From the NCBI RefSeq assembly GCF_002797935.1, contig NZ_PGER01000001.1, positions 5,270,001 through 5,334,000 on the forward strand: 64,000 nt of DNA, in the 5' to 3' direction. A model generated the notes under the pieces. That model made no database searches and was not told the DNA's origin. It was given only the letters and a program-made list of their open reading frames with translations. The DNA is from Flavobacterium sp. 1 (lineage in GTDB: Bacteria; Bacteroidota; Bacteroidia; Flavobacteriales; Flavobacteriaceae). Positions 1 to 64,000 of the stretch are shown here, piece after piece. Both the position numbers and the translations under genes were made by a program. How positions within the stretch are numbered: position 1 is the first letter of the stretch; every line of letters starts with the position of its first letter.

Positions 1-419
1 GATCAGATCCAAATGCAGGCGAATTAGGCGGATTAACATTAGCTCCGGGTGTTTATAAATCAGCAAGCGGTACTTTCAAAATCAGTAATGGAGATCTTAC
101 TCTGGATGCAAAAGGTGATCCAAATGCTACTTGGGTTTTTCAAACTGCGGCAGGTCTGACAGTTGGAATCGCAGGTCCTACAGGCGCTAAAAGCGTAATA
201 CTAAAGAATGGTGCATTAGCCAAAAATGTGTTTTGGTATGTAGGCAGTTCTGCAACTATTAATGGTGCCGGCGGCGGTACAATGGTTGGAACTATTATTG
301 CGACTTCGGGTGTTACTTTTTCTACTCCTGGGAATGCAGTTCAAACGGTGCTTAATGGAAGAGCAATATCATTAGTAGCATCAGTGACAATGGTAAATAC
401 TACGATTAATGTACCATAA
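1..419 (+). CDS. Ice-binding-like (DUF3494) surface protein, C-terminal part
   Basis: The frame is already open at base 3 and ends with TAA at 417-419, so only about 138 C-terminal residues are visible. The sequence has the beta-solenoid character of the DUF3494 ice-binding-like family: short Gly/Ala/Thr-rich strands, an 'APGVYKSASGTF' segment, 'ATWVFQTAAGLTV', and the family-typical ending with 'LNGRAISLVASVTMVNTTI'. Family members bind ice or act as secreted or surface adhesins. The N-terminus, and so any signal peptide or Ig-like repeats, lies outside the window. The next gene on the same strand is an OmpA-family protein 82 bases downstream, a pairing that would suit a surface protein and its envelope anchor; that link is inference. 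Ice binding itself cannot be judged from sequence alone. Confidence 0.8.
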   Translation, partial: SDPNAGELGGLTLAPGVYKSASGTFKISNGDLTLDAKGDPNATWVFQTAAGLTVGIAGPTGAKSVILKNGALAKNVFWYVGSSATINGAGGGTMVGTIIATSGVTFSTPGNAVQTVLNGRAISLVASVTMVNTTINVP

Positions 420-443
420 AACAATAGTGCTGATAAACAGTAT

Positions 444-463
444 ATCCCGTTTTCGGACGGGAT
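444..463 (+). terminator. Short hairpin after the ice-binding-like gene
   Basis: A perfect 7-bp stem (ATCCCGT at 444-450 pairing with ACGGGAT at 457-463) with a 6-base loop, followed by TTTATCTC. The U-tract is weak, so it could be an attenuating hairpin rather than a full terminator before ompA. Confidence 0.4.
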
Positions 464-501
464 TTATCTCAAGAAAAATTTAACAAGAAAATATTTATAA
501 A

Positions 502-2520
502 ATGAAAGCTAAAATTAATTTTAAAAAGGATCTATGTATGGCATGGACTTCCAATAATCTAACCTTAAGAAGTCTTCTGCTGTTGACTTTGTTATTGTTA
601 TGCATTCAAAATCCAGTTCAGGCTCAGGAAATTAAGTATACAAAACCTTCTTGGTTTTTTGGTGTTGCAGGTGGTGCCAACTTTAATTTTTATCGTGGTT
701 CGACACACCAGCTTAATTCGAGTTTAACTCCGCCAGTTACGTTTCATGATGGAGATGGAGTAGGACTTTATTTGGCTCCGCTTATTGAATTTCATAAACC
801 TGATACAAGATGGGGATTTATGTTTCAGGCTGGTTATGACAGCCGAAAAGGTTCTTTTGATCAGGTAATCAGCCCTTGTGACTGTCCAGCAGATCTGTCT
901 ACAGATTTAAGTTATGTTACTGTAGAGCCAAGTGTTCGTTTTGCACCTTTCAAATCTAATTTTTATTTGTATGGCGGTCCGCGTTTGGCTTTCAATATGG
1001 ATAAATCATTTAAATATTCGTTGGGAATAAATCCTGCTTATCCAAATCAAGAGCCAACACCCAGTGTTGAAGGAGATTTTGATGCAATAGATCAAACGCT
1101 TATTTCTATGCAGATAGGAGCAGGTTACGATATTCCATTATCCTCACAAAGTCATAAAATACAATTTGTTTTATCTCCTTTTGTGGCTTTTCATCCGTAT
1201 TTTGGACAAAATCCACGCTCTGTAGAAACTTGGAATTTAACCACAGTTAGAGCAGGTGTAGCACTTAAATTTGGACAAGGAAGTGAAATTGTGGTTACCG
1301 AAGCAGTAGAGCTTCAAGTGCAGTTTTCAGTATATGCGCCTAAGAACATTCCGGGTGAGCGCAGTGTAAGAGAAACATTTCCATTGCGAAATTATGTTTT
1401 TTATGATTTAGGATCTAATCAAATACCAAGCCGTTACAAATTGTTGCAAAAAGATCAGGTAAAAGATTTTAATGAAGATCAGATTGCAGCTACAGCAGTT
1501 GTAAATCCATCTGGTCGTTCTGCAAGACAAATGACAGTATATTATAATGTAATTAACATTCTTGGTGATCGAATGGTAAAAAATCCTTCAACATCGATTA
1601 CTCTTGTAGGTTCATCAGAAAAAGGATCGGAAGATGGTGCTTTGATGGCCGAATCTATCAAGACTCACTTGGTTAATGTATTCGAAATAAATGCTGCAAG
1701 AATAACTACTAAAGGGCAATTAAAACCAAATATTCCATCGGAGCAGCCAGGAGGAACAAAAGAATTAGAATTGCTTCGCGAAGGAGACCGCAGAGTTTCT
1801 ATAGAAAGTAATTCGCCTGAATTATTGATGGAATTTCAAAGCGGTCCAGATGCTCCATTGCGACCATTAGAATTTACTGCTGTTCAAGAGGCACCAATAG
1901 ATAGTTATGTTACTGTTGATGCAACTGGCTCAGGTGAAGCTTATTCATCATGGTCTTTGGAAACTACAGATCCAGCTGGACAGATGAAAACTTTTGGTCC
2001 TTATACACAAGAACAAGTAAGTATTCCAGGAAAAAATATTATGGGAACACGTGCAGAAGGTGATTACAAAGTAAAAATGATAGGTCAGACCAAAAGCGGT
2101 AAAATAGCAGTAAAAGAAACTACAGCTCATATGGTACTTTGGACTCCCTCTAAAACAGATGAAGGACTTAGATACAGCATAATTTTTGAATTTAATAAAT
2201 CAAAAGCAATTGCTATGTATGATAAATATTTAACTGAGGTTGTTACGCCTAAAATACCTCAAGATGGAGTAGTTATTATTCATGGTCACACAGATATTAT
2301 TGGAGAAGAATCGTATAATCTAAATTTATCTTTGGATAGAGCCAATGAAGTAAAAAACATCATGGAGAAAGCATTATCACAAGCAGGCAGAAAAGATGTT
2401 AAATTTGAAGTGCATGGTTTTGGAGAAGATGAAAGTGCATCTCCTTTTGAAAATAAATTTCCTGAAGAACGTTTTTATAACCGTACTGTGATAATTGATA
2501 TTATTCCTGCTGCAAAATAA
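502..2520 (+). CDS. OmpA-family outer membrane protein with N-terminal beta-barrel
   Basis: The 672-residue protein starts with a hydrophobic signal segment (about residues 22-41, ending '..NPVQAQ'). Next comes a region with outer-membrane barrel character (about 45-256: alternating aromatic strands, 'FFGVAGGANFNFYRG', ending 'RAGVALKFG'). A long periplasmic linker follows, then a C-terminal OmpA domain (about 555-672) with 'GHTDIIGEESYN' and 'LSLDRANEV', the residues that contact peptidoglycan. It probably links the outer membrane to the cell wall. Met13 at 538 is an alternative start and gives a more ordinary signal peptide; the first ATG is kept because the frame is open and no Shine-Dalgarno decides. 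The length is well above classical OmpA but usual for Bacteroidota barrel-OmpA proteins. Confidence 0.85.
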   Translation: MKAKINFKKDLCMAWTSNNLTLRSLLLLTLLLLCIQNPVQAQEIKYTKPSWFFGVAGGANFNFYRGSTHQLNSSLTPPVTFHDGDGVGLYLAPLIEFHKPDTRWGFMFQAGYDSRKGSFDQVISPCDCPADLSTDLSYVTVEPSVRFAPFKSNFYLYGGPRLAFNMDKSFKYSLGINPAYPNQEPTPSVEGDFDAIDQTLISMQIGAGYDIPLSSQSHKIQFVLSPFVAFHPYFGQNPRSVETWNLTTVRAGVALKFGQGSEIVVTEAVELQVQFSVYAPKNIPGERSVRETFPLRNYVFYDLGSNQIPSRYKLLQKDQVKDFNEDQIAATAVVNPSGRSARQMTVYYNVINILGDRMVKNPSTSITLVGSSEKGSEDGALMAESIKTHLVNVFEINAARITTKGQLKPNIPSEQPGGTKELELLREGDRRVSIESNSPELLMEFQSGPDAPLRPLEFTAVQEAPIDSYVTVDATGSGEAYSSWSLETTDPAGQMKTFGPYTQEQVSIPGKNIMGTRAEGDYKVKMIGQTKSGKIAVKETTAHMVLWTPSKTDEGLRYSIIFEFNKSKAIAMYDKYLTEVVTPKIPQDGVVIIHGHTDIIGEESYNLNLSLDRANEVKNIMEKALSQAGRKDVKFEVHGFGEDESASPFENKFPEERFYNRTVIIDIIPAAK

Positions 2521-2631
2521 AAAATAGTAATTTGTCGAAAATACTTTTTTGCAGTTTAAAAAGGATAAGGATTTATAAAGAGGACACTGAAAAACATCGC
2601 TTATTTTGATAGCGTCATTTTTCAGACAAAA

Positions 2632-2678
2632 AAAAACGCTTATAACACGATTTTTAAACATTCGTTATAAGCGTTTTT
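2632..2678. terminator. Bidirectional terminator between ompA and the phosphatase gene
   Basis: A perfect 15-bp inverted repeat (2632-2646 with 2664-2678) encloses a 17-base loop. The outer ends are A-runs on the left and T-runs on the right, so each strand reads as stem plus U-tract. It lies between two convergent genes and would serve both. Confidence 0.85.
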
Positions 2679-2705
2679 ATTTTTGTAGTTGTTTTTTGAA
2701 CCGCC

Positions 2706-3446
2706 TTATTCTATTTTGAAAAATTGGTTATTAGAAATAATTTCTTTTAATGGCAACAAATCTTTTAGCTGTACTTTTAGCTGAAAAGCGGCCAGATGAT
2801 TATTGTGATGCACATCAGACCCTACAAAATCATACATACCTTTCTTCAAAAGGTTTTCGGCAATTTTGGTAATGCTGTTTCCATAATATCCTACTGTTGA
2901 CAATAAATTGAGTTGAAACAGGCAGCCTGCTTTTTTTAGTTTTACATATTCGTTAAAATTATTATGGTAGAATAAATAACGCTCTGGATGAGCTAAAACG
3001 GGTATGTAGCCTGCTATCTTGAGGTCAAAAAGAATGTTGTACAAATGAATAGGCGGGTTGATGTAAGACATTTCTACAAGAACATAATTATCTTTTAGAG
3101 TTAATAATTCTCCAGATTGGAATAAACGGACAAATTGGTCGTCCATAAGATATTCAGCTGCAGCACAGAAAGGGATATTTATGCTGTTTTTCTCTAGTTC
3201 TTTTACAGTATTCGCTTTGTTGGCTAGAATTTGTTCAAGGGTATTATCCCAAACATGTTGAATGATATGAGGTGTTGTTATAAATTGAGTGAAACCAAAG
3301 CTTAGAAGTTTTTGCGTAAGCCTTAAACTGTCTTCAAAAGTTTTTGCGCCATCATCGATTCCGGGCAAAAGATGGGAATGAATATCGACATGATTATCAG
3401 GTATGAGATCCTTGAGAGTAGGTTTTGATTTGAAAAGTGTAAACAT
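2706..3446 (-). CDS. PHP-family tyrosine-protein phosphatase (CpsB/YwqE-like)
   Basis: A 246-residue cytoplasmic protein without signal peptide. It shows the PHP metal-binding signature near the N-terminus (Asp21-Ile-His23-Ser-His25, 'DIHSHLLPGIDDGA'), a 'TPH' motif near residue 60, 'PVLAHPERY' in the middle and 'GSDVHHNNH' near the C-terminus. These are the metal-ligand blocks of the Mn-dependent CpsB/YwqE phosphatases that dephosphorylate BY-kinases of the Wzc type. The length is normal for the family. It is convergent with ompA and divergent from the exopolysaccharide cluster, whose Wzc kinase (23665-26046) is its likely substrate; that pairing is inference from family knowledge and locus context. 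Confidence 0.85.
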   Translation of the reverse strand: MFTLFKSKPTLKDLIPDNHVDIHSHLLPGIDDGAKTFEDSLRLTQKLLSFGFTQFITTPHIIQHVWDNTLEQILANKANTVKELEKNSINIPFCAAAEYLMDDQFVRLFQSGELLTLKDNYVLVEMSYINPPIHLYNILFDLKIAGYIPVLAHPERYLFYHNNFNEYVKLKKAGCLFQLNLLSTVGYYGNSITKIAENLLKKGMYDFVGSDVHHNNHLAAFQLKVQLKDLLPLKEIISNNQFFKIE

Positions 3447-3943
3447 GCCACAAAGTTAAGGAAATAGTTTCTAGTGAATCCTGAGATTTGACAAGTAAAA
3501 TTGAAAAAGTGTAACAAACTCTATTCATTGAAAACAATTTTATAGATGTGAAGGGTAATTAATTTGTTTATAATAAGCTGATTTCGAATATTTTCACTCT
3601 ATTTTATGCATAAATGATAAATAGTCGCAGAATGATTTTTGCTATATTTATTTTTTTTTATGTTTTAAAAATGATTATTATTAATAATAACTTGGTTTTT
3701 AGGGTATTTATGTTTTTTCATTTTTTTTTCATAGAAGGGCTTGTTAAAAGCACCATAATGTCTGTATATTTACAGCCGATTGATAAAATTATTCAGCTCT
3801 AAAATGGGAGTTTGAAAGGCGAAGCTGTGTACTATGTTGAGAGAAAGTCAATCAAAAGTTATGAAAATTGGAATCACTTTTAGTCCATTTGACGAAAGAG
3901 TTGGGTTGTTAAGGATTTAATTGAGTTAAATAAAGTTAAATAG
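3447..3943. other. Divergent intergenic region upstream of the polysaccharide cluster
   Basis: About 500 very AT-rich bases separate the divergent phosphatase and GDP-fucose synthase genes, so promoters for both should lie here, but no clean TAnnTTTG box was found. The only coding-like item is a 19-codon frame at 3861-3920 (MKIGITFSPFDERVGLLRI) that ends 23 bases before fcl. It could be a leader peptide or the remnant of a gene start. An open frame at 3614-3802 encodes a low-complexity Phe/Ile-rich peptide and is probably not real. Confidence 0.4.
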
Positions 3944-4894
3944 ATGGACAAAAAAAATAAGATTTATATTGCTGGACACAACGGAATGGTTGGCAGTGCT
4001 ATTTGGCGAACATTACTTAATAGCGGATTTAATAATTTAATAGGAGCTTCTAGTAAAGAATTAGATCTTAGAGATCAAAAAGCAGTTCGTGATTTTATTG
4101 CAAAGGAAAATCCTGATGTTATAATTGACGCAGCTGCAAGAGTGGGCGGAATTTTGGCAAATAATGATTATCCATATCAATTTATTATGGAAAATATGCA
4201 AATACAGAACAATCTGATTGATTCAGCTTTGCAAAACGGAGTAGAGAAATTTATTTTCTTAGGGAGTTCTTGTATATATCCAAAATTGGCTCCTCAGCCT
4301 TTAAAAGAAGATTATCTGCTTACTGATACACTTGAGCCAACTAATGAATGGTATGCCATAGCAAAAATTACTGGGGTTAAAACCTGTCAAGCAATCAGGA
4401 AACAATTTGGTAAAGATTATGTCAGCTTAATGCCTACAAATTTGTATGGCACATACGATAATTTCGACTTAAATACTTCGCATGTTTTACCTGCTATGAT
4501 CCGTAAATTTCATGAGGCAAAAGAAAATAATAATGCTCCTGTAACGCTTTGGGGCAGTGGTACTCCAATGCGTGAATTTTTGTTTGTTGATGATATGGCA
4601 AAAGCAGTTATTTTTGCATTAGAGAATAAACTGCCTGAGTATTTATATAATGTAGGAACTGGAGAAGATCTGACAATTAAACAATTAGCAGAAACTATTC
4701 AGCAGATTACAGGACATAAAGGTAAAATTATCTGGGATTCGAGTAAACCAGATGGAACACCTAGAAAGTTAATGGATGTTTCAAAAATGCATGAATTAGG
4801 CTGGAAACATAAGGTTGATCTTGAAGAAGGAATTCAAAAAACCTATGATTGGTTTTTGCAGAATATTGAAAATTTTAAAGAAGTTAAATTGTAG
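3944..4894 (+). CDS. fcl: GDP-L-fucose synthase
   Basis: This enzyme carries out the epimerisation and NADPH reduction of GDP-4-keto-6-deoxymannose to GDP-L-fucose. The 316-residue protein begins with the Rossmann motif 'IYIAGHNGMVGSAI' and carries the family 'FLGSSCIYP' segment with the catalytic Ser and Cys. The SDR Tyr-Lys pair is in 'EWYAIAKITG', and the 'MPTNLYGTYDNFDL' block follows. Length and motifs are typical. It precedes gmd, the enzyme that makes its substrate, and the GT11 fucosyltransferase at 15733-16557 is the probable consumer of its product. It appears to be the first gene of the polysaccharide locus. Confidence 0.95.
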   Translation: MDKKNKIYIAGHNGMVGSAIWRTLLNSGFNNLIGASSKELDLRDQKAVRDFIAKENPDVIIDAAARVGGILANNDYPYQFIMENMQIQNNLIDSALQNGVEKFIFLGSSCIYPKLAPQPLKEDYLLTDTLEPTNEWYAIAKITGVKTCQAIRKQFGKDYVSLMPTNLYGTYDNFDLNTSHVLPAMIRKFHEAKENNNAPVTLWGSGTPMREFLFVDDMAKAVIFALENKLPEYLYNVGTGEDLTIKQLAETIQQITGHKGKIIWDSSKPDGTPRKLMDVSKMHELGWKHKVDLEEGIQKTYDWFLQNIENFKEVKL

Positions 4895-5013
4895 CGCAAT
4901 AAGAAATCGTAGTAGCTATTAGTTGATTCTTTCTCTATTGGATTAGCAGAATAAAGTTAAAATATTTTTACTAATCAGATCTTAAAAAAATAAAAAATAA
5001 AAACTCAAAAGCA

Positions 5014-6096
5014 ATGAGCAAACAAAAAATAGCATTAGTAACAGGAATTACAGGTCAGGACGGATCGTATTTAGCCGAATTATTATTAGAAAAAGGATAT
5101 CAGGTACACGGAGTTAAAAGACGTGCATCTTCTTTTAATACGCAACGAATTGATCATATCTATCAAGATCAGCATGAGGTACATGTTAATTTTAAGTTGC
5201 ATTATGGAGATTTGACTGATTCAACCAATATCATTAGAATAATTCAGGAAGTACAGCCTGATGAGATTTATAATTTAGGAGCGATGTCTCATGTAAAGGT
5301 ATCTTTTGATTCACCTGAATATGTTGCAAATGTAGATGGATTGGGAACTTTACGAATTTTAGAAGCGGTAAGAATATTGGGTTTAACCAAAAAGACGAGA
5401 GTTTATCAAGCATCAACTTCAGAGCTTTATGGAGGTTTAGCAGAAAATAAAAACGAAAAAGGTTTTTATGATGAAAACTCACCCTTTTACCCGCGTTCTC
5501 CTTACGGTGCGGCTAAAATTTATGGCTTTTGGATAACGAAAAATTACAGGGAAGCTTATGATATGTTTGCTTGTAATGGTATTTTGTTTAATCATGAGTC
5601 ACCGAGACGTGGTGAAACTTTTGTTACACGAAAAATTACTATGGCAACGGCAGCTATTGCAAAAGGAAAACAAGAATGTCTTTACTTGGGTAACCTAAAC
5701 TCACAAAGAGATTGGGGACATGCAAAGGATTATGTTGAAGCGATGTGGAGAATTTTACAGCAAGATGTGCCGGAAGATTATGTAATAGCAACAGGTGTGA
5801 CTACCTATATTAGAGATTTTGTGATCATGTCTTTTGCACAAATAGGAATAGAGTTAACTTTTGAAGGAGAAAATGAAAGTGAAACAGCTAAAATTGCAGC
5901 TTGTAATGATCCTTTGTATCAATTAGAAATAGGGAAAGTAGTAGTGCGTGTAGATCCGGAGTATTATCGTCCTACAGAAGTAGATCTTCTTATTGGAGAT
6001 CCTACAAAATCTAAAACGCAACTGGGCTGGGAGCCTCAATACGATTTAGTAGCTTTGGTAAAAGAGATGGTATCAAGTGATTTAAAATTGTTTTAA
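5014..6096 (+). CDS. gmd: GDP-mannose 4,6-dehydratase
   Basis: Converts GDP-D-mannose to GDP-4-keto-6-deoxy-D-mannose, the precursor of GDP-L-fucose. The 360-residue SDR protein opens with '[19 protein letters not shown]' (NADP-binding) and '[15 protein letters not shown]'. It has the active-site 'STSELYG' and the Tyr-Lys pair in '[10 protein letters not shown]', followed by the family block '[16 protein letters not shown]' and '[15 protein letters not shown]'. Everything needed for catalysis is present and the length is standard. It lies 119 bases after fcl on the same strand. The order fcl-gmd is the reverse of the usual gmd-fcl but has no functional consequence. Confidence 0.96.
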
Positions 6097-6157
6097 AAAA
6101 ACAGTAAAAAAAACTATTATAGAACTTTGAATTATTTGGAGTATTTTTTCTAATTAA

Positions 6158-6188
6158 TTGTCATTATTCTAATTCATGCTTTATTTTG
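6158..6188 (+). promoter_or_regulatory. Possible weak promoter before the aldolase gene
   Basis: TTG at 6158-6160 is followed after 21 bases by TATTTTG at 6182-6188, one base short of the Bacteroidota TAnnTTTG -7 box. It sits 28 bases before the ATG at 6217 and could start a sub-operon for the ulosonate genes. Confidence 0.22.
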
Positions 6189-6216
6189 AAGTTATAAAAT
6201 TTAAAAATTTAAAAAT

Positions 6217-7749
6217 ATGAAAATATTAGACTGTACTTTACGTGATGGAGGTTACTATACTAATTGGGATTTTGATAAGCAATTAGTTGAAACATATTTT
6301 ACCGCTATAAATAATTTACCGATTGAGTATTTAGAAGTTGGTTATAGAAGCCCCAAATTATCTGGATACTATGGGGAATATTTTTATTGTCCAGATTTTG
6401 TTTTGGCAAAAATAGCTAGCTTAACAAATAAAAAACTGGTTATTATTCTGGATGAGAAAGATGTAAGAGAAGATGTTGTCGAAGAATTGTTGAACCCCTG
6501 TCTTGGAATTATTACCATGGTAAGAATAGCAATAGATCCCAATAATTTGATGCGAGCTATTGCTTTGGCTAAAAAAGTTAAAGCAATGGGGTTTGAGTTA
6601 GGGTTTAATGTAATGTATATGTCCAAATGGAAGAAACTTCCAGAATTTTTATCCAATTTAAAGCATGTTGACGGGCTTGCTGATTATTTTTATATGGTCG
6701 ATTCTTATGGAGGTGTTTATCCTGAAGATGTTAAAGAAATTTTTGCCTTAGTACGAGCTCAAATGGCGACCAAAATTGGTTTTCATGGACATAATAATTT
6801 AGAGCTCGCACTTATTAATACGTTGACAGCAATTGAGTGTGGAGTTGATATGGTAGATGCTACAGTTACGGGAATGGGTAGAGGGGCAGGTAATTTAAAA
6901 ACTGAACTTTTGCTTACAGCATTAAACCAGAGAAATAATTTAGAGGTAGATTTTAATTCGCTTTCTTCAGTTACAGATGCTTTTACAGAATTGCAAAAAG
7001 AATACGAATGGGGTACTAATTTGCCATATATGGTTTCAGGAGCAAATTCTCTTCCTCAGAAAGATGTTATGGATTGGGTAGGGAAAAGATACTATTCGTA
7101 TAATAGTATAATTAGAGCATTAAGTAATCAGTCAAAGGGAATACAAGATAATGAAATATTAAATGAATATCATCCAAGCGAAATATTTAAAAAAGCTTTA
7201 ATAGTAGGAGGAGGTGATAGTGTTAGAGAACATATAGATGGTATTAAAAATTATTTATCATTGAATCCTAATATGGTTATAATACATTCAAGTTCAAGGA
7301 ATGTAAGTTATTTAAATGAGTGTGATAATAAACAATTTCATTGTTTAGCTGGAAATGAAGGACATAGGTTGGAAAAAGTTTTTAATTCTGTTCCAAAGAA
7401 TAGGATTGCAATCTTGCCGCCTTTTCCAAGAACAATGGGAACTTACATACCCGTTAACTTTAAATCAAGCTCTTTTCAACTTTCCGAAATTAACGTAACA
7501 GAAATATATAAAAACTCTATTACAGCTTTAGTTCTTCAGCTAACGAAAGAAATGAATGTTGAAGAATTGATATTTTGTGGTTACGATGGATATAATGGCG
7601 AAATTACACAGCATAAATTAGAGCTGTTTAATGAGAATGAATATTTGTTTAAGAATTTTTCAAAAAATAATTTTAGTTTAAAATCTTTTACACCTACAAA
7701 ATATAAGAGTTTACAACAAGAATCTGTTTATTCTGAACTATACAAATAA
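6217..7749 (+). CDS. HMGL-type (DRE-TIM) aldolase fused to a C-terminal DUF115-like domain
   Basis: The N-terminal half (about residues 1-300) is a DRE-TIM metallolyase barrel. 'LDCTLRDGGYYTNWDF' supplies the catalytic Arg9 and metal-binding Asp10, and 'GFHGHNN' supplies the His190-x-His192 metal pair. Relatives include 4-hydroxy-2-oxovalerate aldolase and homocitrate/HMG-CoA lyases, which make or break C-C bonds with pyruvate or acetyl-CoA. The C-terminal part (about 325-510) begins 'KKALIVGGGDSVREHI' and resembles the nucleotide-sugar-linked DUF115/GT-like fold, so the protein is a fusion. The cytidylyltransferase gene starts 2 bases after its stop and a HAD phosphatase overlaps that, so the three are probably translated together. 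I infer an aldol condensation with pyruvate to give a ulosonic acid; the aldehyde substrate is unknown. Confidence 0.75.
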   Translation: MKILDCTLRDGGYYTNWDFDKQLVETYFTAINNLPIEYLEVGYRSPKLSGYYGEYFYCPDFVLAKIASLTNKKLVIILDEKDVREDVVEELLNPCLGIITMVRIAIDPNNLMRAIALAKKVKAMGFELGFNVMYMSKWKKLPEFLSNLKHVDGLADYFYMVDSYGGVYPEDVKEIFALVRAQMATKIGFHGHNNLELALINTLTAIECGVDMVDATVTGMGRGAGNLKTELLLTALNQRNNLEVDFNSLSSVTDAFTELQKEYEWGTNLPYMVSGANSLPQKDVMDWVGKRYYSYNSIIRALSNQSKGIQDNEILNEYHPSEIFKKALIVGGGDSVREHIDGIKNYLSLNPNMVIIHSSSRNVSYLNECDNKQFHCLAGNEGHRLEKVFNSVPKNRIAILPPFPRTMGTYIPVNFKSSSFQLSEINVTEIYKNSITALVLQLTKEMNVEELIFCGYDGYNGEITQHKLELFNENEYLFKNFSKNNFSLKSFTPTKYKSLQQESVYSELYK

Positions 7750-7751
7750 AT

Positions 7752-8450
7752 ATGGAAGGAGTAAGTGTTTTTTTGCCTACAAGAAAAGGGAGTGAGAGAG
7801 TAGCAAATAAAAATACTAGAATATTTGCTAATGTTGCTAATGGATTATTAGAAGTTAAATTAAATCAGCTTCTACAAACAAAATTAGTAGATGAAATAAT
7901 TTTATCTTCGAATGATGAAGCATCTTTAGATTATGGAAAAAAACTTTCTAAAGAAGAAAAAAGACTGAAAATTATTGAAAGGCCGGATCATCTTGCATTA
8001 AGTAGCACTAATCTTCTTGATTTAGTTAAATATGTGCCTGCAATTTGCTCTATGCCTCATCTTTTATGGACTCACGTTACTTCACCATTTGTAACAGGAG
8101 AAGATTATGATAGTGCAATTGAAACATATTTTAAAACATTAAAAGAGGGGAATGATTCTTTAATGAGTGTTAAAACCCTTCAAAATTTTTTATGGTCAAA
8201 AGAAAAAAATGATCTAATCAATAGAATGTCAGAAATTAAATGGCCAAGAACTCAGGATTTAATGCCGTTGTATGAAATTGATAGTGCTTTTTTTATCGCA
8301 TCACGAAATGTTTATATAGATAATCAGGATAGAATTGGAAAAAAACCTTTTTTAATGGAACAATCAGGATATAAATCATTTGATGTTGATTGGGAAGATG
8401 ATTTTGAATTAGCAGAATTAATATACAAACATTTGAATGGAAAAGTTTAA
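7752..8450 (+). CDS. CMP-sugar (acylneuraminate-type) cytidylyltransferase
   Basis: The 232-residue protein has the nucleotide-binding signature of CMP-ulosonate synthetases at its start ('FLPTRKGSERVANKNTR', compare the consensus PxRxGSKxxxxKN). A central 'HVTSPFVTGEDYDSAI' follows, and near the C-terminus the 'FDVDWEDDFELAE' metal/sugar-binding segment. It should activate a 2-keto-3-deoxy acid sugar (neuraminate-, Kdo- or legionaminate-like) with CTP. Its position directly between the aldolase and the HAD phosphatase suggests it activates the product of those enzymes. No NeuB-type synthase or NeuC-type epimerase is seen in the window, so the sugar is probably not standard Neu5Ac made by the standard route. 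The specific substrate is not predictable by eye. Confidence 0.85.
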   Translation: MEGVSVFLPTRKGSERVANKNTRIFANVANGLLEVKLNQLLQTKLVDEIILSSNDEASLDYGKKLSKEEKRLKIIERPDHLALSSTNLLDLVKYVPAICSMPHLLWTHVTSPFVTGEDYDSAIETYFKTLKEGNDSLMSVKTLQNFLWSKEKNDLINRMSEIKWPRTQDLMPLYEIDSAFFIASRNVYIDNQDRIGKKPFLMEQSGYKSFDVDWEDDFELAELIYKHLNGKV

Positions 8451-9057
8451 AACAATTCTCTGGGATTTTGATGGTGTTATAATGGACTCTATGCCGGTTC
8501 GTGATAAAGGATTCGAAATCGTTTTACAAAGCTATCCTGAGGACCAGGTTGATCTTTTGATGGATTATCATCGTAAAAACGGAGGATTATCTCGTTATAA
8601 TAAGTTTAGATATTTTTTTGAAGAAATAAGAAAGGAGCCTATAACTAAAGATCAAATTCAAATATTGGCTGAAGAGTTTTCTGTTATAATGCTAAAGAAT
8701 CTTTTGGATAAAAATTTATTAATTCAAGATTCTACAAACTTTATAAAAGAAAACCATAAAAAATATAATATGCATATTGTTTCAGGATCGGATGGAAATG
8801 AGTTGAGGTATATTTGTGAAAGTCTGGGGTTGTCAAAATATTTTATTTCAATTCATGGTTCTCCTACATCCAAAAAAGAGCTAGTAAAAGATTTATTAAT
8901 CGCAAATAAATATACAAATGATGAAACTTGTCTTATTGGAGATTCCCTTAATGATTTAGAAGCTGCAGAGGTAAATAATATTGCTTTCCTTGGATATAAT
9001 AATGAATTATTGATTTCGAAATCTAAAAGATACATCCAGATGTTTTCGAATATTTAA
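8437..9057 (+). CDS. HAD-superfamily sugar phosphatase
   Basis: A 206-residue HAD hydrolase with all four motifs: motif I 'LWDFDGVIMDSMPV' (nucleophile Asp), motif II 'HIVSGSDGNEL', a Lys in 'SPTSKKELVKDLL' as motif III, and motif IV 'CLIGDSLNDLEAA'. The small alpha-helical cap between motifs I and II makes it a beta-phosphoglucomutase/Gph-like type rather than the capless KdsC type. It overlaps the cytidylyltransferase gene by 14 bases, which indicates translational coupling. The likely role is to dephosphorylate the aldolase product (ulosonate phosphate) before CMP activation, as KdsC or NeuB-linked phosphatases do in known pathways; this role is inferred from context. Confidence 0.8.
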   Translation: MEKFKTILWDFDGVIMDSMPVRDKGFEIVLQSYPEDQVDLLMDYHRKNGGLSRYNKFRYFFEEIRKEPITKDQIQILAEEFSVIMLKNLLDKNLLIQDSTNFIKENHKKYNMHIVSGSDGNELRYICESLGLSKYFISIHGSPTSKKELVKDLLIANKYTNDETCLIGDSLNDLEAAEVNNIAFLGYNNELLISKSKRYIQMFSNI

Positions 9058-9126
9058 TTATTTAATAGACCATTTTACTCTAAACAATCACTAAATAACC
9101 AATTTTTTATTATATAAAAAAAATTT

Positions 9127-10398
9127 ATGAAAAAGAACTACTTTACTTTTCTATATTTATTTTTGATATTTATTTTTACTTATTGTAGCTCAGAAAAAGA
9201 TTCTTTTTCTGAGAAGCCTCCAATAGATAATAACAAATCTCCAACGGAAGAAGCTTTTACCTTATTTCCAAAAGATCATGTTCCTAATTCTGACTTATAT
9301 GGTGAGGGGGAGATATTGCAGAATCAGAGTGATAATCCTAAGTTTCTTTTATCTACAAGAAAGTGGCAAGGTGTACCCTCAATTGGTAAAGATAAATTCG
9401 GTAATTTATATGTAGCTTTTTTAGCTGGATCATGTCCTGGAGAATGTGATCTTAATTACCTGACCGTTTCGGTAAGCAGAGATAATGGAATAAGTTGGAG
9501 CGATAACAAATTAATATTATCGGTTACTCCTGAAGACTCTACAAAGATGAATGAGGCAAATTTTTTCAATGATAAATTTGGTAATCTTTATATGTATTGG
9601 GGTAAATACGTAAAGAAAAAAGGCGTTAAGGAATGGACTATAAGTTGGTATTCTAAGATTGATTTATCAGATGATGGTACTAAAATTAACTATACCCCGC
9701 CTCGAAGAATCGCAGAAGGGATTATGTTAAACAAATTGTTCTATTCTGATATCTCGGATCAAGTTATTTTTCCTATTGCTAGATGGTATGAAGGGGATCC
9801 TGAATTGCATAGACCTTTTATATACAAGGCAAACTATGGAGCTAAAAGCTTAACTAATTTTACAAAAGTGGGAGCAATTCCTGTGCCTGTTTCTGTGAGT
9901 GGGATTTATGAACATATGATTGTTCAGCTTAAAGATAATACTTATTTGGGAATGATTAGGACTAAAGATGGAATTTATTACTCAAAAAGCAGTGATGGAA
10001 ATGTATGGGAGGATAGCAAGAGATTTACAGCTGTCGGCGCTACTACATATTCCCGATTTTATTTAGGTAAATTAAATTCTGGACGATTAATACTTATTTT
10101 TAATAATGACTATCTTAGGTCTAAAATGACTGTTTGCCTTTCTGAAGATGATGGTGTTACTTGGCCTTATAAAGTAGTGATAGATAATTATAAAGTACTT
10201 GTTAATACAGATACAGGTGATTATCATGGTGTAAGTTATCCTGATATGATTGAAACATCTCCTGGATTGTTGAACATAGTGTATGATCGCTTAAGAGCTC
10301 CGGAAGGAAACATTATTTTTGTTAAAATTTTAGAAGATGATATTTTGAAAAATAATACTTCCAATATTTTTACAACTAAAATAAGTACACTCAAATAA
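9127..10398 (+). CDS. BNR/Asp-box (sialidase-like) beta-propeller lipoprotein
   Basis: The 423-residue protein has a lipoprotein signal ending 'FTYCSSE' (Cys20), so it is membrane-anchored outside the cytoplasm. Three Asp-box type motifs are visible: 'SVSRDNGISWSD', 'SSDGNVWED' and 'SEDDGVTWP'. These mark sialidase-like beta-propellers (GH33 and relatives). An N-terminal 'QGVPSIGKDKFGNLYVAF' is the first blade. The canonical sialidase Arg triad and Tyr/Glu pair could not be assigned by eye, so it may be a binding protein or a different hydrolase or lyase. The gene sits between CMP-ulosonate genes and the flippase, which suggests that it trims or binds the ulosonate-containing polysaccharide. 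Confidence 0.7.
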   Translation: MKKNYFTFLYLFLIFIFTYCSSEKDSFSEKPPIDNNKSPTEEAFTLFPKDHVPNSDLYGEGEILQNQSDNPKFLLSTRKWQGVPSIGKDKFGNLYVAFLAGSCPGECDLNYLTVSVSRDNGISWSDNKLILSVTPEDSTKMNEANFFNDKFGNLYMYWGKYVKKKGVKEWTISWYSKIDLSDDGTKINYTPPRRIAEGIMLNKLFYSDISDQVIFPIARWYEGDPELHRPFIYKANYGAKSLTNFTKVGAIPVPVSVSGIYEHMIVQLKDNTYLGMIRTKDGIYYSKSSDGNVWEDSKRFTAVGATTYSRFYLGKLNSGRLILIFNNDYLRSKMTVCLSEDDGVTWPYKVVIDNYKVLVNTDTGDYHGVSYPDMIETSPGLLNIVYDRLRAPEGNIIFVKILEDDILKNNTSNIFTTKISTLK

Positions 10399-10453
10399 AT
10401 ATATTGAAAGTAATTCAGACTCTTGGGTCAAAAAACTATTTTTATAACAAAAA

Positions 10454-11971
10454 ATGTCAAATAAAGCTTTAGCAAAGAATACACTTTTCCTTTATTTCAG
10501 GATGTTCCTTTCCTTGGTAATATCTCTTTATACTTCGAGGATTGTTTTGCGAGTACTAGGTGTTGAAAATTTTGGTATATATAACCTAGTAGGCGGGGTA
10601 GTGGTAATGTTTTCTTTTTTAAATGCAGCCATGTCTTCTACCACGCAGCGCTATATAAATATAGCGTTTACATCTAGCGTATTGGAGGATATAAGAAAAG
10701 TTTTCTCTACAAGTCTTAATGTTCATCTGGTTATTTCAATTGTAATAGTTATTCTTTCTGAAACTGTTGGTCTTTGGTTTTTAAACTGCAAATTAAATAT
10801 ACCGGATAATCGTATGTATGCTGCAAATGTAGTATACCAGATCTCAACTATTACAACCGTATTTGGAGTGTTACAAGTTCCGTATAATGCCATGATACTT
10901 GCGCATGAAAAATTTTCTTTTTTTGCGATTCTGGGCATTTTTGAAAGTTTGTCTAAACTGGCTGTGGTTGGCATACTAATTTATTTTCCAATATATGATT
11001 ATTTGGTGTTGTATAGTTTGTTGATTGCATTAGTTATTGTTATGATTAATTTTATTTATTATATATATTGTCACAAAATATTTAAAAAAGAAGTTGAATA
11101 TCATAACTTTAAAGATAAGGCTTTGTTTAAAGAATTAGTTACTTTTTCCAGCTGGATGCTTATGGGGCAGGTGGCTGCAATAGGTGCAACTGAAGGGCTA
11201 AATATGATTTTGAATATATTTGTAGGTGTTTTGGTTAATGCTTCAATGGGTATTGCTATTCAGGTTAATAATGCAGTGTACTCATTTGTGTCTAATTTTC
11301 AGACTGCTTTCAGACCACAACTTATACAATCCTACGCCCGAAAAGAATTAGATGCACATAAGAAAATGGTATTAAATACTTCAAAATATTCCTTTTTTTT
11401 AATGGCATTATTATCAGCTCCTGTTCTTTTTTTTTCGAATTATATTTTGACGCTATGGCTCGGTGATTCGCTTCCTCCCTATGTGGTAAGGTTTGTACAG
11501 TTTGTCATCCTGATTTCTTTAATAGACTCACTGTCTGGGCCTTTTTGGATGTCTGCACAAGCTATTGGGAGTATAAAAGAATATAATATTGTACTAACCA
11601 TCATTAATATGTTAGTACTACCGTTAGCTTATTTATTGCTTTATTTAGGTTTCGATCCTGTTTCGGTAATAATTGGGAAATTGTGTATCAGTGTAGTAAA
11701 TCAAATTTTCAGGTACTTCTTTATTAATAAATATCTTCATTTTGATAAAAAAGAACTCGTTTCATATTTTGTGGCTGTCCTTATACCATTTTCCTACCTG
11801 ATTGCCCTTGTTGTCTTCAGTTTAGATTATAAGTTAAACTTTTTAGAATTTGCAGGCGGGGCGTCAGTTTTAGAGGTAATACTTTTGACGATTTTTATCG
11901 TATTTGGCTTAAGTGCTGTCGATCGAAAAATAATTAATGAGTTTATTAAGAATAAAATTAAAAAGCAATGA
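10454..11971 (+). CDS. wzx: Polysaccharide flippase (Wzx, MOP superfamily)
   Basis: A 505-residue polytopic membrane protein with about 12-14 hydrophobic segments spread over the whole length. It opens 'NTLFLYFRMFLSLVISLYTSRIVLRVLG', here recognised by its first half: a short amphipathic start, then 'FGIYNLVGGVVVMFSFLN'. This arrangement is typical of Wzx/RfbX exporters that flip undecaprenyl-linked repeat units across the inner membrane. The length is at the upper end of the family. Its stop codon overlaps the next gene's ATG (ATGA), so the sialyltransferase-like gene is translationally coupled. Together with Wzy, Wza and Wzc in the same cluster it defines a Wzx/Wzy-dependent pathway. Confidence 0.87.
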   Translation: MSNKALAKNTLFLYFRMFLSLVISLYTSRIVLRVLGVENFGIYNLVGGVVVMFSFLNAAMSSTTQRYINIAFTSSVLEDIRKVFSTSLNVHLVISIVIVILSETVGLWFLNCKLNIPDNRMYAANVVYQISTITTVFGVLQVPYNAMILAHEKFSFFAILGIFESLSKLAVVGILIYFPIYDYLVLYSLLIALVIVMINFIYYIYCHKIFKKEVEYHNFKDKALFKELVTFSSWMLMGQVAAIGATEGLNMILNIFVGVLVNASMGIAIQVNNAVYSFVSNFQTAFRPQLIQSYARKELDAHKKMVLNTSKYSFFLMALLSAPVLFFSNYILTLWLGDSLPPYVVRFVQFVILISLIDSLSGPFWMSAQAIGSIKEYNIVLTIINMLVLPLAYLLLYLGFDPVSVIIGKLCISVVNQIFRYFFINKYLHFDKKELVSYFVAVLIPFSYLIALVVFSLDYKLNFLEFAGGASVLEVILLTIFIVFGLSAVDRKIINEFIKNKIKKQ

Positions 11972-12726
11972 ATGTTATAAAGAAGATAGTAAATAAACTA
12001 AAATTTAAGGTTTGTTTACAAAAAGCAAAATTCAGCTCTAAGAAGGTACTTATTAATTTTGATCCAAATTGGTTTAAAGATAAGCGTGTAGCGATTGTAG
12101 GTGGAGCAGATTCAGTGCTTAAAGAAAAATTAGGAGGCTATATTGATGGGTTTGATGTTGTTGTAAGGATTAATAAAGGAGTAGAGATTATAGCAACCCA
12201 ATTTGAGTTTGTGGGTAAGAAAACTGATGTGCTTTTTCACAGTTTTCATGAAATTCCTTCTAATATGGGAGGAAGTCCAATTACTCCCGAATTGTGGCAT
12301 GAACGCAATGTAAAAATACTTTTGTTTGCACTAAACTATGAGTATGGCTGGAATATCCTTAATCTTTTTCTTTTGTTTTTGAAAAACACAAAAAGAAGAT
12401 TTAAGTTTTCGCAATTACCTAAAGATTTGTATTTAAAAAATGTGGCAGTAGTGCAGCCTACAGGGCCTACAACAGGATTTACTGCTATAAATACTGTGTT
12501 TAACTGTCAGCCAAAAGAACTTTACATTACTGGGATTACTTTTTTTAAGACGCCACACAATGCTGAATACCGAATTGTCAGTGATGATTTTTTAAAGGAA
12601 ACATTGTGTGTAAATAATAGTCATGATGCGGAAGTAGAATATCGTCATGTTAAGAATTTGTATTTACAGAACACTGACATTATAAAACCAGATGCAACAT
12701 TAGAGCTGATTTTTAAGAACAACTAA
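11968..12726 (+). CDS. GT29 (sialyltransferase-like) glycosyltransferase
   Basis: A 252-residue cytoplasmic protein carrying recognisable sialyl motifs. Motif L spans about residues 41-71 ('VAIVGGADSVLKEKLGGYID' then 'VVVRINKG'). Motif S spans about 159-193 ('VVQPTGPTTGFTAINTVF', ending 'ELYITGITFF'). Motif VS is His219-xxxx-Glu224. These are the CMP-sugar binding and catalytic blocks of family GT29, best known in animals but also present in bacterial polysaccharide loci. It should transfer the CMP-activated ulosonate made by the genes at 6217-9057. Its ATG overlaps the flippase stop. The first 40 residues are basic and could associate with the membrane. The acceptor is unknown. Confidence 0.75.
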   Translation: MNVIKKIVNKLKFKVCLQKAKFSSKKVLINFDPNWFKDKRVAIVGGADSVLKEKLGGYIDGFDVVVRINKGVEIIATQFEFVGKKTDVLFHSFHEIPSNMGGSPITPELWHERNVKILLFALNYEYGWNILNLFLLFLKNTKRRFKFSQLPKDLYLKNVAVVQPTGPTTGFTAINTVFNCQPKELYITGITFFKTPHNAEYRIVSDDFLKETLCVNNSHDAEVEYRHVKNLYLQNTDIIKPDATLELIFKNN

Positions 12727-12755
12727 AATGTCAATAAATGCTATAAAAAAATAAA

Positions 12756-12786
12756 TTGTCTTAAGGTATAGGATGACTTATCTTTG
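12756..12786 (+). promoter_or_regulatory. Internal Bacteroidota-type promoter
   Basis: TTG at 12756-12758, a 20-base spacer, then TATCTTTG at 12779-12786 match the -33 TTG / -7 TAnnTTTG consensus. The expected start near 12793 leaves about 45 bases of leader before the ATG at 12840. It lies in the largest gap (113 bases) of the middle of the locus and could drive the downstream glycosyltransferase sub-operon independently. Confidence 0.5.
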
Positions 12787-12839
12787 ACGTCATAGGAATA
12801 AAATTATCAAAGTTCAAAAAAATATTTTTAAATCATATA

Positions 12840-13867
12840 ATGTATATCGACCCAAAAGTAACAGTAGCAATACCTGTTTATAATGTAGAACCGTATGTAG
12901 AACGTTGTATAAATTCTGTAATAAATCAGGATTATAAAAATATAGAAATTCTAATTACTTATGATGTTAGTGACGATAATAGTTTGCAGATAGTAATTGA
13001 TACATTGGAAAAAAGCACATTATCGTACAAGATTATTGAAAAAAAGAAAGAAGAAAAAGGATTAGGAAAATCACGAAATATTATTCTTGATAATTTTCAA
13101 GGAGATTACCTTTACTTTTTAGATAGTGATGACTACATAGCCCCATTTACAATTTCTTTAATGGTTACTGAGGCTATCTCTAACGATGCAGATATTGTGG
13201 CTGCATCTCATTGTAGTTTTGATGAGACAGAAAATAAAGTTGATAAATTTCAATATGCTGTTAAAAGAACTTTTGATAATAGTTTGTTGAAGTATTATGT
13301 TTATGTTGATAATGGCTATTTTTCTGTTTATTCATGGAATAAACTTTATAAAAAATCTTTTTTACGTGATAATAATATAAAGTGCATGCACGACGTAATT
13401 GAAGATGCCATTTTTTCTTTTCTTATAATTGAAAAAGCAAAAAAACAGTTGTTTTGCCAGATATTACTCTTCATTATTTAATTCGCAATTCATCAATTAC
13501 AAACACAATAATGTATAATGATGTATCATTAGATACAGCAAGAATTTATCTCTCTATTCGAGATTATAAATATTTTTTGAAAAAAGACAATGATAAATTA
13601 GAATCTATATGCTGTAATATTGAAGCCTTTCTTTTTGGCTATATTTCAACGGTAAGAAATTCTTATAATAGTAAAAATATAAATAATCAAGAAAAATTAG
13701 ATCTCTGTAAATCGGCATTTATAACACCTGACATACCATTTAAATACTTTTTTCAGTCTTTACATTCTAAAAAAGTAAGTCTAATACTGCTATTAGTAGT
13801 AAAGGTATTGCCGTTCAGATTTAATATGCTTTTAGTTAAATTATATCATAAAATTAAAAGTCTATGA
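12840..13867 (+). pseudogene. GT2 glycosyltransferase interrupted by a -1 frameshift at an A7 tract
   Basis: The first frame (12840-13481) encodes a GT2 N-terminal domain: 'VTVAIPVYNVEPYVERCI', the DxD-like 'YFLDSDDYIAP' and 'CMHDVIEDAIFSFLIIEKA'. It then runs into a stop after an unrelated tail. Shifting back one base at the A7 run (13439-13445, GC-AAAAAAA-CAG) continues as 'TVVLPDITLHYLIRNSSITN', the expected GT2 continuation, and reads on to TGA at 13865-13867. The joined product would be about 342 residues, the normal family length. The site has the form A_AAA_AAA, which permits -1 slippage, so this may be a pseudogene, a phase-variable gene, a programmed shift or a base-call error. The second part ends in an ATGA overlap with the next gene. 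Confidence 0.8.
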
Positions 13868-15129
13868 GAGTACTTTGGTTTACTAATTCTTCGGTCGATT
13901 ATCAAGAGCATATAACTGGATATAATGGTGGTGGCTGGATGAACTCATTAAAAAGCGTTCTAGACAAAGAGACAGATATTGAATTAGGAATTTCGTTTTT
14001 GCTTGAAGATTCTGAGTTTAAAAAAGAAATTAATGGAACTACATATTATCCGGTTTCTAATCATTCAGGTATTTTAGATAAAGTTATTTCTAAACTGAAA
14101 TATGTAAACAATTTAAATAAACGTTTCAAAAATTCAGATAATCAATATGTGAAGAAATATCTTGATGTAATTAACGATTTTAAGCCTTCTGTTATTCATA
14201 TTTGGGGAACTGAAAAAAATTTTGGTTTAATATGCGAACACACTAAAATTCCTGTAATTATTCATTTACAAGGAATAATTAATCCGTATTTGAATGCTTT
14301 TTTTCCTCCAAATATTTCACTGAAAGATTTTATTATTAAAGATGGTTTTAGTCCACTTTCTATTAGTAAAAATATAAAAGAATACAATGGCTGGAAATAT
14401 ATTGCAGACAGAGAAAAATATATATTTAAGAATTGTAAATTTTTCATGGGACGTACTGATTGGGACAGGATTTTGACTAAAATTTATTCGAAAAACGCAA
14501 CTTATTTTCATTGTGAAGAAGCATTAAGAGATGAATTTTATACAAATTTAAAATGGGAACCACAAAAATCTAATAAAGCCAAGATTTTAACAACAATATC
14601 GGATCCATTGTATAAAGGTGGAGATTTATTATTGAAAGTTGCGAATTTATTAAAACAAGAATTAGATTTTGATTTTGAATGGGAAGTATACGGGATTGAT
14701 GATTTAGTAGTTCAAGAAAAGTTAATAGGTATTAAGGCTTCTAATGTCAATTTGATGTTAAGAGGAATGGGGACTTCTGAACAAATACGTTTAGCATTGC
14801 AAACAGCTAATGTTTTCGTCCATCCCTCATACATTGATAACTCTCCAAATAGTGTATGTGAGGCTCAGATTTGTGGAGTTCCTGTGATTGCCTGTAATGT
14901 TGGAGGTATGTCCTCATTGATTAAAAATAATCTAACAGGAGTTATTGTACCGGCTAATGATCCATATACATTAGCTTATAGTATAAAAGAAATATGTTTA
15001 ACTGAATCAATTGCAGAAAAAATTTCTACAGAAGCTGTTAAGGTTGCAAATAGTAGACACAATCGTACCGAAATAATTATGAATTTAATTTCTATATACA
15101 AAATTCTTCATGATAGTCAAACTTCATAG
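13864..15129 (+). CDS. GT4-family glycosyltransferase
   Basis: A 421-residue GT-B glycosyltransferase. The N-terminal Rossmann domain opens 'MRVLWFTNSSVDYQEHITGY' and includes 'VIHIWGTEKNFG' and 'VIIHLQG'. The C-terminal domain carries the donor-binding block 'VFVHPSYIDNSPNSVCEAQI' followed by 'GVPVIACNVGGM' and 'GVIVPANDP', the E-x7-E-like region of GT4. It starts within the stop of the preceding GT2 gene (ATGA) and its last 20 bases overlap the acyltransferase gene, so it is embedded in the operon. The sugar specificity cannot be read from sequence. It lacks transmembrane segments and should act at the cytoplasmic face on the lipid-linked repeat unit. Confidence 0.85.
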   Translation: MRVLWFTNSSVDYQEHITGYNGGGWMNSLKSVLDKETDIELGISFLLEDSEFKKEINGTTYYPVSNHSGILDKVISKLKYVNNLNKRFKNSDNQYVKKYLDVINDFKPSVIHIWGTEKNFGLICEHTKIPVIIHLQGIINPYLNAFFPPNISLKDFIIKDGFSPLSISKNIKEYNGWKYIADREKYIFKNCKFFMGRTDWDRILTKIYSKNATYFHCEEALRDEFYTNLKWEPQKSNKAKILTTISDPLYKGGDLLLKVANLLKQELDFDFEWEVYGIDDLVVQEKLIGIKASNVNLMLRGMGTSEQIRLALQTANVFVHPSYIDNSPNSVCEAQICGVPVIACNVGGMSSLIKNNLTGVIVPANDPYTLAYSIKEICLTESIAEKISTEAVKVANSRHNRTEIIMNLISIYKILHDSQTS

Positions 15130-15724
15130 AAAGGGGAGTAAGTTTCTTAATATTGTAATTAATTCCTTAAACTGGAGATGGGGACGTTTTAAAATGAAAT
15201 CTTATGGTATTTCATTTGGTAAGAACCTCATTGTTCAAGGCAATTTATATTTAAAAACAGGAATTAATTTTAATGCAGTAATAGGTGATAATTGTTGTTT
15301 TAAAAGTGGAAGAGGGCTTAACCCCTTAAGTAGAAATATAAAAACTTCAATTCAGATTGAAGATGGAGCATCACTTATTATTGGTAATCATTGTGGATTT
15401 AGTTCTGTTTGTTTATGGTCGCACCAATCTATATTTATCGGTAATTATGTAAACATAGGTGCAGATACGATTGTTCTTGATTCAGATGCTCATTCTTTAT
15501 CATTCCTAGACCGACGTAATGATGAGTTAGATTTTAAAAATAAAGTGAATAAGCCTATTGTCATCGGGGATGATGTACTTATCGGGACTAGATGTATAAT
15601 TCTTAAGGGTGTAAAAATTGGTGCGCGTTCTATAATTGGGAGTGGAAGTATTGTTTTGCATGATATACCTGAAGACTGTATAGCTGCCGGAAATCCGGCA
15701 AAAGTAATAAGACGAATTAATTAA
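15110..15724 (+). CDS. Left-handed beta-helix acyltransferase
   Basis: The 204-residue protein shows hexapeptide repeats ('IVQGNLYLKTGINFNAVIGD', 'VNIGADTIVLDSDAHS', 'IVIGDDVLIGTRCIILKGVK') and the CoA-site ending 'AAGNPAKVIRRI' typical of maltose/serine O-acetyltransferases (LbH fold). His in 'SDAHSLSF' is the probable catalytic base. It most likely O-acetylates a sugar of the repeat unit. The first 28 residues precede the helix and are basic; an alternative ATG at 15194 (Met29) would remove the 20-base overlap with the GT4 gene, so the start is uncertain. A second paralogue-like LbH acyltransferase lies at 18549-19235. Confidence 0.82.
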   Translation: MIVKLHRKGSKFLNIVINSLNWRWGRFKMKSYGISFGKNLIVQGNLYLKTGINFNAVIGDNCCFKSGRGLNPLSRNIKTSIQIEDGASLIIGNHCGFSSVCLWSHQSIFIGNYVNIGADTIVLDSDAHSLSFLDRRNDELDFKNKVNKPIVIGDDVLIGTRCIILKGVKIGARSIIGSGSIVLHDIPEDCIAAGNPAKVIRRIN

Positions 15725-15732
15725 ATTATAAC

Positions 15733-16557
15733 ATGATATACGTAGTTTTTTGTGATAGACTTGGTAACAATCTTTTTCAACTGGGTGCAGCATTATCTTT
15801 AAGTTCTGAAATTACAATATGTGTGCCGTTAGAAAATGAGTATGAGTTAACACTTAAATATAAAGATACATTTTTCAAAGGGTTTCCTATTTTAAATTAT
15901 ATTCCTAATGGTATTAGCGTCTATGAAGAATCTTTTTATCATTATAGCGAGATACCTTATACGATTGGTACTAATTTAATAATTAAAGGATATTTTCAGT
16001 CTTATAAGTATTTAAATAGAGATAAAGTGTTGGAGCAATTTGCTGTTGACAAAGTTACTATGGAATTTATTCAGTTGACTTATCCAAAAATCTTAAACGG
16101 AGGGTATACAAGTATCCATGTAAGGAGAGGTGACTACCTCAAAGCATTGCACAAACATCCATTTTGTGGCATAAATTATTATTTAAAGGCAATTAATTTA
16201 ATAGGCGAAAACGAGAATTTTATTTTGGTAAGTGATGATATCGGATGGTGTAAGAATAATATAAAATTAAAGAATATTATATATGTTGAGAATACATCTC
16301 CCATTATTGATTTATATATTCAATCATTTTGCGACAATAATATTCTTAGCAATAGTTCTTTTAGTTGGTGGGGTGCTTATTTAAATAATAACAATAATAA
16401 AAAAATTATTATGCCAAGTTTGTGGTTTGGATATCGATTTAAAGTGGATGTTAAAGATTTAATCTTACCTTCATATATAGTTATTAAAAACAGATATAGC
16501 TTGATTTTATTTTTAAAGTCATTAGTTCAAATGATTAGCGAAAAAAAATATTTTTAA
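15733..16557 (+). CDS. Alpha-1,2-fucosyltransferase-like (GT11)
   Basis: A 274-residue GT11-family protein. It has the N-terminal 'FCDRLGNNLFQLGAALSLS' and 'IKGYFQSYKYLN', the GDP-fucose-binding motif His129-Val-Arg-Arg-Gly-Asp-Tyr135 ('IHVRRGDYLKAL'), and the C-terminal 'ILSNSSFSWWGAYL' block. All are diagnostic of bacterial alpha-1,2-fucosyltransferases. It should use the GDP-L-fucose supplied by fcl and gmd at the start of the locus, which makes fucose a confident component of the polysaccharide. The length is slightly short of the usual 290-300. The linkage (alpha-1,2) is assumed from the family and the acceptor is unknown. Confidence 0.88.
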   Translation: MIYVVFCDRLGNNLFQLGAALSLSSEITICVPLENEYELTLKYKDTFFKGFPILNYIPNGISVYEESFYHYSEIPYTIGTNLIIKGYFQSYKYLNRDKVLEQFAVDKVTMEFIQLTYPKILNGGYTSIHVRRGDYLKALHKHPFCGINYYLKAINLIGENENFILVSDDIGWCKNNIKLKNIIYVENTSPIIDLYIQSFCDNNILSNSSFSWWGAYLNNNNNKKIIMPSLWFGYRFKVDVKDLILPSYIVIKNRYSLILFLKSLVQMISEKKYF

Positions 16558-16566
16558 AAAAATCAG

Positions 16567-17796
16567 ATGTCTAAAATAAATAGGGTTCAATTTAAAAGGT
16601 GTTTGTCATTAGGAATCCTTTTTTTTTCAGGAACAGGTTTTAATATCCTCCATATGAGTGGTGGTCTTATAATTTGGTTATTGATTTTACTTTTTTTAAA
16701 TTTCAAAAATTTACGCAGAGTATTGTTGCCAGATTTGTTGGTTATAACAGCTTTGTGTTTTATTCTTTTTGTGTTTTATTCTATTAAAAGTAATGAGATA
16801 CCATATTTTATTTTTGTAGCTATAGTTTCTTCATATATTGTCTTACTAAATTATCGTATACCTAACTATCGAAATAAATTCACAAGCGATATTACCATAC
16901 TCCTTAAATTTTATATGTACTTCACTTTATTACATATAATATTTTTATTTGTTGGTCAGTCGCTGTTTCAACCGACTTATGTTAATACTTATTATCGACA
17001 AATAGGTTATGTTTTATGGTACATTGATTCTGGAGGACCATCATTTTTAAATAATTATAGATTGTGCGCATTAGCTTGGGAACCTGGTATTTGGCAAATG
17101 TACTTAAATATGAATCTTTTACTAATGTTTTATTGGAAAAAAAAGTTTATTGAGATTTTTTTATCAATACTTGCAATAATATTTACATTCTCAACCACTG
17201 GAATAATTTTAATGTTATTTGTTATACTTTCATATTTTTTATACATTAAATCAGTGAAAAATGTTAAAGCTATAATCATTCCTGTATTAATATTATTAAG
17301 TTTATCAACTCTTATTATTAATAATATTACTGATAAGTTTCAGGGAAGTGGAGCAACTTCATCTATGGTAAGACTAGGTGATTTTACCTTAGGAATAAAA
17401 ATGCTAGAAAGAAGTCCTATTATTGGTGAAGATCCTAAAAAGACACTAAATTCTTCTGATCAAATGATATTAAAGGTAAGAGAACAAAATTGGGATGATT
17501 CATTACAGGGTGACAAAACTGGATATTTGAGTGCAGAAATGGTGAATGGATTATTTATTTTTTTATTGGATTTCGGTTTAATTGTAGGAGGCTATTTATT
17601 GTATAAAACGTATTCTTTTAACTTGTTTACTGATAATAAATTGAAAAATATATTCATTACTGTTATTATACTGACACTTTTATCGGAACCAATTTCTCGT
17701 ACAGGGTTTTTCTTCTTTTTTGTGCTTGCATCAATTATAATGGTACAAAAAAAGAAGAATTTTTTTTTTAAAAATAATTCATTGATAATAAATTAA
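16567..17796 (+). CDS. wzy: Polysaccharide polymerase (Wzy-like, O-antigen ligase/polymerase fold)
   Basis: A 409-residue very hydrophobic protein with roughly ten to twelve membrane segments. It has a large extracytoplasmic loop in the second half containing 'SSMVRLGDFTLGIKMLERSP' followed by 'IIGEDP', the layout typical of Wzy polymerases where a conserved Arg-containing loop precedes a 'P(I/L)xGxG'-like motif. Sequence similarity within this family is always low, so the call rests on topology, loop and position among flippase and transferase genes. The gene ends near a run of ten T (17760-17769) encoding three Phe; slippage there would alter only the last few residues. Confidence 0.7.
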   Translation: MSKINRVQFKRCLSLGILFFSGTGFNILHMSGGLIIWLLILLFLNFKNLRRVLLPDLLVITALCFILFVFYSIKSNEIPYFIFVAIVSSYIVLLNYRIPNYRNKFTSDITILLKFYMYFTLLHIIFLFVGQSLFQPTYVNTYYRQIGYVLWYIDSGGPSFLNNYRLCALAWEPGIWQMYLNMNLLLMFYWKKKFIEIFLSILAIIFTFSTTGIILMLFVILSYFLYIKSVKNVKAIIIPVLILLSLSTLIINNITDKFQGSGATSSMVRLGDFTLGIKMLERSPIIGEDPKKTLNSSDQMILKVREQNWDDSLQGDKTGYLSAEMVNGLFIFLLDFGLIVGGYLLYKTYSFNLFTDNKLKNIFITVIILTLLSEPISRTGFFFFFVLASIIMVQKKKNFFFKNNSLIIN

Positions 17797-17799
17797 TTC

Positions 17800-18552
17800 A
17801 TGAATAGCAATTTGATAACTATCGTTATAGCTACTTACAATGCGGGTAAGTATCTAGAAATATGTTTAAACAGTATAATTCCCCAATTAAATAATGATAT
17901 TGAATTAGTCATTATTGATGGAGCTTCAAAAGATGATACAATTGATGTCATAAAAAAACATCAAAAATATATTTCATATTGGATCAGTGAAAAGGATAAA
18001 GGTATTTATGATGCTTGGAATAAGGGAATTAAAGTTGCTACTGGTGATTGGATTATGTTTATTGGAGCTGATGATGAACTTTTGCCTGATGCTATTAACA
18101 AATACATAAATCTGCTTGCAAATAATGATTTTTCATCGTTTGATTATATTTCGGCTCAAAATGAATATGTAAATGAGGATGAAAAATTGATAAAATTGCT
18201 TGGTAATGGAGCAGATTGGAAACTAATGAGAAAAGGCAATTCGGCAGCTCACGTTGCTTCGCTACATCATAAAAAAAATTTATTTGAAAAAGTAGGTTTT
18301 TATAATTTGGATTTTAAAATATGTGCCGATTATGAAATATTACTTCGAAAAAAAGATAGCTTAAAAAGTTACTTTTTACAGGAGAAAATTGCCAAAATGA
18401 AAGTAGGAGGGATGAGTTTTTCTGTGAAAGCAATCAAAGAATCTTATGAAATCAGAAAGCTCCATAAAACAATTATCCCACTTCTTAATAACCTATTATT
18501 TTTAAGAGATTATTTTGCGTACAAACTGTTTAAAATAAGAAAATTTGTATGA
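17800..18552 (+). CDS. GT2 glycosyltransferase (WcaA/PGA-like)
   Basis: The 250-residue GT-A protein has 'LITIVIATYNAGKYLEICL', the first Asp in 'ELVIIDGASKDDT', the family-typical 'SEKDKGIYDAWNKGIKVATG', and the DxD-like metal motif in 'FIGADDEL'. The 'GIYDAWNKG' block is common to colanic-acid and O-antigen transferases of GT2 that add hexoses or N-acetylhexosamines. It starts 3 bases after the polymerase gene and its stop overlaps the next acyltransferase start (ATGA). A short hydrophobic-amphipathic C-terminal segment ('LNNLLFLRDYFAYKLF') may touch the membrane. The donor cannot be predicted. Confidence 0.87.
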   Translation: MNSNLITIVIATYNAGKYLEICLNSIIPQLNNDIELVIIDGASKDDTIDVIKKHQKYISYWISEKDKGIYDAWNKGIKVATGDWIMFIGADDELLPDAINKYINLLANNDFSSFDYISAQNEYVNEDEKLIKLLGNGADWKLMRKGNSAAHVASLHHKKNLFEKVGFYNLDFKICADYEILLRKKDSLKSYFLQEKIAKMKVGGMSFSVKAIKESYEIRKLHKTIIPLLNNLLFLRDYFAYKLFKIRKFV

Positions 18553-19235
18553 TTGATTTAATGAATAAAATGGTTTCTAAACTAAAAGGAGAAGAGTTTA
18601 AAATAGACGAATCAGTGCCTTTGTCTTATTTACTCTATTTTTTTATAATTAAGTTTTATTCTTTATTATATGGTATTTACTCATTGAGGAAGTTTAAGAT
18701 GGTTTTTGTACATCCATCTTCTACAATACATTGCAGTTCCAAAATAAAATTCGGAAAAAATTTTTCTATAGGTAGAAATTGTTATGTAAATGCCTTATCA
18801 AAAGAAGGGTTGGTTTGTGGAGATAATGTTTCCATGGGGTTTCATACTCATATGGATTTAACAGGAAGTCTTAAAAATATTGCAAAAGGTATTAAAATTG
18901 GAAACAATGTTGGACTCGGATCTCACGGTCATTATGGAAGTGGAGTTGGGGGGTTGGAAATAGGTGATGATACCATTATTGGAAATTATGTTAGTTTTCA
19001 TCCCGAGAATCATAATCATTCAGATTTATCAATCCCGATAAGATTACAAGGAGTTTCTGGTAAGGGAATAAAGGTTGGGAATAACTGCTGGATCGGTGCT
19101 AAAGCTACTTTTTTGGATGGAGCCGTAATTGGTGATGGATGCATTGTAGCTGCTGGAGCAATTGTAAAAGATGTTTTTCCTGAAAATGTTATTATAGCTG
19201 GTATTCCAGCAAAAATTATAAAGCATAGAAAATAA
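18549..19235 (+). CDS. Left-handed beta-helix acyltransferase (WbbJ-like)
   Basis: The 228-residue protein has an N-terminal extension of about 60 residues with a hydrophobic stretch ('LSYLLYFFIIKFYSLLYGI'). Hexapeptide repeats follow ('IKFGKNFSIGRNCYVNA', 'IKIGNNVGLGSHGHYGSG', 'LEIGDDTIIGNYVSFHPENH', 'IKVGNNCWIGAKATFLDGAV'), and the protein closes 'IAGIPAKIIKHRK'. This is the WbbJ/serine-acetyltransferase type. The His-rich 'HPENHNHSDLS' loop holds the likely catalytic His. It probably acetylates a sugar of the repeat unit. The ATGA overlap with the preceding GT2 suggests the two modify the same residue, an inference from coupling only. Confidence 0.84.
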   Translation: MIDLMNKMVSKLKGEEFKIDESVPLSYLLYFFIIKFYSLLYGIYSLRKFKMVFVHPSSTIHCSSKIKFGKNFSIGRNCYVNALSKEGLVCGDNVSMGFHTHMDLTGSLKNIAKGIKIGNNVGLGSHGHYGSGVGGLEIGDDTIIGNYVSFHPENHNHSDLSIPIRLQGVSGKGIKVGNNCWIGAKATFLDGAVIGDGCIVAAGAIVKDVFPENVIIAGIPAKIIKHRK

Positions 19236-19253
19236 AGAGTCAATAACAAATAA

Positions 19254-20141
19254 ATGCAAAATATACCTGTAATATCAATATGCATACCTGCGAATGGTAG
19301 GATAGAATATGTAAGAAATACATTAAATAGTATTTATAGTGAAAAGAATCTATTTGAGTGTGATCAGAATGACTTTGAAGTAATTGTCTCGGATAATAAT
19401 TCCAGTAAGTCTTTAGAGATTTTATTAAAAGAGTTCAGGTATTCAAATTTTAAATATTTTTACACCGAATGTGAAGGGTTTATGAATTCCTATTTTGCAT
19501 TGACTTATGGAAATGGATATTTTATTAAATTGCATAATAGTCAAGAAATTTTTAATCCTGGTGCTTTGTTAACATTAATCAGCAATGTTAAAAGTAATCT
19601 AACTAAGAAGCCTCTAATGTTTTTTACAGCTGGCCTACTCAAAAAAGGTACTATTTGTGAATATGACAACTTTAATGAGTTTAATTATAACTTATCCTAT
19701 TTATCCTCATGGAGTAATGGGATTTCTATATGGAAAGAAGACTTTGATCTTATAGACGCTTCTGCTTCATTAAATACGCTCTTTCCTCATACAAGTATAT
19801 TTTTTACTCAACATTATAAAAATGGATTTGTTATAAATGATCAGAATCTTTTTACGACACAATTTATTAAAAAAAGAGGGGGACATAATAAATTTCATGC
19901 TTTTACTATAGAGTATCCTTCCTTAATTGAAAATGCTTGTAATAAAGGTTATATAAAATTAGACACAAAAAATAAAATATTTAAAGATATTTTATATAAC
20001 TATCTTCCACTACTTTTTTTTAATGTTAAAATTGCAAAACGAGAAACTTTTAGTTCTGAAGGTTTTCAAAATGATATAAAAGTTTATTTTCCAAAATGGA
20101 GCTATTGGCTGGTTTTAGTTTTTAGTTTTTTATTCCCATAA
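19254..20141 (+). CDS. Glycosyltransferase family 2-like protein
   Basis: A 295-residue protein with a GT2 start: 'PVISICIPANGRIEYVRNTL' and 'FEVIVSDNNSSKSLEILL'. The usual DxD position reads 'FIKLHNSQEIFNPGALLTLI', that is, the acidic pair is replaced by His-Asn-Ser-Gln. Abequosyl/tyvelosyl-type GT2 enzymes in O-antigen loci look similar at the N-terminus. The loss of the Asp pair could mean altered metal dependence, a binding role, or inactivity. A hydrophobic C-terminus ('WLVLVFSFLFP') may associate with the membrane. It lies 18 bases after the acyltransferase gene. The family call is fair; the activity is uncertain. Confidence 0.68.
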   Translation: MQNIPVISICIPANGRIEYVRNTLNSIYSEKNLFECDQNDFEVIVSDNNSSKSLEILLKEFRYSNFKYFYTECEGFMNSYFALTYGNGYFIKLHNSQEIFNPGALLTLISNVKSNLTKKPLMFFTAGLLKKGTICEYDNFNEFNYNLSYLSSWSNGISIWKEDFDLIDASASLNTLFPHTSIFFTQHYKNGFVINDQNLFTTQFIKKRGGHNKFHAFTIEYPSLIENACNKGYIKLDTKNKIFKDILYNYLPLLFFNVKIAKRETFSSEGFQNDIKVYFPKWSYWLVLVFSFLFP

Positions 20142-20198
20142 AAATTATTTGGAGGAAAATAAAAATTAAATACTTGTTGAAATCTAAATTTTAAAATT

Positions 20199-21299
20199 AT
20201 GAAAATAGCAATAATGGGGACAAGAGGAATTCCTAATCATTATGGTGGTTTCGAACAATGTGCGGAGTACCTTGCTTTAGGATTTGTGAAAAGAGGATTT
20301 GAAGTTGTCGTTTACAATTCACATAATCATCCATATAAGGGAAAAGTATGGAAAAGAGTTCAGATAGTTCATTGCTATGATCCAGAGTATAAACTGGGCA
20401 CTGCTGGTCAGTTTATTTATGATTTAAATTGTATTTTGGATGTGAGAAGACAAAATTGTGACATTATATTACAATTGGGTTATACCAGTAGTTCAATTTG
20501 GGGATGGTTAATGCCAAAAAAAGCTATAATTACAACTAATATGGACGGTTTAGAGTGGAAGAGAACTAAATACTCTGAAAAAGTAAAAAAGTTTCTACGT
20601 TATGCAGAGTCATTAGGAGTTAAATACAGTGATCATCTTATTTCGGATTCTATTGGGATTCAAAATTATTTAAAAGAAACCTACAACGCAGTATCTGTTT
20701 ATATTGCTTATGGGGCTACACTTTTTGAAAATAATGACGTCAGTGTTCTTAAAAATTATAAGTTGCAACCTAATGAATATGATATGCTTATTGCAAGATT
20801 AGAACCTGAGAATAGTATAGAAATTATTTTAGAGGGTGTAGCAAAAGCAAATCTTTCACGTCCTTTTTTAGTAATTGGGAATCATGAAACTACATATGGA
20901 AATTATTTAAAAAATAAGTTTTCTTTGTCTCCCCAAATTCAATTTATTGGAGGTATTTACAATATTGATATTTTGAATAACTTACGTTATTATTCTAATA
21001 TTTATTTTCATGGACATACAGTTGGAGGTACAAATCCATCATTATTAGAAGCGATGGCTTCAAACAGTTTAATTTGTGCAAATAATAATGATTTTAACCG
21101 ATATATTTTGGGTAATGATGCGATTTATTTTAATGACGCAAATGATATAACCAATCATTTACTGAATATAAAGTATAGTGATGGTAGTTGTCAATCAATG
21201 TTAATTGAGAATACAAAAAAAATCAAAAATGTTTATGATTGGGAACTTATTATAAATCAATATGCAGAACATTTTGCAGATATTTTCAAAAAGGAATAA
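20199..21299 (+). CDS. DUF1972 glycosyltransferase (Cps2T/rhamnosyltransferase-like)
   Basis: The 366-residue protein opens with the DUF1972 signature 'IAIMGTRGIPNHYGGFEQCA' and continues 'VVYNSHNHPYKGKVWKRVQI', 'TTNMDGLEWKRTKYS' and 'ADHLI'-type text as 'YSDHLISDSIGI'. The C-terminal GT4-like donor domain includes 'FHGHTVGGTNPSLLEAMAS'. Characterised relatives (Cps2T type) add the second sugar, often rhamnose, to the lipid-linked glucose or GlcNAc. It lies directly upstream of the initiating phosphotransferase gene, which fits action on the second residue. No rhamnose-synthesis genes are in the window, so rhamnose as donor is only a family-based suggestion. Confidence 0.85.
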   Translation: MKIAIMGTRGIPNHYGGFEQCAEYLALGFVKRGFEVVVYNSHNHPYKGKVWKRVQIVHCYDPEYKLGTAGQFIYDLNCILDVRRQNCDIILQLGYTSSSIWGWLMPKKAIITTNMDGLEWKRTKYSEKVKKFLRYAESLGVKYSDHLISDSIGIQNYLKETYNAVSVYIAYGATLFENNDVSVLKNYKLQPNEYDMLIARLEPENSIEIILEGVAKANLSRPFLVIGNHETTYGNYLKNKFSLSPQIQFIGGIYNIDILNNLRYYSNIYFHGHTVGGTNPSLLEAMASNSLICANNNDFNRYILGNDAIYFNDANDITNHLLNIKYSDGSCQSMLIENTKKIKNVYDWELIINQYAEHFADIFKKE

Positions 21300-21318
21300 T
21301 AATATTTAATTTTTTTAT

Positions 21319-22737
21319 ATGTCAATTTTACAGAAATTAAATAACCATAATTTTTCTCGTTATTTCAAACTCTTATTTGTTTTTTGGGATATCATTCTGT
21401 TAAACAGTGCTATTGTTCTTTCTGCTTTGTGCAGGTTCGGTAACATAGAACATCTTTTTTTAAGAGAAGTACAAACAATTTCCTTGTTAGGGAATATTCT
21501 ATGGATTGGATTATTGCTGCATCGTGATTCCTATAGGATTGTAAGGGTTGAGTCAATAGAGTCTATTTTAAAAAGGACTACAAAGAAAATAGTATTTCAT
21601 GCGGCTTTGATTGCTGTTTTCGTCGGTTTCTTAAGATATCCCAATATTTCAAGTCTGAGATTGTCTTATTTTTATATTTTTTTCTTTTGCCTTCTGATGA
21701 TTTCAAGATATTTAAGCATGAGGCTTTTAGGATATATAAGAGCTAAGGGTTATAATTTTAGAAACTTTGTTATTGTAGGAGCGAATGATACAGGAGAAAG
21801 GATTCGTAAAGTGCTGGCAAGAGACTTGACGTATGGCTATCGGTTTTTAGGTTTTTTTGATGAAAAGGTCGATCCTTTTGCCTTTATATCTTCTCCTATT
21901 TTAGGAGATTTTGACTATATTGAAGAGTTTCTTTTTAAGAAGCAAGTTGATGAGATGTATGTTGCATTACATATTGATAATATTGCAGTTATTAATAAAT
22001 TAATTCAAATTTGTGAGCATCATATGGTGCGGATTAAATTTATACCTGATTTTCAGTTGTATACCAAGTCAAGTAAAGTCGAAATCTCTTTTTATGAGAA
22101 TACTCCAGTACTAATGTTTCGCAGTGAACCGTTAGAGTTTACTGTAAATCGTCTAATGAAAAAAACCTTTGATATTTTCTTTTCTTTAGGGGTTATTTTA
22201 TTGATATTTCCTTGGCTTTTTCCTCTTTTGATGCTGATTATAAAGATAGAATCACCTGGTCCAGTTTTCTTTACACAAGAACGCACAGGAAGAGATAACA
22301 GATCTTTTAAATGTTTAAAATTCAGAAGCATGAGGGTTAATAATTCTTCTAATGATTTGCAGGCAAAAAAAGGAGACAGCCGCTTGACAAAATCTGGCGC
22401 CTTTATTCGTAAAACTAGTATTGATGAACTCCCACAGTTTTTTAATGTGCTTTGGGGAGATATGTCTGTGGTGGGGCCAAGACCACACATGGTTAATCAT
22501 ACAATACAATATACAGGATTAATTAATCATTATTTGGTTCGACAATATGCTAAACCAGGAATTACGGGTTGGGCACAAATAAATGGGTACCGTGGAGAGA
22601 CAAAAGAACTAATAGATATGGAAAATCGTGTAGATTTTGATATTTGGTATATTGAGAATTGGAGTTTGTTGCTTGACGTAAAAATCATCATAAAAACTGT
22701 TGTAAATATATTTAAAGGAGAAGAAAATGCATATTAA
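21319..22737 (+). CDS. Undecaprenyl-phosphate sugar phosphotransferase (WcaJ/WbaP type)
   Basis: The 472-residue protein has four N-terminal membrane segments (about residues 15-125) and a Rossmann-like domain ('NFVIVGANDTGERIRKVL'). A fifth membrane hairpin ('DIFFSLGVILLIFPWLFPLL') is followed by the bacterial sugar transferase catalytic domain (about 275-472) with 'ESPGPVFFTQERTGRDN', 'FKCLKFRSM', 'TSIDELPQFFNVLWGDMSVV', 'GPRPH' and 'KPGITGWAQINGYRGET'. It transfers sugar-1-phosphate (probably glucose or galactose) to undecaprenyl phosphate and so starts repeat-unit assembly. All catalytic blocks are intact and the length is standard. It is the last assembly gene before the export genes. 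Confidence 0.93.
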   Translation: MSILQKLNNHNFSRYFKLLFVFWDIILLNSAIVLSALCRFGNIEHLFLREVQTISLLGNILWIGLLLHRDSYRIVRVESIESILKRTTKKIVFHAALIAVFVGFLRYPNISSLRLSYFYIFFFCLLMISRYLSMRLLGYIRAKGYNFRNFVIVGANDTGERIRKVLARDLTYGYRFLGFFDEKVDPFAFISSPILGDFDYIEEFLFKKQVDEMYVALHIDNIAVINKLIQICEHHMVRIKFIPDFQLYTKSSKVEISFYENTPVLMFRSEPLEFTVNRLMKKTFDIFFSLGVILLIFPWLFPLLMLIIKIESPGPVFFTQERTGRDNRSFKCLKFRSMRVNNSSNDLQAKKGDSRLTKSGAFIRKTSIDELPQFFNVLWGDMSVVGPRPHMVNHTIQYTGLINHYLVRQYAKPGITGWAQINGYRGETKELIDMENRVDFDIWYIENWSLLLDVKIIIKTVVNIFKGEENAY

Positions 22738-22794
22738 TTTTTTAAATGATTTAAAAGAAAACACTTTCGTTTATATTATCTGTCAAATCCTAGA

Positions 22795-22828
22795 TTGAGG
22801 ATGAATAAATTTTAAATCCCTATATTTG
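22795..22828 (+). promoter_or_regulatory. Promoter before the polysaccharide export genes
   Basis: TTG at 22795-22797 and TATATTTG at 22821-22828, 23 bases apart, match the Bacteroidota consensus at the wide end of its spacing. The box overlaps a potential TTG start for wza, which argues that the true start is the ATG at 22850. It would allow wza-wzc to be transcribed apart from the long upstream operon. Confidence 0.5.
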
Positions 22829-22849
22829 TCAACTAAAATTGTAAGTCGA

Positions 22850-23656
22850 ATGAAATTGATATTTTCTTTTTTTATAAAGATAACTGGTTTTTTATCATTG
22901 TTATTTTTGTTTTATGCTTGTGCTTCAAAACGAGATGTTGTTTATTATCAAAATATTGATGGAATACAATCTCAAAAAAATGCCAATAGTTACGAAATCA
23001 AAATTCAGCCCGATGATTTGTTGTCTATTATTGTTTCTGCTGAAGATCCAGAAATTGCTATCCCATTTAATTTGCGTACAGTAAGTGTATCTAATCAAAG
23101 TAAGCAAAATACAGTAAGTGCTCGTGGTGAGGAAACTATGCAATTGTATATGGTGGATTCCAATGGCAATATCGATTTTCCCGTTTTGGGAAGATTAAAG
23201 GTGGGTGGTTTAACTCGAACAGAGATATTAGATATGTTTCATAATAAGATAGGGGTTTATATTAAAAATCCGATTATTAATATTAGAATCACAAATTTTA
23301 AAATTTCTGTACATGGTGAAGTTAATTCACCAGGAACCTATGGAGTAGCTTCTGAAAGGATTACTCTTATTGAAGCTTTAGCTATGGCCAAAGATCTGAC
23401 AATTTACGGTAAAAGAAATAATATATTAATAATAAGGGAAGTTGATGGAGTTAAAACCTATAACAGAGTCGATATCACAAAGGCAGATTTTATCAACTCC
23501 CCTTTTTATTACTTAGCACAAAATGATGTTCTGTATGTAGAACCCAATAAAAATAAGATAAACGGAGCTGCTGTTGGTCCTAATACAGGAGTGCTTATTT
23601 CTATTACCTCTTTAATAATTACAATAATTACATTAATTGTCACTTCTACAAACTAA
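22850..23656 (+). CDS. wza: Polysaccharide export outer membrane lipoprotein (Wza-like)
   Basis: A lipoprotein of 268 residues from the ATG at 22850. Its signal peptide ends in the lipobox 'LFYAC' with Cys24. The frame extends upstream to a TTG at 22826, but that start would add 8 residues before the signal and overlap a promoter box. Domains: polysaccharide export (PES) domain with 'IQPDDLLSIIVSAEDPEIA' and 'GNIDFPVLGRLKVGGLTR', a SLBB domain with 'KISVHGEVNSPGTYGV', then a C-terminal hydrophobic segment ('VLISITSLIITIITLIVTST'), as usual for Bacteroidota Wza proteins. It forms the outer-membrane exit channel for the polymer and lies 8 bases before wzc. Confidence 0.92.
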   Translation: MKLIFSFFIKITGFLSLLFLFYACASKRDVVYYQNIDGIQSQKNANSYEIKIQPDDLLSIIVSAEDPEIAIPFNLRTVSVSNQSKQNTVSARGEETMQLYMVDSNGNIDFPVLGRLKVGGLTRTEILDMFHNKIGVYIKNPIINIRITNFKISVHGEVNSPGTYGVASERITLIEALAMAKDLTIYGKRNNILIIREVDGVKTYNRVDITKADFINSPFYYLAQNDVLYVEPNKNKINGAAVGPNTGVLISITSLIITIITLIVTSTN

Positions 23657-23664
23657 AATTTTAA

Positions 23665-26046
23665 ATGGAAAATAATAATTATAGCTTTAATGACGACTTA
23701 GAGAATGATTTTGATTTGAAAGCATTTTTTGACAAGTATTTGATTCACTGGAAATGGTTTGGGTTAGGAGTCGGCGTTAGTTTAATTTTTGCCTTTTTGT
23801 ATTTAAGATATACAATACCGTTGTATCAGGCTTCGACAACAATTTTAGTAAAAGATGAAAAAAAAGGGGGCATGCTTTCAGAGCTTTCTGCTTTTGCCGA
23901 TATAGGAGGAATAGCTGGAGGAATGAAAAGCAATGTCGATAATGAAATAGAAATTTTAAAATCAAGAACATTAATAGAAAATACTGTAAAAAAATTAAAT
24001 CTTACTGTAAGCATAGTTTTTAAGGGAAAGATAACAGATAATGAGCTCTACAAAGAAGCTCCTATTGAAGTAATACTAGTCAATCCTGAGAATCACTTTT
24101 ACAAAAGTAAAATGAATTTAAATTATAAGGAATTAACTTCAGATACTTTTGAGTTAAAAAAGGAACCGCTTGATGAAAATTCAAAAATATACTCGACTAC
24201 TAATAGGTTTCATTATGGCGAACTAATAACTACTAGAAATGGGCAAATGATTATTAATAAAACAAAATCAATATCAAAAAATATAAAAGAAAGCGATAGG
24301 GATATTATTATAGTAATTAGTCCGCTTGAAGATATAGCTGATAGTTTTAGAAATCGGCTAACAGTGAATCCTATAAGTAAGACTAGTAGTGTTGTAGAAA
24401 TATTTATAAAAGATCCAGTAGTGGAAAAAGCAGAGGATTTTCTTGATAATTTGATAGCAATTTACAATAGTAATGCTGCGACTGATAAGAATTTTATAGC
24501 TGAAAACACTTCTGAATTTATAAATAATAGACTAGAAATTATAACACAGGAACTGGATGGTGTTGAAAAAAATGTCGAAAGCTTTAAAACTTCAAATAAA
24601 GTAACAGATATTGAATCAGAAGCTAAGCTTTATGTTGAAGGATCAGAAGAGTATGTTCAAAAGGGAGCAGAAACTGAAATTCAATTGAATGTGGTTTCTT
24701 CAATGTTGGGTTTTATTAATAAAAGCACTAGTTCTGATTTGCTTCCTGCTAATCTTATTAGTGGTCAGGGAGATGCAAGTGGCTTAATTGATTCCTATAA
24801 TACACTAGTATTGGATCGTAACAGGATTCTGAAATCAGCTACTCCAGAGAATCCTTCTGTAATCAAATTAGATCAGCAGATAGCTTCGCTAAAAGCAAAT
24901 GTAAAGGCTAGTCTGTTAAGAATACAATCCAATTTAACTATTCAAAAGAATGATTTAAAACAAAGTGAGGGTATTTTGAATGCCAAAATTGGAAAGATTC
25001 CTGTTAAGGAACGCCAGTTTAAAGTAATTGCGAGACAGCAAAAAGTTAAAGAAGAATTGTATTTGTACTTGTTGCAAAAAAGAGAAGAAACAGCTATTTC
25101 GTTAGCGGCAACAGAACCAAATGCACGCGTGATTGATGCAGGTAAAGCCTTGAAAACACCAGTTTCTCCTAAGAAGAACATTATTTATTTAGTTGCTTTA
25201 TTGTTAGGATTATTAATTCCTTTTGGAATTATTTATGTAATTGATTTATTAGATACCAAAATAAAAAGCAGGTTAGATTTGGAAGGAAAGACCATGATTC
25301 CTTTTGTAGGGGATGTTCCTAGTTCTGATTCGCCTTCAGAGATTATAAAATCTGAAAGCCGAACCAGTTCTGCAGAAGCATTGAGAATTATCAGAACTAA
25401 TCTGGAATTTATATTAAGCAAAGCAGATGAAAATAGTGCTAAAACTATATTTTTGACTTCTACTTTTCCTAAGGAAGGGAAGACCTTTGTGTCAGCTAAT
25501 CTAGCGGGAACTTTTGCTTTATCTGGCAAAAAAGTATTATTGATTGGAATGGATATCAGAAATCCAAGATTGGATGAATATTTTGCTTTGCCAGAAAGAG
25601 GCTTTACTAATTATTTGTCATCGAAAGATTTAAAATTGGAAGATCTAATTGTAAAGCAAGATGGTTTTGATAATTTTTACATTCTTCCTGCTGGGGTAAT
25701 TCCTCCAAATCCAGCAGAATTATTAATGAGTAATAAGGTAGATGATCTTTTTAAAACTCTCAGAGCACAATATGATTATATTATTGTTGATACTGCTCCT
25801 GTAAGTTTAGTAACTGATACTCTGCTGGTAGCTAAACATGCTGATTGTTTTATTTATGTTGCTCGTGCGAACTTTTTGGAAAAACGCATGCTGAATATTC
25901 CTAATGAATTGTATAAAGCAAATAAGCTGCCAAATATGTGCTTATTACTAAACGATACTGACTCGACAAAAGGATATGGATATGGATATGGATATGGGGT
26001 TAATATTAAAAAAGCCTCATGGTATGATAAAATATGGAGAAAGTAA
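23665..26046 (+). CDS. wzc: Polysaccharide co-polymerase/tyrosine kinase (Wzc-like BY-kinase)
   Basis: The 793-residue inner-membrane protein has an N-terminal Wzz domain with one membrane segment (about residues 28-52). A long periplasmic coiled region follows, then a second membrane segment ('IIYLVALLLGLLIPFGIIYV', about 505-525) and a cytoplasmic BY-kinase domain. Walker A 'STFPKEGKTFVSANLAG' is near residue 602, Walker A' is 'LLIGMDIRNPRL' and Walker B is 'YDYIIVDTAP'. The C-terminus is a Tyr cluster 'KGYGYGYGYGVN', the autophosphorylation site. It controls chain length and export with Wza. The PHP phosphatase at 2706-3446 probably reverses its phosphorylation. The Tyr cluster is coded by a perfect hexanucleotide repeat. 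Confidence 0.94.
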   Translation: MENNNYSFNDDLENDFDLKAFFDKYLIHWKWFGLGVGVSLIFAFLYLRYTIPLYQASTTILVKDEKKGGMLSELSAFADIGGIAGGMKSNVDNEIEILKSRTLIENTVKKLNLTVSIVFKGKITDNELYKEAPIEVILVNPENHFYKSKMNLNYKELTSDTFELKKEPLDENSKIYSTTNRFHYGELITTRNGQMIINKTKSISKNIKESDRDIIIVISPLEDIADSFRNRLTVNPISKTSSVVEIFIKDPVVEKAEDFLDNLIAIYNSNAATDKNFIAENTSEFINNRLEIITQELDGVEKNVESFKTSNKVTDIESEAKLYVEGSEEYVQKGAETEIQLNVVSSMLGFINKSTSSDLLPANLISGQGDASGLIDSYNTLVLDRNRILKSATPENPSVIKLDQQIASLKANVKASLLRIQSNLTIQKNDLKQSEGILNAKIGKIPVKERQFKVIARQQKVKEELYLYLLQKREETAISLAATEPNARVIDAGKALKTPVSPKKNIIYLVALLLGLLIPFGIIYVIDLLDTKIKSRLDLEGKTMIPFVGDVPSSDSPSEIIKSESRTSSAEALRIIRTNLEFILSKADENSAKTIFLTSTFPKEGKTFVSANLAGTFALSGKKVLLIGMDIRNPRLDEYFALPERGFTNYLSSKDLKLEDLIVKQDGFDNFYILPAGVIPPNPAELLMSNKVDDLFKTLRAQYDYIIVDTAPVSLVTDTLLVAKHADCFIYVARANFLEKRMLNIPNELYKANKLPNMCLLLNDTDSTKGYGYGYGYGVNIKKASWYDKIWRK
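25972..25997 (+). repeat. In-frame GGATAT hexanucleotide repeat in the kinase tail
   Basis: Four perfect copies of GGATAT (25972-25995) plus GG encode alternating Gly-Tyr in the BY-kinase tyrosine cluster. Copy-number slippage would add or remove Gly-Tyr units without changing the frame. Confidence 0.9.
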
Positions 26047-26157
26047 TTTATAGTAAAGTTGTTTTGAACTTAAAAAGTAGTAACAACGTTTTTTTGTCGG
26101 GCTAGTTATTAAGTAAGACCTTTTTAAGACCTTTAAAAATCTGTATATAAATGGAAG

Positions 26158-26196
26158 CAAACCCTTAAGCAATTAATGTTTAAGGGTTTGTTTTTT
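26158..26196 (+). terminator. Terminator of the polysaccharide operon
   Basis: An 11-bp perfect stem (26158-26168 with 26180-26190, core AAACCCTTAA/TTAAGGGTTT) with an 11-base loop is followed by TTTTTT at 26191-26196. It lies 112 bases after the wzc stop. Confidence 0.88.
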
Positions 26197-26230
26197 GTAA
26201 TATATATCAACAAAAATAAATGGATTTTTT

Positions 26231-26336
26231 TATACCATTTAGAAATTTAAAATAGTTTTTTTGTTTAACCTCACCCCAACCCTCTCCAAAGGAGAGAGAT
26301 AGAATTGGATTATATTTTATATTTCTAAATGGTATA
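26231..26336. repeat. MITE/REP-like inverted-repeat element
   Basis: A 24-base inverted repeat (26231-26254 and 26313-26336, 23 of 24 bases paired; the outer 16 bases, TATACCATTTAGAAAT, are perfect) encloses a GC-richer core. The core contains CCTCACCCCAACC and the small palindrome CTCTCC-AAA-GGAGAG at 26282-26296. Total length is 106 bases with no coding capacity. The size and terminal repeats suggest a miniature mobile element or an intergenic palindromic repeat; a target-site duplication could not be recognised with confidence. Confidence 0.6.
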
Positions 26337-26359
26337 TTTTAAAATTAAAGGTAATGTGG

Positions 26360-26571
26360 TCAAAATGGTTGATGAATTTTCATTTTAGATTGATTATATT
26401 TCACAATCAAATCGAAGAGGAAGGTGGCTCTGCTTTTTTCCAGTATATTGGGAATGAATCCATATTGTTTCATGAACTTTATAACTGGCGAATAATTGTC
26501 ATAAAAATTTCTTGAAGAAAACTATTGCCGTTAAGATAATTTCGCTATCACTAACTTTTCTTCTTACACAC
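26360..26571 (-). pseudogene. Decayed transposase fragment (IS982-like N-terminal region)
   Basis: Read on the minus strand, 26571 downward gives 'RRKVSDSEIILTAIVFFKKF'. A one-base frame change then continues 'YDNYSPVIKFMKQYGFIPN' and 'ILEKSRATFLFDLIV' to a stop at 26360. The 'KVSDSEI..TA' and 'YGFIPN..EKSR' blocks resemble the N-terminal region of IS982-type transposases. No start codon, catalytic DDE part or terminal repeats are present, so it is at most a relic. It lies beside the MITE-like repeat, between two convergent operons, where an insertion would do least harm. The family call is from recalled motifs only. Confidence 0.4.
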
Positions 26572-26625
26572 AAACCCTCATACTTTTTTTACTACTTAAA
26601 CATTTACAGGATACTACCTTTAAAA

Positions 26626-27126
26626 TCAATTTAATCGAAATATTTTTATCTCTTTATTGAAATCTATTTCGATAGAATCCTTGTAAACTTTTTTTACTGT
26701 TATACCTTCAGACTGCACATTTAGTTTTAGTTTATGCAGTTTTTTATCTATGTTTACTAATATTAGTAATTCATCTTTTCGATCTTTAGAATTGATATAA
26801 CCATGATAAGAAATCAGTGGCCAATTTAAAATTTCTACATGTTTAATTATTATTTTCTTTTTTATAATAGTGCTTTTAAAATGTGTGTTTTGAGCTAACG
26901 AAGAAGTAATTACGCCGCCTTCTTTGTTTAAAAAAGGGTCTCTATCAATATGATTGATAGAAAAAGTGTCTTTATTAATTTGATTTATTTTTAAATTTGA
27001 ATTGTAATTTTTTGTATGATTTGTTTTTTTATCTAAAAAAAAATATTGCTTTAGAGTTTTTGATGCTACTAAACCCCATACAGTCAAAACAATTAATATT
27101 AAAGCGACATTAATTTTCTTTTTCAT
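26626..27126 (-). CDS. PilP/GspC-like inner-membrane alignment protein
   Basis: The 166-residue protein has one N-terminal membrane segment (about residues 5-21), a Lys/Asn-rich linker, and the 'RDPF' motif ('IDRDPFLNKEGG') that typically precedes the beta domain of PilP/GspC proteins. A compact C-terminal beta domain follows ('NWPLISYHGYINS' to the end). Such proteins link the inner-membrane platform to the secretin. It is the last gene of the secretion/pilus-like operon, 17 bases after the FN3-like lipoprotein gene. The family is highly divergent, so the call depends on topology, the RDPF motif and operon position. Confidence 0.68.
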   Translation of the reverse strand: MKKKINVALILIVLTVWGLVASKTLKQYFFLDKKTNHTKNYNSNLKINQINKDTFSINHIDRDPFLNKEGGVITSSLAQNTHFKSTIIKKKIIIKHVEILNWPLISYHGYINSKDRKDELLILVNIDKKLHKLKLNVQSEGITVKKVYKDSIEIDFNKEIKIFRLN

Positions 27127-27143
27127 TAGGTATTGAGAATTAT

Positions 27144-28100
27144 TTATTTTACTATAAATTTAAAAGGAGTACTATAGATACTTACGTTTCCTGCCAAATC
27201 AGTTGCTTTAATTCGCCAATAATAACTTCCAATTGCAGTGAAAGCTTTATCAAATGACGCTGTCGAAACATCATTTTTTTGGATTATAGTTGTAAAATTA
27301 ATATCGTTTGAGAATTCTATTGTGTATGAAATGGGTGATTGAATAGCACCGACATCGGCTAGGATTGACCAACTAAAATTAATTGTTTGGTTTGTTGTAA
27401 ATGATGCATTTTGTATGGGAAGTGTATTGCTAGGTTGATTAGGATTAGTTCTGTCAACAGAAAATGTATTTGAACTAAAAAGAGTTGCAGATGTCCCATT
27501 TACTCCTTTTACTTTCCATTTGTATTTAGCTTCTGCGCTTAAATTAGTGTTATTTATTATAAATGTTGGGTTCGTAATATTTGATTCCTGAAAAACAATA
27601 GTTTCTCCATTGGTTACATTTAATAATTCAAACTCGTAATAATCTGCCATCTTAAGTGCTTCCCAATTACAAGTTAGAGTACTGCTTTTTGTATAATGAT
27701 TATCTGCTGGATTTTTTAAAATTATTTTTTGGTTACCTAAATCAGTTGATTCGATTACAGAAAAATCAGCATGGAGAGAGTAGGAAGATTGATATGCAAA
27801 ATTTTCGCCCCTTACTCTCCATTGGTATTCACCAGGAAGGAGAGAATACGTTAAATTTGTTTTAGTTATTAATGAATCTAATATTTTTGTTTTATCTGTT
27901 TTGAAAATTTGTATGCGATATTTATCTGAGTCAGAAAGGCTATTCCATTTAAAATTGACAACATTACTTTCAATCTCTTCATAATCTTTTGGTGATATAA
28001 GTTCTATCATATTATTTGTTATGTCCTTTTCTAGTATATCATCACAGGAAAACAAAACTAATGCAATTGCTATTATTGAAACTCTATTTATTTTTTTCAT
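27144..28100 (-). CDS. FN3-like repeat lipoprotein of the secretion operon
   Basis: From the ATG at 28100 the protein has 318 residues and a lipoprotein signal ending 'LVLFSC' with Cys19. The longer frame from 28160 would add 20 residues before the signal and overlap the upstream gene far more, so it was not chosen. Three repeats of about 90 residues each end in a Trp-rich strand ('GEYQWRVRGENF', 'AKYKWKVKGVNG', 'SYYWRIKATDLAGN'), the pattern of fibronectin type III-like domains. It overlaps the PilO-like gene by 17 bases and precedes the PilP-like gene. It may stabilise the secretin (a pilotin-like role) or present a surface domain; neither is shown by sequence. Confidence 0.65.
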   Translation of the reverse strand: MKKINRVSIIAIALVLFSCDDILEKDITNNMIELISPKDYEEIESNVVNFKWNSLSDSDKYRIQIFKTDKTKILDSLITKTNLTYSLLPGEYQWRVRGENFAYQSSYSLHADFSVIESTDLGNQKIILKNPADNHYTKSSTLTCNWEALKMADYYEFELLNVTNGETIVFQESNITNPTFIINNTNLSAEAKYKWKVKGVNGTSATLFSSNTFSVDRTNPNQPSNTLPIQNASFTTNQTINFSWSILADVGAIQSPISYTIEFSNDINFTTIIQKNDVSTASFDKAFTAIGSYYWRIKATDLAGNVSIYSTPFKFIVK

Positions 28101-28608
28101 AATTTTGAAATATAATTTTAAAATGTAAAAGATCTGTTTTGTTGTTTTTTTTTGAGACATAGAAATGCATATTTACAATTCTTGAATCACTAAAATTTTT
28201 CTCAAAATCGTATCCTAATTGTAATAATTGGTTAACATTACCGGTGACATCCAGTTGATTTGTGATAATAGTATGGCTTTCATCTTTAAAAAGGTGTATC
28301 GGCTCTAATACATTAATGGACACTTTAGGGTGTCTTTTTGCTGTAAAGTTTACAATTTCTTGCTGTATTACCTCTTTTGACACTCCCTCTTTACCTATTA
28401 GCCTGTCTAAATAAGCCACCTCTTTGGCCAAATTGCTTGAATTATTAGCTTTTTTATTTACATCTTCAATTTTTTCTGATAAAGCATTATGTTCTTTTAT
28501 TACTTGAATTAATGTACTAAATGACCTTTTGTATGCTGTTATCGCAATTATAAAAGTCAAAAGTAGTAACGCTAGAAATTTTTTCTTAAAGGAATATTTT
28601 TCAAACAT
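28084..28608 (-). CDS. PilO/GspM-like assembly protein
   Basis: A 174-residue bitopic protein: a short basic N-terminus, one membrane segment (about 12-27, 'FLALLLLTFIIAITAY'), a coiled-coil stretch (about 35-75), and a C-terminal alpha/beta domain of ferredoxin-like size. This is the standard topology of PilO and GspM. Its start overlaps the end of the GspL/PilN-like gene (28601) by 8 bases, so the pair is translationally coupled as in known PilN-PilO and GspL-GspM pairs. The sequence itself is divergent. The assignment is based on topology and gene order. Confidence 0.66.
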   Translation of the reverse strand: MFEKYSFKKKFLALLLLTFIIAITAYKRSFSTLIQVIKEHNALSEKIEDVNKKANNSSNLAKEVAYLDRLIGKEGVSKEVIQQEIVNFTAKRHPKVSINVLEPIHLFKDESHTIITNQLDVTGNVNQLLQLGYDFEKNFSDSRIVNMHFYVSKKNNKTDLLHFKIIFQNYEKNK

Positions 28609-29788
28609 TTTTTATTGTGATTTTTATTTCAAATTGAGATTTGTTTTTTTTGTCTTTTTTCAAACTAATAATTTCAAAATTTCCCAACCAATTCATTTTT
28701 TTTAGACTTTCCATCCAAGTGTTAAATGAAGATTCATTAAAAGTTTCTCCTTTTACATTTATGGTGTTAGAGTCAAAAATTAATTTTTGGTTTGCTTTTG
28801 ATTCCTTGGTTAGGGGAGTTATTTCTAAAACGGTTAATGAGACATCTCGCGGAACTATTTTAATGATTTCATAAGAATAGAAGGATAGGAATTTTGAAGA
28901 TGAGAAGCCTGATTCTAACAGTATTTTTTCTTTATTTTCTTTTTGTTTTTCTAAATCTAATGTTTGCTGATAGTTTTTATCGGTATATATATTTTGAATA
29001 TTCAGAGCTGTGTTTTTGGATGTATAATATTGAATTAAAAAGAAACTTATCAAAAGCGAAATCAAGAAACCAACTAGTATTGAGATTCCAAAATATTTAA
29101 AAGCTTTCTTGTATATAATTTCGTCTGTATTTAATGTTTCAATTTTTGTTTTTGAAATTTCTTTAGATTTTATAAAAAAATCAATTACTGTAGCATATAA
29201 AGGCAAGTATATGTTAGAGATAGTTTCGTTTCCAATTATGTAATTCTCTTTTTTGGTAAAATCAGTTTGTTTTACAAATTTATGTAGTTTGCTATTTTTG
29301 AATTCTAATAGTAAATCATTTGAAAGTATTACTTCTTTTTTTATTGAATTAATCAATATTGCTGAAATGAATGACCCTAAATAGATATCAATTATTTGAA
29401 AATTATTTTTTTTGAATTTTGAGAGAGTATCGATTATAATATTTTTTCTGCTGAAGCTTATAAAATCAATGTTTAAGCCTTTTAAGCTTATGTGATATAT
29501 AGAGTTTAAATCAATGTTTTTATACCAACTTACATCAGCTTCATTGTTGAAATCAATAGCCTTGTTTAATACGCCCTTTCCGTCAATAAATAAAAGTAAC
29601 GGTAAATTTGGATCTACATTTTTTTTAAGGTCCTCAAATTCTGTAAATGAAGCCATAGAAACAATCGTTACTTTATTTCCCTTTTTTTTAACTGTTAAAA
29701 CATGATAAAGCTCTTCATTATCTTTTTTAATGATTCCTATAACGTGTAATTCGTTAATTTGTATTATTTTAGATAGAACTGTAATCAT
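28601..29788 (-). CDS. GspL-like (PilM-PilN fusion) assembly platform protein
   Basis: The 395-residue protein has a cytoplasmic N-terminal domain of about 230 residues whose size and beta-rich start fit the actin-like PilM/GspL cytoplasmic fold. One membrane segment follows (about 232-254, 'YFGISILVGFLISLLISFFL'), then a coiled linker and a periplasmic domain of about 110 residues like PilN. It should link the GspE ATPase to the inner-membrane platform. Its start overlaps the last base of the secretin gene, and the PilO/GspM-like gene follows with an 8-base overlap. Conserved actin-fold nucleotide residues could not be assigned by eye. Confidence 0.66.
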   Translation of the reverse strand: MITVLSKIIQINELHVIGIIKKDNEELYHVLTVKKKGNKVTIVSMASFTEFEDLKKNVDPNLPLLLFIDGKGVLNKAIDFNNEADVSWYKNIDLNSIYHISLKGLNIDFISFSRKNIIIDTLSKFKKNNFQIIDIYLGSFISAILINSIKKEVILSNDLLLEFKNSKLHKFVKQTDFTKKENYIIGNETISNIYLPLYATVIDFFIKSKEISKTKIETLNTDEIIYKKAFKYFGISILVGFLISLLISFFLIQYYTSKNTALNIQNIYTDKNYQQTLDLEKQKENKEKILLESGFSSSKFLSFYSYEIIKIVPRDVSLTVLEITPLTKESKANQKLIFDSNTINVKGETFNESSFNTWMESLKKMNWLGNFEIISLKKDKKNKSQFEIKITIKNV

Positions 29789-31713
29789 TAATATACTACT
29801 GTTGGTTTAATAAATAGATGCAATTTTGACGTGCTTTTTCCTTTTTGTCTGCTGCTAAAAAACCATTTAATGATTGGTATTCTTGAAATTACAGGTGTTC
29901 CCGTTCCAGAATTCTCTTTCTTTAATTCGTCTAAACCTCCTAATAAAATCATTTCGTTATTTTTCACCCTAACTAGGGATTCGAATTTTTGTGTAGCTTT
30001 TCCAGGAGGAGCATCTTCACCTGCTCTGGCTAAAAAGGAGCTTTTTTCAACAACTATGGTTAAAGTCACATTTTCATCAGTTGACACAAACGGTTTAATT
30101 GATAGGCTTAGATTGGCATCTGTAGATTTCCAAACACCAGAGTTTAAAACATCGTTTCCAATATTATTGTTAATTAATCTATTAGTCTGTTCAAAATAAT
30201 AGCTGGTTTCTCCAATTGACAATTTTGCTTCATGACCACTTATAGTTGCTATTTTGGGAGTTGATTCTACATTAATTATGGAATTATTCTCGAGTAATTT
30301 TAAATTAGCATAAAAGGATTCGGCTACTTTGCCTAATTTAAAAATTCCAAAACCGTTAAAAGCATCAATTAGAGAATTTATAGAAGATCCATTTACAACG
30401 ACATCAGCAGTTGGATTTGTAGATGGAAATATTGTGCCACCAGTAACTGCTTTATTTAATTTGTCTATTCCGATCTTCATTCCAGTTTGAATAGAATATG
30501 ATTTATTATACTGAACAATAATTACCTCAATTTGAACCATAGGAACAACTTTGTCTATTTGTTTTATGTATAATTTTAATTCATCAACAGTATTCTTTGA
30601 TCCAGAAACTATTAATCCGTTCAATTCTGTAAACTCTTTTATCTCTAATTTGTCGGAAAAAACTTTTGGTAAAGAACCAAGAACTAGTTCTATAGATCTA
30701 TTTTCCATCTGTATTAGTTCAGTCACTCTTAATCCTTCTGCAATTTGCTCTCCTATTAAATAAAATTCTCCTTGTTTTTTGAAAGTGTATTTTTTTCCTT
30801 CAAGGATTTGTTCCAAAAGATCGTCAAATGTTATATTTTCTACAGAAAGCGTGATTTTTTCATTTTCAGGTTTGTTATAAAAAAAATAATTGATTTTTAG
30901 TTTTTCTGCTGCTTCGGTTATTAGATCCGCGACATCAGCGGCATATGCTTTTATGGTTAATAGTCCATTTTTGCTGGCTGAAACATCATAATACCCTGGG
31001 AGACCCACGGCAGCTTTTGGCTGTTTGGCTTTTAAATTAGAATTGTTACTTGTTAAATTTGCCGTTGATTCTGTGTTGTTTTTTTCAATATAATAAATTC
31101 CATCATCATCCTTTGCTGCTAATAGATTATTTGACTTTGCAATCATTTGTATTACTTGGTCAAATGGGCGATTTAATATATAGGAGGAAACGGTTATGTT
31201 TCTGATGGTTGGGGCCAAGATCAAATTCTTACTTGTTTTGTCTATAATTGTTTTAATAACGGACGATAAAGTGTCATTTTCCAATTTAACGGATAAGAAA
31301 TCATTTAGCGGATTATATGTGACATCGATTATTTTAGCAGTTTTTTTTTGGACAATAACTCTTTCAATTCTTTTGTTGAAAATAATAATGTTATTTCTAA
31401 AAGTTACTTCGAGATCATATTTTTGCACTAAATGTATAAATACGTCTTTAACTTTTACATCAAAAAAATTATTGGACACCATTTGATTTAGACTCTGATC
31501 TACATCAACATTTAATTGATGATCTTCTGAGATAGTAGAAATAAAGTCATGAAGTGTAAGTCCATTTATATCTATTTTTATTGATTCGTCAAGTCCTTTA
31601 TTTTGTGCTGACATTGCATCAAAATTCTTAACTAATTCATTTATATCTTGTTGAGCTATAATAGTATTTGTGAAAAATAAACCAATTAGAACGTAAATAA
31701 TTTGTTTGAACAT
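29788..31713 (-). CDS. gspD: Secretin (GspD/PilQ-like outer-membrane channel)
   Basis: The 641-residue protein has a signal peptide of about 20 residues ('LIGLFFTNTIIAQ'). STN/N0- and N1-type domains follow ('LTLHDFISTISEDHQLNVDV', 'DLITEAAEKLKINYFF' with 'ISVENITFDDLLEQIL'-like blocks), then the C-terminal secretin domain (about 440-641) with 'VESTPKIATISGHEAKLSIG', 'MILLGGLDELKKENSGTGTP' and the closing 'ISRIPIIKWFFSSRQ'. These are the hallmark secretin motifs. It forms the outer-membrane pore. The N-terminal part contains two similar 'F..VK..F..LV..Y.L' modules, as in PilQ. It follows the gspE gene with no gap. Confidence 0.92.
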   Translation of the reverse strand: MFKQIIYVLIGLFFTNTIIAQQDINELVKNFDAMSAQNKGLDESIKIDINGLTLHDFISTISEDHQLNVDVDQSLNQMVSNNFFDVKVKDVFIHLVQKYDLEVTFRNNIIIFNKRIERVIVQKKTAKIIDVTYNPLNDFLSVKLENDTLSSVIKTIIDKTSKNLILAPTIRNITVSSYILNRPFDQVIQMIAKSNNLLAAKDDDGIYYIEKNNTESTANLTSNNSNLKAKQPKAAVGLPGYYDVSASKNGLLTIKAYAADVADLITEAAEKLKINYFFYNKPENEKITLSVENITFDDLLEQILEGKKYTFKKQGEFYLIGEQIAEGLRVTELIQMENRSIELVLGSLPKVFSDKLEIKEFTELNGLIVSGSKNTVDELKLYIKQIDKVVPMVQIEVIIVQYNKSYSIQTGMKIGIDKLNKAVTGGTIFPSTNPTADVVVNGSSINSLIDAFNGFGIFKLGKVAESFYANLKLLENNSIINVESTPKIATISGHEAKLSIGETSYYFEQTNRLINNNIGNDVLNSGVWKSTDANLSLSIKPFVSTDENVTLTIVVEKSSFLARAGEDAPPGKATQKFESLVRVKNNEMILLGGLDELKKENSGTGTPVISRIPIIKWFFSSRQKGKSTSKLHLFIKPTVVY

Positions 31714-33117
31714 TTATATGTTTATTAAAATAGAATAAATTTCTTCTAGTGCCGTTTCTCCTTTTGATAAGATATCAAATGCCTTTTCTGACAATGATTT
31801 GTAGTTATCATTAGTATTAAATTGTTTTGATATAGTATTGTTTTTTATTGCTTCAACAATAGTATTTTCAATTGGTAAAACTTCATAAATAGCAGTACGG
31901 CCTTTATAGCCTGTATGATAACATTTGTTACAGCCTACACCCTTATAATAGTTGGATATTTCATAAGGAAATTGAAAATTACCAGGAAAATCACTTTTAT
32001 TGCATTCAACCTCTTTCTTACAATCATTGCATAATTTTCTTATTAATCGTTGCGCTACCGAAAGATTTAAAGTCTCGGCAATCAAATAAGAGGGGACTCC
32101 CATATCAATTAATCTTGAGATTGTCCCTATTGCTGAATTGGTATGAATTGTCGATAAAACTAAATGACCTGTTAAGGAGGCTCTAATTGCCATTAAAGCT
32201 GTTTCTGAATCTCGAATTTCACCAAGCATAATCACATCGGGATCTTGTCGTAAAAATGATTTTAAGGCAGTCGAAAAAGTAAGCCCGATGTCTTCTTTTA
32301 ATTGAACCTGATTGATTCCTTTTAGTGTATATTCAATTGGATCTTCTACTGTAACAATATTTCTTTTACTATCATTGAGCAATCTCAGAGTAGCGTATAG
32401 CGTTGTTGTTTTTCCAGACCCGGTTGGTCCGCTTATTAAAATAATTCCATTTGGTTTTTTTACAGCTTCTAGATAGTTCTGTAATTCTTCTTGCTGAAGG
32501 CCTAGAGTATTCAAATCAATATTTGATGCATCTTGTCCTAACAAACGCATAACTATTTTCTCTCCAAATAATGTTGGCAAAATGGAGACTCTTATGTCAA
32601 ATGAATCGTTTGTAATTCTTCCGTCTTGCGGTAGGCGTTTTTCGGTAATGTTAAGCTTGGCTTTTATCTTTACTTTATTAACTAATTCAAGATAATTGTC
32701 TCTTTCAACTTTATATCGCTCGATTAATTGCCCATCAATTCTAAACCGAATTCTAGATGAATCTTCATAAATTTCAAAATGTATATCACTGCATTTTAGA
32801 GATTTTGCTTCTCCCAATAAATTTTCAAGAAAATCACCTTTATCAACATTAATTGATTTACTTGAATTAGTAAGCCGTTCTTTGCGATAATAAATGGATA
32901 ATGCTTTTTCAATTTCTGATGAATCAAACGAGATTAATGATATGTTTTTTCCAATAAAAAGTTCTAATTCTTCTTTGGTATCCAGATTGTTATTTGATTC
33001 ATCTATATAAAGTTCTAAACTAGAGTCAGACACAGTTTTTGGTAATACCCTATACTGATTTGCCAGGTCATTGGACAAAATATGCTGATTTTCTGGATGA
33101 ACAATTATAGTTTGCAT
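31714..33117 (-). CDS. gspE: Secretion/pilus assembly ATPase (GspE/PilB)
   Basis: A 467-residue type II/IV secretion ATPase. An N-terminal domain of about 90 residues precedes the catalytic core with 'DIHFEIYEDSSRIRFRIDGQ', Walker A 'LISGPTGSGKTTTLYATL' near residue 230, the Asp box 'TVEDPIEYTLKGINQVQ', Walker B 'DVIMLGEIRDSETA' and the His box 'GHLVLSTIHTNSAIG'. Two CxxC pairs ('CNDC' and 'CNKC') form the zinc-binding element usual for GspE/PilB assembly ATPases and absent from PilT retraction ATPases. No second PilT-like ATPase is seen nearby, which favours a secretion or pseudopilus role over a retractile pilus. Confidence 0.95.
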   Translation of the reverse strand: MQTIIVHPENQHILSNDLANQYRVLPKTVSDSSLELYIDESNNNLDTKEELELFIGKNISLISFDSSEIEKALSIYYRKERLTNSSKSINVDKGDFLENLLGEAKSLKCSDIHFEIYEDSSRIRFRIDGQLIERYKVERDNYLELVNKVKIKAKLNITEKRLPQDGRITNDSFDIRVSILPTLFGEKIVMRLLGQDASNIDLNTLGLQQEELQNYLEAVKKPNGIILISGPTGSGKTTTLYATLRLLNDSKRNIVTVEDPIEYTLKGINQVQLKEDIGLTFSTALKSFLRQDPDVIMLGEIRDSETALMAIRASLTGHLVLSTIHTNSAIGTISRLIDMGVPSYLIAETLNLSVAQRLIRKLCNDCKKEVECNKSDFPGNFQFPYEISNYYKGVGCNKCYHTGYKGRTAIYEVLPIENTIVEAIKNNTISKQFNTNDNYKSLSEKAFDILSKGETALEEIYSILINI

Positions 33118-33600
33118 TTATATTAAAGAGATTTTTGGGATGCTTAATAAACTATCCATTGCAAGAATTATGAATAAAAATAATGCCGAAAATCCAGCTA
33201 GAGGAACCGTATCGTGTTTCATTTTTTTTCTCAATGTAAATTGCAGACAAATGGCAAAAAACATTGAAAGTATGAAAAAGAGAATGTAATTTTTATTATT
33301 GAAAAATGGGGTAATTGCGATATAAAACAACAAATCACCTAATCCAAAATAGTTTTGAAAAGGATTTAAAAAGCGTTTGTTTTTTAAACTCATATAGATG
33401 GTTAATATGCTCAGAGTTATTAGAAAAAAGCATATGTTTAGGAGCATGATTTTATTTGAAAGTTTATTTTCCTGTCTTATTATAAAATAGGATGACAAGA
33501 AAATCAGTAAAGGCAAAACCACATGAATTGCGCGGTATTTCCAATCTTGAAAAAACACAATTAGTAGACAAAGTAATAAACCTGTAAAAATTATTTCCAA
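33118..33600 (-). CDS. Prepilin peptidase, catalytic domain only (A24 family)
   Basis: The 160-residue membrane protein has about six hydrophobic segments. It carries both catalytic Asp residues expected of A24 peptidases: Asp19 in 'FFQDWKYRAIH' after the first membrane segment and Asp89 in 'FGLGDLLFY' (the GxGD motif). The N-terminal Cys-rich and methyltransferase region of PilD/GspO is missing, as in TadV/CpaA-like and some archaeal enzymes. It should cut the leader peptides of the four prepilin-like proteins in this operon, which all have Ala rather than Gly before the cut site. It lies between the gspG and gspE genes with gaps of 1 and 0 bases. Confidence 0.85.
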   Translation of the reverse strand: MEIIFTGLLLCLLIVFFQDWKYRAIHVVLPLLIFLSSYFIIRQENKLSNKIMLLNICFFLITLSILTIYMSLKNKRFLNPFQNYFGLGDLLFYIAITPFFNNKNYILFFILSMFFAICLQFTLRKKMKHDTVPLAGFSALFLFIILAMDSLLSIPKISLI

Positions 33601-33601
33601 T

Positions 33602-34036
33602 TTATTCTTTTGTTACTTCTGTTAACATTTTCTTACTGTCAATTTCCCAAGTGTTAAAGATTCCATCTCCATCTAAATCTGAGGTTGCTGTTGCACGTGC
33701 TAAGAATGAATCATTTGAAGCTTCAACAATTTCAATTTTATATACCGCTTGACCACCTTCGTCAACTGTGAGTTCTGGTTCGAAACCAAGTTCTTCCAGA
33801 TTACTTGAATATTTTGAATGTCTATAGAAATGACTTTTTTCCAGGCCGTAGACTTGATTAAGCATCGCTTGAGCTTCAATAGCTTTTGCTTGACCAATCA
33901 CAGATGTTTGGTTAGGTAATACCATTAATAGCAGGATTCCAATGATACATAATACTATCAAAATTTCGGTTAGAGAATAGGCTTTAACCATTGCTCTTTT
34001 AGTATTTTGAAAGTTTATTTTAATGTTACTCAACAT
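33602..34036 (-). CDS. gspG: Major pseudopilin (GspG-like)
   Basis: The protein has 144 residues from the first ATG; an ATG at 33991 (Met16) gives 129 residues and a short leader 'MVKA' before 'YSLTEILIVLCIIGILLLM'. That leader matches the 'MVKA' of the minor pilin at 36026-37237, so the internal start is likely. The prepilin cut is predicted between Ala and Tyr, with Glu5 of the mature protein conserved ('YSLTE'). After the hydrophobic helix come 'QAMLNQVYGLEKSHF', 'YSSNLEELGFE' and the C-terminal 'DLDGDGIFNTWEID', which resembles the calcium-binding loop of GspG. It is the only pilin in the operon separated from its upstream neighbour by a sizeable gap (74 bases). Confidence 0.85.
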   Translation of the reverse strand: MLSNIKINFQNTKRAMVKAYSLTEILIVLCIIGILLLMVLPNQTSVIGQAKAIEAQAMLNQVYGLEKSHFYRHSKYSSNLEELGFEPELTVDEGGQAVYKIEIVEASNDSFLARATATSDLDGDGIFNTWEIDSKKMLTEVTKE

Positions 34037-34081
34037 CTTTATCTTATTTTAGTCGTTAAAAATTGTTAATTTTAATTTTGA

Positions 34082-34089
34082 CAAAAATA
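34082..34089 (-). promoter_or_regulatory. Possible -7 box upstream of the major pseudopilin gene
   Basis: On the minus strand the gap between gspF and gspG contains TATTTTTG (34089 down to 34082), a TAnnTTTG match about 45 bases before the first possible start. No clear -33 TTG is present at the right distance. A separate promoter would suit a major pilin that is needed in excess. Confidence 0.25.
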
Positions 34090-34110
34090 CAAATTGTAAT
34101 TAAATTTTTG

Positions 34111-35223
34111 TTATTTATTTATTATTTTGCTTAAATCAAACATTGGAGCATACATAGAGACCATTATTACCCCAACAATCACTCCAATTACTATTATAAT
34201 CATAGGTTCTAAAATAACACCTATCATCTTGGTCTGATGGCTAATTTCTTCATTATATTGTTCAGTTAATCTTTCGAACATCGTTTCAAGTTGATTCACT
34301 TGTTCAGCTACTTCCACCATAGAAACCATTTTACTTTCGAATACATTGTGTTTTTTTAAACTTTCATGTAAAGAAGCACCTCTTGTTATGTCTTCTTTTA
34401 TTTCTTCAATAGCAACTTCAATAGGATAAAAACCTATCATTTTGGCAGTCAATGTCAAAGAATTTATTAATGTTGTTTTGGAAGTGATTAATAAATTCAT
34501 TGCTTGACAAAAGCGGGAAATATAAATTTTCCGAATCAAGTTTCCAAAATAGGGAGTTTTCAAAATTATTTTTGTTGTAAATGCTCTGTAATTTTGATCT
34601 TTTTTTAATAGAGTATGTGTGGCGATTAATCCAATTATAACAGCTAATACAACCGTAAAAATTGCTCCTGAATGATTTGATAATTTTATAATAATCTGAG
34701 TACTTTTAGGTAGTTCATTTCCAAATTGTCTAAAAACAGAACTAAACATTGGAACTACTTTATTGAGCATGAAATAAAGCACTAAAAAGGTGACCAGCAT
34801 TACAATTGCAGGATATGTCAGCACAGAGATAATTTGCCTTTTCATCTGTATTTTTCTGTTGAAATATTTTTGTAATTCGGCTAAAACTTCTTCTAGTTTC
34901 CTGGTTTCTTCTCCTATTTGAATGCTGTAATATTCGTATGGGGAAAATTGATTTGTTTCTTTTATAGATTCATAGATACTTCTTCCTTCTACAACTTTGT
35001 TCTTTAATTCAATGATTATTTCTTTTTCAAATTTATTGGAAGACTGGTTGCCTAATATTTCTAATGCTTTTTTAAAATCGACTCCAGATTTTAAAAGCAT
35101 ACTCAACTCCCTGTAGAATACTTCTTTTTGTTTATCTGAAAGAGATTTTGAAAACTGAAGATTAATACTTTCTATTTTAACTGGTTTTTTTTCAGATTTA
35201 TATGTGCTTAAATCAAGACTCAT
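34111..35223 (-). CDS. gspF: Inner-membrane platform protein (GspF/PilC)
   Basis: The 370-residue protein has the GspF layout: a cytoplasmic N-terminal domain with 'FYRELSMLLKSGVDFKKALE' and 'SPYEYYSIQIGEETRKLEEV', a membrane segment near 140-165, a paired membrane segment near 190-210, and a second GspF domain ('RFCQAMNLLITSKTTLINSL', 'SKMVSMVEVAEQVNQLETMF'). It closes with the terminal membrane helix ('IIIVIGVIVGVIMVSMYAPM'). It anchors the ATPase and pilin assembly. The length is a little below the usual 400. Its start overlaps the stop of the upstream pilin gene by 4 bases. Confidence 0.93.
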   Translation of the reverse strand: MSLDLSTYKSEKKPVKIESINLQFSKSLSDKQKEVFYRELSMLLKSGVDFKKALEILGNQSSNKFEKEIIIELKNKVVEGRSIYESIKETNQFSPYEYYSIQIGEETRKLEEVLAELQKYFNRKIQMKRQIISVLTYPAIVMLVTFLVLYFMLNKVVPMFSSVFRQFGNELPKSTQIIIKLSNHSGAIFTVVLAVIIGLIATHTLLKKDQNYRAFTTKIILKTPYFGNLIRKIYISRFCQAMNLLITSKTTLINSLTLTAKMIGFYPIEVAIEEIKEDITRGASLHESLKKHNVFESKMVSMVEVAEQVNQLETMFERLTEQYNEEISHQTKMIGVILEPMIIIVIGVIVGVIMVSMYAPMFDLSKIINK

Positions 35224-35711
35224 TTTTCGTTATTTTCTTTTAATAATAATTCATTTGCATAAATGCGTTTGTAGAATTTCAAGTCCATTTTGTTTTCATT
35301 TATTTCTATATTGAATTTTAATTTTTGAAAAACAAATTGTTCCGATTTACTTTTTACTGTATCAATATGTATTTGATTTAGCTTTATTTTAAATGTGTCA
35401 ATAAATATTTCATTACTTCTCAAAGCATAATCTTCCAGAAAACTGTATTTTATGCTTTCACCTGAATAACTTTTAAATGTAATTTCATTGTCAAGAATAT
35501 TCATCTTTTCATTTTCAAAAATATCCTTGTTGATGCTATATGTAAGTCTATTTATATCACAGATTAACTCATTTTGATTTTTGTAATCCATCATCCTTTC
35601 TGTTACAATAGAAAAAACGACAAAAATTATACTCATAATGATAGCCGTTATGACCATGCCAACAATAGCTTCTACTATGGAAAAGGCAGATGCCATTTTT
35701 TTGTTATTCAT
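35220..35711 (-). CDS. Minor prepilin-like protein
   Basis: From the ATG at 35711 (Met13 of a longer frame starting at 35747) the protein has 163 residues with a short leader 'MNNKKMASA'. The predicted cut lies before Phe in 'FSIVEAIVGMVITAIIMSII', with the conserved Glu at mature position 5. The chosen start makes an 8-base ATGAATAA overlap with the upstream pilin gene, which supports it. The C-terminal part is beta-rich and Cys-poor without a recognised family domain. Position and size fit a GspI/GspJ/PilW-like minor pseudopilin. It ends by overlapping gspF by 4 bases. Confidence 0.78.
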   Translation of the reverse strand: MNNKKMASAFSIVEAIVGMVITAIIMSIIFVVFSIVTERMMDYKNQNELICDINRLTYSINKDIFENEKMNILDNEITFKSYSGESIKYSFLEDYALRSNEIFIDTFKIKLNQIHIDTVKSKSEQFVFQKLKFNIEINENKMDLKFYKRIYANELLLKENNEK

Positions 35712-36051
35712 GATTATTTTGAATATAAAAACTTTTTTCAAATTCAAACTGTGTACTGTCTTTAAAACGGATGGTTGTTTTTTTTAAATTTTCATTGACG
35801 TATTCTTCTTCAACTGATAAATTTTCCTCTTCGTTTTCATTTAGTAATGAGTCACTTTTTATTTGTGATAAAAAGAATAATTCATTTACTTTATTTTGGG
35901 TATTATAGAATTTTGCAGATGTTCTTGGTGTAAATACTGCGGCAAAAATCATAATAGTGAAATAAAAACAAATTGAAATGATAGTCAATGCAATGACCGA
36001 TTCCAATATCGAATTTGCTTTTAGGCTATAGTACTTTTTTAATGATGCCAT
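35704..36051 (-). CDS. Minor prepilin-like protein
   Basis: From the ATG at 36051 (Met22 of a longer frame starting at 36114) the protein has 115 residues. The leader 'MASLKKYYSLKA' precedes 'NSILESVIALTIISICFYF', so the cut is predicted between Ala and Asn with Glu5 conserved. The selected start reduces the overlap with the preceding gene to 26 bases and gives a leader of normal length. After the hydrophobic helix comes 'FAAVFTPRTSAKFYNTQNKV' and a Glu-rich region. It looks like a short GspI/PilV-type minor pseudopilin. The call rests on the prepilin signature and the operon. Confidence 0.75.
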   Translation of the reverse strand: MASLKKYYSLKANSILESVIALTIISICFYFTIMIFAAVFTPRTSAKFYNTQNKVNELFFLSQIKSDSLLNENEEENLSVEEEYVNENLKKTTIRFKDSTQFEFEKSFYIQNNHE

Positions 36052-37237
36052 GAGATACATTTTTTGAATCAAATATTGGGATTGAAATAAAATAGTTTGG
36101 TCTTTTTTTAGCATTTATTTCTATATCCGAAATCGTGTTGTCATAGGATGCAGATTCTGTTTTGTAAAATAATCGGTTGGTATAAACGGAACCATAGACT
36201 TTGCTTTTTAAAAATAATTTGCCACTGCAATAAATGTCTCCAAATAACAAGCCTTCTTCATCTATCTCTATACTATTTTTGTCTATCATTTCGTTTGTGT
36301 TACCAAATAAAACGACAGCACCATTTATTTTGCACTCTTTTTTTATTTTTATTTTGGACTCATCACTAGTTTCATTATAAATACATACTACAGAAGGGTA
36401 GTTCAATATAACATTTTGTTCCAATTCTATTCTTTCTGAGGCAAATGCTTGAACAGTGCCTTTAAACCCAGATTCAAATGTTATTTTTGGTGCAATCAAT
36501 ATTACATCTTCTAAAACAGTATTTTTTTTGATATGCAAGGAATCTTTGGAGCGTAAAATAAAATTGCCTTTAAAAATCACATTTGAAACAATGGAGTTCA
36601 GATAGATTTCTTTAGTTGTATTAAAAAAAGAGTTAAAATATAACGAATCTTTTGGCTTTTCTACATCAGATAAACTTGTTTTCTCAGCATGTATTCCATA
36701 GAATATTTTCTTAAAATCAGGATTGATCTCTGGAAGCTGATTTTCTGAAATAGTGTTTTTTCCATCAACAAGAAGCTGATTGGATTTATTGTTGATATAA
36801 GCAGTTTCGATATAGGTTGATGGGAGAGAATTGTCTCCAATTAATTTTACTGTACCAGTATAAGTAAGTGATTTAGAAAAATTGGCTAAAAATAGTGCTG
36901 TTTTATCTTTGGTATATCGTCCAATAAAATGTGCTGACTGAACTGTGTCTTTATTTGTTTCGGATGTTACTAGCAAAAGATTTAACAGGCCATAGGGTTT
37001 TGTTGCATAGCTTCCTATAATGCCTGATTTTTCATCTTGAATAGGCTCTTGTAATGTTTCTTTATTCTCTAATGCAAGATTAACTATTGATTGATTATTG
37101 ATGTATAATTCTTCCTGAAGATTATAGTATAAATTGAGCTGTCCGTATAAATTCGAAAAAAACAACAGAGCCCCGCAAATAATAGAGACAATTAAGCAAA
37201 TGTAAATGGCATATAGTAAACTGTGAGCTTTAACCAT
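36026..37237 (-). CDS. Large minor prepilin-like protein with beta-helix/bactofilin-like region
   Basis: The 403-residue protein starts 'MVKA' then 'HSLLYAIYICLIVSIICGAL', a prepilin-type leader and hydrophobic helix, but mature position 5 is Tyr or Ala rather than Glu. Lack of Glu5 is a known property of GspK tip pseudopilins, and the size also fits that role, so it may be the operon's tip subunit. Unlike GspK, the second half (about 215-370) has short repeated beta turns ('VIFKGNFILRSKDSLHIKKN', 'VILIAPKITFESGFKGTVQA', 'INGAVVLFGNT', 'GLLFGDIYCSGKLFLKSKVY'), suggesting a parallel beta-helix or bactofilin-like fold. It begins 5 bases after the MORN-like gene. Confidence 0.65.
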   Translation of the reverse strand: MVKAHSLLYAIYICLIVSIICGALLFFSNLYGQLNLYYNLQEELYINNQSIVNLALENKETLQEPIQDEKSGIIGSYATKPYGLLNLLLVTSETNKDTVQSAHFIGRYTKDKTALFLANFSKSLTYTGTVKLIGDNSLPSTYIETAYINNKSNQLLVDGKNTISENQLPEINPDFKKIFYGIHAEKTSLSDVEKPKDSLYFNSFFNTTKEIYLNSIVSNVIFKGNFILRSKDSLHIKKNTVLEDVILIAPKITFESGFKGTVQAFASERIELEQNVILNYPSVVCIYNETSDESKIKIKKECKINGAVVLFGNTNEMIDKNSIEIDEEGLLFGDIYCSGKLFLKSKVYGSVYTNRLFYKTESASYDNTISDIEINAKKRPNYFISIPIFDSKNVSHGIIKKVL

Positions 37238-37242
37238 ATCTT

Positions 37243-38139
37243 TTATTTGCTTGCTTTTTTGCCTAATAACTTATGGAAAAATCTATTAAATAAATTTTCT
37301 TTTTTAGATTTTGTTGCAGCATTTATAGTAGTTTCTTTGTTTGCTTTTTCTAAAGATTTTTCTTTTTCTTCAGCTTCTTTTTGTGCTTTTTTATTGGCTT
37401 TGGCTGTTTTTCTTGCAATAGTTTTAGCTTCTTTGGTCTCTTTTTTACGAAGCTTTGCATTAGTTTTTTCATTTTCTAATGCTAATTCTTGTGCTTTTAC
37501 AAAATCTCTTTCGGCTTTTTTTGCCACAGCTATTTTGTTTTTTTCAGATTCGATTCCTATTTTTTTATTTTGCTCGTCTTTTAACTCTTGAAGTTTTAAT
37601 TTTAATTTGTCTAATTTCGATAATTTTTGTTTTTTTACAGTTGGGATTCCATGGCTATAACTAACAGTATCTTTTTTTTCAAAATCATACCATTTTCCTT
37701 GTTTTTTGTCATTTTTATAACAACCAGTTTCTACAACAAGCCCATTTTTATCATATTTGTAATACATGCCTGTTCGTAGTCCTTTGCTCCATTTTTGAGT
37801 GCTTTCTATTGAGCCATTAGGATGCCATGTTTTCCAAATTCCTATTTTTAGACCATTTTTGAAGTTTCCTTTTTCGGCGATTTGATTACTATGGTAGGTT
37901 TTTAAAAACACATCATTTAGTAAATCTCCTCCTGAACCGCCTTGAGCACTATGAATTGCCCCACCTTTAAACCAATAATATACTTTATTTGGTTTTGGAG
38001 CAACATTTTTGTCTGTAACATAAAATTCATATCTGAAATTTTCATCGGCAATACGTTTTATGTTGTATGGTTCTGAAAAAGAAGAGGATATTGATATTAT
38101 GGAAAGATATAAGAAAAGAAGAGCAGCTTTTGTTTTCAA
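37243..38139 (-). CDS. Exported MORN-like protein with Lys-rich coiled tail
   Basis: The 298-residue protein has a signal peptide of about 22 residues ('LLFLYLSIISISSSFS'). A region with MORN/YwqK-like repeats follows (about 90-165: 'GLKIGIWKTWHPNGSIESTQ', 'GLRTGMYYKYDKNGLVVETG', 'DKKQGKWYDFEKK'). The tail from about 170 is a highly charged Lys/Glu/Ala-rich helix likely to form a coiled coil, ending 'NRFFHKLLGKKASK'. It is the first gene of the pseudopilus operon and 5 bases precede the next gene. MORN-like repeats in Bacteroidota are mostly of unknown function; the strongly basic tail could bind nucleic acid, lipopolysaccharide or peptidoglycan, but this is a guess. Confidence 0.65.
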   Translation of the reverse strand: MKTKAALLFLYLSIISISSSFSEPYNIKRIADENFRYEFYVTDKNVAPKPNKVYYWFKGGAIHSAQGGSGGDLLNDVFLKTYHSNQIAEKGNFKNGLKIGIWKTWHPNGSIESTQKWSKGLRTGMYYKYDKNGLVVETGCYKNDKKQGKWYDFEKKDTVSYSHGIPTVKKQKLSKLDKLKLKLQELKDEQNKKIGIESEKNKIAVAKKAERDFVKAQELALENEKTNAKLRKKETKEAKTIARKTAKANKKAQKEAEEKEKSLEKANKETTINAATKSKKENLFNRFFHKLLGKKASK

Positions 38140-38191
38140 AGTGAAATATGTTTATAAACGGGCACAAGTTAATATAATATATATTGTTTTT

Positions 38192-38199
38192 CAAATATA
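38192..38199 (-). promoter_or_regulatory. -7 promoter box for the pseudopilus operon
   Basis: Minus-strand TATATTTG (38199 down to 38192) matches the TAnnTTTG consensus 52 bases upstream of the first gene's ATG. A matching -33 TTG was not found at 17-23 bases. The remaining stretch to 38394 is AT-rich with nothing else recognised. Confidence 0.35.
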
Positions 38200-38394
38200 A
38201 TTGTAGTCTTTTATTTAGTTTATCTATAGGATTCGTTTCCTTTTTGTTTTATTCTATAATTTAATGCTTTAGTTAATCTTAATTGATTTTCTAAAATTAA
38301 AAAGATGCATATCTAAAAAATATTAACAAATTAAGCTTAGATTTTTATTTTAAATAGGTATTAGCTTTTGTAATATGAAACCACTTGAGCCAAC

Positions 38395-41115
38395 TTACTC
38401 AATCACTATTTTTTTTATAGTTTCCCTATCTCCATCGACTATTTTCAATAAATAAATGCCAGTTTGAATATTATCCAATTGTATGTTTTTATCAAAATTT
38501 GATTCGTTTTTGTATATTTTATTAATAATTTGCCTTCCTAATAAATCGTAAACAAAAACTTTTAAATCATTTGTACTACTCCCAGTAAACCGTACATTAA
38601 AATTTCCTTTATTTGGATTTGGATACAGATTAAAATCATCTACTTCAAAATTTGTTACTGTTAAAGAATTTGACTTTGTGCAGATTGTTAATGACGCAGA
38701 TTCTAACACCCCATTATCTCCGGGAAATGCATCTCTTACTCTTAATGTCCATTTACCTTCGGGATTAAAGTTATTAAAAGCGGCTAGTGGTTGAGCAGGA
38801 ATTACTGTCTGTAAAGTTGTTTTAGTGCAAGAAAGGGCAGTTCCTGAATCGTCATAATTTAAAATTAACTTATTGTTTGAAGCTCCGCAAAAATTGTCAA
38901 ACAATTTTACAACTATTCCCTGAGGGTTAATTAATTCTATTTGAATATCAGGAAGATAAGGGTGAGTGAGTTTTATTTCTACATTTATATCAGCTACATT
39001 TTCTTCGGATGATGGTACGTCAATCGTTAATGAACTATATGTCTCTGATTCTGGAATTGAAAAAGGTGTGGCAAAAGTATATTTATTACAAGAAGAAGCG
39101 GTTGAATTTGTAATTGAAAAAGATTGACTATTCACAGCATAATAAATATTTGCTGTTGGTTCTATCATTATTCTACAATTTGTTGCGCTAATATTAGGTA
39201 CTGTGATTTGTGCTGAACCATTATTGGGAATATTGGAAACTAAGGTTGTTGAAAATGTCAAACCTCCATCGGTTGAAAGTTTGATATTAACATTGGCCGA
39301 GCCGGGTAAAGTATTAGTATTGTTTACGGTCCAGTTTATAGTTTCAGCAGTACCAGATGTCCAATTGGTATCTGGATTATTTTGTGAGGTTATTGTAAAA
39401 GGGCCAGCACTAGCTGTTACCGTTACTGTCATAGCATCAGTATTGGTTTGTGCTAAACCCAGGGGAGCATTATTTCTTCCTGTTAAAGTGAAGTTCAATG
39501 TTCTGTTTATAGAAGAAAGCGATTCCCAAGTTGTTGTCAATTGGCCTGCAAGAACTTTATCTAATGCCGGCATATATCGGTTTGGCGAACTGCTTGGTAA
39601 GATAGATCTAAAAAGAGGACCATTGGTTTTTGTGGGATATGCAATGCTGTTAGAACCTGTTTGATCGGTGGCAGAATCATATTGTTCCCAACAATAAGAC
39701 AGGGTGTTTTTATTTGGATCTGAACCCGTTCCTTTCAAAACAAAAGGTGTGCTTTTAGGAATAATGTAATCCATACCGGCATTAATTGTTGGTGTTTGAT
39801 TTGTTAAGATAGTATTTATTGGGCAAGATATTGCTGCTAGATTCTCCTGAATTTGCAAAATGCTAGCATACCCAAAATAACTATCGGAATGGCTTTGAAC
39901 ATTATAATCTGTAATTCCCGCATATCCCATAATAGTAGAACCGCTACCAGGTTCAACACTTACATTTGTTTTTTCAATATCGTACGAAAAAATATGATTG
40001 GCGCCTATTTGGTGTCCAATTTCGTGTGCAACATAATCAATATCAAAAGTACTTCCTTCTGGTTTTGAATTTGCTGGCGATGTATACCCACTCCCTTTAC
40101 CTGTAATGAAAACGGGTGTTGAGTTTGTGTTTGTTAATGGACTGCAAACACACCCAATACAGCCCGCATCCCCTCCGCCTCCAGAAGCAGCAAATAGATG
40201 GCCTATATCGTAATTTCCCTCTCCAATTACATCTGTAATAGTTTTTTGCACTTCTTTATTCCAAGTTCCTGGGCAATCACCAGTGCAGCCAGAAATAGTT
40301 TTTAATCCTTGTGCTTCATCAGAATACGGATCAGTAGAGGCGTTGGTATAAATAATCAGATTATTATTGGAAATTATTTCTAATTTTAATGCTAAATCTT
40401 TATTGAAAACAGCATTTACCCGTGTCATTGTAGCATTCATTCCTGCTAAGGCACCTGCTGCAGTTCCACCAAAATAATTTGCGTACTCACCCGTGCAGGA
40501 TAACGCTAAACGTATAGTTTTAAAAACACCGGTATTTGACTTCAATTGACCGGTTTTTTTTGTTAATTCTCTATTCAATACAATATCAGCAGTTCTGCAG
40601 GTTAAAGGCAAATCTCCTTTGTTTCTGTTTTTTGAAGTCGAAAGAATATAAATTGATTTGTCTTTATCTAAAAGATCGATAAATTCTGAACAGCTATCAC
40701 CTCTTAAAACCATGCTTTGAATTCCGTTCGGAGAAACACTAAAACTAATTGAAGCATTCGGATCAGTAATTCCAATTCCAGAATAGGCTCGAATATCGGG
40801 AAATTCATCTTGTAATTCTGGTGAGAAATTTGAGGATTCTTTTATAACAAACAATTCCAATAATCCATTGCTGTTAGGAATTGAAATTTTTGTCACTGCA
40901 TTTTTATTTGATTTCTCTTGAAGATTATTCAATGTTTGCTTAAAGCTGATTTCATTCAAAGAAAAAAGTAATTTATGATCTAAATCAGAATTATCGCCAA
41001 GTTTTTGGTTAGAAAAATCAGTTATTTTATTTACTGATTTCCAATGAGCGGAGTCTTGAGAATAAGTTTTAAAAAATACGATAAAAATTATTATAAAATG
41101 TAGGAATCGGTTCAT
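38395..41115 (-). CDS. Secreted reprolysin-like zinc metalloprotease with P domain and T9SS sorting domain
   Basis: The 906-residue protein has a signal peptide ('FIIIFIVFFKTYSQ') and a propeptide-like region to about 190. A metzincin catalytic domain carries the zinc motif His364-Glu365-Ile-Gly-His368-x5-His374 ('AHEIGHQIGANHIF') and a Met-turn candidate 'STIMGYAG'. Next come Ig-like/FN-like segments ('GPFTITSQNNPDTNWTSGTA'), a proprotein-convertase P domain (about 690-815; 'HPYLPDIQIELINPQG', 'EGKWTLRVRD'), and a C-terminal type A sorting domain ('FNLYPNPNKGNFNVRF' to 'GIYLLKIVDG'). It is therefore probably exported by the type IX system and anchored or released at the surface, not by the neighbouring type II-like machine. 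It stands alone, divergent from the giant-protein operon. Confidence 0.92.
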   Translation of the reverse strand: MNRFLHFIIIFIVFFKTYSQDSAHWKSVNKITDFSNQKLGDNSDLDHKLLFSLNEISFKQTLNNLQEKSNKNAVTKISIPNSNGLLELFVIKESSNFSPELQDEFPDIRAYSGIGITDPNASISFSVSPNGIQSMVLRGDSCSEFIDLLDKDKSIYILSTSKNRNKGDLPLTCRTADIVLNRELTKKTGQLKSNTGVFKTIRLALSCTGEYANYFGGTAAGALAGMNATMTRVNAVFNKDLALKLEIISNNNLIIYTNASTDPYSDEAQGLKTISGCTGDCPGTWNKEVQKTITDVIGEGNYDIGHLFAASGGGGDAGCIGCVCSPLTNTNSTPVFITGKGSGYTSPANSKPEGSTFDIDYVAHEIGHQIGANHIFSYDIEKTNVSVEPGSGSTIMGYAGITDYNVQSHSDSYFGYASILQIQENLAAISCPINTILTNQTPTINAGMDYIIPKSTPFVLKGTGSDPNKNTLSYCWEQYDSATDQTGSNSIAYPTKTNGPLFRSILPSSSPNRYMPALDKVLAGQLTTTWESLSSINRTLNFTLTGRNNAPLGLAQTNTDAMTVTVTASAGPFTITSQNNPDTNWTSGTAETINWTVNNTNTLPGSANVNIKLSTDGGLTFSTTLVSNIPNNGSAQITVPNISATNCRIMIEPTANIYYAVNSQSFSITNSTASSCNKYTFATPFSIPESETYSSLTIDVPSSEENVADINVEIKLTHPYLPDIQIELINPQGIVVKLFDNFCGASNNKLILNYDDSGTALSCTKTTLQTVIPAQPLAAFNNFNPEGKWTLRVRDAFPGDNGVLESASLTICTKSNSLTVTNFEVDDFNLYPNPNKGNFNVRFTGSSTNDLKVFVYDLLGRQIINKIYKNESNFDKNIQLDNIQTGIYLLKIVDGDRETIKKIVIE

Positions 41116-41341
41116 TAGTTAAATAATTGAATGGCGAAAATAACTCATTTTATTTGGTATACAAATAAAGCTTCCACAATTTAAAAAAGGCTGTGAGGGT
41201 CTCTAAACTGTTTTGTGGATTCATATAGTTTTTTGAATTTGGAAAATAATATTATTCAAAGCGCTTAAAATGAGATATTTACTTACTTTTTGTATAAATT
41301 AAATTCTTGTTAATTTATCATGTTGAAGTATTGTTGTTTTT

Positions 41342-41368
41342 TTGCTAATTTTATTGAATATAATTTTG
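41342..41368 (+). promoter_or_regulatory. Promoter of the giant-protein operon
   Basis: TTG at 41342-41344 and TAATTTTG at 41361-41368, 16 bases apart, resemble the Bacteroidota -33/-7 pair with a slightly short spacer. Transcription would start about 40 bases before the TTG start codon at 41414. The rest of the 298-base divergent gap (41116-41413) shows nothing else recognisable. Confidence 0.42.
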
Positions 41369-41413
41369 ATAGTTTGTGTTAAAAATAATTTTTTCATTTT
41401 TATGCTCTTTTAA

Positions 41414-41983
41414 TTGAAAGAAAAGTTGCTAGATTATAAAAACAGATTACTTTTGCACTTGAAAATTAACAAGTTATTTGTGCTTAAAAATAAATTTAAT
41501 CCGCTATTTGTAGTTAACTGCTTATTAATAAGTATGTTGACTATTTTTTTTGTTTGCTATTTCTTTAAATCTAATAGAGAAATCGTTTATGTTGATACTG
41601 TAAAATTATTTGATGGTTTTATGATGACCAAAGAAATGAAGAGGGCAGGTGAAAAAGAATTTAATTCCAGAAAATCAATTTTAGATAATTTATATTCCAA
41701 TTTACAATCTCCTACAATTACTGCTTCAGAAAAAAAAGAGTTGATGCAGCAATTTATTCAAGGAAAAGAAGAATTGGAACAGTTCAATCAAACTTTTGCT
41801 TCTGAGCAAACGACCAAAATTTGGTCAAGAATAAAAAGTTACACTACTGAATTTTCCAAAGATAAAAATTATCAGTTAGTAATTGGAGCTGATAATAGGC
41901 AAACGGTGCTATTTGCAGATGAAAAAATTGATGTTACAAATGATCTTCTTACCTATTTAAACAAAAAGTATGAAGGTTTGTAG
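41414..41983 (+). CDS. Skp/OmpH-like periplasmic chaperone, membrane-anchored
   Basis: The 189-residue frame starts with TTG; the first ATG is Met41 at 41534. The long form has a basic N-terminus and one membrane segment (about 32-52). The rest has Skp/OmpH features: 'VYVDTVKLFDGFMMTKEMKR' at the start, a helical middle rich in Glu/Lys/Gln (about 75-140), and the closing 'YQLVIGADNRQTVLFADEKI' plus 'DVTNDLLTYLNKKYEG'. Skp holds unfolded outer-membrane and exported proteins in the periplasm. As the first gene before several giant exported proteins it may be their dedicated chaperone, which is inference. The last 14 bases overlap the next gene. The start choice is uncertain. Confidence 0.72.
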   Translation: MKEKLLDYKNRLLLHLKINKLFVLKNKFNPLFVVNCLLISMLTIFFVCYFFKSNREIVYVDTVKLFDGFMMTKEMKRAGEKEFNSRKSILDNLYSNLQSPTITASEKKELMQQFIQGKEELEQFNQTFASEQTTKIWSRIKSYTTEFSKDKNYQLVIGADNRQTVLFADEKIDVTNDLLTYLNKKYEGL

Positions 41984-42572
41984 TGCGTTATTTTTTGTTT
42001 TATTTATTTTTCTTCTGGTCTCTTGTAAAAAAGAACCAAAAAACGGTCAGCAAGATTCCGAAATTCGGGATCGCTATTTCAACCTTGAAAAAATAGGATG
42101 GAAATCGCGTTCCTATACGCAAGTGGTAGACGATATTGGTTTTACAGCAACCGAAGTTCCCATTCAATATTTTTTATTGAAAGACCAAGGAATTGAAAAT
42201 CTGCAGCACATCGATTCCCTTTATGAAGAAAATAAAAGAGAGCGTGTTATTGAGTTTACCTTCCAGCAAGATGAGGAGAAAGATTTGTTGGGCAAAGATT
42301 TTACAGGAATGGATTATACCGCTGCTGTAAAGTATATGTCTTTTGGCCTTGATAAAGATTTCTACGTAGTGACTTCAAAAAAAGATACAATCCTCTGTTC
42401 CGGTGTGAATTTTGAGCGTAATTATAAAATTGCTCCTTTTCAAAAAGTACTATTATTCTTTTCAGGAATAGATCCAAACGATAAGATACAATTGATTTAC
42501 AATGATTACCTTTTTAGAAAAGGAACATTAAAATTTAAATTCAAAGATCCTTTTACCCCTATAGCCTTATGA
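41970..42572 (+). CDS. Lipoprotein of unknown function in the giant-protein operon
   Basis: The 200-residue protein has a lipoprotein signal ending 'LLVSC' with Cys19, so it is probably anchored in the outer or inner membrane. The mature part is mixed alpha/beta with no domain I recognise ('WKSRSYTQVVDDIGFTATEV', 'LGKDFTGMDYTAAVKYMSFG'). It overlaps the Skp-like gene by 14 bases, and its stop overlaps the start of the 1872-residue gene (ATGA), so the three are translationally coupled. That coupling suggests a role in export, anchoring or folding of the giant proteins. It could also be an immunity-type protein if the giants are toxins. Confidence 0.7.
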   Translation: MKVCSALFFVLFIFLLVSCKKEPKNGQQDSEIRDRYFNLEKIGWKSRSYTQVVDDIGFTATEVPIQYFLLKDQGIENLQHIDSLYEENKRERVIEFTFQQDEEKDLLGKDFTGMDYTAAVKYMSFGLDKDFYVVTSKKDTILCSGVNFERNYKIAPFQKVLLFFSGIDPNDKIQLIYNDYLFRKGTLKFKFKDPFTPIAL

Positions 42573-45500
42573 TCCAACAAGTGAAAAAAAGTAAGTTTAA
42601 AAAAACAGTTGCTATTTATTTAGCGATTATGATTCTTTTAGAAACATTCCAGCCAATGCAAATTTATGCACTGACCGGAGGACCTTCGCAGCCAGAGTTT
42701 GAATCATTCACTCCTATTGGCACCTCAGATATGGTGGACTTGGCTAGTGGCGATTTTAATTACAATATTCCTATTATGGATGTTGGCGGATATCCTTTAA
42801 ATCTAGCCTATAGTTCTGGTGTATCTATGGATCAAGAAGCTTCATGGGTAGGATTGGGATGGGATCTTAATGTAGGGCAAATTTCAAGACAGCTTAGAGG
42901 ATTACCGGATGATTTTAATGGTGATGAAATGATTTATGAAAATAACATGAAGCCTAATGTGACCGTAGGATCTAATACGAGTTTTTATGTTGGTTTTACG
43001 GGTCTAAAAGAGTTAAAAGCTAATATTGGAATGGGGATTAAATATAATAACTATGATGGTTTTACGGCTGCAGTAAATGGTGGTTTAAGTGCTCAGATTG
43101 GAAATAGTTTAAGAGTAGGGATGGATCTTGAATCTTCTGCTGCAGAAGGGGTTACCGTTTCTCCTACTTTGTCTTTTAGTAATAAGAACAATAAAAATAC
43201 TACCCGAAATAACGATTTGGGTATTAGTACAGGCGTAAGTTACAATAGTAGAAAAGGCGTTGAAAGTATGACTTTGTCTTATACTGTTAAAAAGAAGGAC
43301 GCAGGCGGATCCGTCAAGTCAAAGTGGGAAGCAGATAAAAGTGGAGTTTCTGGCATGTCTGGATCTTTATCCTTTTTAGATGCCTCATTTACTCCAACAA
43401 AGCGGGTAGGTATGGTCTCAAATAATTATATGTTTAGCCTTTCATTTGGCGGACAAATTTGGGGAATTGAACCGAGTTTTAATTTTTCAGGATTTAGGAC
43501 TAGCCAAGGAATTAAGGACTCTGAGAAATACAAAATAGAAAAAGGCTATGGTTTTGAAAATACCTATAATGCTGGGAAGTCGGATATATTAGATTTTAAT
43601 AGAGAAAAAGACAGGTCATTCAATAAAAACACTACTTCTTTGCCAATTACAAATAACACGTATGATATATACAGCATACAAGGGCAAGGAGTTTCAGGGA
43701 TGTTTCGTCCTTATAAATCACAAGTAGGATATGTGTATGACAATGAGGTAACTGATGGGAGTTCTGGCGGAACTCTTGGAATTGAGATTGGTATCGGAAC
43801 CGGATCCCATAATGGTTTTGATGCAACGGCAACAATTGGTAAAAGTTATACTAAACTATGGGAAAACTCTAATCCTGCACTAGGACGATTTAAAGAAAAA
43901 AGAAAAGATAATAGACCTGATTATGAAAAAGTTTTTTTTAAGAACATTGGAGGTTTTCATACGGATAAGGAATTAAGTTTATTTAATAAAGAATTAGGGA
44001 ATTATAATCCTATTAAGCTTGGTATAGTTGGCAGTGGATTTGATACCCAAACAAATTCAAATTATTCTACAAATCAAGCGGTTATTGCAAATGAACGCCA
44101 GATAGTTAGAAAGGAAAGATTGTCAAGAAATCAATCTATAGAAAAATTAACAAAAGCTGAAGCTAAAAAGTATGGTTTTAAAACACAGTTTAGTGATTTT
44201 GCCAAAGACAATCATACTGCCGAAATACGAATCACAAAAGAAGGCGGCGAGCGCTATATTTATGGCAGAGCCGCTTATAATTCGATAAAAAAAGAAGCAA
44301 CTTTTGATGTGGGCAGTACCCCAAAAGTTGATTCTAAAAAAGGGTTGGTAAAATATCTTCCAGGGAAAGATAATTCGGCTGAAAACCGCCAAGAAGGAGA
44401 TCAGTATTTTAACAGAGTAACTACTCCGGCATATGCTCATACTTATTTATTGACTTCAGTTTTATCATCAGATTATCAGGATTTAAAAGGTGATGGACCC
44501 TCAGATGATGATTTGGGAACCTATACCAAGTTTGAATATGATAATAAGACAAAGACCAATATTTATAAATGGAGAATCCCTTTCGCTAAAGATTCTGCTA
44601 ATTATGATGAAGGATTGCGTTCCAGTAAAAAAGACAATAAAGGAAATTATTTATATGGTGAAAAAGAGATGTTATACATTAAAAAGATTGTCACCAAAAC
44701 TCATATTGCTATTTTTTATCTTTCGGAAAGAAATGATGGTTATGGCGTAGAGGGAGAAAATGGAGGATATGGAGATGTTAATACTATTTCTAAATCTAAA
44801 ATGTATAAGCTAGACAAGATCTCATTATATTCTAAACCAGAATACTTAGCCAAAGGAGAACAAGCCATTCCAATAAAAGAAGCCCATTTTGAGTATAATT
44901 ACAGTTTATGTCAAGGGATTGATAATAATATAAATACAATTAAGAAAGTAAATGAAGGACAACAAGGGAAGTTAACATTAAGTAAAATTTATTTCACCTA
45001 TAAAAATTCGAACATGGGGAAATTCACTCCTTATGTTTTTAATTACGGATTCAATCCTGATTATGACATGAAGGCTTATGATGTTTGGGGAAATTACAAA
45101 CCAGTAAATCCTGAAACAGGTTCCGCTACTACGGCTGCATTAACGAATACAGAATATCCTTTTGTAGACCAAAAAGATAGAGTAAAAGCAGATCAATATT
45201 CTTCGGCTTGGCTTTTAAAATCCATTCATTTACCATCGGGTGGACAAATGGAATTAAATTATGAATCGGATGATTATGGAAAGGTGCAGAATAAAGACGC
45301 TATGCAAATGTTTAAAGTTGTAGGTAGTGGTGATAAAAATGGACTTGTCGCAGCTAACATTAGTGATGCAAATAATAGTGTTATAAAAAAATTAGGTAAT
45401 TATGTTTATGTAGAATTAGATCATAAAATTGTAGATAAGTCATCTAATAGCAACCGTTCTATTGCAGACATTTTTTACGATCAGTATTTGAAAACGATAG

Positions 45501-48187
45501 GGGATGATGGTAATCTTCTTTATTTTAGGTTTTTACTCAATATGACAAATCCAAATCCTTTGCCAGGGATTGATGGAACCGATAAATACGATTATGTTAC
45601 GGGGTATATGAAGATTAATAAAAAAATGGAGGATTATGTTTTTAGTGAAATAAATGGAAAACAATACGTGGCTATACCTCTTGAATATGTACCGAAAGAA
45701 GATGGTTTTAATGGTAAAGCAGAAGAAAATCCAATATCCAAAGCGGGGTGGAATTTTGGAAGGCATAATTTAAACAGACTTGTTTATAGTATGGACAACC
45801 AAGAAGATACTAATAATTTAAAAGGAATTGTTGTTCAAATGGTTGGTTGGTTACCTACTTTACTCGATATTTTTAAGAGTCCAAATGGTAAATTAAAACA
45901 AACAGGAATTGCCAGTAGATTTATAAGCGGTAAGTCATGGATTCGTTTAATGCAACCAGATTCCAAGAAACTGGGAGGTGGCAGTAGAGTAAAAGACATA
46001 AGTATTCATGACCAATGGGATGTGATGACAGGTCATGAAAATAATACTAATTACAAACAATTTTATGGACAAAAGTATTCGTATAATACAGTTGATAAAG
46101 ACGGAAATCCTACAGAAAATTCTTCTGGAGTTGCAACCTATGAACCTCTAGGTTGTAAAGAAAATCCATTTGTAAAACCATTTTATGAAAAAAAGAAAAG
46201 AGATTTATTGTTAGGTCCAGAAAATGATAATTATGTGGAGGAACCGTTTGGGGAATCGTTTTTTCCTTCACCAAAAATCACTTATAGTAGGGTAACAGTT
46301 AGTAATTTACCAAGAAATAATGTTGAAAATGCTACAAATCCATTAATTATAAAAAAACACGCAACAGGTACAGTTGTGACCGAATTTTATACGGCGGATG
46401 ATTTTCCAACGATTGTTGATAGAACAATTTTGTCTGGAGGTTTTAAACAATCTAGTGCTTTGTCTAATTTTTTAAAATTAATGGTAAAAAGTAATTTGAC
46501 ATATTCACAAGGATTTTCTATTCATACCAATGATATGGATGGTAAAATGAAAAACCAATGGGTGTATGGTGAAGGACAAAAAGATGCAATATCTGGAGTT
46601 GTCTATAATTATAATAAGATTTCTAACACAGAAAATAAAAACAATGGATTGTTAAACAATACTATACAAACTGTAAATTCTAAAGGCGTTATAGAGTCTA
46701 AATTGGTAGGTGTTGACTATGATGTGATTAATGATTTTAGAGATTGTAAGTCCAATAGTTCTACTCTCGGAATCCATTATAATACTGCAATTTTACCTTT
46801 TACTTTTATAATTGTGGTAATTCCTATACCCTTACCAAGTTATTCTAGTGACGAAAGTGAGATACGTACAGCAGTAACCACAAAGGTTATTCACACTTCA
46901 GGCATTCTTTCGGAGAAAATAGCTTATGATCTGGGATCAAAAGTATCTACCAAAAACCTGGCTTGGGATGCTGAAACGGGTGATGTATTGTTGACCGAAA
47001 CGGTGAATGAATACAATGACAAATACTTTAATTTTAATTTCCCTGCTTATTGGAGCTATGATGGAATGAGTCAGGTAGCTAAGAACAGTGGTTTGGAATG
47101 GGGTGTCGCCAAAACGGGAAACAATCAGTATCAATTTACTGGAATCTACAAGGCTTCTGATTATTTGATCGATGGAGACGAAGTGTATATAAGCGGAATT
47201 GGGGCTGATGGCAGAACCAAAAATGCACTTAAAGCGTGGGTTGTAAAAGTAAAAGAATCAAATTTCCAGTTGTTGGATAAAGATGGATTACTGGTTAAGT
47301 GGAATAGTATTAATACAGGAACAATAAAAGTAATTCGTTCTGGACACCGCAACATGCAAATGGCTTCTATGGCGAGCGTAACTTCTATGCGAAATCCTTT
47401 ATATGATTATGATGCCAATAATAAAATAACCAAGGTAAAAGAAAATATAGGAGGGAATCCTTTCTTATCTACTTCTGCAAGCGATAGAATCGTCAATGCT
47501 TCTGCGATAGAATATAATGATATGTGGCCTTCACAGTGTGAATGTAATTTGCCTAGAATGTTTTTTGGAAATGATGGTAAACTGCAATTTGAATACGAAA
47601 AAGACAACAGTCTGGACGAGCAAGAGGATATTATCAAGCGTTCCTACAACCCGTATCTCTATAACATACTAGGGAACTGGAGAGCCAATAAATCCTATGC
47701 ATACTTAACGGGAAGAAACTACACCGTAGACCCGACACCTCGTAAAACAGGATATTTTGCCGATTTTGCACCATTTTACATACTTACAGGAGGCAAATGG
47801 GGGATTACGGTCGATAATTATAAACGATGGACTTTTGCCTCTCAGGTTACCCAATACAATCCTTATGGGCAAGAAGTAGAAAACAAAGATGCTTTAAACC
47901 GCTATTCGTCTGCTTTGTATGGGTACAACAATCGTTTCCCAGTTGCTGTTGCTTCCAATACTAAATACAGTGAGCTGGCTTCGGATGGTTTTGAGGATTA
48001 TGACTCCATTGCATGTTTGAAGGATTCTCATTTTGACTTTAAAGCACAGCTAAAAGTCAATGAAGTAAGTGTCTCTACAAAGCAATCCCATACCGGAAGG
48101 AAAAGCTTAAAAATAGAACCGAGTAAAAAAGCAGTACTAAAAAAACAAGTTGTTAGCTGTAGCAAAGCAGGAGTAACCACTAAATAA
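42569..48187 (+). CDS. Giant SpvB/RHS-like exported protein, apparently lacking its C-terminal module
   Basis: The 1872-residue protein has an N-terminal hydrophobic export signal ('VAIYLAIMILLETFQPMQIY') and then 'IGTSDMVDLASGDFNYNIPI' and 'EASWVGLGWDLNVGQISRQL'. This resembles the SpvB/TcB/RHS N-terminal module, where a 'GxGWxLxxxxIxR' block precedes a beta-rich shell. The body is aromatic, Gly/Asn-rich beta sequence with few Cys and no enzymatic motif that I can name. It ends with the first strands of a galactose-binding-like beta-sandwich ('SHTGRKSLKIEPSKKAVLKK') and stops soon after, where relatives I recall continue into an 'SAWVKE..FDDIRI..' module. That continuation is found 9.8 kb away in the gene at 54049-58479. 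No T9SS sorting domain is present. Confidence 0.7.
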   Translation: MIQQVKKSKFKKTVAIYLAIMILLETFQPMQIYALTGGPSQPEFESFTPIGTSDMVDLASGDFNYNIPIMDVGGYPLNLAYSSGVSMDQEASWVGLGWDLNVGQISRQLRGLPDDFNGDEMIYENNMKPNVTVGSNTSFYVGFTGLKELKANIGMGIKYNNYDGFTAAVNGGLSAQIGNSLRVGMDLESSAAEGVTVSPTLSFSNKNNKNTTRNNDLGISTGVSYNSRKGVESMTLSYTVKKKDAGGSVKSKWEADKSGVSGMSGSLSFLDASFTPTKRVGMVSNNYMFSLSFGGQIWGIEPSFNFSGFRTSQGIKDSEKYKIEKGYGFENTYNAGKSDILDFNREKDRSFNKNTTSLPITNNTYDIYSIQGQGVSGMFRPYKSQVGYVYDNEVTDGSSGGTLGIEIGIGTGSHNGFDATATIGKSYTKLWENSNPALGRFKEKRKDNRPDYEKVFFKNIGGFHTDKELSLFNKELGNYNPIKLGIVGSGFDTQTNSNYSTNQAVIANERQIVRKERLSRNQSIEKLTKAEAKKYGFKTQFSDFAKDNHTAEIRITKEGGERYIYGRAAYNSIKKEATFDVGSTPKVDSKKGLVKYLPGKDNSAENRQEGDQYFNRVTTPAYAHTYLLTSVLSSDYQDLKGDGPSDDDLGTYTKFEYDNKTKTNIYKWRIPFAKDSANYDEGLRSSKKDNKGNYLYGEKEMLYIKKIVTKTHIAIFYLSERNDGYGVEGENGGYGDVNTISKSKMYKLDKISLYSKPEYLAKGEQAIPIKEAHFEYNYSLCQGIDNNINTIKKVNEGQQGKLTLSKIYFTYKNSNMGKFTPYVFNYGFNPDYDMKAYDVWGNYKPVNPETGSATTAALTNTEYPFVDQKDRVKADQYSSAWLLKSIHLPSGGQMELNYESDDYGKVQNKDAMQMFKVVGSGDKNGLVAANISDANNSVIKKLGNYVYVELDHKIVDKSSNSNRSIADIFYDQYLKTIGDDGNLLYFRFLLNMTNPNPLPGIDGTDKYDYVTGYMKINKKMEDYVFSEINGKQYVAIPLEYVPKEDGFNGKAEENPISKAGWNFGRHNLNRLVYSMDNQEDTNNLKGIVVQMVGWLPTLLDIFKSPNGKLKQTGIASRFISGKSWIRLMQPDSKKLGGGSRVKDISIHDQWDVMTGHENNTNYKQFYGQKYSYNTVDKDGNPTENSSGVATYEPLGCKENPFVKPFYEKKKRDLLLGPENDNYVEEPFGESFFPSPKITYSRVTVSNLPRNNVENATNPLIIKKHATGTVVTEFYTADDFPTIVDRTILSGGFKQSSALSNFLKLMVKSNLTYSQGFSIHTNDMDGKMKNQWVYGEGQKDAISGVVYNYNKISNTENKNNGLLNNTIQTVNSKGVIESKLVGVDYDVINDFRDCKSNSSTLGIHYNTAILPFTFIIVVIPIPLPSYSSDESEIRTAVTTKVIHTSGILSEKIAYDLGSKVSTKNLAWDAETGDVLLTETVNEYNDKYFNFNFPAYWSYDGMSQVAKNSGLEWGVAKTGNNQYQFTGIYKASDYLIDGDEVYISGIGADGRTKNALKAWVVKVKESNFQLLDKDGLLVKWNSINTGTIKVIRSGHRNMQMASMASVTSMRNPLYDYDANNKITKVKENIGGNPFLSTSASDRIVNASAIEYNDMWPSQCECNLPRMFFGNDGKLQFEYEKDNSLDEQEDIIKRSYNPYLYNILGNWRANKSYAYLTGRNYTVDPTPRKTGYFADFAPFYILTGGKWGITVDNYKRWTFASQVTQYNPYGQEVENKDALNRYSSALYGYNNRFPVAVASNTKYSELASDGFEDYDSIACLKDSHFDFKAQLKVNEVSVSTKQSHTGRKSLKIEPSKKAVLKKQVVSCSKAGVTTK

Positions 48188-48200
48188 GAATAAGACCAAG

Positions 48201-51200
48201 ATGAAATTAAAATATACATTAGTTTTTAGTATTATAAGTTTTTTTATTACAACAGCTGGATTTTCTCAGGAACTTAGTGATAGAGAGATAGGGTTTGATG
48301 TGGCTAGAACTACCATTATGCTTAAGGAGCATGGTATAAAAGATCAGGATCTTGCTCGTGAGATTACTATGATGCGGATGATACAGTCTCAGCAATATGT
48401 TGAGATGAAGAAGATTGAAGATGGTATTTTGCAAAAAATTACAGCTGAGCAAATTGCTAAAATGAATAAAAAACATGTTTCAAATACTGAAAAAGTGGCA
48501 TTTGTTGATATTCCACAAACTGAGCGAGATGCACTTATTGCTTTTTATAATAGTACAGGGGGAGCAAATTGGACTAACCATAATGGTTGGGATGTTACAA
48601 ATCCTAGCTCTGATGTATCAACTTGGTATGGGGTTGTGATTAGTAATGGACATGTTGTTTCCCTAAATCTTGAGAGAAATAATTTAAAAGGAACATTGTC
48701 AGATTTGAATGCTTTAACTTATTTGTATTCTTTAAATTTAAATGATAATTATAATAATTTTGTTGGTAACGCTATGCCATCTTGGATTGGAACAATGGTT
48801 GGGTTAAAAATTTTGAGCATTAGAGGTTATGGTTTTACAGGACCAATGCAAGATTTATCTACTTTAATTAACCTAGAATTTTTGGATTTAATGAATAATA
48901 ATTTTGGAGGGGGCACAACTACGATGCCTTCTTGGATTACCAGAATGGTTAGTTTGAAAAACTTGATTCTTATTCGTTGTGGCTTTATTGGATCAATACC
49001 CAATTTATCTACATTAACAAATTTAGAAAACTTGAGTTTGGCTGGTAATGCTTTTGGAGGCACTATGCCTTCTTGGTTTAATACGATGCTTAGTTTAAAA
49101 TATTTATTACTTGCAAATTGTAATTTTACAGGTACAATAGTCGATTTGTCCCCATTAACTAATCTATTGTATTTACAATTAGGAAATGATCTCACTTTTG
49201 ATATTCAACCTATGCCTTCTTGGTTTGGTACAATGGTTAAGTTGCAAACTTTGTTTCTGATATATTCTAATCTTACAGGACCAATTTCAGATTTATCAAG
49301 ATTAACAGATTTGAAAAATTTAACTTTATCTGGTAATAATTTTAATGTTATAATTCCTTCTTGGTTATATAATTTAAATAAGTTGGAAACTATTTGGATG
49401 GATAAATGTATTTTAAAAGGACAAATTTCTGCCGATATAGGAAATTTAACAATGCTTAGACAATTATCATTAAGCAATAATAGTTTAGATGGTTCAGTCC
49501 CAACAGAATTTAACAAGTTAACAAAACTTAATAACCTTTTTTTAGAAAACAATAAATTAAGTGGAGTTATACCCAATTTAACAGTTTTACCATTACAGCA
49601 ATTTTTAATTACTAGTAATAAATTCCGTTTTGTAGATTTTGTAAATGAATGTCAGGCTTATAAAACAAAAATGCCAGGTACTAATAATAATCCTTTTAAC
49701 TACTCCCCACAAGCCAAAATAAATCAACCAGAAACCCTTACCAAGGGAACCGGACAATCTATTGATCTTAAAATGTATGCAGATGGGGATACTCGGTATT
49801 TGGCAGACGATACCTATCAATGGTTCAAAAATGGAACTGCAATTACTGGCGCAACCAGTCGTGTATATACGATACCGAGTCTATTGGCAACAGATGCATC
49901 TACTTATGTGTGTAAATCCTATCATGCTGCAAACCCAGACATGTCTCCATTGGTGTTAGAGAGAGAGCCAATTACACTAAAAGTAATTAATTGCACCCCA
50001 GTAACAGGAACTCTTAAAGCATCTACGGAGAGTCCAGCAGTCAATGCCAGTACTGCATTTTCTCTAGAGACTGCAACTACAGGTTTGACCTATAAATGGA
50101 CATTCTACAACGACGCAAGCGGTACTACTGTAAAAGACGGAATTCAAACTACTGCAACAGCATCACAATCCTATAGCGTAGCTGGAAGCTATTTAGTAAG
50201 GCTTGAGGTTACAGAGACTAATGGATGTACAACGAAGTTTGATAAAGTGGTGAATGCAAGCAATGGCTGTATCTCAGGTACAATAGAAACCCCAACACCA
50301 GCGACCACCATAGATGGTATTACGGTATCCTTCAATACTACCTCTACAGGACTTACCTATGAATGGCGGTTTTATTATTTAGATGGCACTACAAGTGGAG
50401 AAGTATTTACCAAACCTATTGCCACAAGAAAGTTTGATCAACCAGGTACTTATAAAGTTACACTAGAAGTATCAGATGCTAGCGGTTGTAAAGCTAACTT
50501 TGAAAAAATGGTTACTGTAACCCATACTTGTGTTACAGCTACTGGAAAGATAAGAGTTTCAGATTCTAAAAATGATACGGAAGTTGTAGTAGGTTATCCC
50601 GCAACATTTGATTTAATTGATGGTCCATCGGTTACCAGTCAAGAATGGAAGTTTTATAACCCAGACGGCACCCTCAAGGATACACAAAATCCAATAGTTA
50701 CAAATGGAGTCTCTCAAACTTTTACCTCTCCTGGAACCTATAAAGTAACACTCACCATAAAAGATTTTTATGATTGCTTAACGACTTTTGAGAAGGCAAT
50801 AACAGTACTGTCTATCTGCGAAATACCTGCTTCTGAACGACGGGACTATGGCAATTATCCTTTAAGCATACAGACCATAAACCAAGAAAGAGTAACTACA
50901 AACTCAACAAACTTGATGAATACTCCAATAAAAATTGTCTTTTATGGATATGGAGATAAGACAGATTCAGATTTTATATATAGTTGGAAAATATTTAATC
51001 CTATTGGTTCTCTAATTGAAACAAGTACGGTAGCACAACCTGTGTTTACTCCAACTGTGATCGGTGATTATAAAATAGAGCTACATATTATTGACAAAGT
51101 AGGTTGTGTTACCGACTACACTACAACAACGAGTGTTACTGATATTTGTACTTTTAGCGAGAGTACACGTGCTGGATCTATTTATTTAATAGATGATTAT

Positions 51201-53858
51201 AGTACAACTTCTTTTGTTAAAATAAACGAGTCGAAAGAATTGAATTTTCGAATTTACTATGAAGACCCGACAAAAAGTCTTTCTTACGAATGGAAAATAT
51301 ATGATCCAAATCTTGTGTTAGTTAGTGAGGGCAATCAAATTGTATTTCCTTTTACACTTACAAAAGGAGGCTTTCATAAAGTTGTTTTGGTAATTAAAGA
51401 CAATGCTACTGGTTGTACAACAGAATATACAAAAATAATAGGCAGCTTAATTGGTAATAGTTGTACAGAGTTGAATCCAAAATCAGTAGTAGTTAAAGAT
51501 TTGTATCTAAACTTATTAAAAAAACTTATTTCAAGATCGATTTCTGGTGAAACTGATGCTCAGATTAATGCTAGTCCAGCATCGGCAGAACTCATTGCAC
51601 TAAAACCTTATATTACCAATGGGACAGGAGATAAGATTTATGATTTTACAACAATTAAAAATGATACTATTCAATTAATATCTGATGTTAAATTTTCATT
51701 TGCTCCAAATAGAGAATATGATGTTCATGTTTCTGTTCCAAGAGGTTTATATTATGACAGCGATTTGACAACTGAAGAATTAAATTCTTATATTGAGAAA
51801 AATATATATTTTAATTTGAGTCAATATATTTCCTCTGATAATTATTTAGTATCGTGTTATTCTCAGCAAATGAGTAAAAATGCGAATCCAGATAGAGTTG
51901 TATTGCAGCCAGGGGATTGTACATTAGAATCAGAAGTTAGGTATATCGATTTTTGTCCAACAGATTGTGCTCCTATAGAAGGGACACTCACTGCATCTAC
52001 TGTGACACCAGTTATAAATACAAGTACTAAATTCTCATTTGGAACTGTTGCAGCAAATTTGACTTATAATTGGACTGTAACAAATTCCGGTAATGTTGTC
52101 GTAGATACTGCTTCAAATACCACAGGACTCTATAGTTTTATAGCAAATACTCTAGGAAATTACACCATTAGTTTGAAAGTAGTCAATGAAAAAAAGTGTG
52201 AAACAGAGTTTTTAAAAACGATTACGGTTATAGAACCATTGCCTATTGTTAATTGTGAGACCCATTTTAATTTTAATTTTAAGGTGCCAGCTTCTGTCAA
52301 AGGAGGAATATTAAATAATACAGAAAGAGAGCATATTGCAAATGGTATAATAAGTTTTGTTAATAAAAATATTTCTGAAAAATTATATTTAACAACATAT
52401 GATGATCACAGTTCAGGAGTCAGAACTGTTGCGCTGCAGAATAAATATACTACAGTTTTTCCAGATGCTACAACCAATACATCAAATGAAACACAAGGTG
52501 GTTTTTTTAGAATTCAAGATGATTTTTATAACGATACTTTCCGGAATACAATATCTTATGTGCCATCAGGAATTATAAGCAATACAGGAATTACAAAGAA
52601 AATTGATGTTTCGTTTTTTGTAATAAGTGAAGATAATTTTGCTGATATAACAGCTTCAAAAGCAGCATATGCAGATTTGTTAAATTCAGCAAAATGTAAT
52701 AAAATATTTTTTATATTTCTAGATGAAGGGAGATTTAGAAACAGAACATCAAATACTTATATATCACCAATTGAATTTGCCAGCCAATTAAAAGGTTCAG
52801 CAGCCATTAATTATTCAACTACCAGTAATATTCTAACTTCAGATTTTATATCCTTTTCAAAAGCTCAAATAGCTGATGAAAGTTTTAAAAATGTGTTAAG
52901 TGCGTTTTTGGACAAATCCTATACACAGGTGAAATCAAAAAAATGTACAACTGCCAGTTGTGTTACAACTAATCCAAATTCACAAGTTGTGAAAGGTTTG
53001 TTTGTGAATTTAGTTAATAAGCTACAGAGCCTTCCTGCAGGGACGGTAACGAATGGTTATACTTGTGCGGAACTAATTGCTCTAACCCCCTTTATTACGA
53101 TTCCAAATCCGGCAATATTCAATTACAATCAGGGTTCATTCTCCTTTAGTAATTCAGTGAATAATAATGATGTGTTTATAGGAGCTAATGCACAAGTTAC
53201 AGAAGTTAATCTGGAAAGTTATGTTGATTCCGAATCAGAGACAAATTTTATTGCAAAATTTGGATCTATAGAAAAAGGATGCAGTGTAAAACATATTAAT
53301 TTTTGCCCGGAGAAATTATGTACTTCAATTGAAGGAAGCCTAAGATCTACCCCTCAAGTTTTAAATGCAAATGTAAATGCGAGTTTTTCGTTAGAAACGA
53401 CAGCAACAAATTTAACTTATGATTGGACTTTTTATAATTTAGACAATACTACAGCATTAGCTAAAGCCACAACTGCTATACCAACACAATCCTTTACTGC
53501 TGCAGGAAGATATCGAATAGTATTGAATGTTAAAGATGATAAAGGTTGTGTAACTCCTTTTGAGACTTTCACAACAGTACTTCCAGCTTGTACTGTTATA
53601 ACAGGAGTGATTAAAATAGGCTCAGGATCAACACCAACACCAAACCCTACGCCAATTCTAACAAAATCGTATTGGTACCAAGCGGTACATCCACTTGATT
53701 TTAGAGGTACTGATTATGTAATTTATATTGATGGTAATGGAGTTAAACAAACATACACTTTAACTAGAACAGAGTCTGGTTATAATGCTCCGTGTGTCGA
53801 AATTATAGCATCGAGTATATTTAATCATTCAGGTGCGACATCTTGTGTTTCTGAATAA
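48201..53858 (+). CDS. LRR-Ig-PKD repeat giant protein
   Basis: The 1885-residue protein has a signal peptide ('LVFSIISFFITTAGFSQ') and an N-terminal helical segment shared with the next gene ('LSDREIGFDVARTTIMLKEH'). A cap 'RDALIAFYNSTGGANWTNHN' leads into about eleven plant-type leucine-rich repeats (about 108-460), followed by an Ig-like domain (about 507-598, 'YQWFKNGTAITGATSRVYTI') and several PKD-like domains (about 600-1090, 1255-1345, 1710-1793). A module of about 110-150 residues ('VVKDLYLNLLKKL', 'VVKGLFVNLVNKL') occurs twice, and a domain starting 'HFNFNFKVP' at about 1354 includes 'VSFFVISEDNF'. The tail (1805-1885) is unrecognised. It begins 13 bases after the 1872-residue gene and is paralogous to 54049-58479. 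Confidence 0.75.
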   Translation: MKLKYTLVFSIISFFITTAGFSQELSDREIGFDVARTTIMLKEHGIKDQDLAREITMMRMIQSQQYVEMKKIEDGILQKITAEQIAKMNKKHVSNTEKVAFVDIPQTERDALIAFYNSTGGANWTNHNGWDVTNPSSDVSTWYGVVISNGHVVSLNLERNNLKGTLSDLNALTYLYSLNLNDNYNNFVGNAMPSWIGTMVGLKILSIRGYGFTGPMQDLSTLINLEFLDLMNNNFGGGTTTMPSWITRMVSLKNLILIRCGFIGSIPNLSTLTNLENLSLAGNAFGGTMPSWFNTMLSLKYLLLANCNFTGTIVDLSPLTNLLYLQLGNDLTFDIQPMPSWFGTMVKLQTLFLIYSNLTGPISDLSRLTDLKNLTLSGNNFNVIIPSWLYNLNKLETIWMDKCILKGQISADIGNLTMLRQLSLSNNSLDGSVPTEFNKLTKLNNLFLENNKLSGVIPNLTVLPLQQFLITSNKFRFVDFVNECQAYKTKMPGTNNNPFNYSPQAKINQPETLTKGTGQSIDLKMYADGDTRYLADDTYQWFKNGTAITGATSRVYTIPSLLATDASTYVCKSYHAANPDMSPLVLEREPITLKVINCTPVTGTLKASTESPAVNASTAFSLETATTGLTYKWTFYNDASGTTVKDGIQTTATASQSYSVAGSYLVRLEVTETNGCTTKFDKVVNASNGCISGTIETPTPATTIDGITVSFNTTSTGLTYEWRFYYLDGTTSGEVFTKPIATRKFDQPGTYKVTLEVSDASGCKANFEKMVTVTHTCVTATGKIRVSDSKNDTEVVVGYPATFDLIDGPSVTSQEWKFYNPDGTLKDTQNPIVTNGVSQTFTSPGTYKVTLTIKDFYDCLTTFEKAITVLSICEIPASERRDYGNYPLSIQTINQERVTTNSTNLMNTPIKIVFYGYGDKTDSDFIYSWKIFNPIGSLIETSTVAQPVFTPTVIGDYKIELHIIDKVGCVTDYTTTTSVTDICTFSESTRAGSIYLIDDYSTTSFVKINESKELNFRIYYEDPTKSLSYEWKIYDPNLVLVSEGNQIVFPFTLTKGGFHKVVLVIKDNATGCTTEYTKIIGSLIGNSCTELNPKSVVVKDLYLNLLKKLISRSISGETDAQINASPASAELIALKPYITNGTGDKIYDFTTIKNDTIQLISDVKFSFAPNREYDVHVSVPRGLYYDSDLTTEELNSYIEKNIYFNLSQYISSDNYLVSCYSQQMSKNANPDRVVLQPGDCTLESEVRYIDFCPTDCAPIEGTLTASTVTPVINTSTKFSFGTVAANLTYNWTVTNSGNVVVDTASNTTGLYSFIANTLGNYTISLKVVNEKKCETEFLKTITVIEPLPIVNCETHFNFNFKVPASVKGGILNNTEREHIANGIISFVNKNISEKLYLTTYDDHSSGVRTVALQNKYTTVFPDATTNTSNETQGGFFRIQDDFYNDTFRNTISYVPSGIISNTGITKKIDVSFFVISEDNFADITASKAAYADLLNSAKCNKIFFIFLDEGRFRNRTSNTYISPIEFASQLKGSAAINYSTTSNILTSDFISFSKAQIADESFKNVLSAFLDKSYTQVKSKKCTTASCVTTNPNSQVVKGLFVNLVNKLQSLPAGTVTNGYTCAELIALTPFITIPNPAIFNYNQGSFSFSNSVNNNDVFIGANAQVTEVNLESYVDSESETNFIAKFGSIEKGCSVKHINFCPEKLCTSIEGSLRSTPQVLNANVNASFSLETTATNLTYDWTFYNLDNTTALAKATTAIPTQSFTAAGRYRIVLNVKDDKGCVTPFETFTTVLPACTVITGVIKIGSGSTPTPNPTPILTKSYWYQAVHPLDFRGTDYVIYIDGNGVKQTYTLTRTESGYNAPCVEIIASSIFNHSGATSCVSE

Positions 53859-54048
53859 AAAGAGGTTTTGTCTAAAAAGGTAATGTATTTTTTTGGCAGA
53901 ATAAAATTAAGCATCATCACTGTTGAAGTCTGCTTTAATTATGTTTTTTGGAACCAAAATGGATTAACATAAAATTGCATAAACAGAAAGTAGTATCTGT
54001 TAAAAAATTATAATATAAAAATAACATACCTATAAAGAGAAATTAATT

Positions 54049-57000
54049 ATGGTAAACGGTTTTAAAATAAAGAAATACTGGATCCTTACTTTTTGTATGG
54101 TACTTTGTTCATTGGCAACTTTTGCTCAGGATTTGAGTGATAAAGAAATAGGTTTTGATGCTGTTAAAATATCTGGTTTGCTGAAAGAACATGGTATTTC
54201 TAATATTAATATTTCGCGAGAGATAATTTTGATGCGTGATTTGTACAAAATGGAATATTTTAAAATAAAAAAAAATGAAGATATTTTTTTGCAGAACCTA
54301 AAGTCTAATAAAAGTATAACAAATCGTACAGATATTCCATCGCTCGAAAGAAGTACTCTCATAGCTTTATATAATAGCGCTGGTGGAGCTAATTGGATTA
54401 ATAAAACTGGTTGGGATATTAATAATCCTGAGTCAGATGTTTCTACGTGGTATGGTATTACAGTTAGTAATGGTAAAGTAGTTTCAATAAGTTTACATGA
54501 TAATGGATTAATTGGGAATATTCCTGACTTATCTGTTTTAACAAGTTTAGGTTATTTAAATCTGGGCAGTAATAATTTTGGCAATACGGCAATTCCTTCT
54601 TTTTTTAATAAAATGACTAGTTTGGAACATTTATTGCTTTATAATTCGCATTTTAATGGTGCTATTCCAGATTTGTCGAAATTAATGAATTTAAAACAAT
54701 TAGATTTAAGCAATAATTCTTTCACTAGTTCCAGTGTACCCTCTTGGATAAGCAATTTAGTCAAGCTAGAGCATGTTAACCTAAATAACTGCAATGTTAC
54801 CGGCGAAATTCCTGATTTGTCAATGTTAACTAACTTATTGGAGTTAGGTTTGTCAGCTAATAAAATTACAGGAAAATTACCCTTATGGCTGTTTAATTTG
54901 CCAAATTTAAGGTCTTTATCATTGTCTATTAATTACATAAATGGGTCTATTCCTGATGAAGTAGGGAATTCAACACTTATTAGTTTGTTAATAGCAGGTA
55001 ATCAACTAGAAGGTAATATTCCAGCGTCAATAAGTAAAATGAAATATCTTCAGAGTTTATGGTTAACGGCTAATAAATTGGAGGGGGATATTCCTGATTT
55101 AACAAAAGCACCTATGTTAAGCCAATTACTCCTAGATTTGAATAAGTTCCGTTTTATGGATTTTGTTGATGAATTTCCTGCTTATAAAACGAAGTTTACC
55201 ACCGATTTTCTGTACGATTATCAAGCCAAAATCAACGTTCCACAGACCATTACCATAGAAACAGGACAATCTATTGAACTAAAGATGTTTCCAGACGGAG
55301 ATACACGCTATTTGGCAAACGATACCTATCAATGGTTCAAAAATGATGTAGCTATTACTGGCGCAACTAGTCGTGTATATACCATAGCTAGTCTATTGGC
55401 AAAAGATGTGGGTACGTACGTATGTAAATCCTATCATACAGTAAATCCTGATATGTCACCTTTAATTTTAGAGCGAGAGCCAATTACATTAAGCATAACT
55501 AATTGCATCCCAAAAGCAGGAACATTAAAGCTGTCTACAGAGCAAGTTGCTGTTGGTGAAACCGCAAAGTTTTCGTTTGAGCAGACAGCAGGGACTGTGA
55601 TCGCTGGTGAAGTTGTAAACTATAAATGGACAATCACAGATACGGCAGGTCAAACGGTGAATAGTTCCACTACTACTGTTGGAACACATTCGTTTGTTTT
55701 TACAGCTGAGGGTAAATATACTGTAAACTTAGTTGTTACTGGTGCTGATGGTTGTCAGGCTACATTCAATCAAGAGGTGACCATAGTGCCAGAGAAAAAG
55801 TGTATCAATGAGAACATTTCCTTTTCATTTGAGACTACGTCTCCTAATTTAAGTTATGTTTGGACCAGCAAAAATGCTACGGGAGAAGTTGTAAATTCTT
55901 CAACGGCCAGTGCTTCTAGTTTATACAATGTGTCGTTTGCGATCTCTGGAGATTATACCATCACCATGGTCGCTACAGATATGGTAACGCAATGTTCTGA
56001 AACGTTTACTAAAAAAGTGACAATAGAATCTTGTGCTCCTACTAATTGTATGGTTCATTTCAATTTCAATTTTAAAATTCCGGATACTGGCTTCGGTGGG
56101 TTAGTTTTAAACTTAGATTCGAGAATGAATATTGCCAATGGCGTAGTAGATTTCTTGAAAGCCAATAGCAATAAGAAATTGTTTGCGACCACCTTTGACA
56201 TGACCAATAAAGGCGTCAATGCTGTTATGGTCAATAAGGAAATTACAGTTAGTCCAGGTGATGTGTACAAAGTAGGAACGGCTAATGAGATTTCTAATAA
56301 TAAACCAACAGTTATACGAATTCAAGATAACAGTTACAGTAATACTTTTTCCACTTTGATTAACAGTGGTATTTTAAAAAACACGTCACTAAAAAAAGAC
56401 GATCTTGATGTTTCGTTCTTCATTATTTCCGAAGATAACTATACTTCTACACTCGATGGAGCTAAAAATGCTTATCAAGATTTATTGTCTTCCGGTAAAG
56501 CTAAAAAGGTATTTTTTGTTTTTGTGAACGAAGGGAAGTTTAGCTATGTAAAACGAGTTGGGTTAGTCAATAGAAAAGTAACCATTTCACCAATAGAATT
56601 TTTAACTGAAATTAAGGGTTCAGCACCTATTAATTATGCAGAGACAAATTCGATTTTAAATTCTGATTTTGTTCAATTTTCGAAAACTCAAATTGCTAAT
56701 GCAGGGTTTAAAAAAGTGCTTAGTGATTTCTTACAAAAAGGGTATGATGATGTATCGTCAAATTGTGAAGACGTTGAATCTTGTACAAAGAAAAATATAA
56801 ATACTCCAGTACTTAAAAAACTGTTTTTGACTTTGGTTAATAAATTAAAAGATATTCCTGCTGGAAACGATGCCAATACCTATGCACAAAAAGAGCTGGC
56901 AGCATTAGCACCTTATACCATAGATTTAAAACCAATAATTTATAATTTCATCAATACGAGCAGTACAATAAGTTTTTCATTTTCAGAGACTAGTTTAGAA

Positions 57001-58479
57001 AATGATGTGCAATTGCCAAAACCAGATTCAGGCTCTATTGTAGACATTGATTTAAGCCAGTATACGGATGCAGGTACAAAGACACCAATTAATACTCTTT
57101 TTAATGATGGAAAAGTTGACCTTTCCAACGGATTTGTAAGGAATATTGATTTCTGTGTTAAGGAATTATCTTGTGTATCTCACGTAGCAGTTGTTCTTGA
57201 CGAATCTGGTTCTATAGATTTGAAAGAAATGAATAAAATAAAGAAACAATTAAAAGGATTTGTGTACCAACAAGCCATCACTAATGAGAAAATCGGGTCA
57301 AATATTTATATTTCATTAACAGGAATGTCAGATAGTGATGCTAATACGAGAACTGATTTTATTGAGCCAATTAAAGCTTCTACCGATCCATCAGTGTTGA
57401 ACAGATTATATACATGGATTGATGATTTGGGCATGCGAAATGGTCAAACAGGAGTTAGCGCAGGATCAGATTATTGGAATAGCGGATTGGATAAAGCATT
57501 AAGTTATACTTTGAAACCCAATGTAGTGATTATGATTACAGATGGTTGTCAATCTGCAAATGCAGGAACTCTTCAAGCAACCATGAAAAAATTTAACAAT
57601 GCTAAAGGCAGCAGCTCTGATTTACCTCATTTGTATGTTGTTGGTATTGAAAATGGGTTTTATGTAGACAAGCCATCAACGGCTAAGATTTTGGATCGTA
57701 ATGAAGATCCCAATTATAATACTGCATTGCAAAAAAGAAGTTTGACTGCAAAAGTAGCCGCCAGATTAACCAAGTCTTTACAATATCTATTAGGATTTAC
57801 TGAGACTGAATTTCCAGTATCGAGTATAAGTGACTTTAAAACGGCTACTTATTTTGGTCATGATAATTTTAATTTATTGGCTTCGGATGAAACCTATATT
57901 TCAGACAAACTAGCTGATAGTGATATTGTCTGCGGTGATTCGGCTATCAAGGATTTTTGTGATGATTGTTTTTCTTTTAAGCCAGAGCCTGATCATGAAT
58001 ACTTGTTGAGTGCATGGGTTAAAGAGGAATCCTTTGTTCAAGTTAAGTCTTATATGAATTCTGCAATTAATATTGTGTTTTATAGACAAAAAGAAGCATT
58101 AGATGTGCCTGCGCAAATTATTGCTACAGAAATTGCTGTTCCGTCAGGTGAGATTATCGATGGATGGCAAAGAATTGTGAAAAAAATTAAAGTTCCAACC
58201 AATGCGATAACAATTGGTTTTACCTTAGAAAACAAAAGTGCTAGTATACCAGTGTATTTTGATGATATTAGAATTCATCCCCTAAAGGGAAGTGTTAAGT
58301 CATTTGTTTACGACCCTGAAACGTTTAAACTAATGTCGGAACTGGACGAAAATAATTACAGTACTTTTTATGAGTATGATAATGAAGGCGGGTTAGTTCG
58401 TGTGAAAAAAGAGACTGCCAAAGGTATTAAGACAATTCAGGAAACACGTTCAGGAAACTTTATTAACACAAAAGAATAA
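54049..58479 (+). CDS. LRR-Ig-PKD-VWA giant protein with a C-terminal YD-type module
   Basis: The 1476-residue protein has a signal peptide ('FCMVLCSLATFAQ'), plant-type LRRs (about 105-370) and an Ig-like domain nearly identical to its paralogue's (about 400-487). PKD-like domains follow (488-660), then 'HFNFNFKIP' (about 670), a 'VLKKLFLTLVNKL' module (about 918), and a VWA domain (about 1046-1248) with the MIDAS start Asp1051-Glu-Ser-Gly-Ser1055 and 'NVVIMITDG'. From about 1270 the sequence changes character to 'EYLLSAWVKEESF', 'IDGWQRIVKKIKVP', 'VYFDDIRIHPLKG' and 'ENNYSTFYEYDNEGGLVRVK'. This is a beta-sandwich plus YD-type C-terminus that I recall from single-chain relatives of the 1872-residue protein. 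The LRR-VWA part is thus fused to a module from another gene family. Confidence 0.76.
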   Translation: MVNGFKIKKYWILTFCMVLCSLATFAQDLSDKEIGFDAVKISGLLKEHGISNINISREIILMRDLYKMEYFKIKKNEDIFLQNLKSNKSITNRTDIPSLERSTLIALYNSAGGANWINKTGWDINNPESDVSTWYGITVSNGKVVSISLHDNGLIGNIPDLSVLTSLGYLNLGSNNFGNTAIPSFFNKMTSLEHLLLYNSHFNGAIPDLSKLMNLKQLDLSNNSFTSSSVPSWISNLVKLEHVNLNNCNVTGEIPDLSMLTNLLELGLSANKITGKLPLWLFNLPNLRSLSLSINYINGSIPDEVGNSTLISLLIAGNQLEGNIPASISKMKYLQSLWLTANKLEGDIPDLTKAPMLSQLLLDLNKFRFMDFVDEFPAYKTKFTTDFLYDYQAKINVPQTITIETGQSIELKMFPDGDTRYLANDTYQWFKNDVAITGATSRVYTIASLLAKDVGTYVCKSYHTVNPDMSPLILEREPITLSITNCIPKAGTLKLSTEQVAVGETAKFSFEQTAGTVIAGEVVNYKWTITDTAGQTVNSSTTTVGTHSFVFTAEGKYTVNLVVTGADGCQATFNQEVTIVPEKKCINENISFSFETTSPNLSYVWTSKNATGEVVNSSTASASSLYNVSFAISGDYTITMVATDMVTQCSETFTKKVTIESCAPTNCMVHFNFNFKIPDTGFGGLVLNLDSRMNIANGVVDFLKANSNKKLFATTFDMTNKGVNAVMVNKEITVSPGDVYKVGTANEISNNKPTVIRIQDNSYSNTFSTLINSGILKNTSLKKDDLDVSFFIISEDNYTSTLDGAKNAYQDLLSSGKAKKVFFVFVNEGKFSYVKRVGLVNRKVTISPIEFLTEIKGSAPINYAETNSILNSDFVQFSKTQIANAGFKKVLSDFLQKGYDDVSSNCEDVESCTKKNINTPVLKKLFLTLVNKLKDIPAGNDANTYAQKELAALAPYTIDLKPIIYNFINTSSTISFSFSETSLENDVQLPKPDSGSIVDIDLSQYTDAGTKTPINTLFNDGKVDLSNGFVRNIDFCVKELSCVSHVAVVLDESGSIDLKEMNKIKKQLKGFVYQQAITNEKIGSNIYISLTGMSDSDANTRTDFIEPIKASTDPSVLNRLYTWIDDLGMRNGQTGVSAGSDYWNSGLDKALSYTLKPNVVIMITDGCQSANAGTLQATMKKFNNAKGSSSDLPHLYVVGIENGFYVDKPSTAKILDRNEDPNYNTALQKRSLTAKVAARLTKSLQYLLGFTETEFPVSSISDFKTATYFGHDNFNLLASDETYISDKLADSDIVCGDSAIKDFCDDCFSFKPEPDHEYLLSAWVKEESFVQVKSYMNSAINIVFYRQKEALDVPAQIIATEIAVPSGEIIDGWQRIVKKIKVPTNAITIGFTLENKSASIPVYFDDIRIHPLKGSVKSFVYDPETFKLMSELDENNYSTFYEYDNEGGLVRVKKETAKGIKTIQETRSGNFINTKE

Positions 58480-58483
58480 GGGT

Positions 58484-59200
58484 ATGTTTTGCAAAAAAGG
58501 GATCTTCGTTTGGCTGATACTTCATTGTTGTTTTGGCCATTCACAAACAGTGAGTGCTGTTTTTAAAAAATTAGGACAGCAATACAGTGTGGCTAAACCG
58601 CTTCAATATCAATCAAAATATGTTTTGTATAAAGATTTTGATTCTAAAAAAATTGAGGAAAGCTATAAAGGAAGTTTTTATAAAAATAGCCAAAATGAAA
58701 TCTACATGAAAATTGGAGACACAGAAATACTGAATTCAAAATCGGTAAATCTTAAGATAAGCCATCCAGAAAAAGCTATAGAAATTTCTAACCCGGTTTC
58801 CACTTATTATGGTGATTTTGACATGAAGCCTTTACTGGAATTGTGCAAAATCGAAAAATTCATTGATTACAAGTCATACTGGGAAATAACAATGACAACA
58901 AAGCCTTTTTCGAGTCTTCCCTATTCGAAAATCATTGTCAGGGTATCTAAAACTTATTTTTTGCAAAAACAAGTTTTTTATTACAATACAGCTACTAATT
59001 TTTCACAGGATTTTAGAAAGCCAGATGTGCACTATCCTCGATTAGAGATAGTTTATGAAAATTATAATAGAAATGCCATAAATGCTTCGGTTTTTAAAAG
59101 CAGTGCCTATTTTACTAATTCAGGGAAAAATGAAATTGTTTTGTCCCAAAGATTAAAGAAATATGAGATTGTCGACCAAAGAAATAATTCCAATAATTAA
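58484..59200 (+). CDS. Small exported protein, possibly LolA-like fold
   Basis: The 238-residue protein has a signal peptide ('IFVWLILHCCFGHSQ') and a beta-rich mature part with no cysteine cluster or catalytic motif. The succession of long strands with alternating aromatic residues ('YQSKYVLYKDFDSKKIEESY', 'SYWEITMTTKPF', 'YFLQKQVFYYN') recalls the half-barrel fold of LolA/LppX-like carriers, a weak fold-level impression only. It starts 5 bases after the LRR-VWA gene and ends 16 bases before the next giant gene, so it is clearly an operon member. It may assist delivery or anchoring of the giants. Confidence 0.55.
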   Translation: MFCKKGIFVWLILHCCFGHSQTVSAVFKKLGQQYSVAKPLQYQSKYVLYKDFDSKKIEESYKGSFYKNSQNEIYMKIGDTEILNSKSVNLKISHPEKAIEISNPVSTYYGDFDMKPLLELCKIEKFIDYKSYWEITMTTKPFSSLPYSKIIVRVSKTYFLQKQVFYYNTATNFSQDFRKPDVHYPRLEIVYENYNRNAINASVFKSSAYFTNSGKNEIVLSQRLKKYEIVDQRNNSNN

Positions 59201-59216
59201 AATAAAAGATAGATAT

Positions 59217-62200
59217 ATGTATATCAACAAACGTTTAGTAGTATTTGTATTTACATTTTTTTCATTGTTTGCTTTTGGACAACAAGAAGAATTTTTGGGA
59301 GATAAAAAAGAGGGGACGCAACTTAGTGGTTTACCAATTTTGCATATAACTGATCCTAAATTTTCTGATTTAAGTAATCAAAAAATATTCACTTCTGTTA
59401 ATCCGGCAGTGACGATTCATTTTGGATTTAACGATATAGATATTAAATCGCCAGGTTATAGCGATATTTATTCTTGTAAAATAGAATTAAGTGTCACGTC
59501 TTATGATAATAGTGGAAATGGCTTAGGTTCAAAATCAGTTACACTAACCATTGAACATAACAATAGTACAAAAAGTTTAGAGTTCAATGATTATGTTGTT
59601 TATAAACTTCCTGGAATTCATAAAGCCGATGTTAAAGTAGTATCCATAAAATATTCAAAGACAGTATCATTTCCAACAGCATATTTAGCATTAAAATTCA
59701 ATACAGAGCGTTATTACAATTTGCAGATGAGTGGTTCAAATTCATCTGTATTGCCTATAAGTTATAAACTGGTAAAGTATAGTGGCACTAATGAAGTTGT
59801 TGTGTCTAAAGTTAGTGATGGAGCCGAAGAATTAGTGATTAATTGGACAAAAGATACTAAAGCTCCTGCAGTTGAGTATGAATTGGAATGGACTTGGGTA
59901 GATAATTATAAAAAAGAAGGGGGTAAATTATTGCCTAATGATATAGCCCTAACGGATCAGGATTTTAAACAAAACAGTACAAGAATACAAACTAAAGGCA
60001 CTACCTATAGAATTCCTTTAGTTTATTCTAATGGTTATTTGGTTTATAGAATTAGGCCCGTTGGACGATTTCTAGATGATACATCAAAGAATTATTATGG
60101 AGTTTGGTCATCTGGAATTTCAGATAAATACACTTTAGTTAGTAATTGGCCATATAGTGTAGAAATTGACAAAGCCCACGAAGGAGGCAATAAGAATTGG
60201 CAATATCAAGCTTCTTTTGCTGAAGACGGAAAGAAAAAAGAAGTGGTAAGTTATTTTGACGGGTCTTTACGCAATCGTCAAACGGTTACCAAAGTAAATT
60301 CAAACAATAAAGCAATTGTAGGAGAGGTAATCTATGATAATCAAGGTAGAGCCGCAATAGAAGTACTGCCAACGCCGATTGAATCTTCGGCAATACGTTT
60401 TTATAATGATTTAAATACCAATGAAGCGGGTTTATTATACTCTCATAAAGATTTTGATTGGGATAATGCTAGTGTAAAAGATTGTAACCCAATTCCTGTT
60501 CCTAAAATGTCCAATAAAGCAGGAGCCGGCAAATATTATTCTCCAAATAATGATCCACTCGATAATTATCAGGATTTTGTTCCAGATGCTATCGGGTATC
60601 CCTTTTCTCAAGTTGTATACACACCTGATAATACAGGAAGAATTAAAAGTAAGGGAGGGGTAGGGCCAGATCATCAAATTGGGTCAGGACATGAAATGCA
60701 ATATTTTTATGCTCATCCTAAACAGGAGGAATTAAACCGTCTTTTTGGTTATAAAGTTGGTAATTATTCTCATTACAAAAAAAATACGGTAATTGACCCT
60801 AATGGACAAGTGAGCGTAAGTTATTTAGATCCACAAGGAAGAACTGTTGCAACAGCTCTTGCTGGAGACAATAAAGGGAATTTGGTTTCGCTTGATGATG
60901 AAAAGAATCAAACCTTGCATGTCATGACAACAACTGACTTATTATCAAATAATGATAGGTATGTCTCAGGAGAGAATGGTGTCGTTGAAGATGGGATAAA
61001 GTTAAGTACTCCTATTACTGTGGTTAAAGAAGGAGACATTAAATTTGAATATTCTTTTGTAAAAGCTAAGGGTGGTTATACAGATACTTGTCTAAACAGT
61101 AAGTTTTACCCTTTCGTATATGACTGGTCTATCAGTTTAAAAAATGATTGTGCTTTGGAGTTGCTTACGGGTAATAATCCTTTGATTTCAAAAATTGGAA
61201 CTTATAGTTTAAGTGGCACTAGTGTCGCTGAATTAAGTTTTAAAAACAAAGTATTTAATGCCAAAGACGGAGAGAATTTTTTAAAGGTTGGTTCCTATCC
61301 TTTAAGTAAAGATCTTCGTGTAGATCAGGATGCTTTAGAGAAGTATGCGGAGGATTATATTACGGAATTAAAAAACAACACGAAGTGTTTACCGGATTTA
61401 TCTTCATTAGAGACAGATATAACTATAACGGATTGTAACATAACCTGCAAGAGTTGTGAGCAATCGCTGGTATGCGATAATCTAACTCCAGAAGACTGCA
61501 CTGCTTTTCAATTATTGCTTTCTGCCGAAGTAAATAAACTTGGAAATATTGATGCAAGAGAATCTTATATTGTAAAAGCAGAAGCTAGATATGTTGAAAA
61601 AAATATGCTGACGGTTCTTGAACTAGAAAATTCGGAACGCCCTAATTATGAAAAACATTTCAAAGCTGAATTCAGAAGCTTATTAACAAATTGTAGAGAT
61701 TTATGCGAGCAACCCATAAATGTCTGTAATCTCAATTTGGATATTTTATTGGGAGATGTTAGCCCTCATGGTCAGTATGGTTCTGTGGAAGGGGTTGAAA
61801 CTGAAGATGGAGATCAAGTTGCTGATACCGATCTTACTACAGAAAAAATTATAGATCCTTTAAGTATTTTTAACGAAAACAATCAATTGCTATATGGAGG
61901 TTATACAACAAATACCTATTTAGATGAGGATACAAAACAAAATGTAACAGAAACTATTTCTAATTATAATTGGAAAAAACCTTTTGATACATCGTATAAA
62001 GAAGAAGATGGTTCTGTCTCAAAAATTAGAGTTAAACTTGTCAGTGAAAATGTTGATCATCCTGAATTGAATGTTTATGAGCCAGCTTTGGATGGTATTA
62101 TTTTGACGGCATTGGATCGTGATCCAGATAGTGATAACGTTAATGATTATCTAGTACAACCAAAATATTTGAGAGATGTAGCTCAATTTATTGCTATATG

Positions 62201-64000
62201 GAAGCCAAATTGGGCTAAATCACTAGTGCAGTATCATCCAGAGTATCAATATTATGTTTACAATTCAAATTTGTGTAATAAAACAAATGGGGATGGGGTA
62301 AATTCCGATGGTTTTGATGAACAATTGCGCAATAAAGAGTTTTATGATGATTATACAAAAGCTATTGATAATACTATATTTAATAAAAATGGAGGTACAA
62401 TAGCTCAACTGCTAAATATTGATAGCAACGCCAACAACAGCGATCCATTTTATAATTCTAAAAATGACAAAGATACATTAGCAGATTATGCTGTTCGCAA
62501 AGCTTTAATGAAAGAAGCATTAGAAGTTAATTTTGACGGCATGGCTCTTCCCTCTGGGAAAAAACTAAATATGCTGCAGGCTGCTTATTATTTTGCTGTT
62601 TTTTCTAATGGAATAGCTCCACAATCAGCGTATGTTGCTTTTTCTAATGCAACAAATCCTCAATTGTTAGATATAATTAACCAACTTGGGCAGAATGGAA
62701 ATAGTGCCGATTTAAATATAAAACAAAGAATATGGTCTAATTTCAGATCCTATTATACAGCTTTAAAAGAAAAAACCCGCACTGTTTTTGCTCATATTTA
62801 TGCCAGTAAAAACAATAATTATAATGATTGTATTGGGAACGCAGAGAGTAAAGATACTTATGTTACCTTATTCAAAAAATACACTGCGGTAGGTTCTCCA
62901 AATAATTATGAACAACTATTAACACTTATTGATTCAATTCCCGAGAATCCGGTTTTACCAGCTACCACTCCTCCGAGTATTGGTGTCGAATTAGCATGTT
63001 CTAATGTAACATCAGGTTTGTATATTGATAAAGTAAAACGTTTTGTGCCAGCAGATTTTGGATATGATTCATCTATTGGTGACATGGAATTCTTGGCTGA
63101 AACTAAAGCAAGCATGGAGTCCAAAATGTATATTGAAACAGGAAGATGTCCTATATCATTCGATTTGGAAAATTTACTGAAAGGATTGGTAGATACTTCT
63201 ATTCAGGATAAAGGGTTGTTGATTACTGGTTTTAATACATCGAGTATGCCCTTTTTAACTCAAAGTATATTTAATGCTCAATTAAACCCAGGTTTTAATT
63301 TAGAATCATCGGTAAATATCCCACAAATTGTAACACGTGAAGTTGGCGGTAAACTGAATATCGTTTTTACTCAGAATGGAAATGATATTTCTAGCCCGAT
63401 TGAATTAAGTTTTGCCAAAAATTTGTCTAACTATCAAAACCCCTGCGGAGTAAATGTTACTGCTCCCAAATGGGCTGATGTCATAGGATTTAAAAATTTC
63501 TATGCAGTACCAGGCTCTTATAACAGTACTCTAAAAACATATAGATTTCGAATTGTTGCTATTATAAATAGAAAAGGAAGCGTGTCAAGTTGTACTACTC
63601 CCGAAGAAATACTTATTGATGGAATTACAAAAGCAAATATATCAGACTGTTCTTCACTAGTAGTTGCTCCATGTGATAAAAAGCAAAAATTCAGTGATGC
63701 ATTCAATAAATTAGTGCTTCACTTACAAGCCAATGCTACTTTGAAAAGTCCAGATTTGAATATTTCAAGTGATGATACTTTTGTAAATGGATACTTGTAT
63801 GAATATTTTGGAATCAAACAAGGCGATATTGTAAAATGGCATAACACTGCTGAAGGAGTTGACATTAGCGTAAATGATGTAAAACGTGTTTCTGTCAATC
63901 TTGGATCATACAGTTTAGGAAGAGATATAATAAAAAGTGTATTTATTAATGGTTTAGAATCAGGGAATAAAAGTACTTTACTAAGTGTAAGAATTAAAAC
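59217..64000 (+). CDS. Giant RHS-like exported protein, N-terminal 1594 residues (runs off the window)
   Basis: The ATG at 59217 opens a frame without stop to the window end, at least 1594 codons. It starts with a signal peptide ('LVVFVFTFFSLFAFGQ'). The early part is beta-rich with FN-like strands. Around residues 320-390 there is 'NWQYQASFAEDGKKKEVVSY', 'FDGSLRNRQTVTKV' and 'VIYDNQGRAAIEVLPTP', which is the RHS/YD style (YDxxGR, 'SYFDGLGR' type) seen at the N-terminus of Bacteroidota RHS proteins. A Cys-rich stretch ('NITCKSCEQSL'-like, near 740-760) is followed by long helical and beta regions without a named domain. The C-terminus, where a variable toxin or effector tip would sit in an RHS protein, is beyond the window. 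Confidence 0.72.
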   Translation, partial: MYINKRLVVFVFTFFSLFAFGQQEEFLGDKKEGTQLSGLPILHITDPKFSDLSNQKIFTSVNPAVTIHFGFNDIDIKSPGYSDIYSCKIELSVTSYDNSGNGLGSKSVTLTIEHNNSTKSLEFNDYVVYKLPGIHKADVKVVSIKYSKTVSFPTAYLALKFNTERYYNLQMSGSNSSVLPISYKLVKYSGTNEVVVSKVSDGAEELVINWTKDTKAPAVEYELEWTWVDNYKKEGGKLLPNDIALTDQDFKQNSTRIQTKGTTYRIPLVYSNGYLVYRIRPVGRFLDDTSKNYYGVWSSGISDKYTLVSNWPYSVEIDKAHEGGNKNWQYQASFAEDGKKKEVVSYFDGSLRNRQTVTKVNSNNKAIVGEVIYDNQGRAAIEVLPTPIESSAIRFYNDLNTNEAGLLYSHKDFDWDNASVKDCNPIPVPKMSNKAGAGKYYSPNNDPLDNYQDFVPDAIGYPFSQVVYTPDNTGRIKSKGGVGPDHQIGSGHEMQYFYAHPKQEELNRLFGYKVGNYSHYKKNTVIDPNGQVSVSYLDPQGRTVATALAGDNKGNLVSLDDEKNQTLHVMTTTDLLSNNDRYVSGENGVVEDGIKLSTPITVVKEGDIKFEYSFVKAKGGYTDTCLNSKFYPFVYDWSISLKNDCALELLTGNNPLISKIGTYSLSGTSVAELSFKNKVFNAKDGENFLKVGSYPLSKDLRVDQDALEKYAEDYITELKNNTKCLPDLSSLETDITITDCNITCKSCEQSLVCDNLTPEDCTAFQLLLSAEVNKLGNIDARESYIVKAEARYVEKNMLTVLELENSERPNYEKHFKAEFRSLLTNCRDLCEQPINVCNLNLDILLGDVSPHGQYGSVEGVETEDGDQVADTDLTTEKIIDPLSIFNENNQLLYGGYTTNTYLDEDTKQNVTETISNYNWKKPFDTSYKEEDGSVSKIRVKLVSENVDHPELNVYEPALDGIILTALDRDPDSDNVNDYLVQPKYLRDVAQFIAIWKPNWAKSLVQYHPEYQYYVYNSNLCNKTNGDGVNSDGFDEQLRNKEFYDDYTKAIDNTIFNKNGGTIAQLLNIDSNANNSDPFYNSKNDKDTLADYAVRKALMKEALEVNFDGMALPSGKKLNMLQAAYYFAVFSNGIAPQSAYVAFSNATNPQLLDIINQLGQNGNSADLNIKQRIWSNFRSYYTALKEKTRTVFAHIYASKNNNYNDCIGNAESKDTYVTLFKKYTAVGSPNNYEQLLTLIDSIPENPVLPATTPPSIGVELACSNVTSGLYIDKVKRFVPADFGYDSSIGDMEFLAETKASMESKMYIETGRCPISFDLENLLKGLVDTSIQDKGLLITGFNTSSMPFLTQSIFNAQLNPGFNLESSVNIPQIVTREVGGKLNIVFTQNGNDISSPIELSFAKNLSNYQNPCGVNVTAPKWADVIGFKNFYAVPGSYNSTLKTYRFRIVAIINRKGSVSSCTTPEEILIDGITKANISDCSSLVVAPCDKKQKFSDAFNKLVLHLQANATLKSPDLNISSDDTFVNGYLYEYFGIKQGDIVKWHNTAEGVDISVNDVKRVSVNLGSYSLGRDIIKSVFINGLESGNKSTLLSVRIK

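Follow-up and report, generated by a model that had tools for sequence, protein, structure and literature searches.

PEP-dependent synthases are the enzymes known to make sialic acids, Kdo, and related bacterial sugars. In the pathways to CMP-Kdo (KdsA–KdsC–KdsB) and CMP-sialic acid (NeuB/NANS–phosphatase–NeuA), a synthase acts with a HAD phosphatase and a CTP-dependent activating enzyme. We analyzed a 64,000-nucleotide stretch of Flavobacterium sp. 1 DNA (the window) that contains a gene trio of likewise composition, with a cytidylyltransferase (CT) from the same Pfam family as those of the KdsB and NeuA pathways. Compared to these pathways, however, the place of the PEP-dependent synthase is taken by a DRE-TIM pyruvate-aldolase-like enzyme from a different family, and the phosphatase is of the HAD_2 type. 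We also count the Maf flagellin glycosyltransferase and the CstII/GT29 sialyltransferases among the closest known systems. Based on gene fusion, linkage, fold, conserved active-site residues, and the lack of a PEP-synthase match in some genomes, we consider it likely (probability ~0.75) that the trio makes a CMP-activated sialic-acid-like sugar from pyruvate and is thus a PEP-independent counterpart of KdsA–KdsC–KdsB. The locus is a Flavobacterium-type capsule gene cluster with the following features:

3944..4894, + strand: GDP-fucose synthase-like gene, an upstream sugar gene of the same locus (NCBIfam 478.4 bits; cut-off 500)
5014..6096, + strand: GDP-mannose 4,6-dehydratase, an upstream sugar gene of the same locus (NCBIfam 559.5 bits; cut-off 415)
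6217..7749, + strand: DRE-TIM (HMGL-like, HOA-aldolase-like) aldolase, 510 aa (Pfam HMGL-like 83.7 bits)
7168..7749, + strand: aldolase C-terminal domain (aa 318–510), Maf/MptE/sialyltransferase-like Rossmann fold
7752..8450, + strand: putative CMP-ulosonate CT of the NeuA/PseF-like branch, 232 aa (CTP_transf_3)
8437..9057, + strand: HAD-family phosphatase, 206 aa (Pfam HAD_2 56.6 bits)
9127..10398, + strand: BNR propeller lipoprotein (Pfam BNR_2 63.3 bits)
10454..11971, + strand: Wzx-type flippase (Pfam Polysacc_synt 32.3 bits)
11968..12726, + strand: GT29-like (sialyltransferase-like) enzyme, 252 aa (Pfam Glyco_transf_29 32.9 bits; cut-off 23)

An ORF check reproduced the coordinates of all six ORFs within 6217..12726. 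A sequence-only reading of this DNA had described tightly packed aldolase, CT, and HAD genes followed by lipoprotein, flippase, and GT29-like genes; each gene lies where that reading placed it and is backed by Pfam. The aldolase–CT gap is 2 bases, HAD overlaps CT by 14 bases, and the GT29-like gene overlaps the flippase gene by 4 bases.

We examined this arrangement in 80 bacterial loci, the best 80 of 171 pattern-scan hits and a set that favors close relatives. A CT was present within 3 kb downstream of the aldolase in 79 of these loci, and the 80th stops at a contig end. Among the other genes on that strand in these loci, the count was 18 of 612, in a control that omits aldolases, CTs, genes whose 3-kb stretch contains the trio's CT, and genes with less than 3 kb downstream. 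Thus, aldolase–CT pairing is far above chance. The CT has been swapped repeatedly for other CT types, which we sorted by clustering and by visual inspection of a FastTree tree, with the slot downstream of the aldolase still occupied. HAD follows aldolase–CT in 71 of the best 80 of 171 loci, is cut off in two (L014 and L032), and is incomplete in L031; it was not found in six (L056, L076, L077, L079, L080, and L083), where 'not found', here and for other gene families below, means at the profile thresholds used and in the DNA examined. The phosphate step is therefore not universal. Among 18 further genome regions, of which 12 are records already in the pattern-scan set and six are new copies, CT and HAD lay downstream in 17, and one region was cut. 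The triad that the sequence-only reading proposed to seek across genomes is a real conserved module, found in polysaccharide loci of several phyla; Pedobacter cryoconitis is one environmental relative that carries it. We found no pairing of this aldolase with a cytidylyltransferase in the titles and abstract starts of the open-licence papers that our searches listed.

The linkage extends to predicted viruses, where 29 of 33 contigs encode the aldolase fused to a CMP-Kdo-synthetase-like domain in one frame. None of 50,697 deposited phage records contained most of the aldolase–CT fusion, and nine matched one part; thus, the fusion rests on metagenomic contigs. A viral fusion protein makes the proposed activity testable with one purified protein.

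The window aldolase consists of a catalytic barrel (residues ~1–312) and a Maf/sialyltransferase-fold domain (residues 318–510), the latter missed by the sequence-only reading. Arg9, Asp10, His190, and His192, which that reading had described correctly, are identical in 80 of 80 bacterial relatives (best 80 of 171) and lie outside the peptide patterns used to find the loci (residues 12–18 and 129–135). The enzyme has the DRE-TIM barrel with RD and HxH expected of a 4-hydroxy-2-oxovalerate (HOA) aldolase (EC 4.1.3.39). Its scores of 105.6 and 93.8 bits fall short of the two curated NCBI thresholds for HOA aldolase, 229 and 286 bits respectively. DmpG, BphI, and AmnG, which are HOA aldolases, are ~20% identical to the window aldolase. 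Compared to these enzymes, it has an extra C-terminal Maf-like domain, its next gene does not encode an acylating dehydrogenase, and a tyrosine replaces the catalytic histidine. This residue, Tyr13, aligns with the catalytic histidine of DmpG, His21, and is kept in 80 of 80 relatives (best 80 of 171), although residue 13 sits inside a search pattern. Given Tyr13 and the scores below the HOA cut-offs, aldolase activity with pyruvate is not assured. Acylating acetaldehyde dehydrogenase was absent as a partner gene, and the neighbors of the aldolase in the window encode the GDP-mannose dehydratase and the CT.

A solved member of the same family, PDB 3dxi, is the N-terminal domain of the Bacteroides vulgatus 'putative aldolase' BVU_2661 and is 57% identical over the barrel. 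It was solved without the C-domain under a title that gives no function, and a literature search under its two names listed papers with titles on imaging or unrelated subjects. If correct, the proposed pathway would assign a function to a sizeable family, the 'aldolase catalytic domain-containing proteins', whose solved N-domain has none. Three plasmids carry single-domain relatives (~33% identity) with no CT annotated up to about 9 kb away, indicating that the wider aldolase family is not confined to a CMP-sugar role. On the C-terminal part, the Maf/MptE-like family PF01973 scored 21.2 bits, under its Pfam gathering score of 34.6, and it matched 11 of 20 aldolase relatives at E values up to 0.1; a same-fold test placed the C-terminal part and the Maf/MptE-like domain in one fold.

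The window CT exceeded the Pfam gathering score for CTP_transf_3 (27.6 vs 22.6 bits), and it matched PpNeuA in the PDB (E 1.3e-6). Two scanned partner CTs exceeded NCBI cut-offs for CMP-Kdo synthetase subfamilies. The window HAD protein weakly matched 3kbb, a phosphatase of phosphorylated carbohydrates (E 9e-4).

From these features we infer the donor (pyruvate), acceptor (an aldehyde phosphate), direction, and product of the aldolase reaction, as well as the role of the C-terminal domain and the donor used by the GT29-like enzyme. The barrel, which resembles the HOA-aldolase branch of DRE-TIM enzymes, would form a pyruvate enolate at a divalent metal ion bound by Asp10, His190, and His192 and would stabilize this enolate through Arg9; the roles given to these residues follow DmpG. 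The enolate would attack the aldehyde of a short, probably phosphorylated sugar to give a 4-hydroxy-2-keto acid, that is, a 3-deoxy-2-ulosonic acid. The HAD enzyme would presumably strip the phosphate from the ulosonic acid phosphate, and the CT would join the ulosonic acid to CMP. Most likely, the C-terminal Maf/sialyltransferase-like domain would bind the CMP-sugar, acting either in feedback sensing or as a transferase, and a CMP-ulosonate glycosyltransferase, perhaps the GT29-like enzyme, would add the sugar to a Wzx/Wzy-type surface polysaccharide. We lean slightly toward a broader proposal, in which a second, PEP-independent CMP-ulosonate route operates in Bacteroidota, Balneolota, Verrucomicrobiota, Alphaproteobacteria, and predicted phages, with the DRE-TIM pyruvate aldolase joined to one of two partners: the Maf/sialyltransferase-fold domain, as sensor or transferase, or, in viral contigs, the CT, which would unite condensation and activation in a single protein. 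Triose, tetrose, or pentose phosphates may be the starting sugars, giving products shorter than Kdo or sialic acid. Such a dedicated route would account for cytidylyltransferases in genomes without NeuB and would hint that surface polysaccharides contain acidic sugars not yet described.

As the sequence-only reading had said, the window contains no NeuB/KdsA-type synthase; the genome's matches, two NeuB-type genes plus a single KdsA, all lie outside it, and the genome has three further CTs (one split). The NeuB-type genes encode a pseudaminic acid synthase (524.4 bits) and an N-acetylneuraminate synthase (402.7 bits), both over cut-offs, raising the alternative of an ordinary sialic-type pathway in which the window CT acts on what a NeuB elsewhere in the genome makes and the aldolase is catabolic or accessory. 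Two ORFs make up the split CT beside the N-acetylneuraminate synthase, leaving the window CT as a possible partner of this second NeuB, and NeuB also occurs within the flanks examined of 13 loci (best 80 of 171) and in 12 of 17 other aldolase-bearing genomes. Nevertheless, the pseudaminic set has its own complete PseF-type CT, over cut-off, the window CT falls far under the NCBI cut-off for the PseF subfamily (51.4 of 205.7 bits), and NeuB was not found in five of the 17 genomes, three of which also gave no KdsA match. We therefore regard an ordinary sialic-type pathway as highly improbable. A synthase elsewhere dedicated to the window CT, which the sequence-only reading had said would count against its proposal, was not clearly found, as the PseF-type CT and a KdsB accompany two of the synthases and only the second NeuB has a split CT; genomes with the module and no NeuB match, which the same reading proposed to look for, exist (five of 17).

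A different division of labor is unlikely but better placed: the DRE-TIM enzyme might not be the final ulosonic-acid maker in all members and instead make or trim an aldehyde precursor; the addition of pyruvate would then fall to an HpcH/HpaI-type aldolase encoded inside or outside the cluster. HpcH/HpaI, a second pyruvate-aldolase family, lies between aldolase and CT in 10 loci (best 80 of 171) and in both G485 copies, where it may be the real pyruvate aldolase; its alignment retains residues of the class II type, EHG and RV among them. A one-aldolase scheme thus leaves these ten loci unexplained. No HpcH/HpaI gene adjoins the aldolase in the other 70 loci (best 80 of 171), however, and in the viral fusions the partner of the CT is the DRE-TIM enzyme rather than HpcH. 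We give very little credence to a role of the DRE-TIM enzyme as a CoA-dependent synthase of the citramalate/malate type, producing malic, 2-hydroxyglutaric, or a similar acid as an acyl substituent and adjoining the CT only because both serve one polysaccharide. Citramalate synthases belong to the same superfamily, and R-malic acid (Flavobacterium psychrophilum) and R-2-hydroxyglutaric acid (Flexibacter) are described in PMC3210612 as components of O-polysaccharides of this group. Both score and Z were higher for the window aldolase against HOA aldolases than against such synthases, however, and the fusion to a CMP-Kdo-synthetase-like domain and the near-constant CT adjacency also argue against a CoA-dependent synthase.

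Among the remaining genes, the BNR lipoprotein is an inconstant part of the module; its best PDB match, a sialidase, was not significant (E 0.016 over 40 residues). The co-occurrence of a GT29-like gene with the aldolase, which the sequence-only reading proposed to test, was seen in 15 loci (best 80 of 171) and not in the remainder. The window's GT29-like enzyme is a candidate user of the CMP-sugar. It has in common with GT29 sialyltransferases the residues of the L, S, and VS motifs, which are invariant across 16 alignment rows, but it is bacterial and short. A single-sequence search found no solved relative, and the family profile matched ST6Gal1 (4mps, E 1.3e-9) and ST3Gal1.

The window, bases 5270001–5334000 of the single-contig, 5.35-Mb genome, carries a surface polysaccharide locus of the Wzx/Wzy type, with CpsB/CapC, Wzz/GNVR, Poly_export, sugar transferase, and GDP-fucose genes, glycosyltransferases, and a Wzy polymerase. 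The six ORFs of the sequence-only reading, which run from a DRE-TIM (HMGL-like) aldolase to a GT29-like enzyme, were present as described when we checked ORFs in the window, and the gene arrangement it reported was right. The aldolase is single-copy in this genome; a second match, at 33 bits, is a different DRE-TIM enzyme.

6217–7749, + strand, DRE-TIM aldolase with a C-terminal Maf/sialyltransferase-fold domain
7752–8450, + strand, cytidylyltransferase (CT)
8437–9057, + strand, HAD phosphatase
16567–17796, Wzy polymerase, named by eye
29788–33117, − strand, secretin and T2SSE ATPase gene pair
54049–58479, + strand, large LRR/PKD surface protein

A pattern scan of one genome per species (84,980 species) returned 171 aldolase relatives, and the best 80 were kept, the nearest named ones being Flavobacterium proteins with 82–89% identity. 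Among these best 80 of 171, a CT lies on the same strand within 3 kb downstream in 79 loci, as the first (67), second (10), or third (2) gene after the aldolase, and 71 loci have a HAD gene within 3.5 kb downstream; a profile search found no HAD in six. The lone CT exception, L032, reaches a contig end, and the start of a CT is visible there in the same record (G191). As a control, a CT was present within 3 kb downstream of 18 of 612 other same-strand genes in the same loci, excluding genes with the trio's own CT in that stretch and genes with less than 3 kb of downstream sequence. Aldolase and CT, like CT and HAD, overlap or are separated by a few bases in most loci. The 80 loci are mostly from Bacteroidota, plus Balneolota and one Verrucomicrobiota record, and a Leisingera (Alphaproteobacteria) plasmid has the same order at 24.5% identity, with genes annotated as aldolase, 3-deoxy-manno-octulosonate cytidylyltransferase, and HAD. 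The aldolase is patchily distributed, as is usual for surface-polysaccharide genes, occurring in 1 of 148 genomes drawn from the class, 10 of 249 from the genus, and 9 of 395 from the phylum (window genome counted in each).

The slot after the aldolase is conserved; the CT filling it is not. On a tree, the CTs form NeuA/PseF-like, KdsB-like, and smaller groups, and CT type changes 19 times along the aldolase tree compared to a shuffled mean of 34.9, which shows clustering of CT types as well. Counting well-supported branches only, at least nine changes are required for the window's CT type and at least eight for the KdsB-like type. Because the same slot was refilled repeatedly by other CT types, these trees speak for a functional tie between the CT and the aldolase product over mere inherited gene order.

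In 29 of the 33 aldolase-bearing contigs of a viral collection, the aldolase runs in frame into a KdsB-type domain; these fusions form 14 clusters at 90% identity. One scored 283.6 bits against a CMP-Kdo synthetase model (cut-off 255) and matches in the PDB both 3dxi, the N-domain structure of the Bacteroides vulgatus 'putative aldolase' BVU_2661, and 1gq9. The CT is the next gene, unfused, in viral contigs L087, L093, and L118, and none was seen in the available sequence of L119, which stops at the contig end. No deposited phage record (50,697 searched) had most of the fusion, and nine matched one part of it. The aldolase's fusion partner is either a CT or a domain folded like the CMP-nonulosonate transferases. 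The viral fusions are without a HAD; in them it would fall to the CT step by itself to shift the equilibrium.

The sequence-only reading had proposed that the aldolase joins pyruvate to a sugar-derived aldehyde phosphate, with the HAD, CT, and GT29-like enzyme then acting in turn. CT linkage, slot refilling, and viral fusions support the core of this idea well, and its details are unproved: as predicted from the genes, the trio would be a variant of CMP-ulosonic acid biosynthesis, working like the KdsA–KdsC–KdsB route to CMP-Kdo but with a different first enzyme.

Alternatively, the CT might serve the product of a NeuB elsewhere in the genome, with a catabolic or accessory aldolase. In the window genome, profiles match two NeuB proteins, four CTs, and two KdsA candidates, of which one passes the cut-off and the other scores weakly (56.7 bits). 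The first of the NeuB proteins, a pseudaminic acid synthase (524.4 bits, cut-off 340.25), is grouped with PseC (455.2 bits, cut-off 423.5) and a PseF-type CT (283.4 bits, cut-off 205.7); the CT at 1484346 is KdsB (207.2 bits, cut-off 155.2) and would serve the KdsA; and the fourth CT adjoins the aldolase. The second NeuB scores as an N-acetylneuraminate synthase (402.7 bits, cut-off 399.65); next to it are a UDP-GlcNAc 2-epimerase and a split CT, two ORFs of ~89 and ~147 aa (L166, G000:C1 near 5134177–5134870). The aldolase-adjacent CT could in principle serve this synthase, the main caveat within the window genome, and its naming as an N-acetylneuraminate synthase with a split CT alongside slightly raises the odds of the alternative, which we nevertheless consider very improbable. 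By profile search, NeuB is present in 12 of 17 other aldolase-bearing genomes and was not found in five (G326, G569, G434, G485, and G495); KdsA is present in G326 and G569 and was not found in the other three. The single-contig G485 has two CTs only, each in one of two aldolase clusters that both include an HpcH/HpaI aldolase. G495 (~290 contigs) has one CT, inside an aldolase cluster with no HpcH, and G434 has three CT matches, one below cut-off, with one of the three adjoining the aldolase. The cleanest case is G569, a single contig with no NeuB match, one KdsA over cut-off, and two CTs, one of which adjoins the aldolase in a cluster with no HpcH.

Neighboring genes also bear on the chemistry of the proposed CMP-ulosonic acid route. 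In 10 of the 80 loci (L015, L017, L025, L035, L036, L038, L041, L043, L064, and L082), an HpcH/HpaI aldolase (GarL/HpaI-like, under NCBI cut-offs) separates the DRE-TIM aldolase from the CT, so these operons encode two pyruvate-aldolase families. A KDG-kinase-like PfkB gene takes the place of the HAD in L083 (10243–11271), and some loci carry an inserted epimerase-type SDR. Since known relatives of the HpcH/HpaI and PfkB enzymes act on 2-keto-3-deoxy acids, this company fits a ulosonic acid product, which one or two aldol steps might form. Single-domain aldolase relatives (~33% identity) occur on Mesorhizobium, Paraburkholderia, and Priestia plasmids with no annotated CT within ~9 kb (gene tables incomplete), and thus function cannot be read from the family name by itself. 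Those on the Mesorhizobium and Paraburkholderia plasmids (L123 and L124) are accompanied by long HAD-IA proteins (1545–1878 bases) and SDR genes, a setting different from that of the trio.

The GT29-like enzyme of the window retains L, S, and VS motif residues, including H-x4-E, that are invariant in the 16 rows of an alignment, and its family profile matches ST6Gal1 (E 1.3e-9) and ST3Gal1 (1.7e-6). Its gene is within 4.5 kb in 15 of the 80 loci, directly after the HAD in 14. The enzyme is a good candidate for using the CMP-sugar, yet no fixed component of the module. The GT2 glycosyltransferase 3' of it (12840–13867) reads as two ORFs that overlap in different frames, one of 213 aa and one of 137 aa with a TTG start, which could be one disrupted gene or a pair of genes. 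BNR propeller proteins occur in or near some aldolase clusters (window 9127–10398, L012, L054, and L075), and in L075 the gene is placed between CT and HAD.
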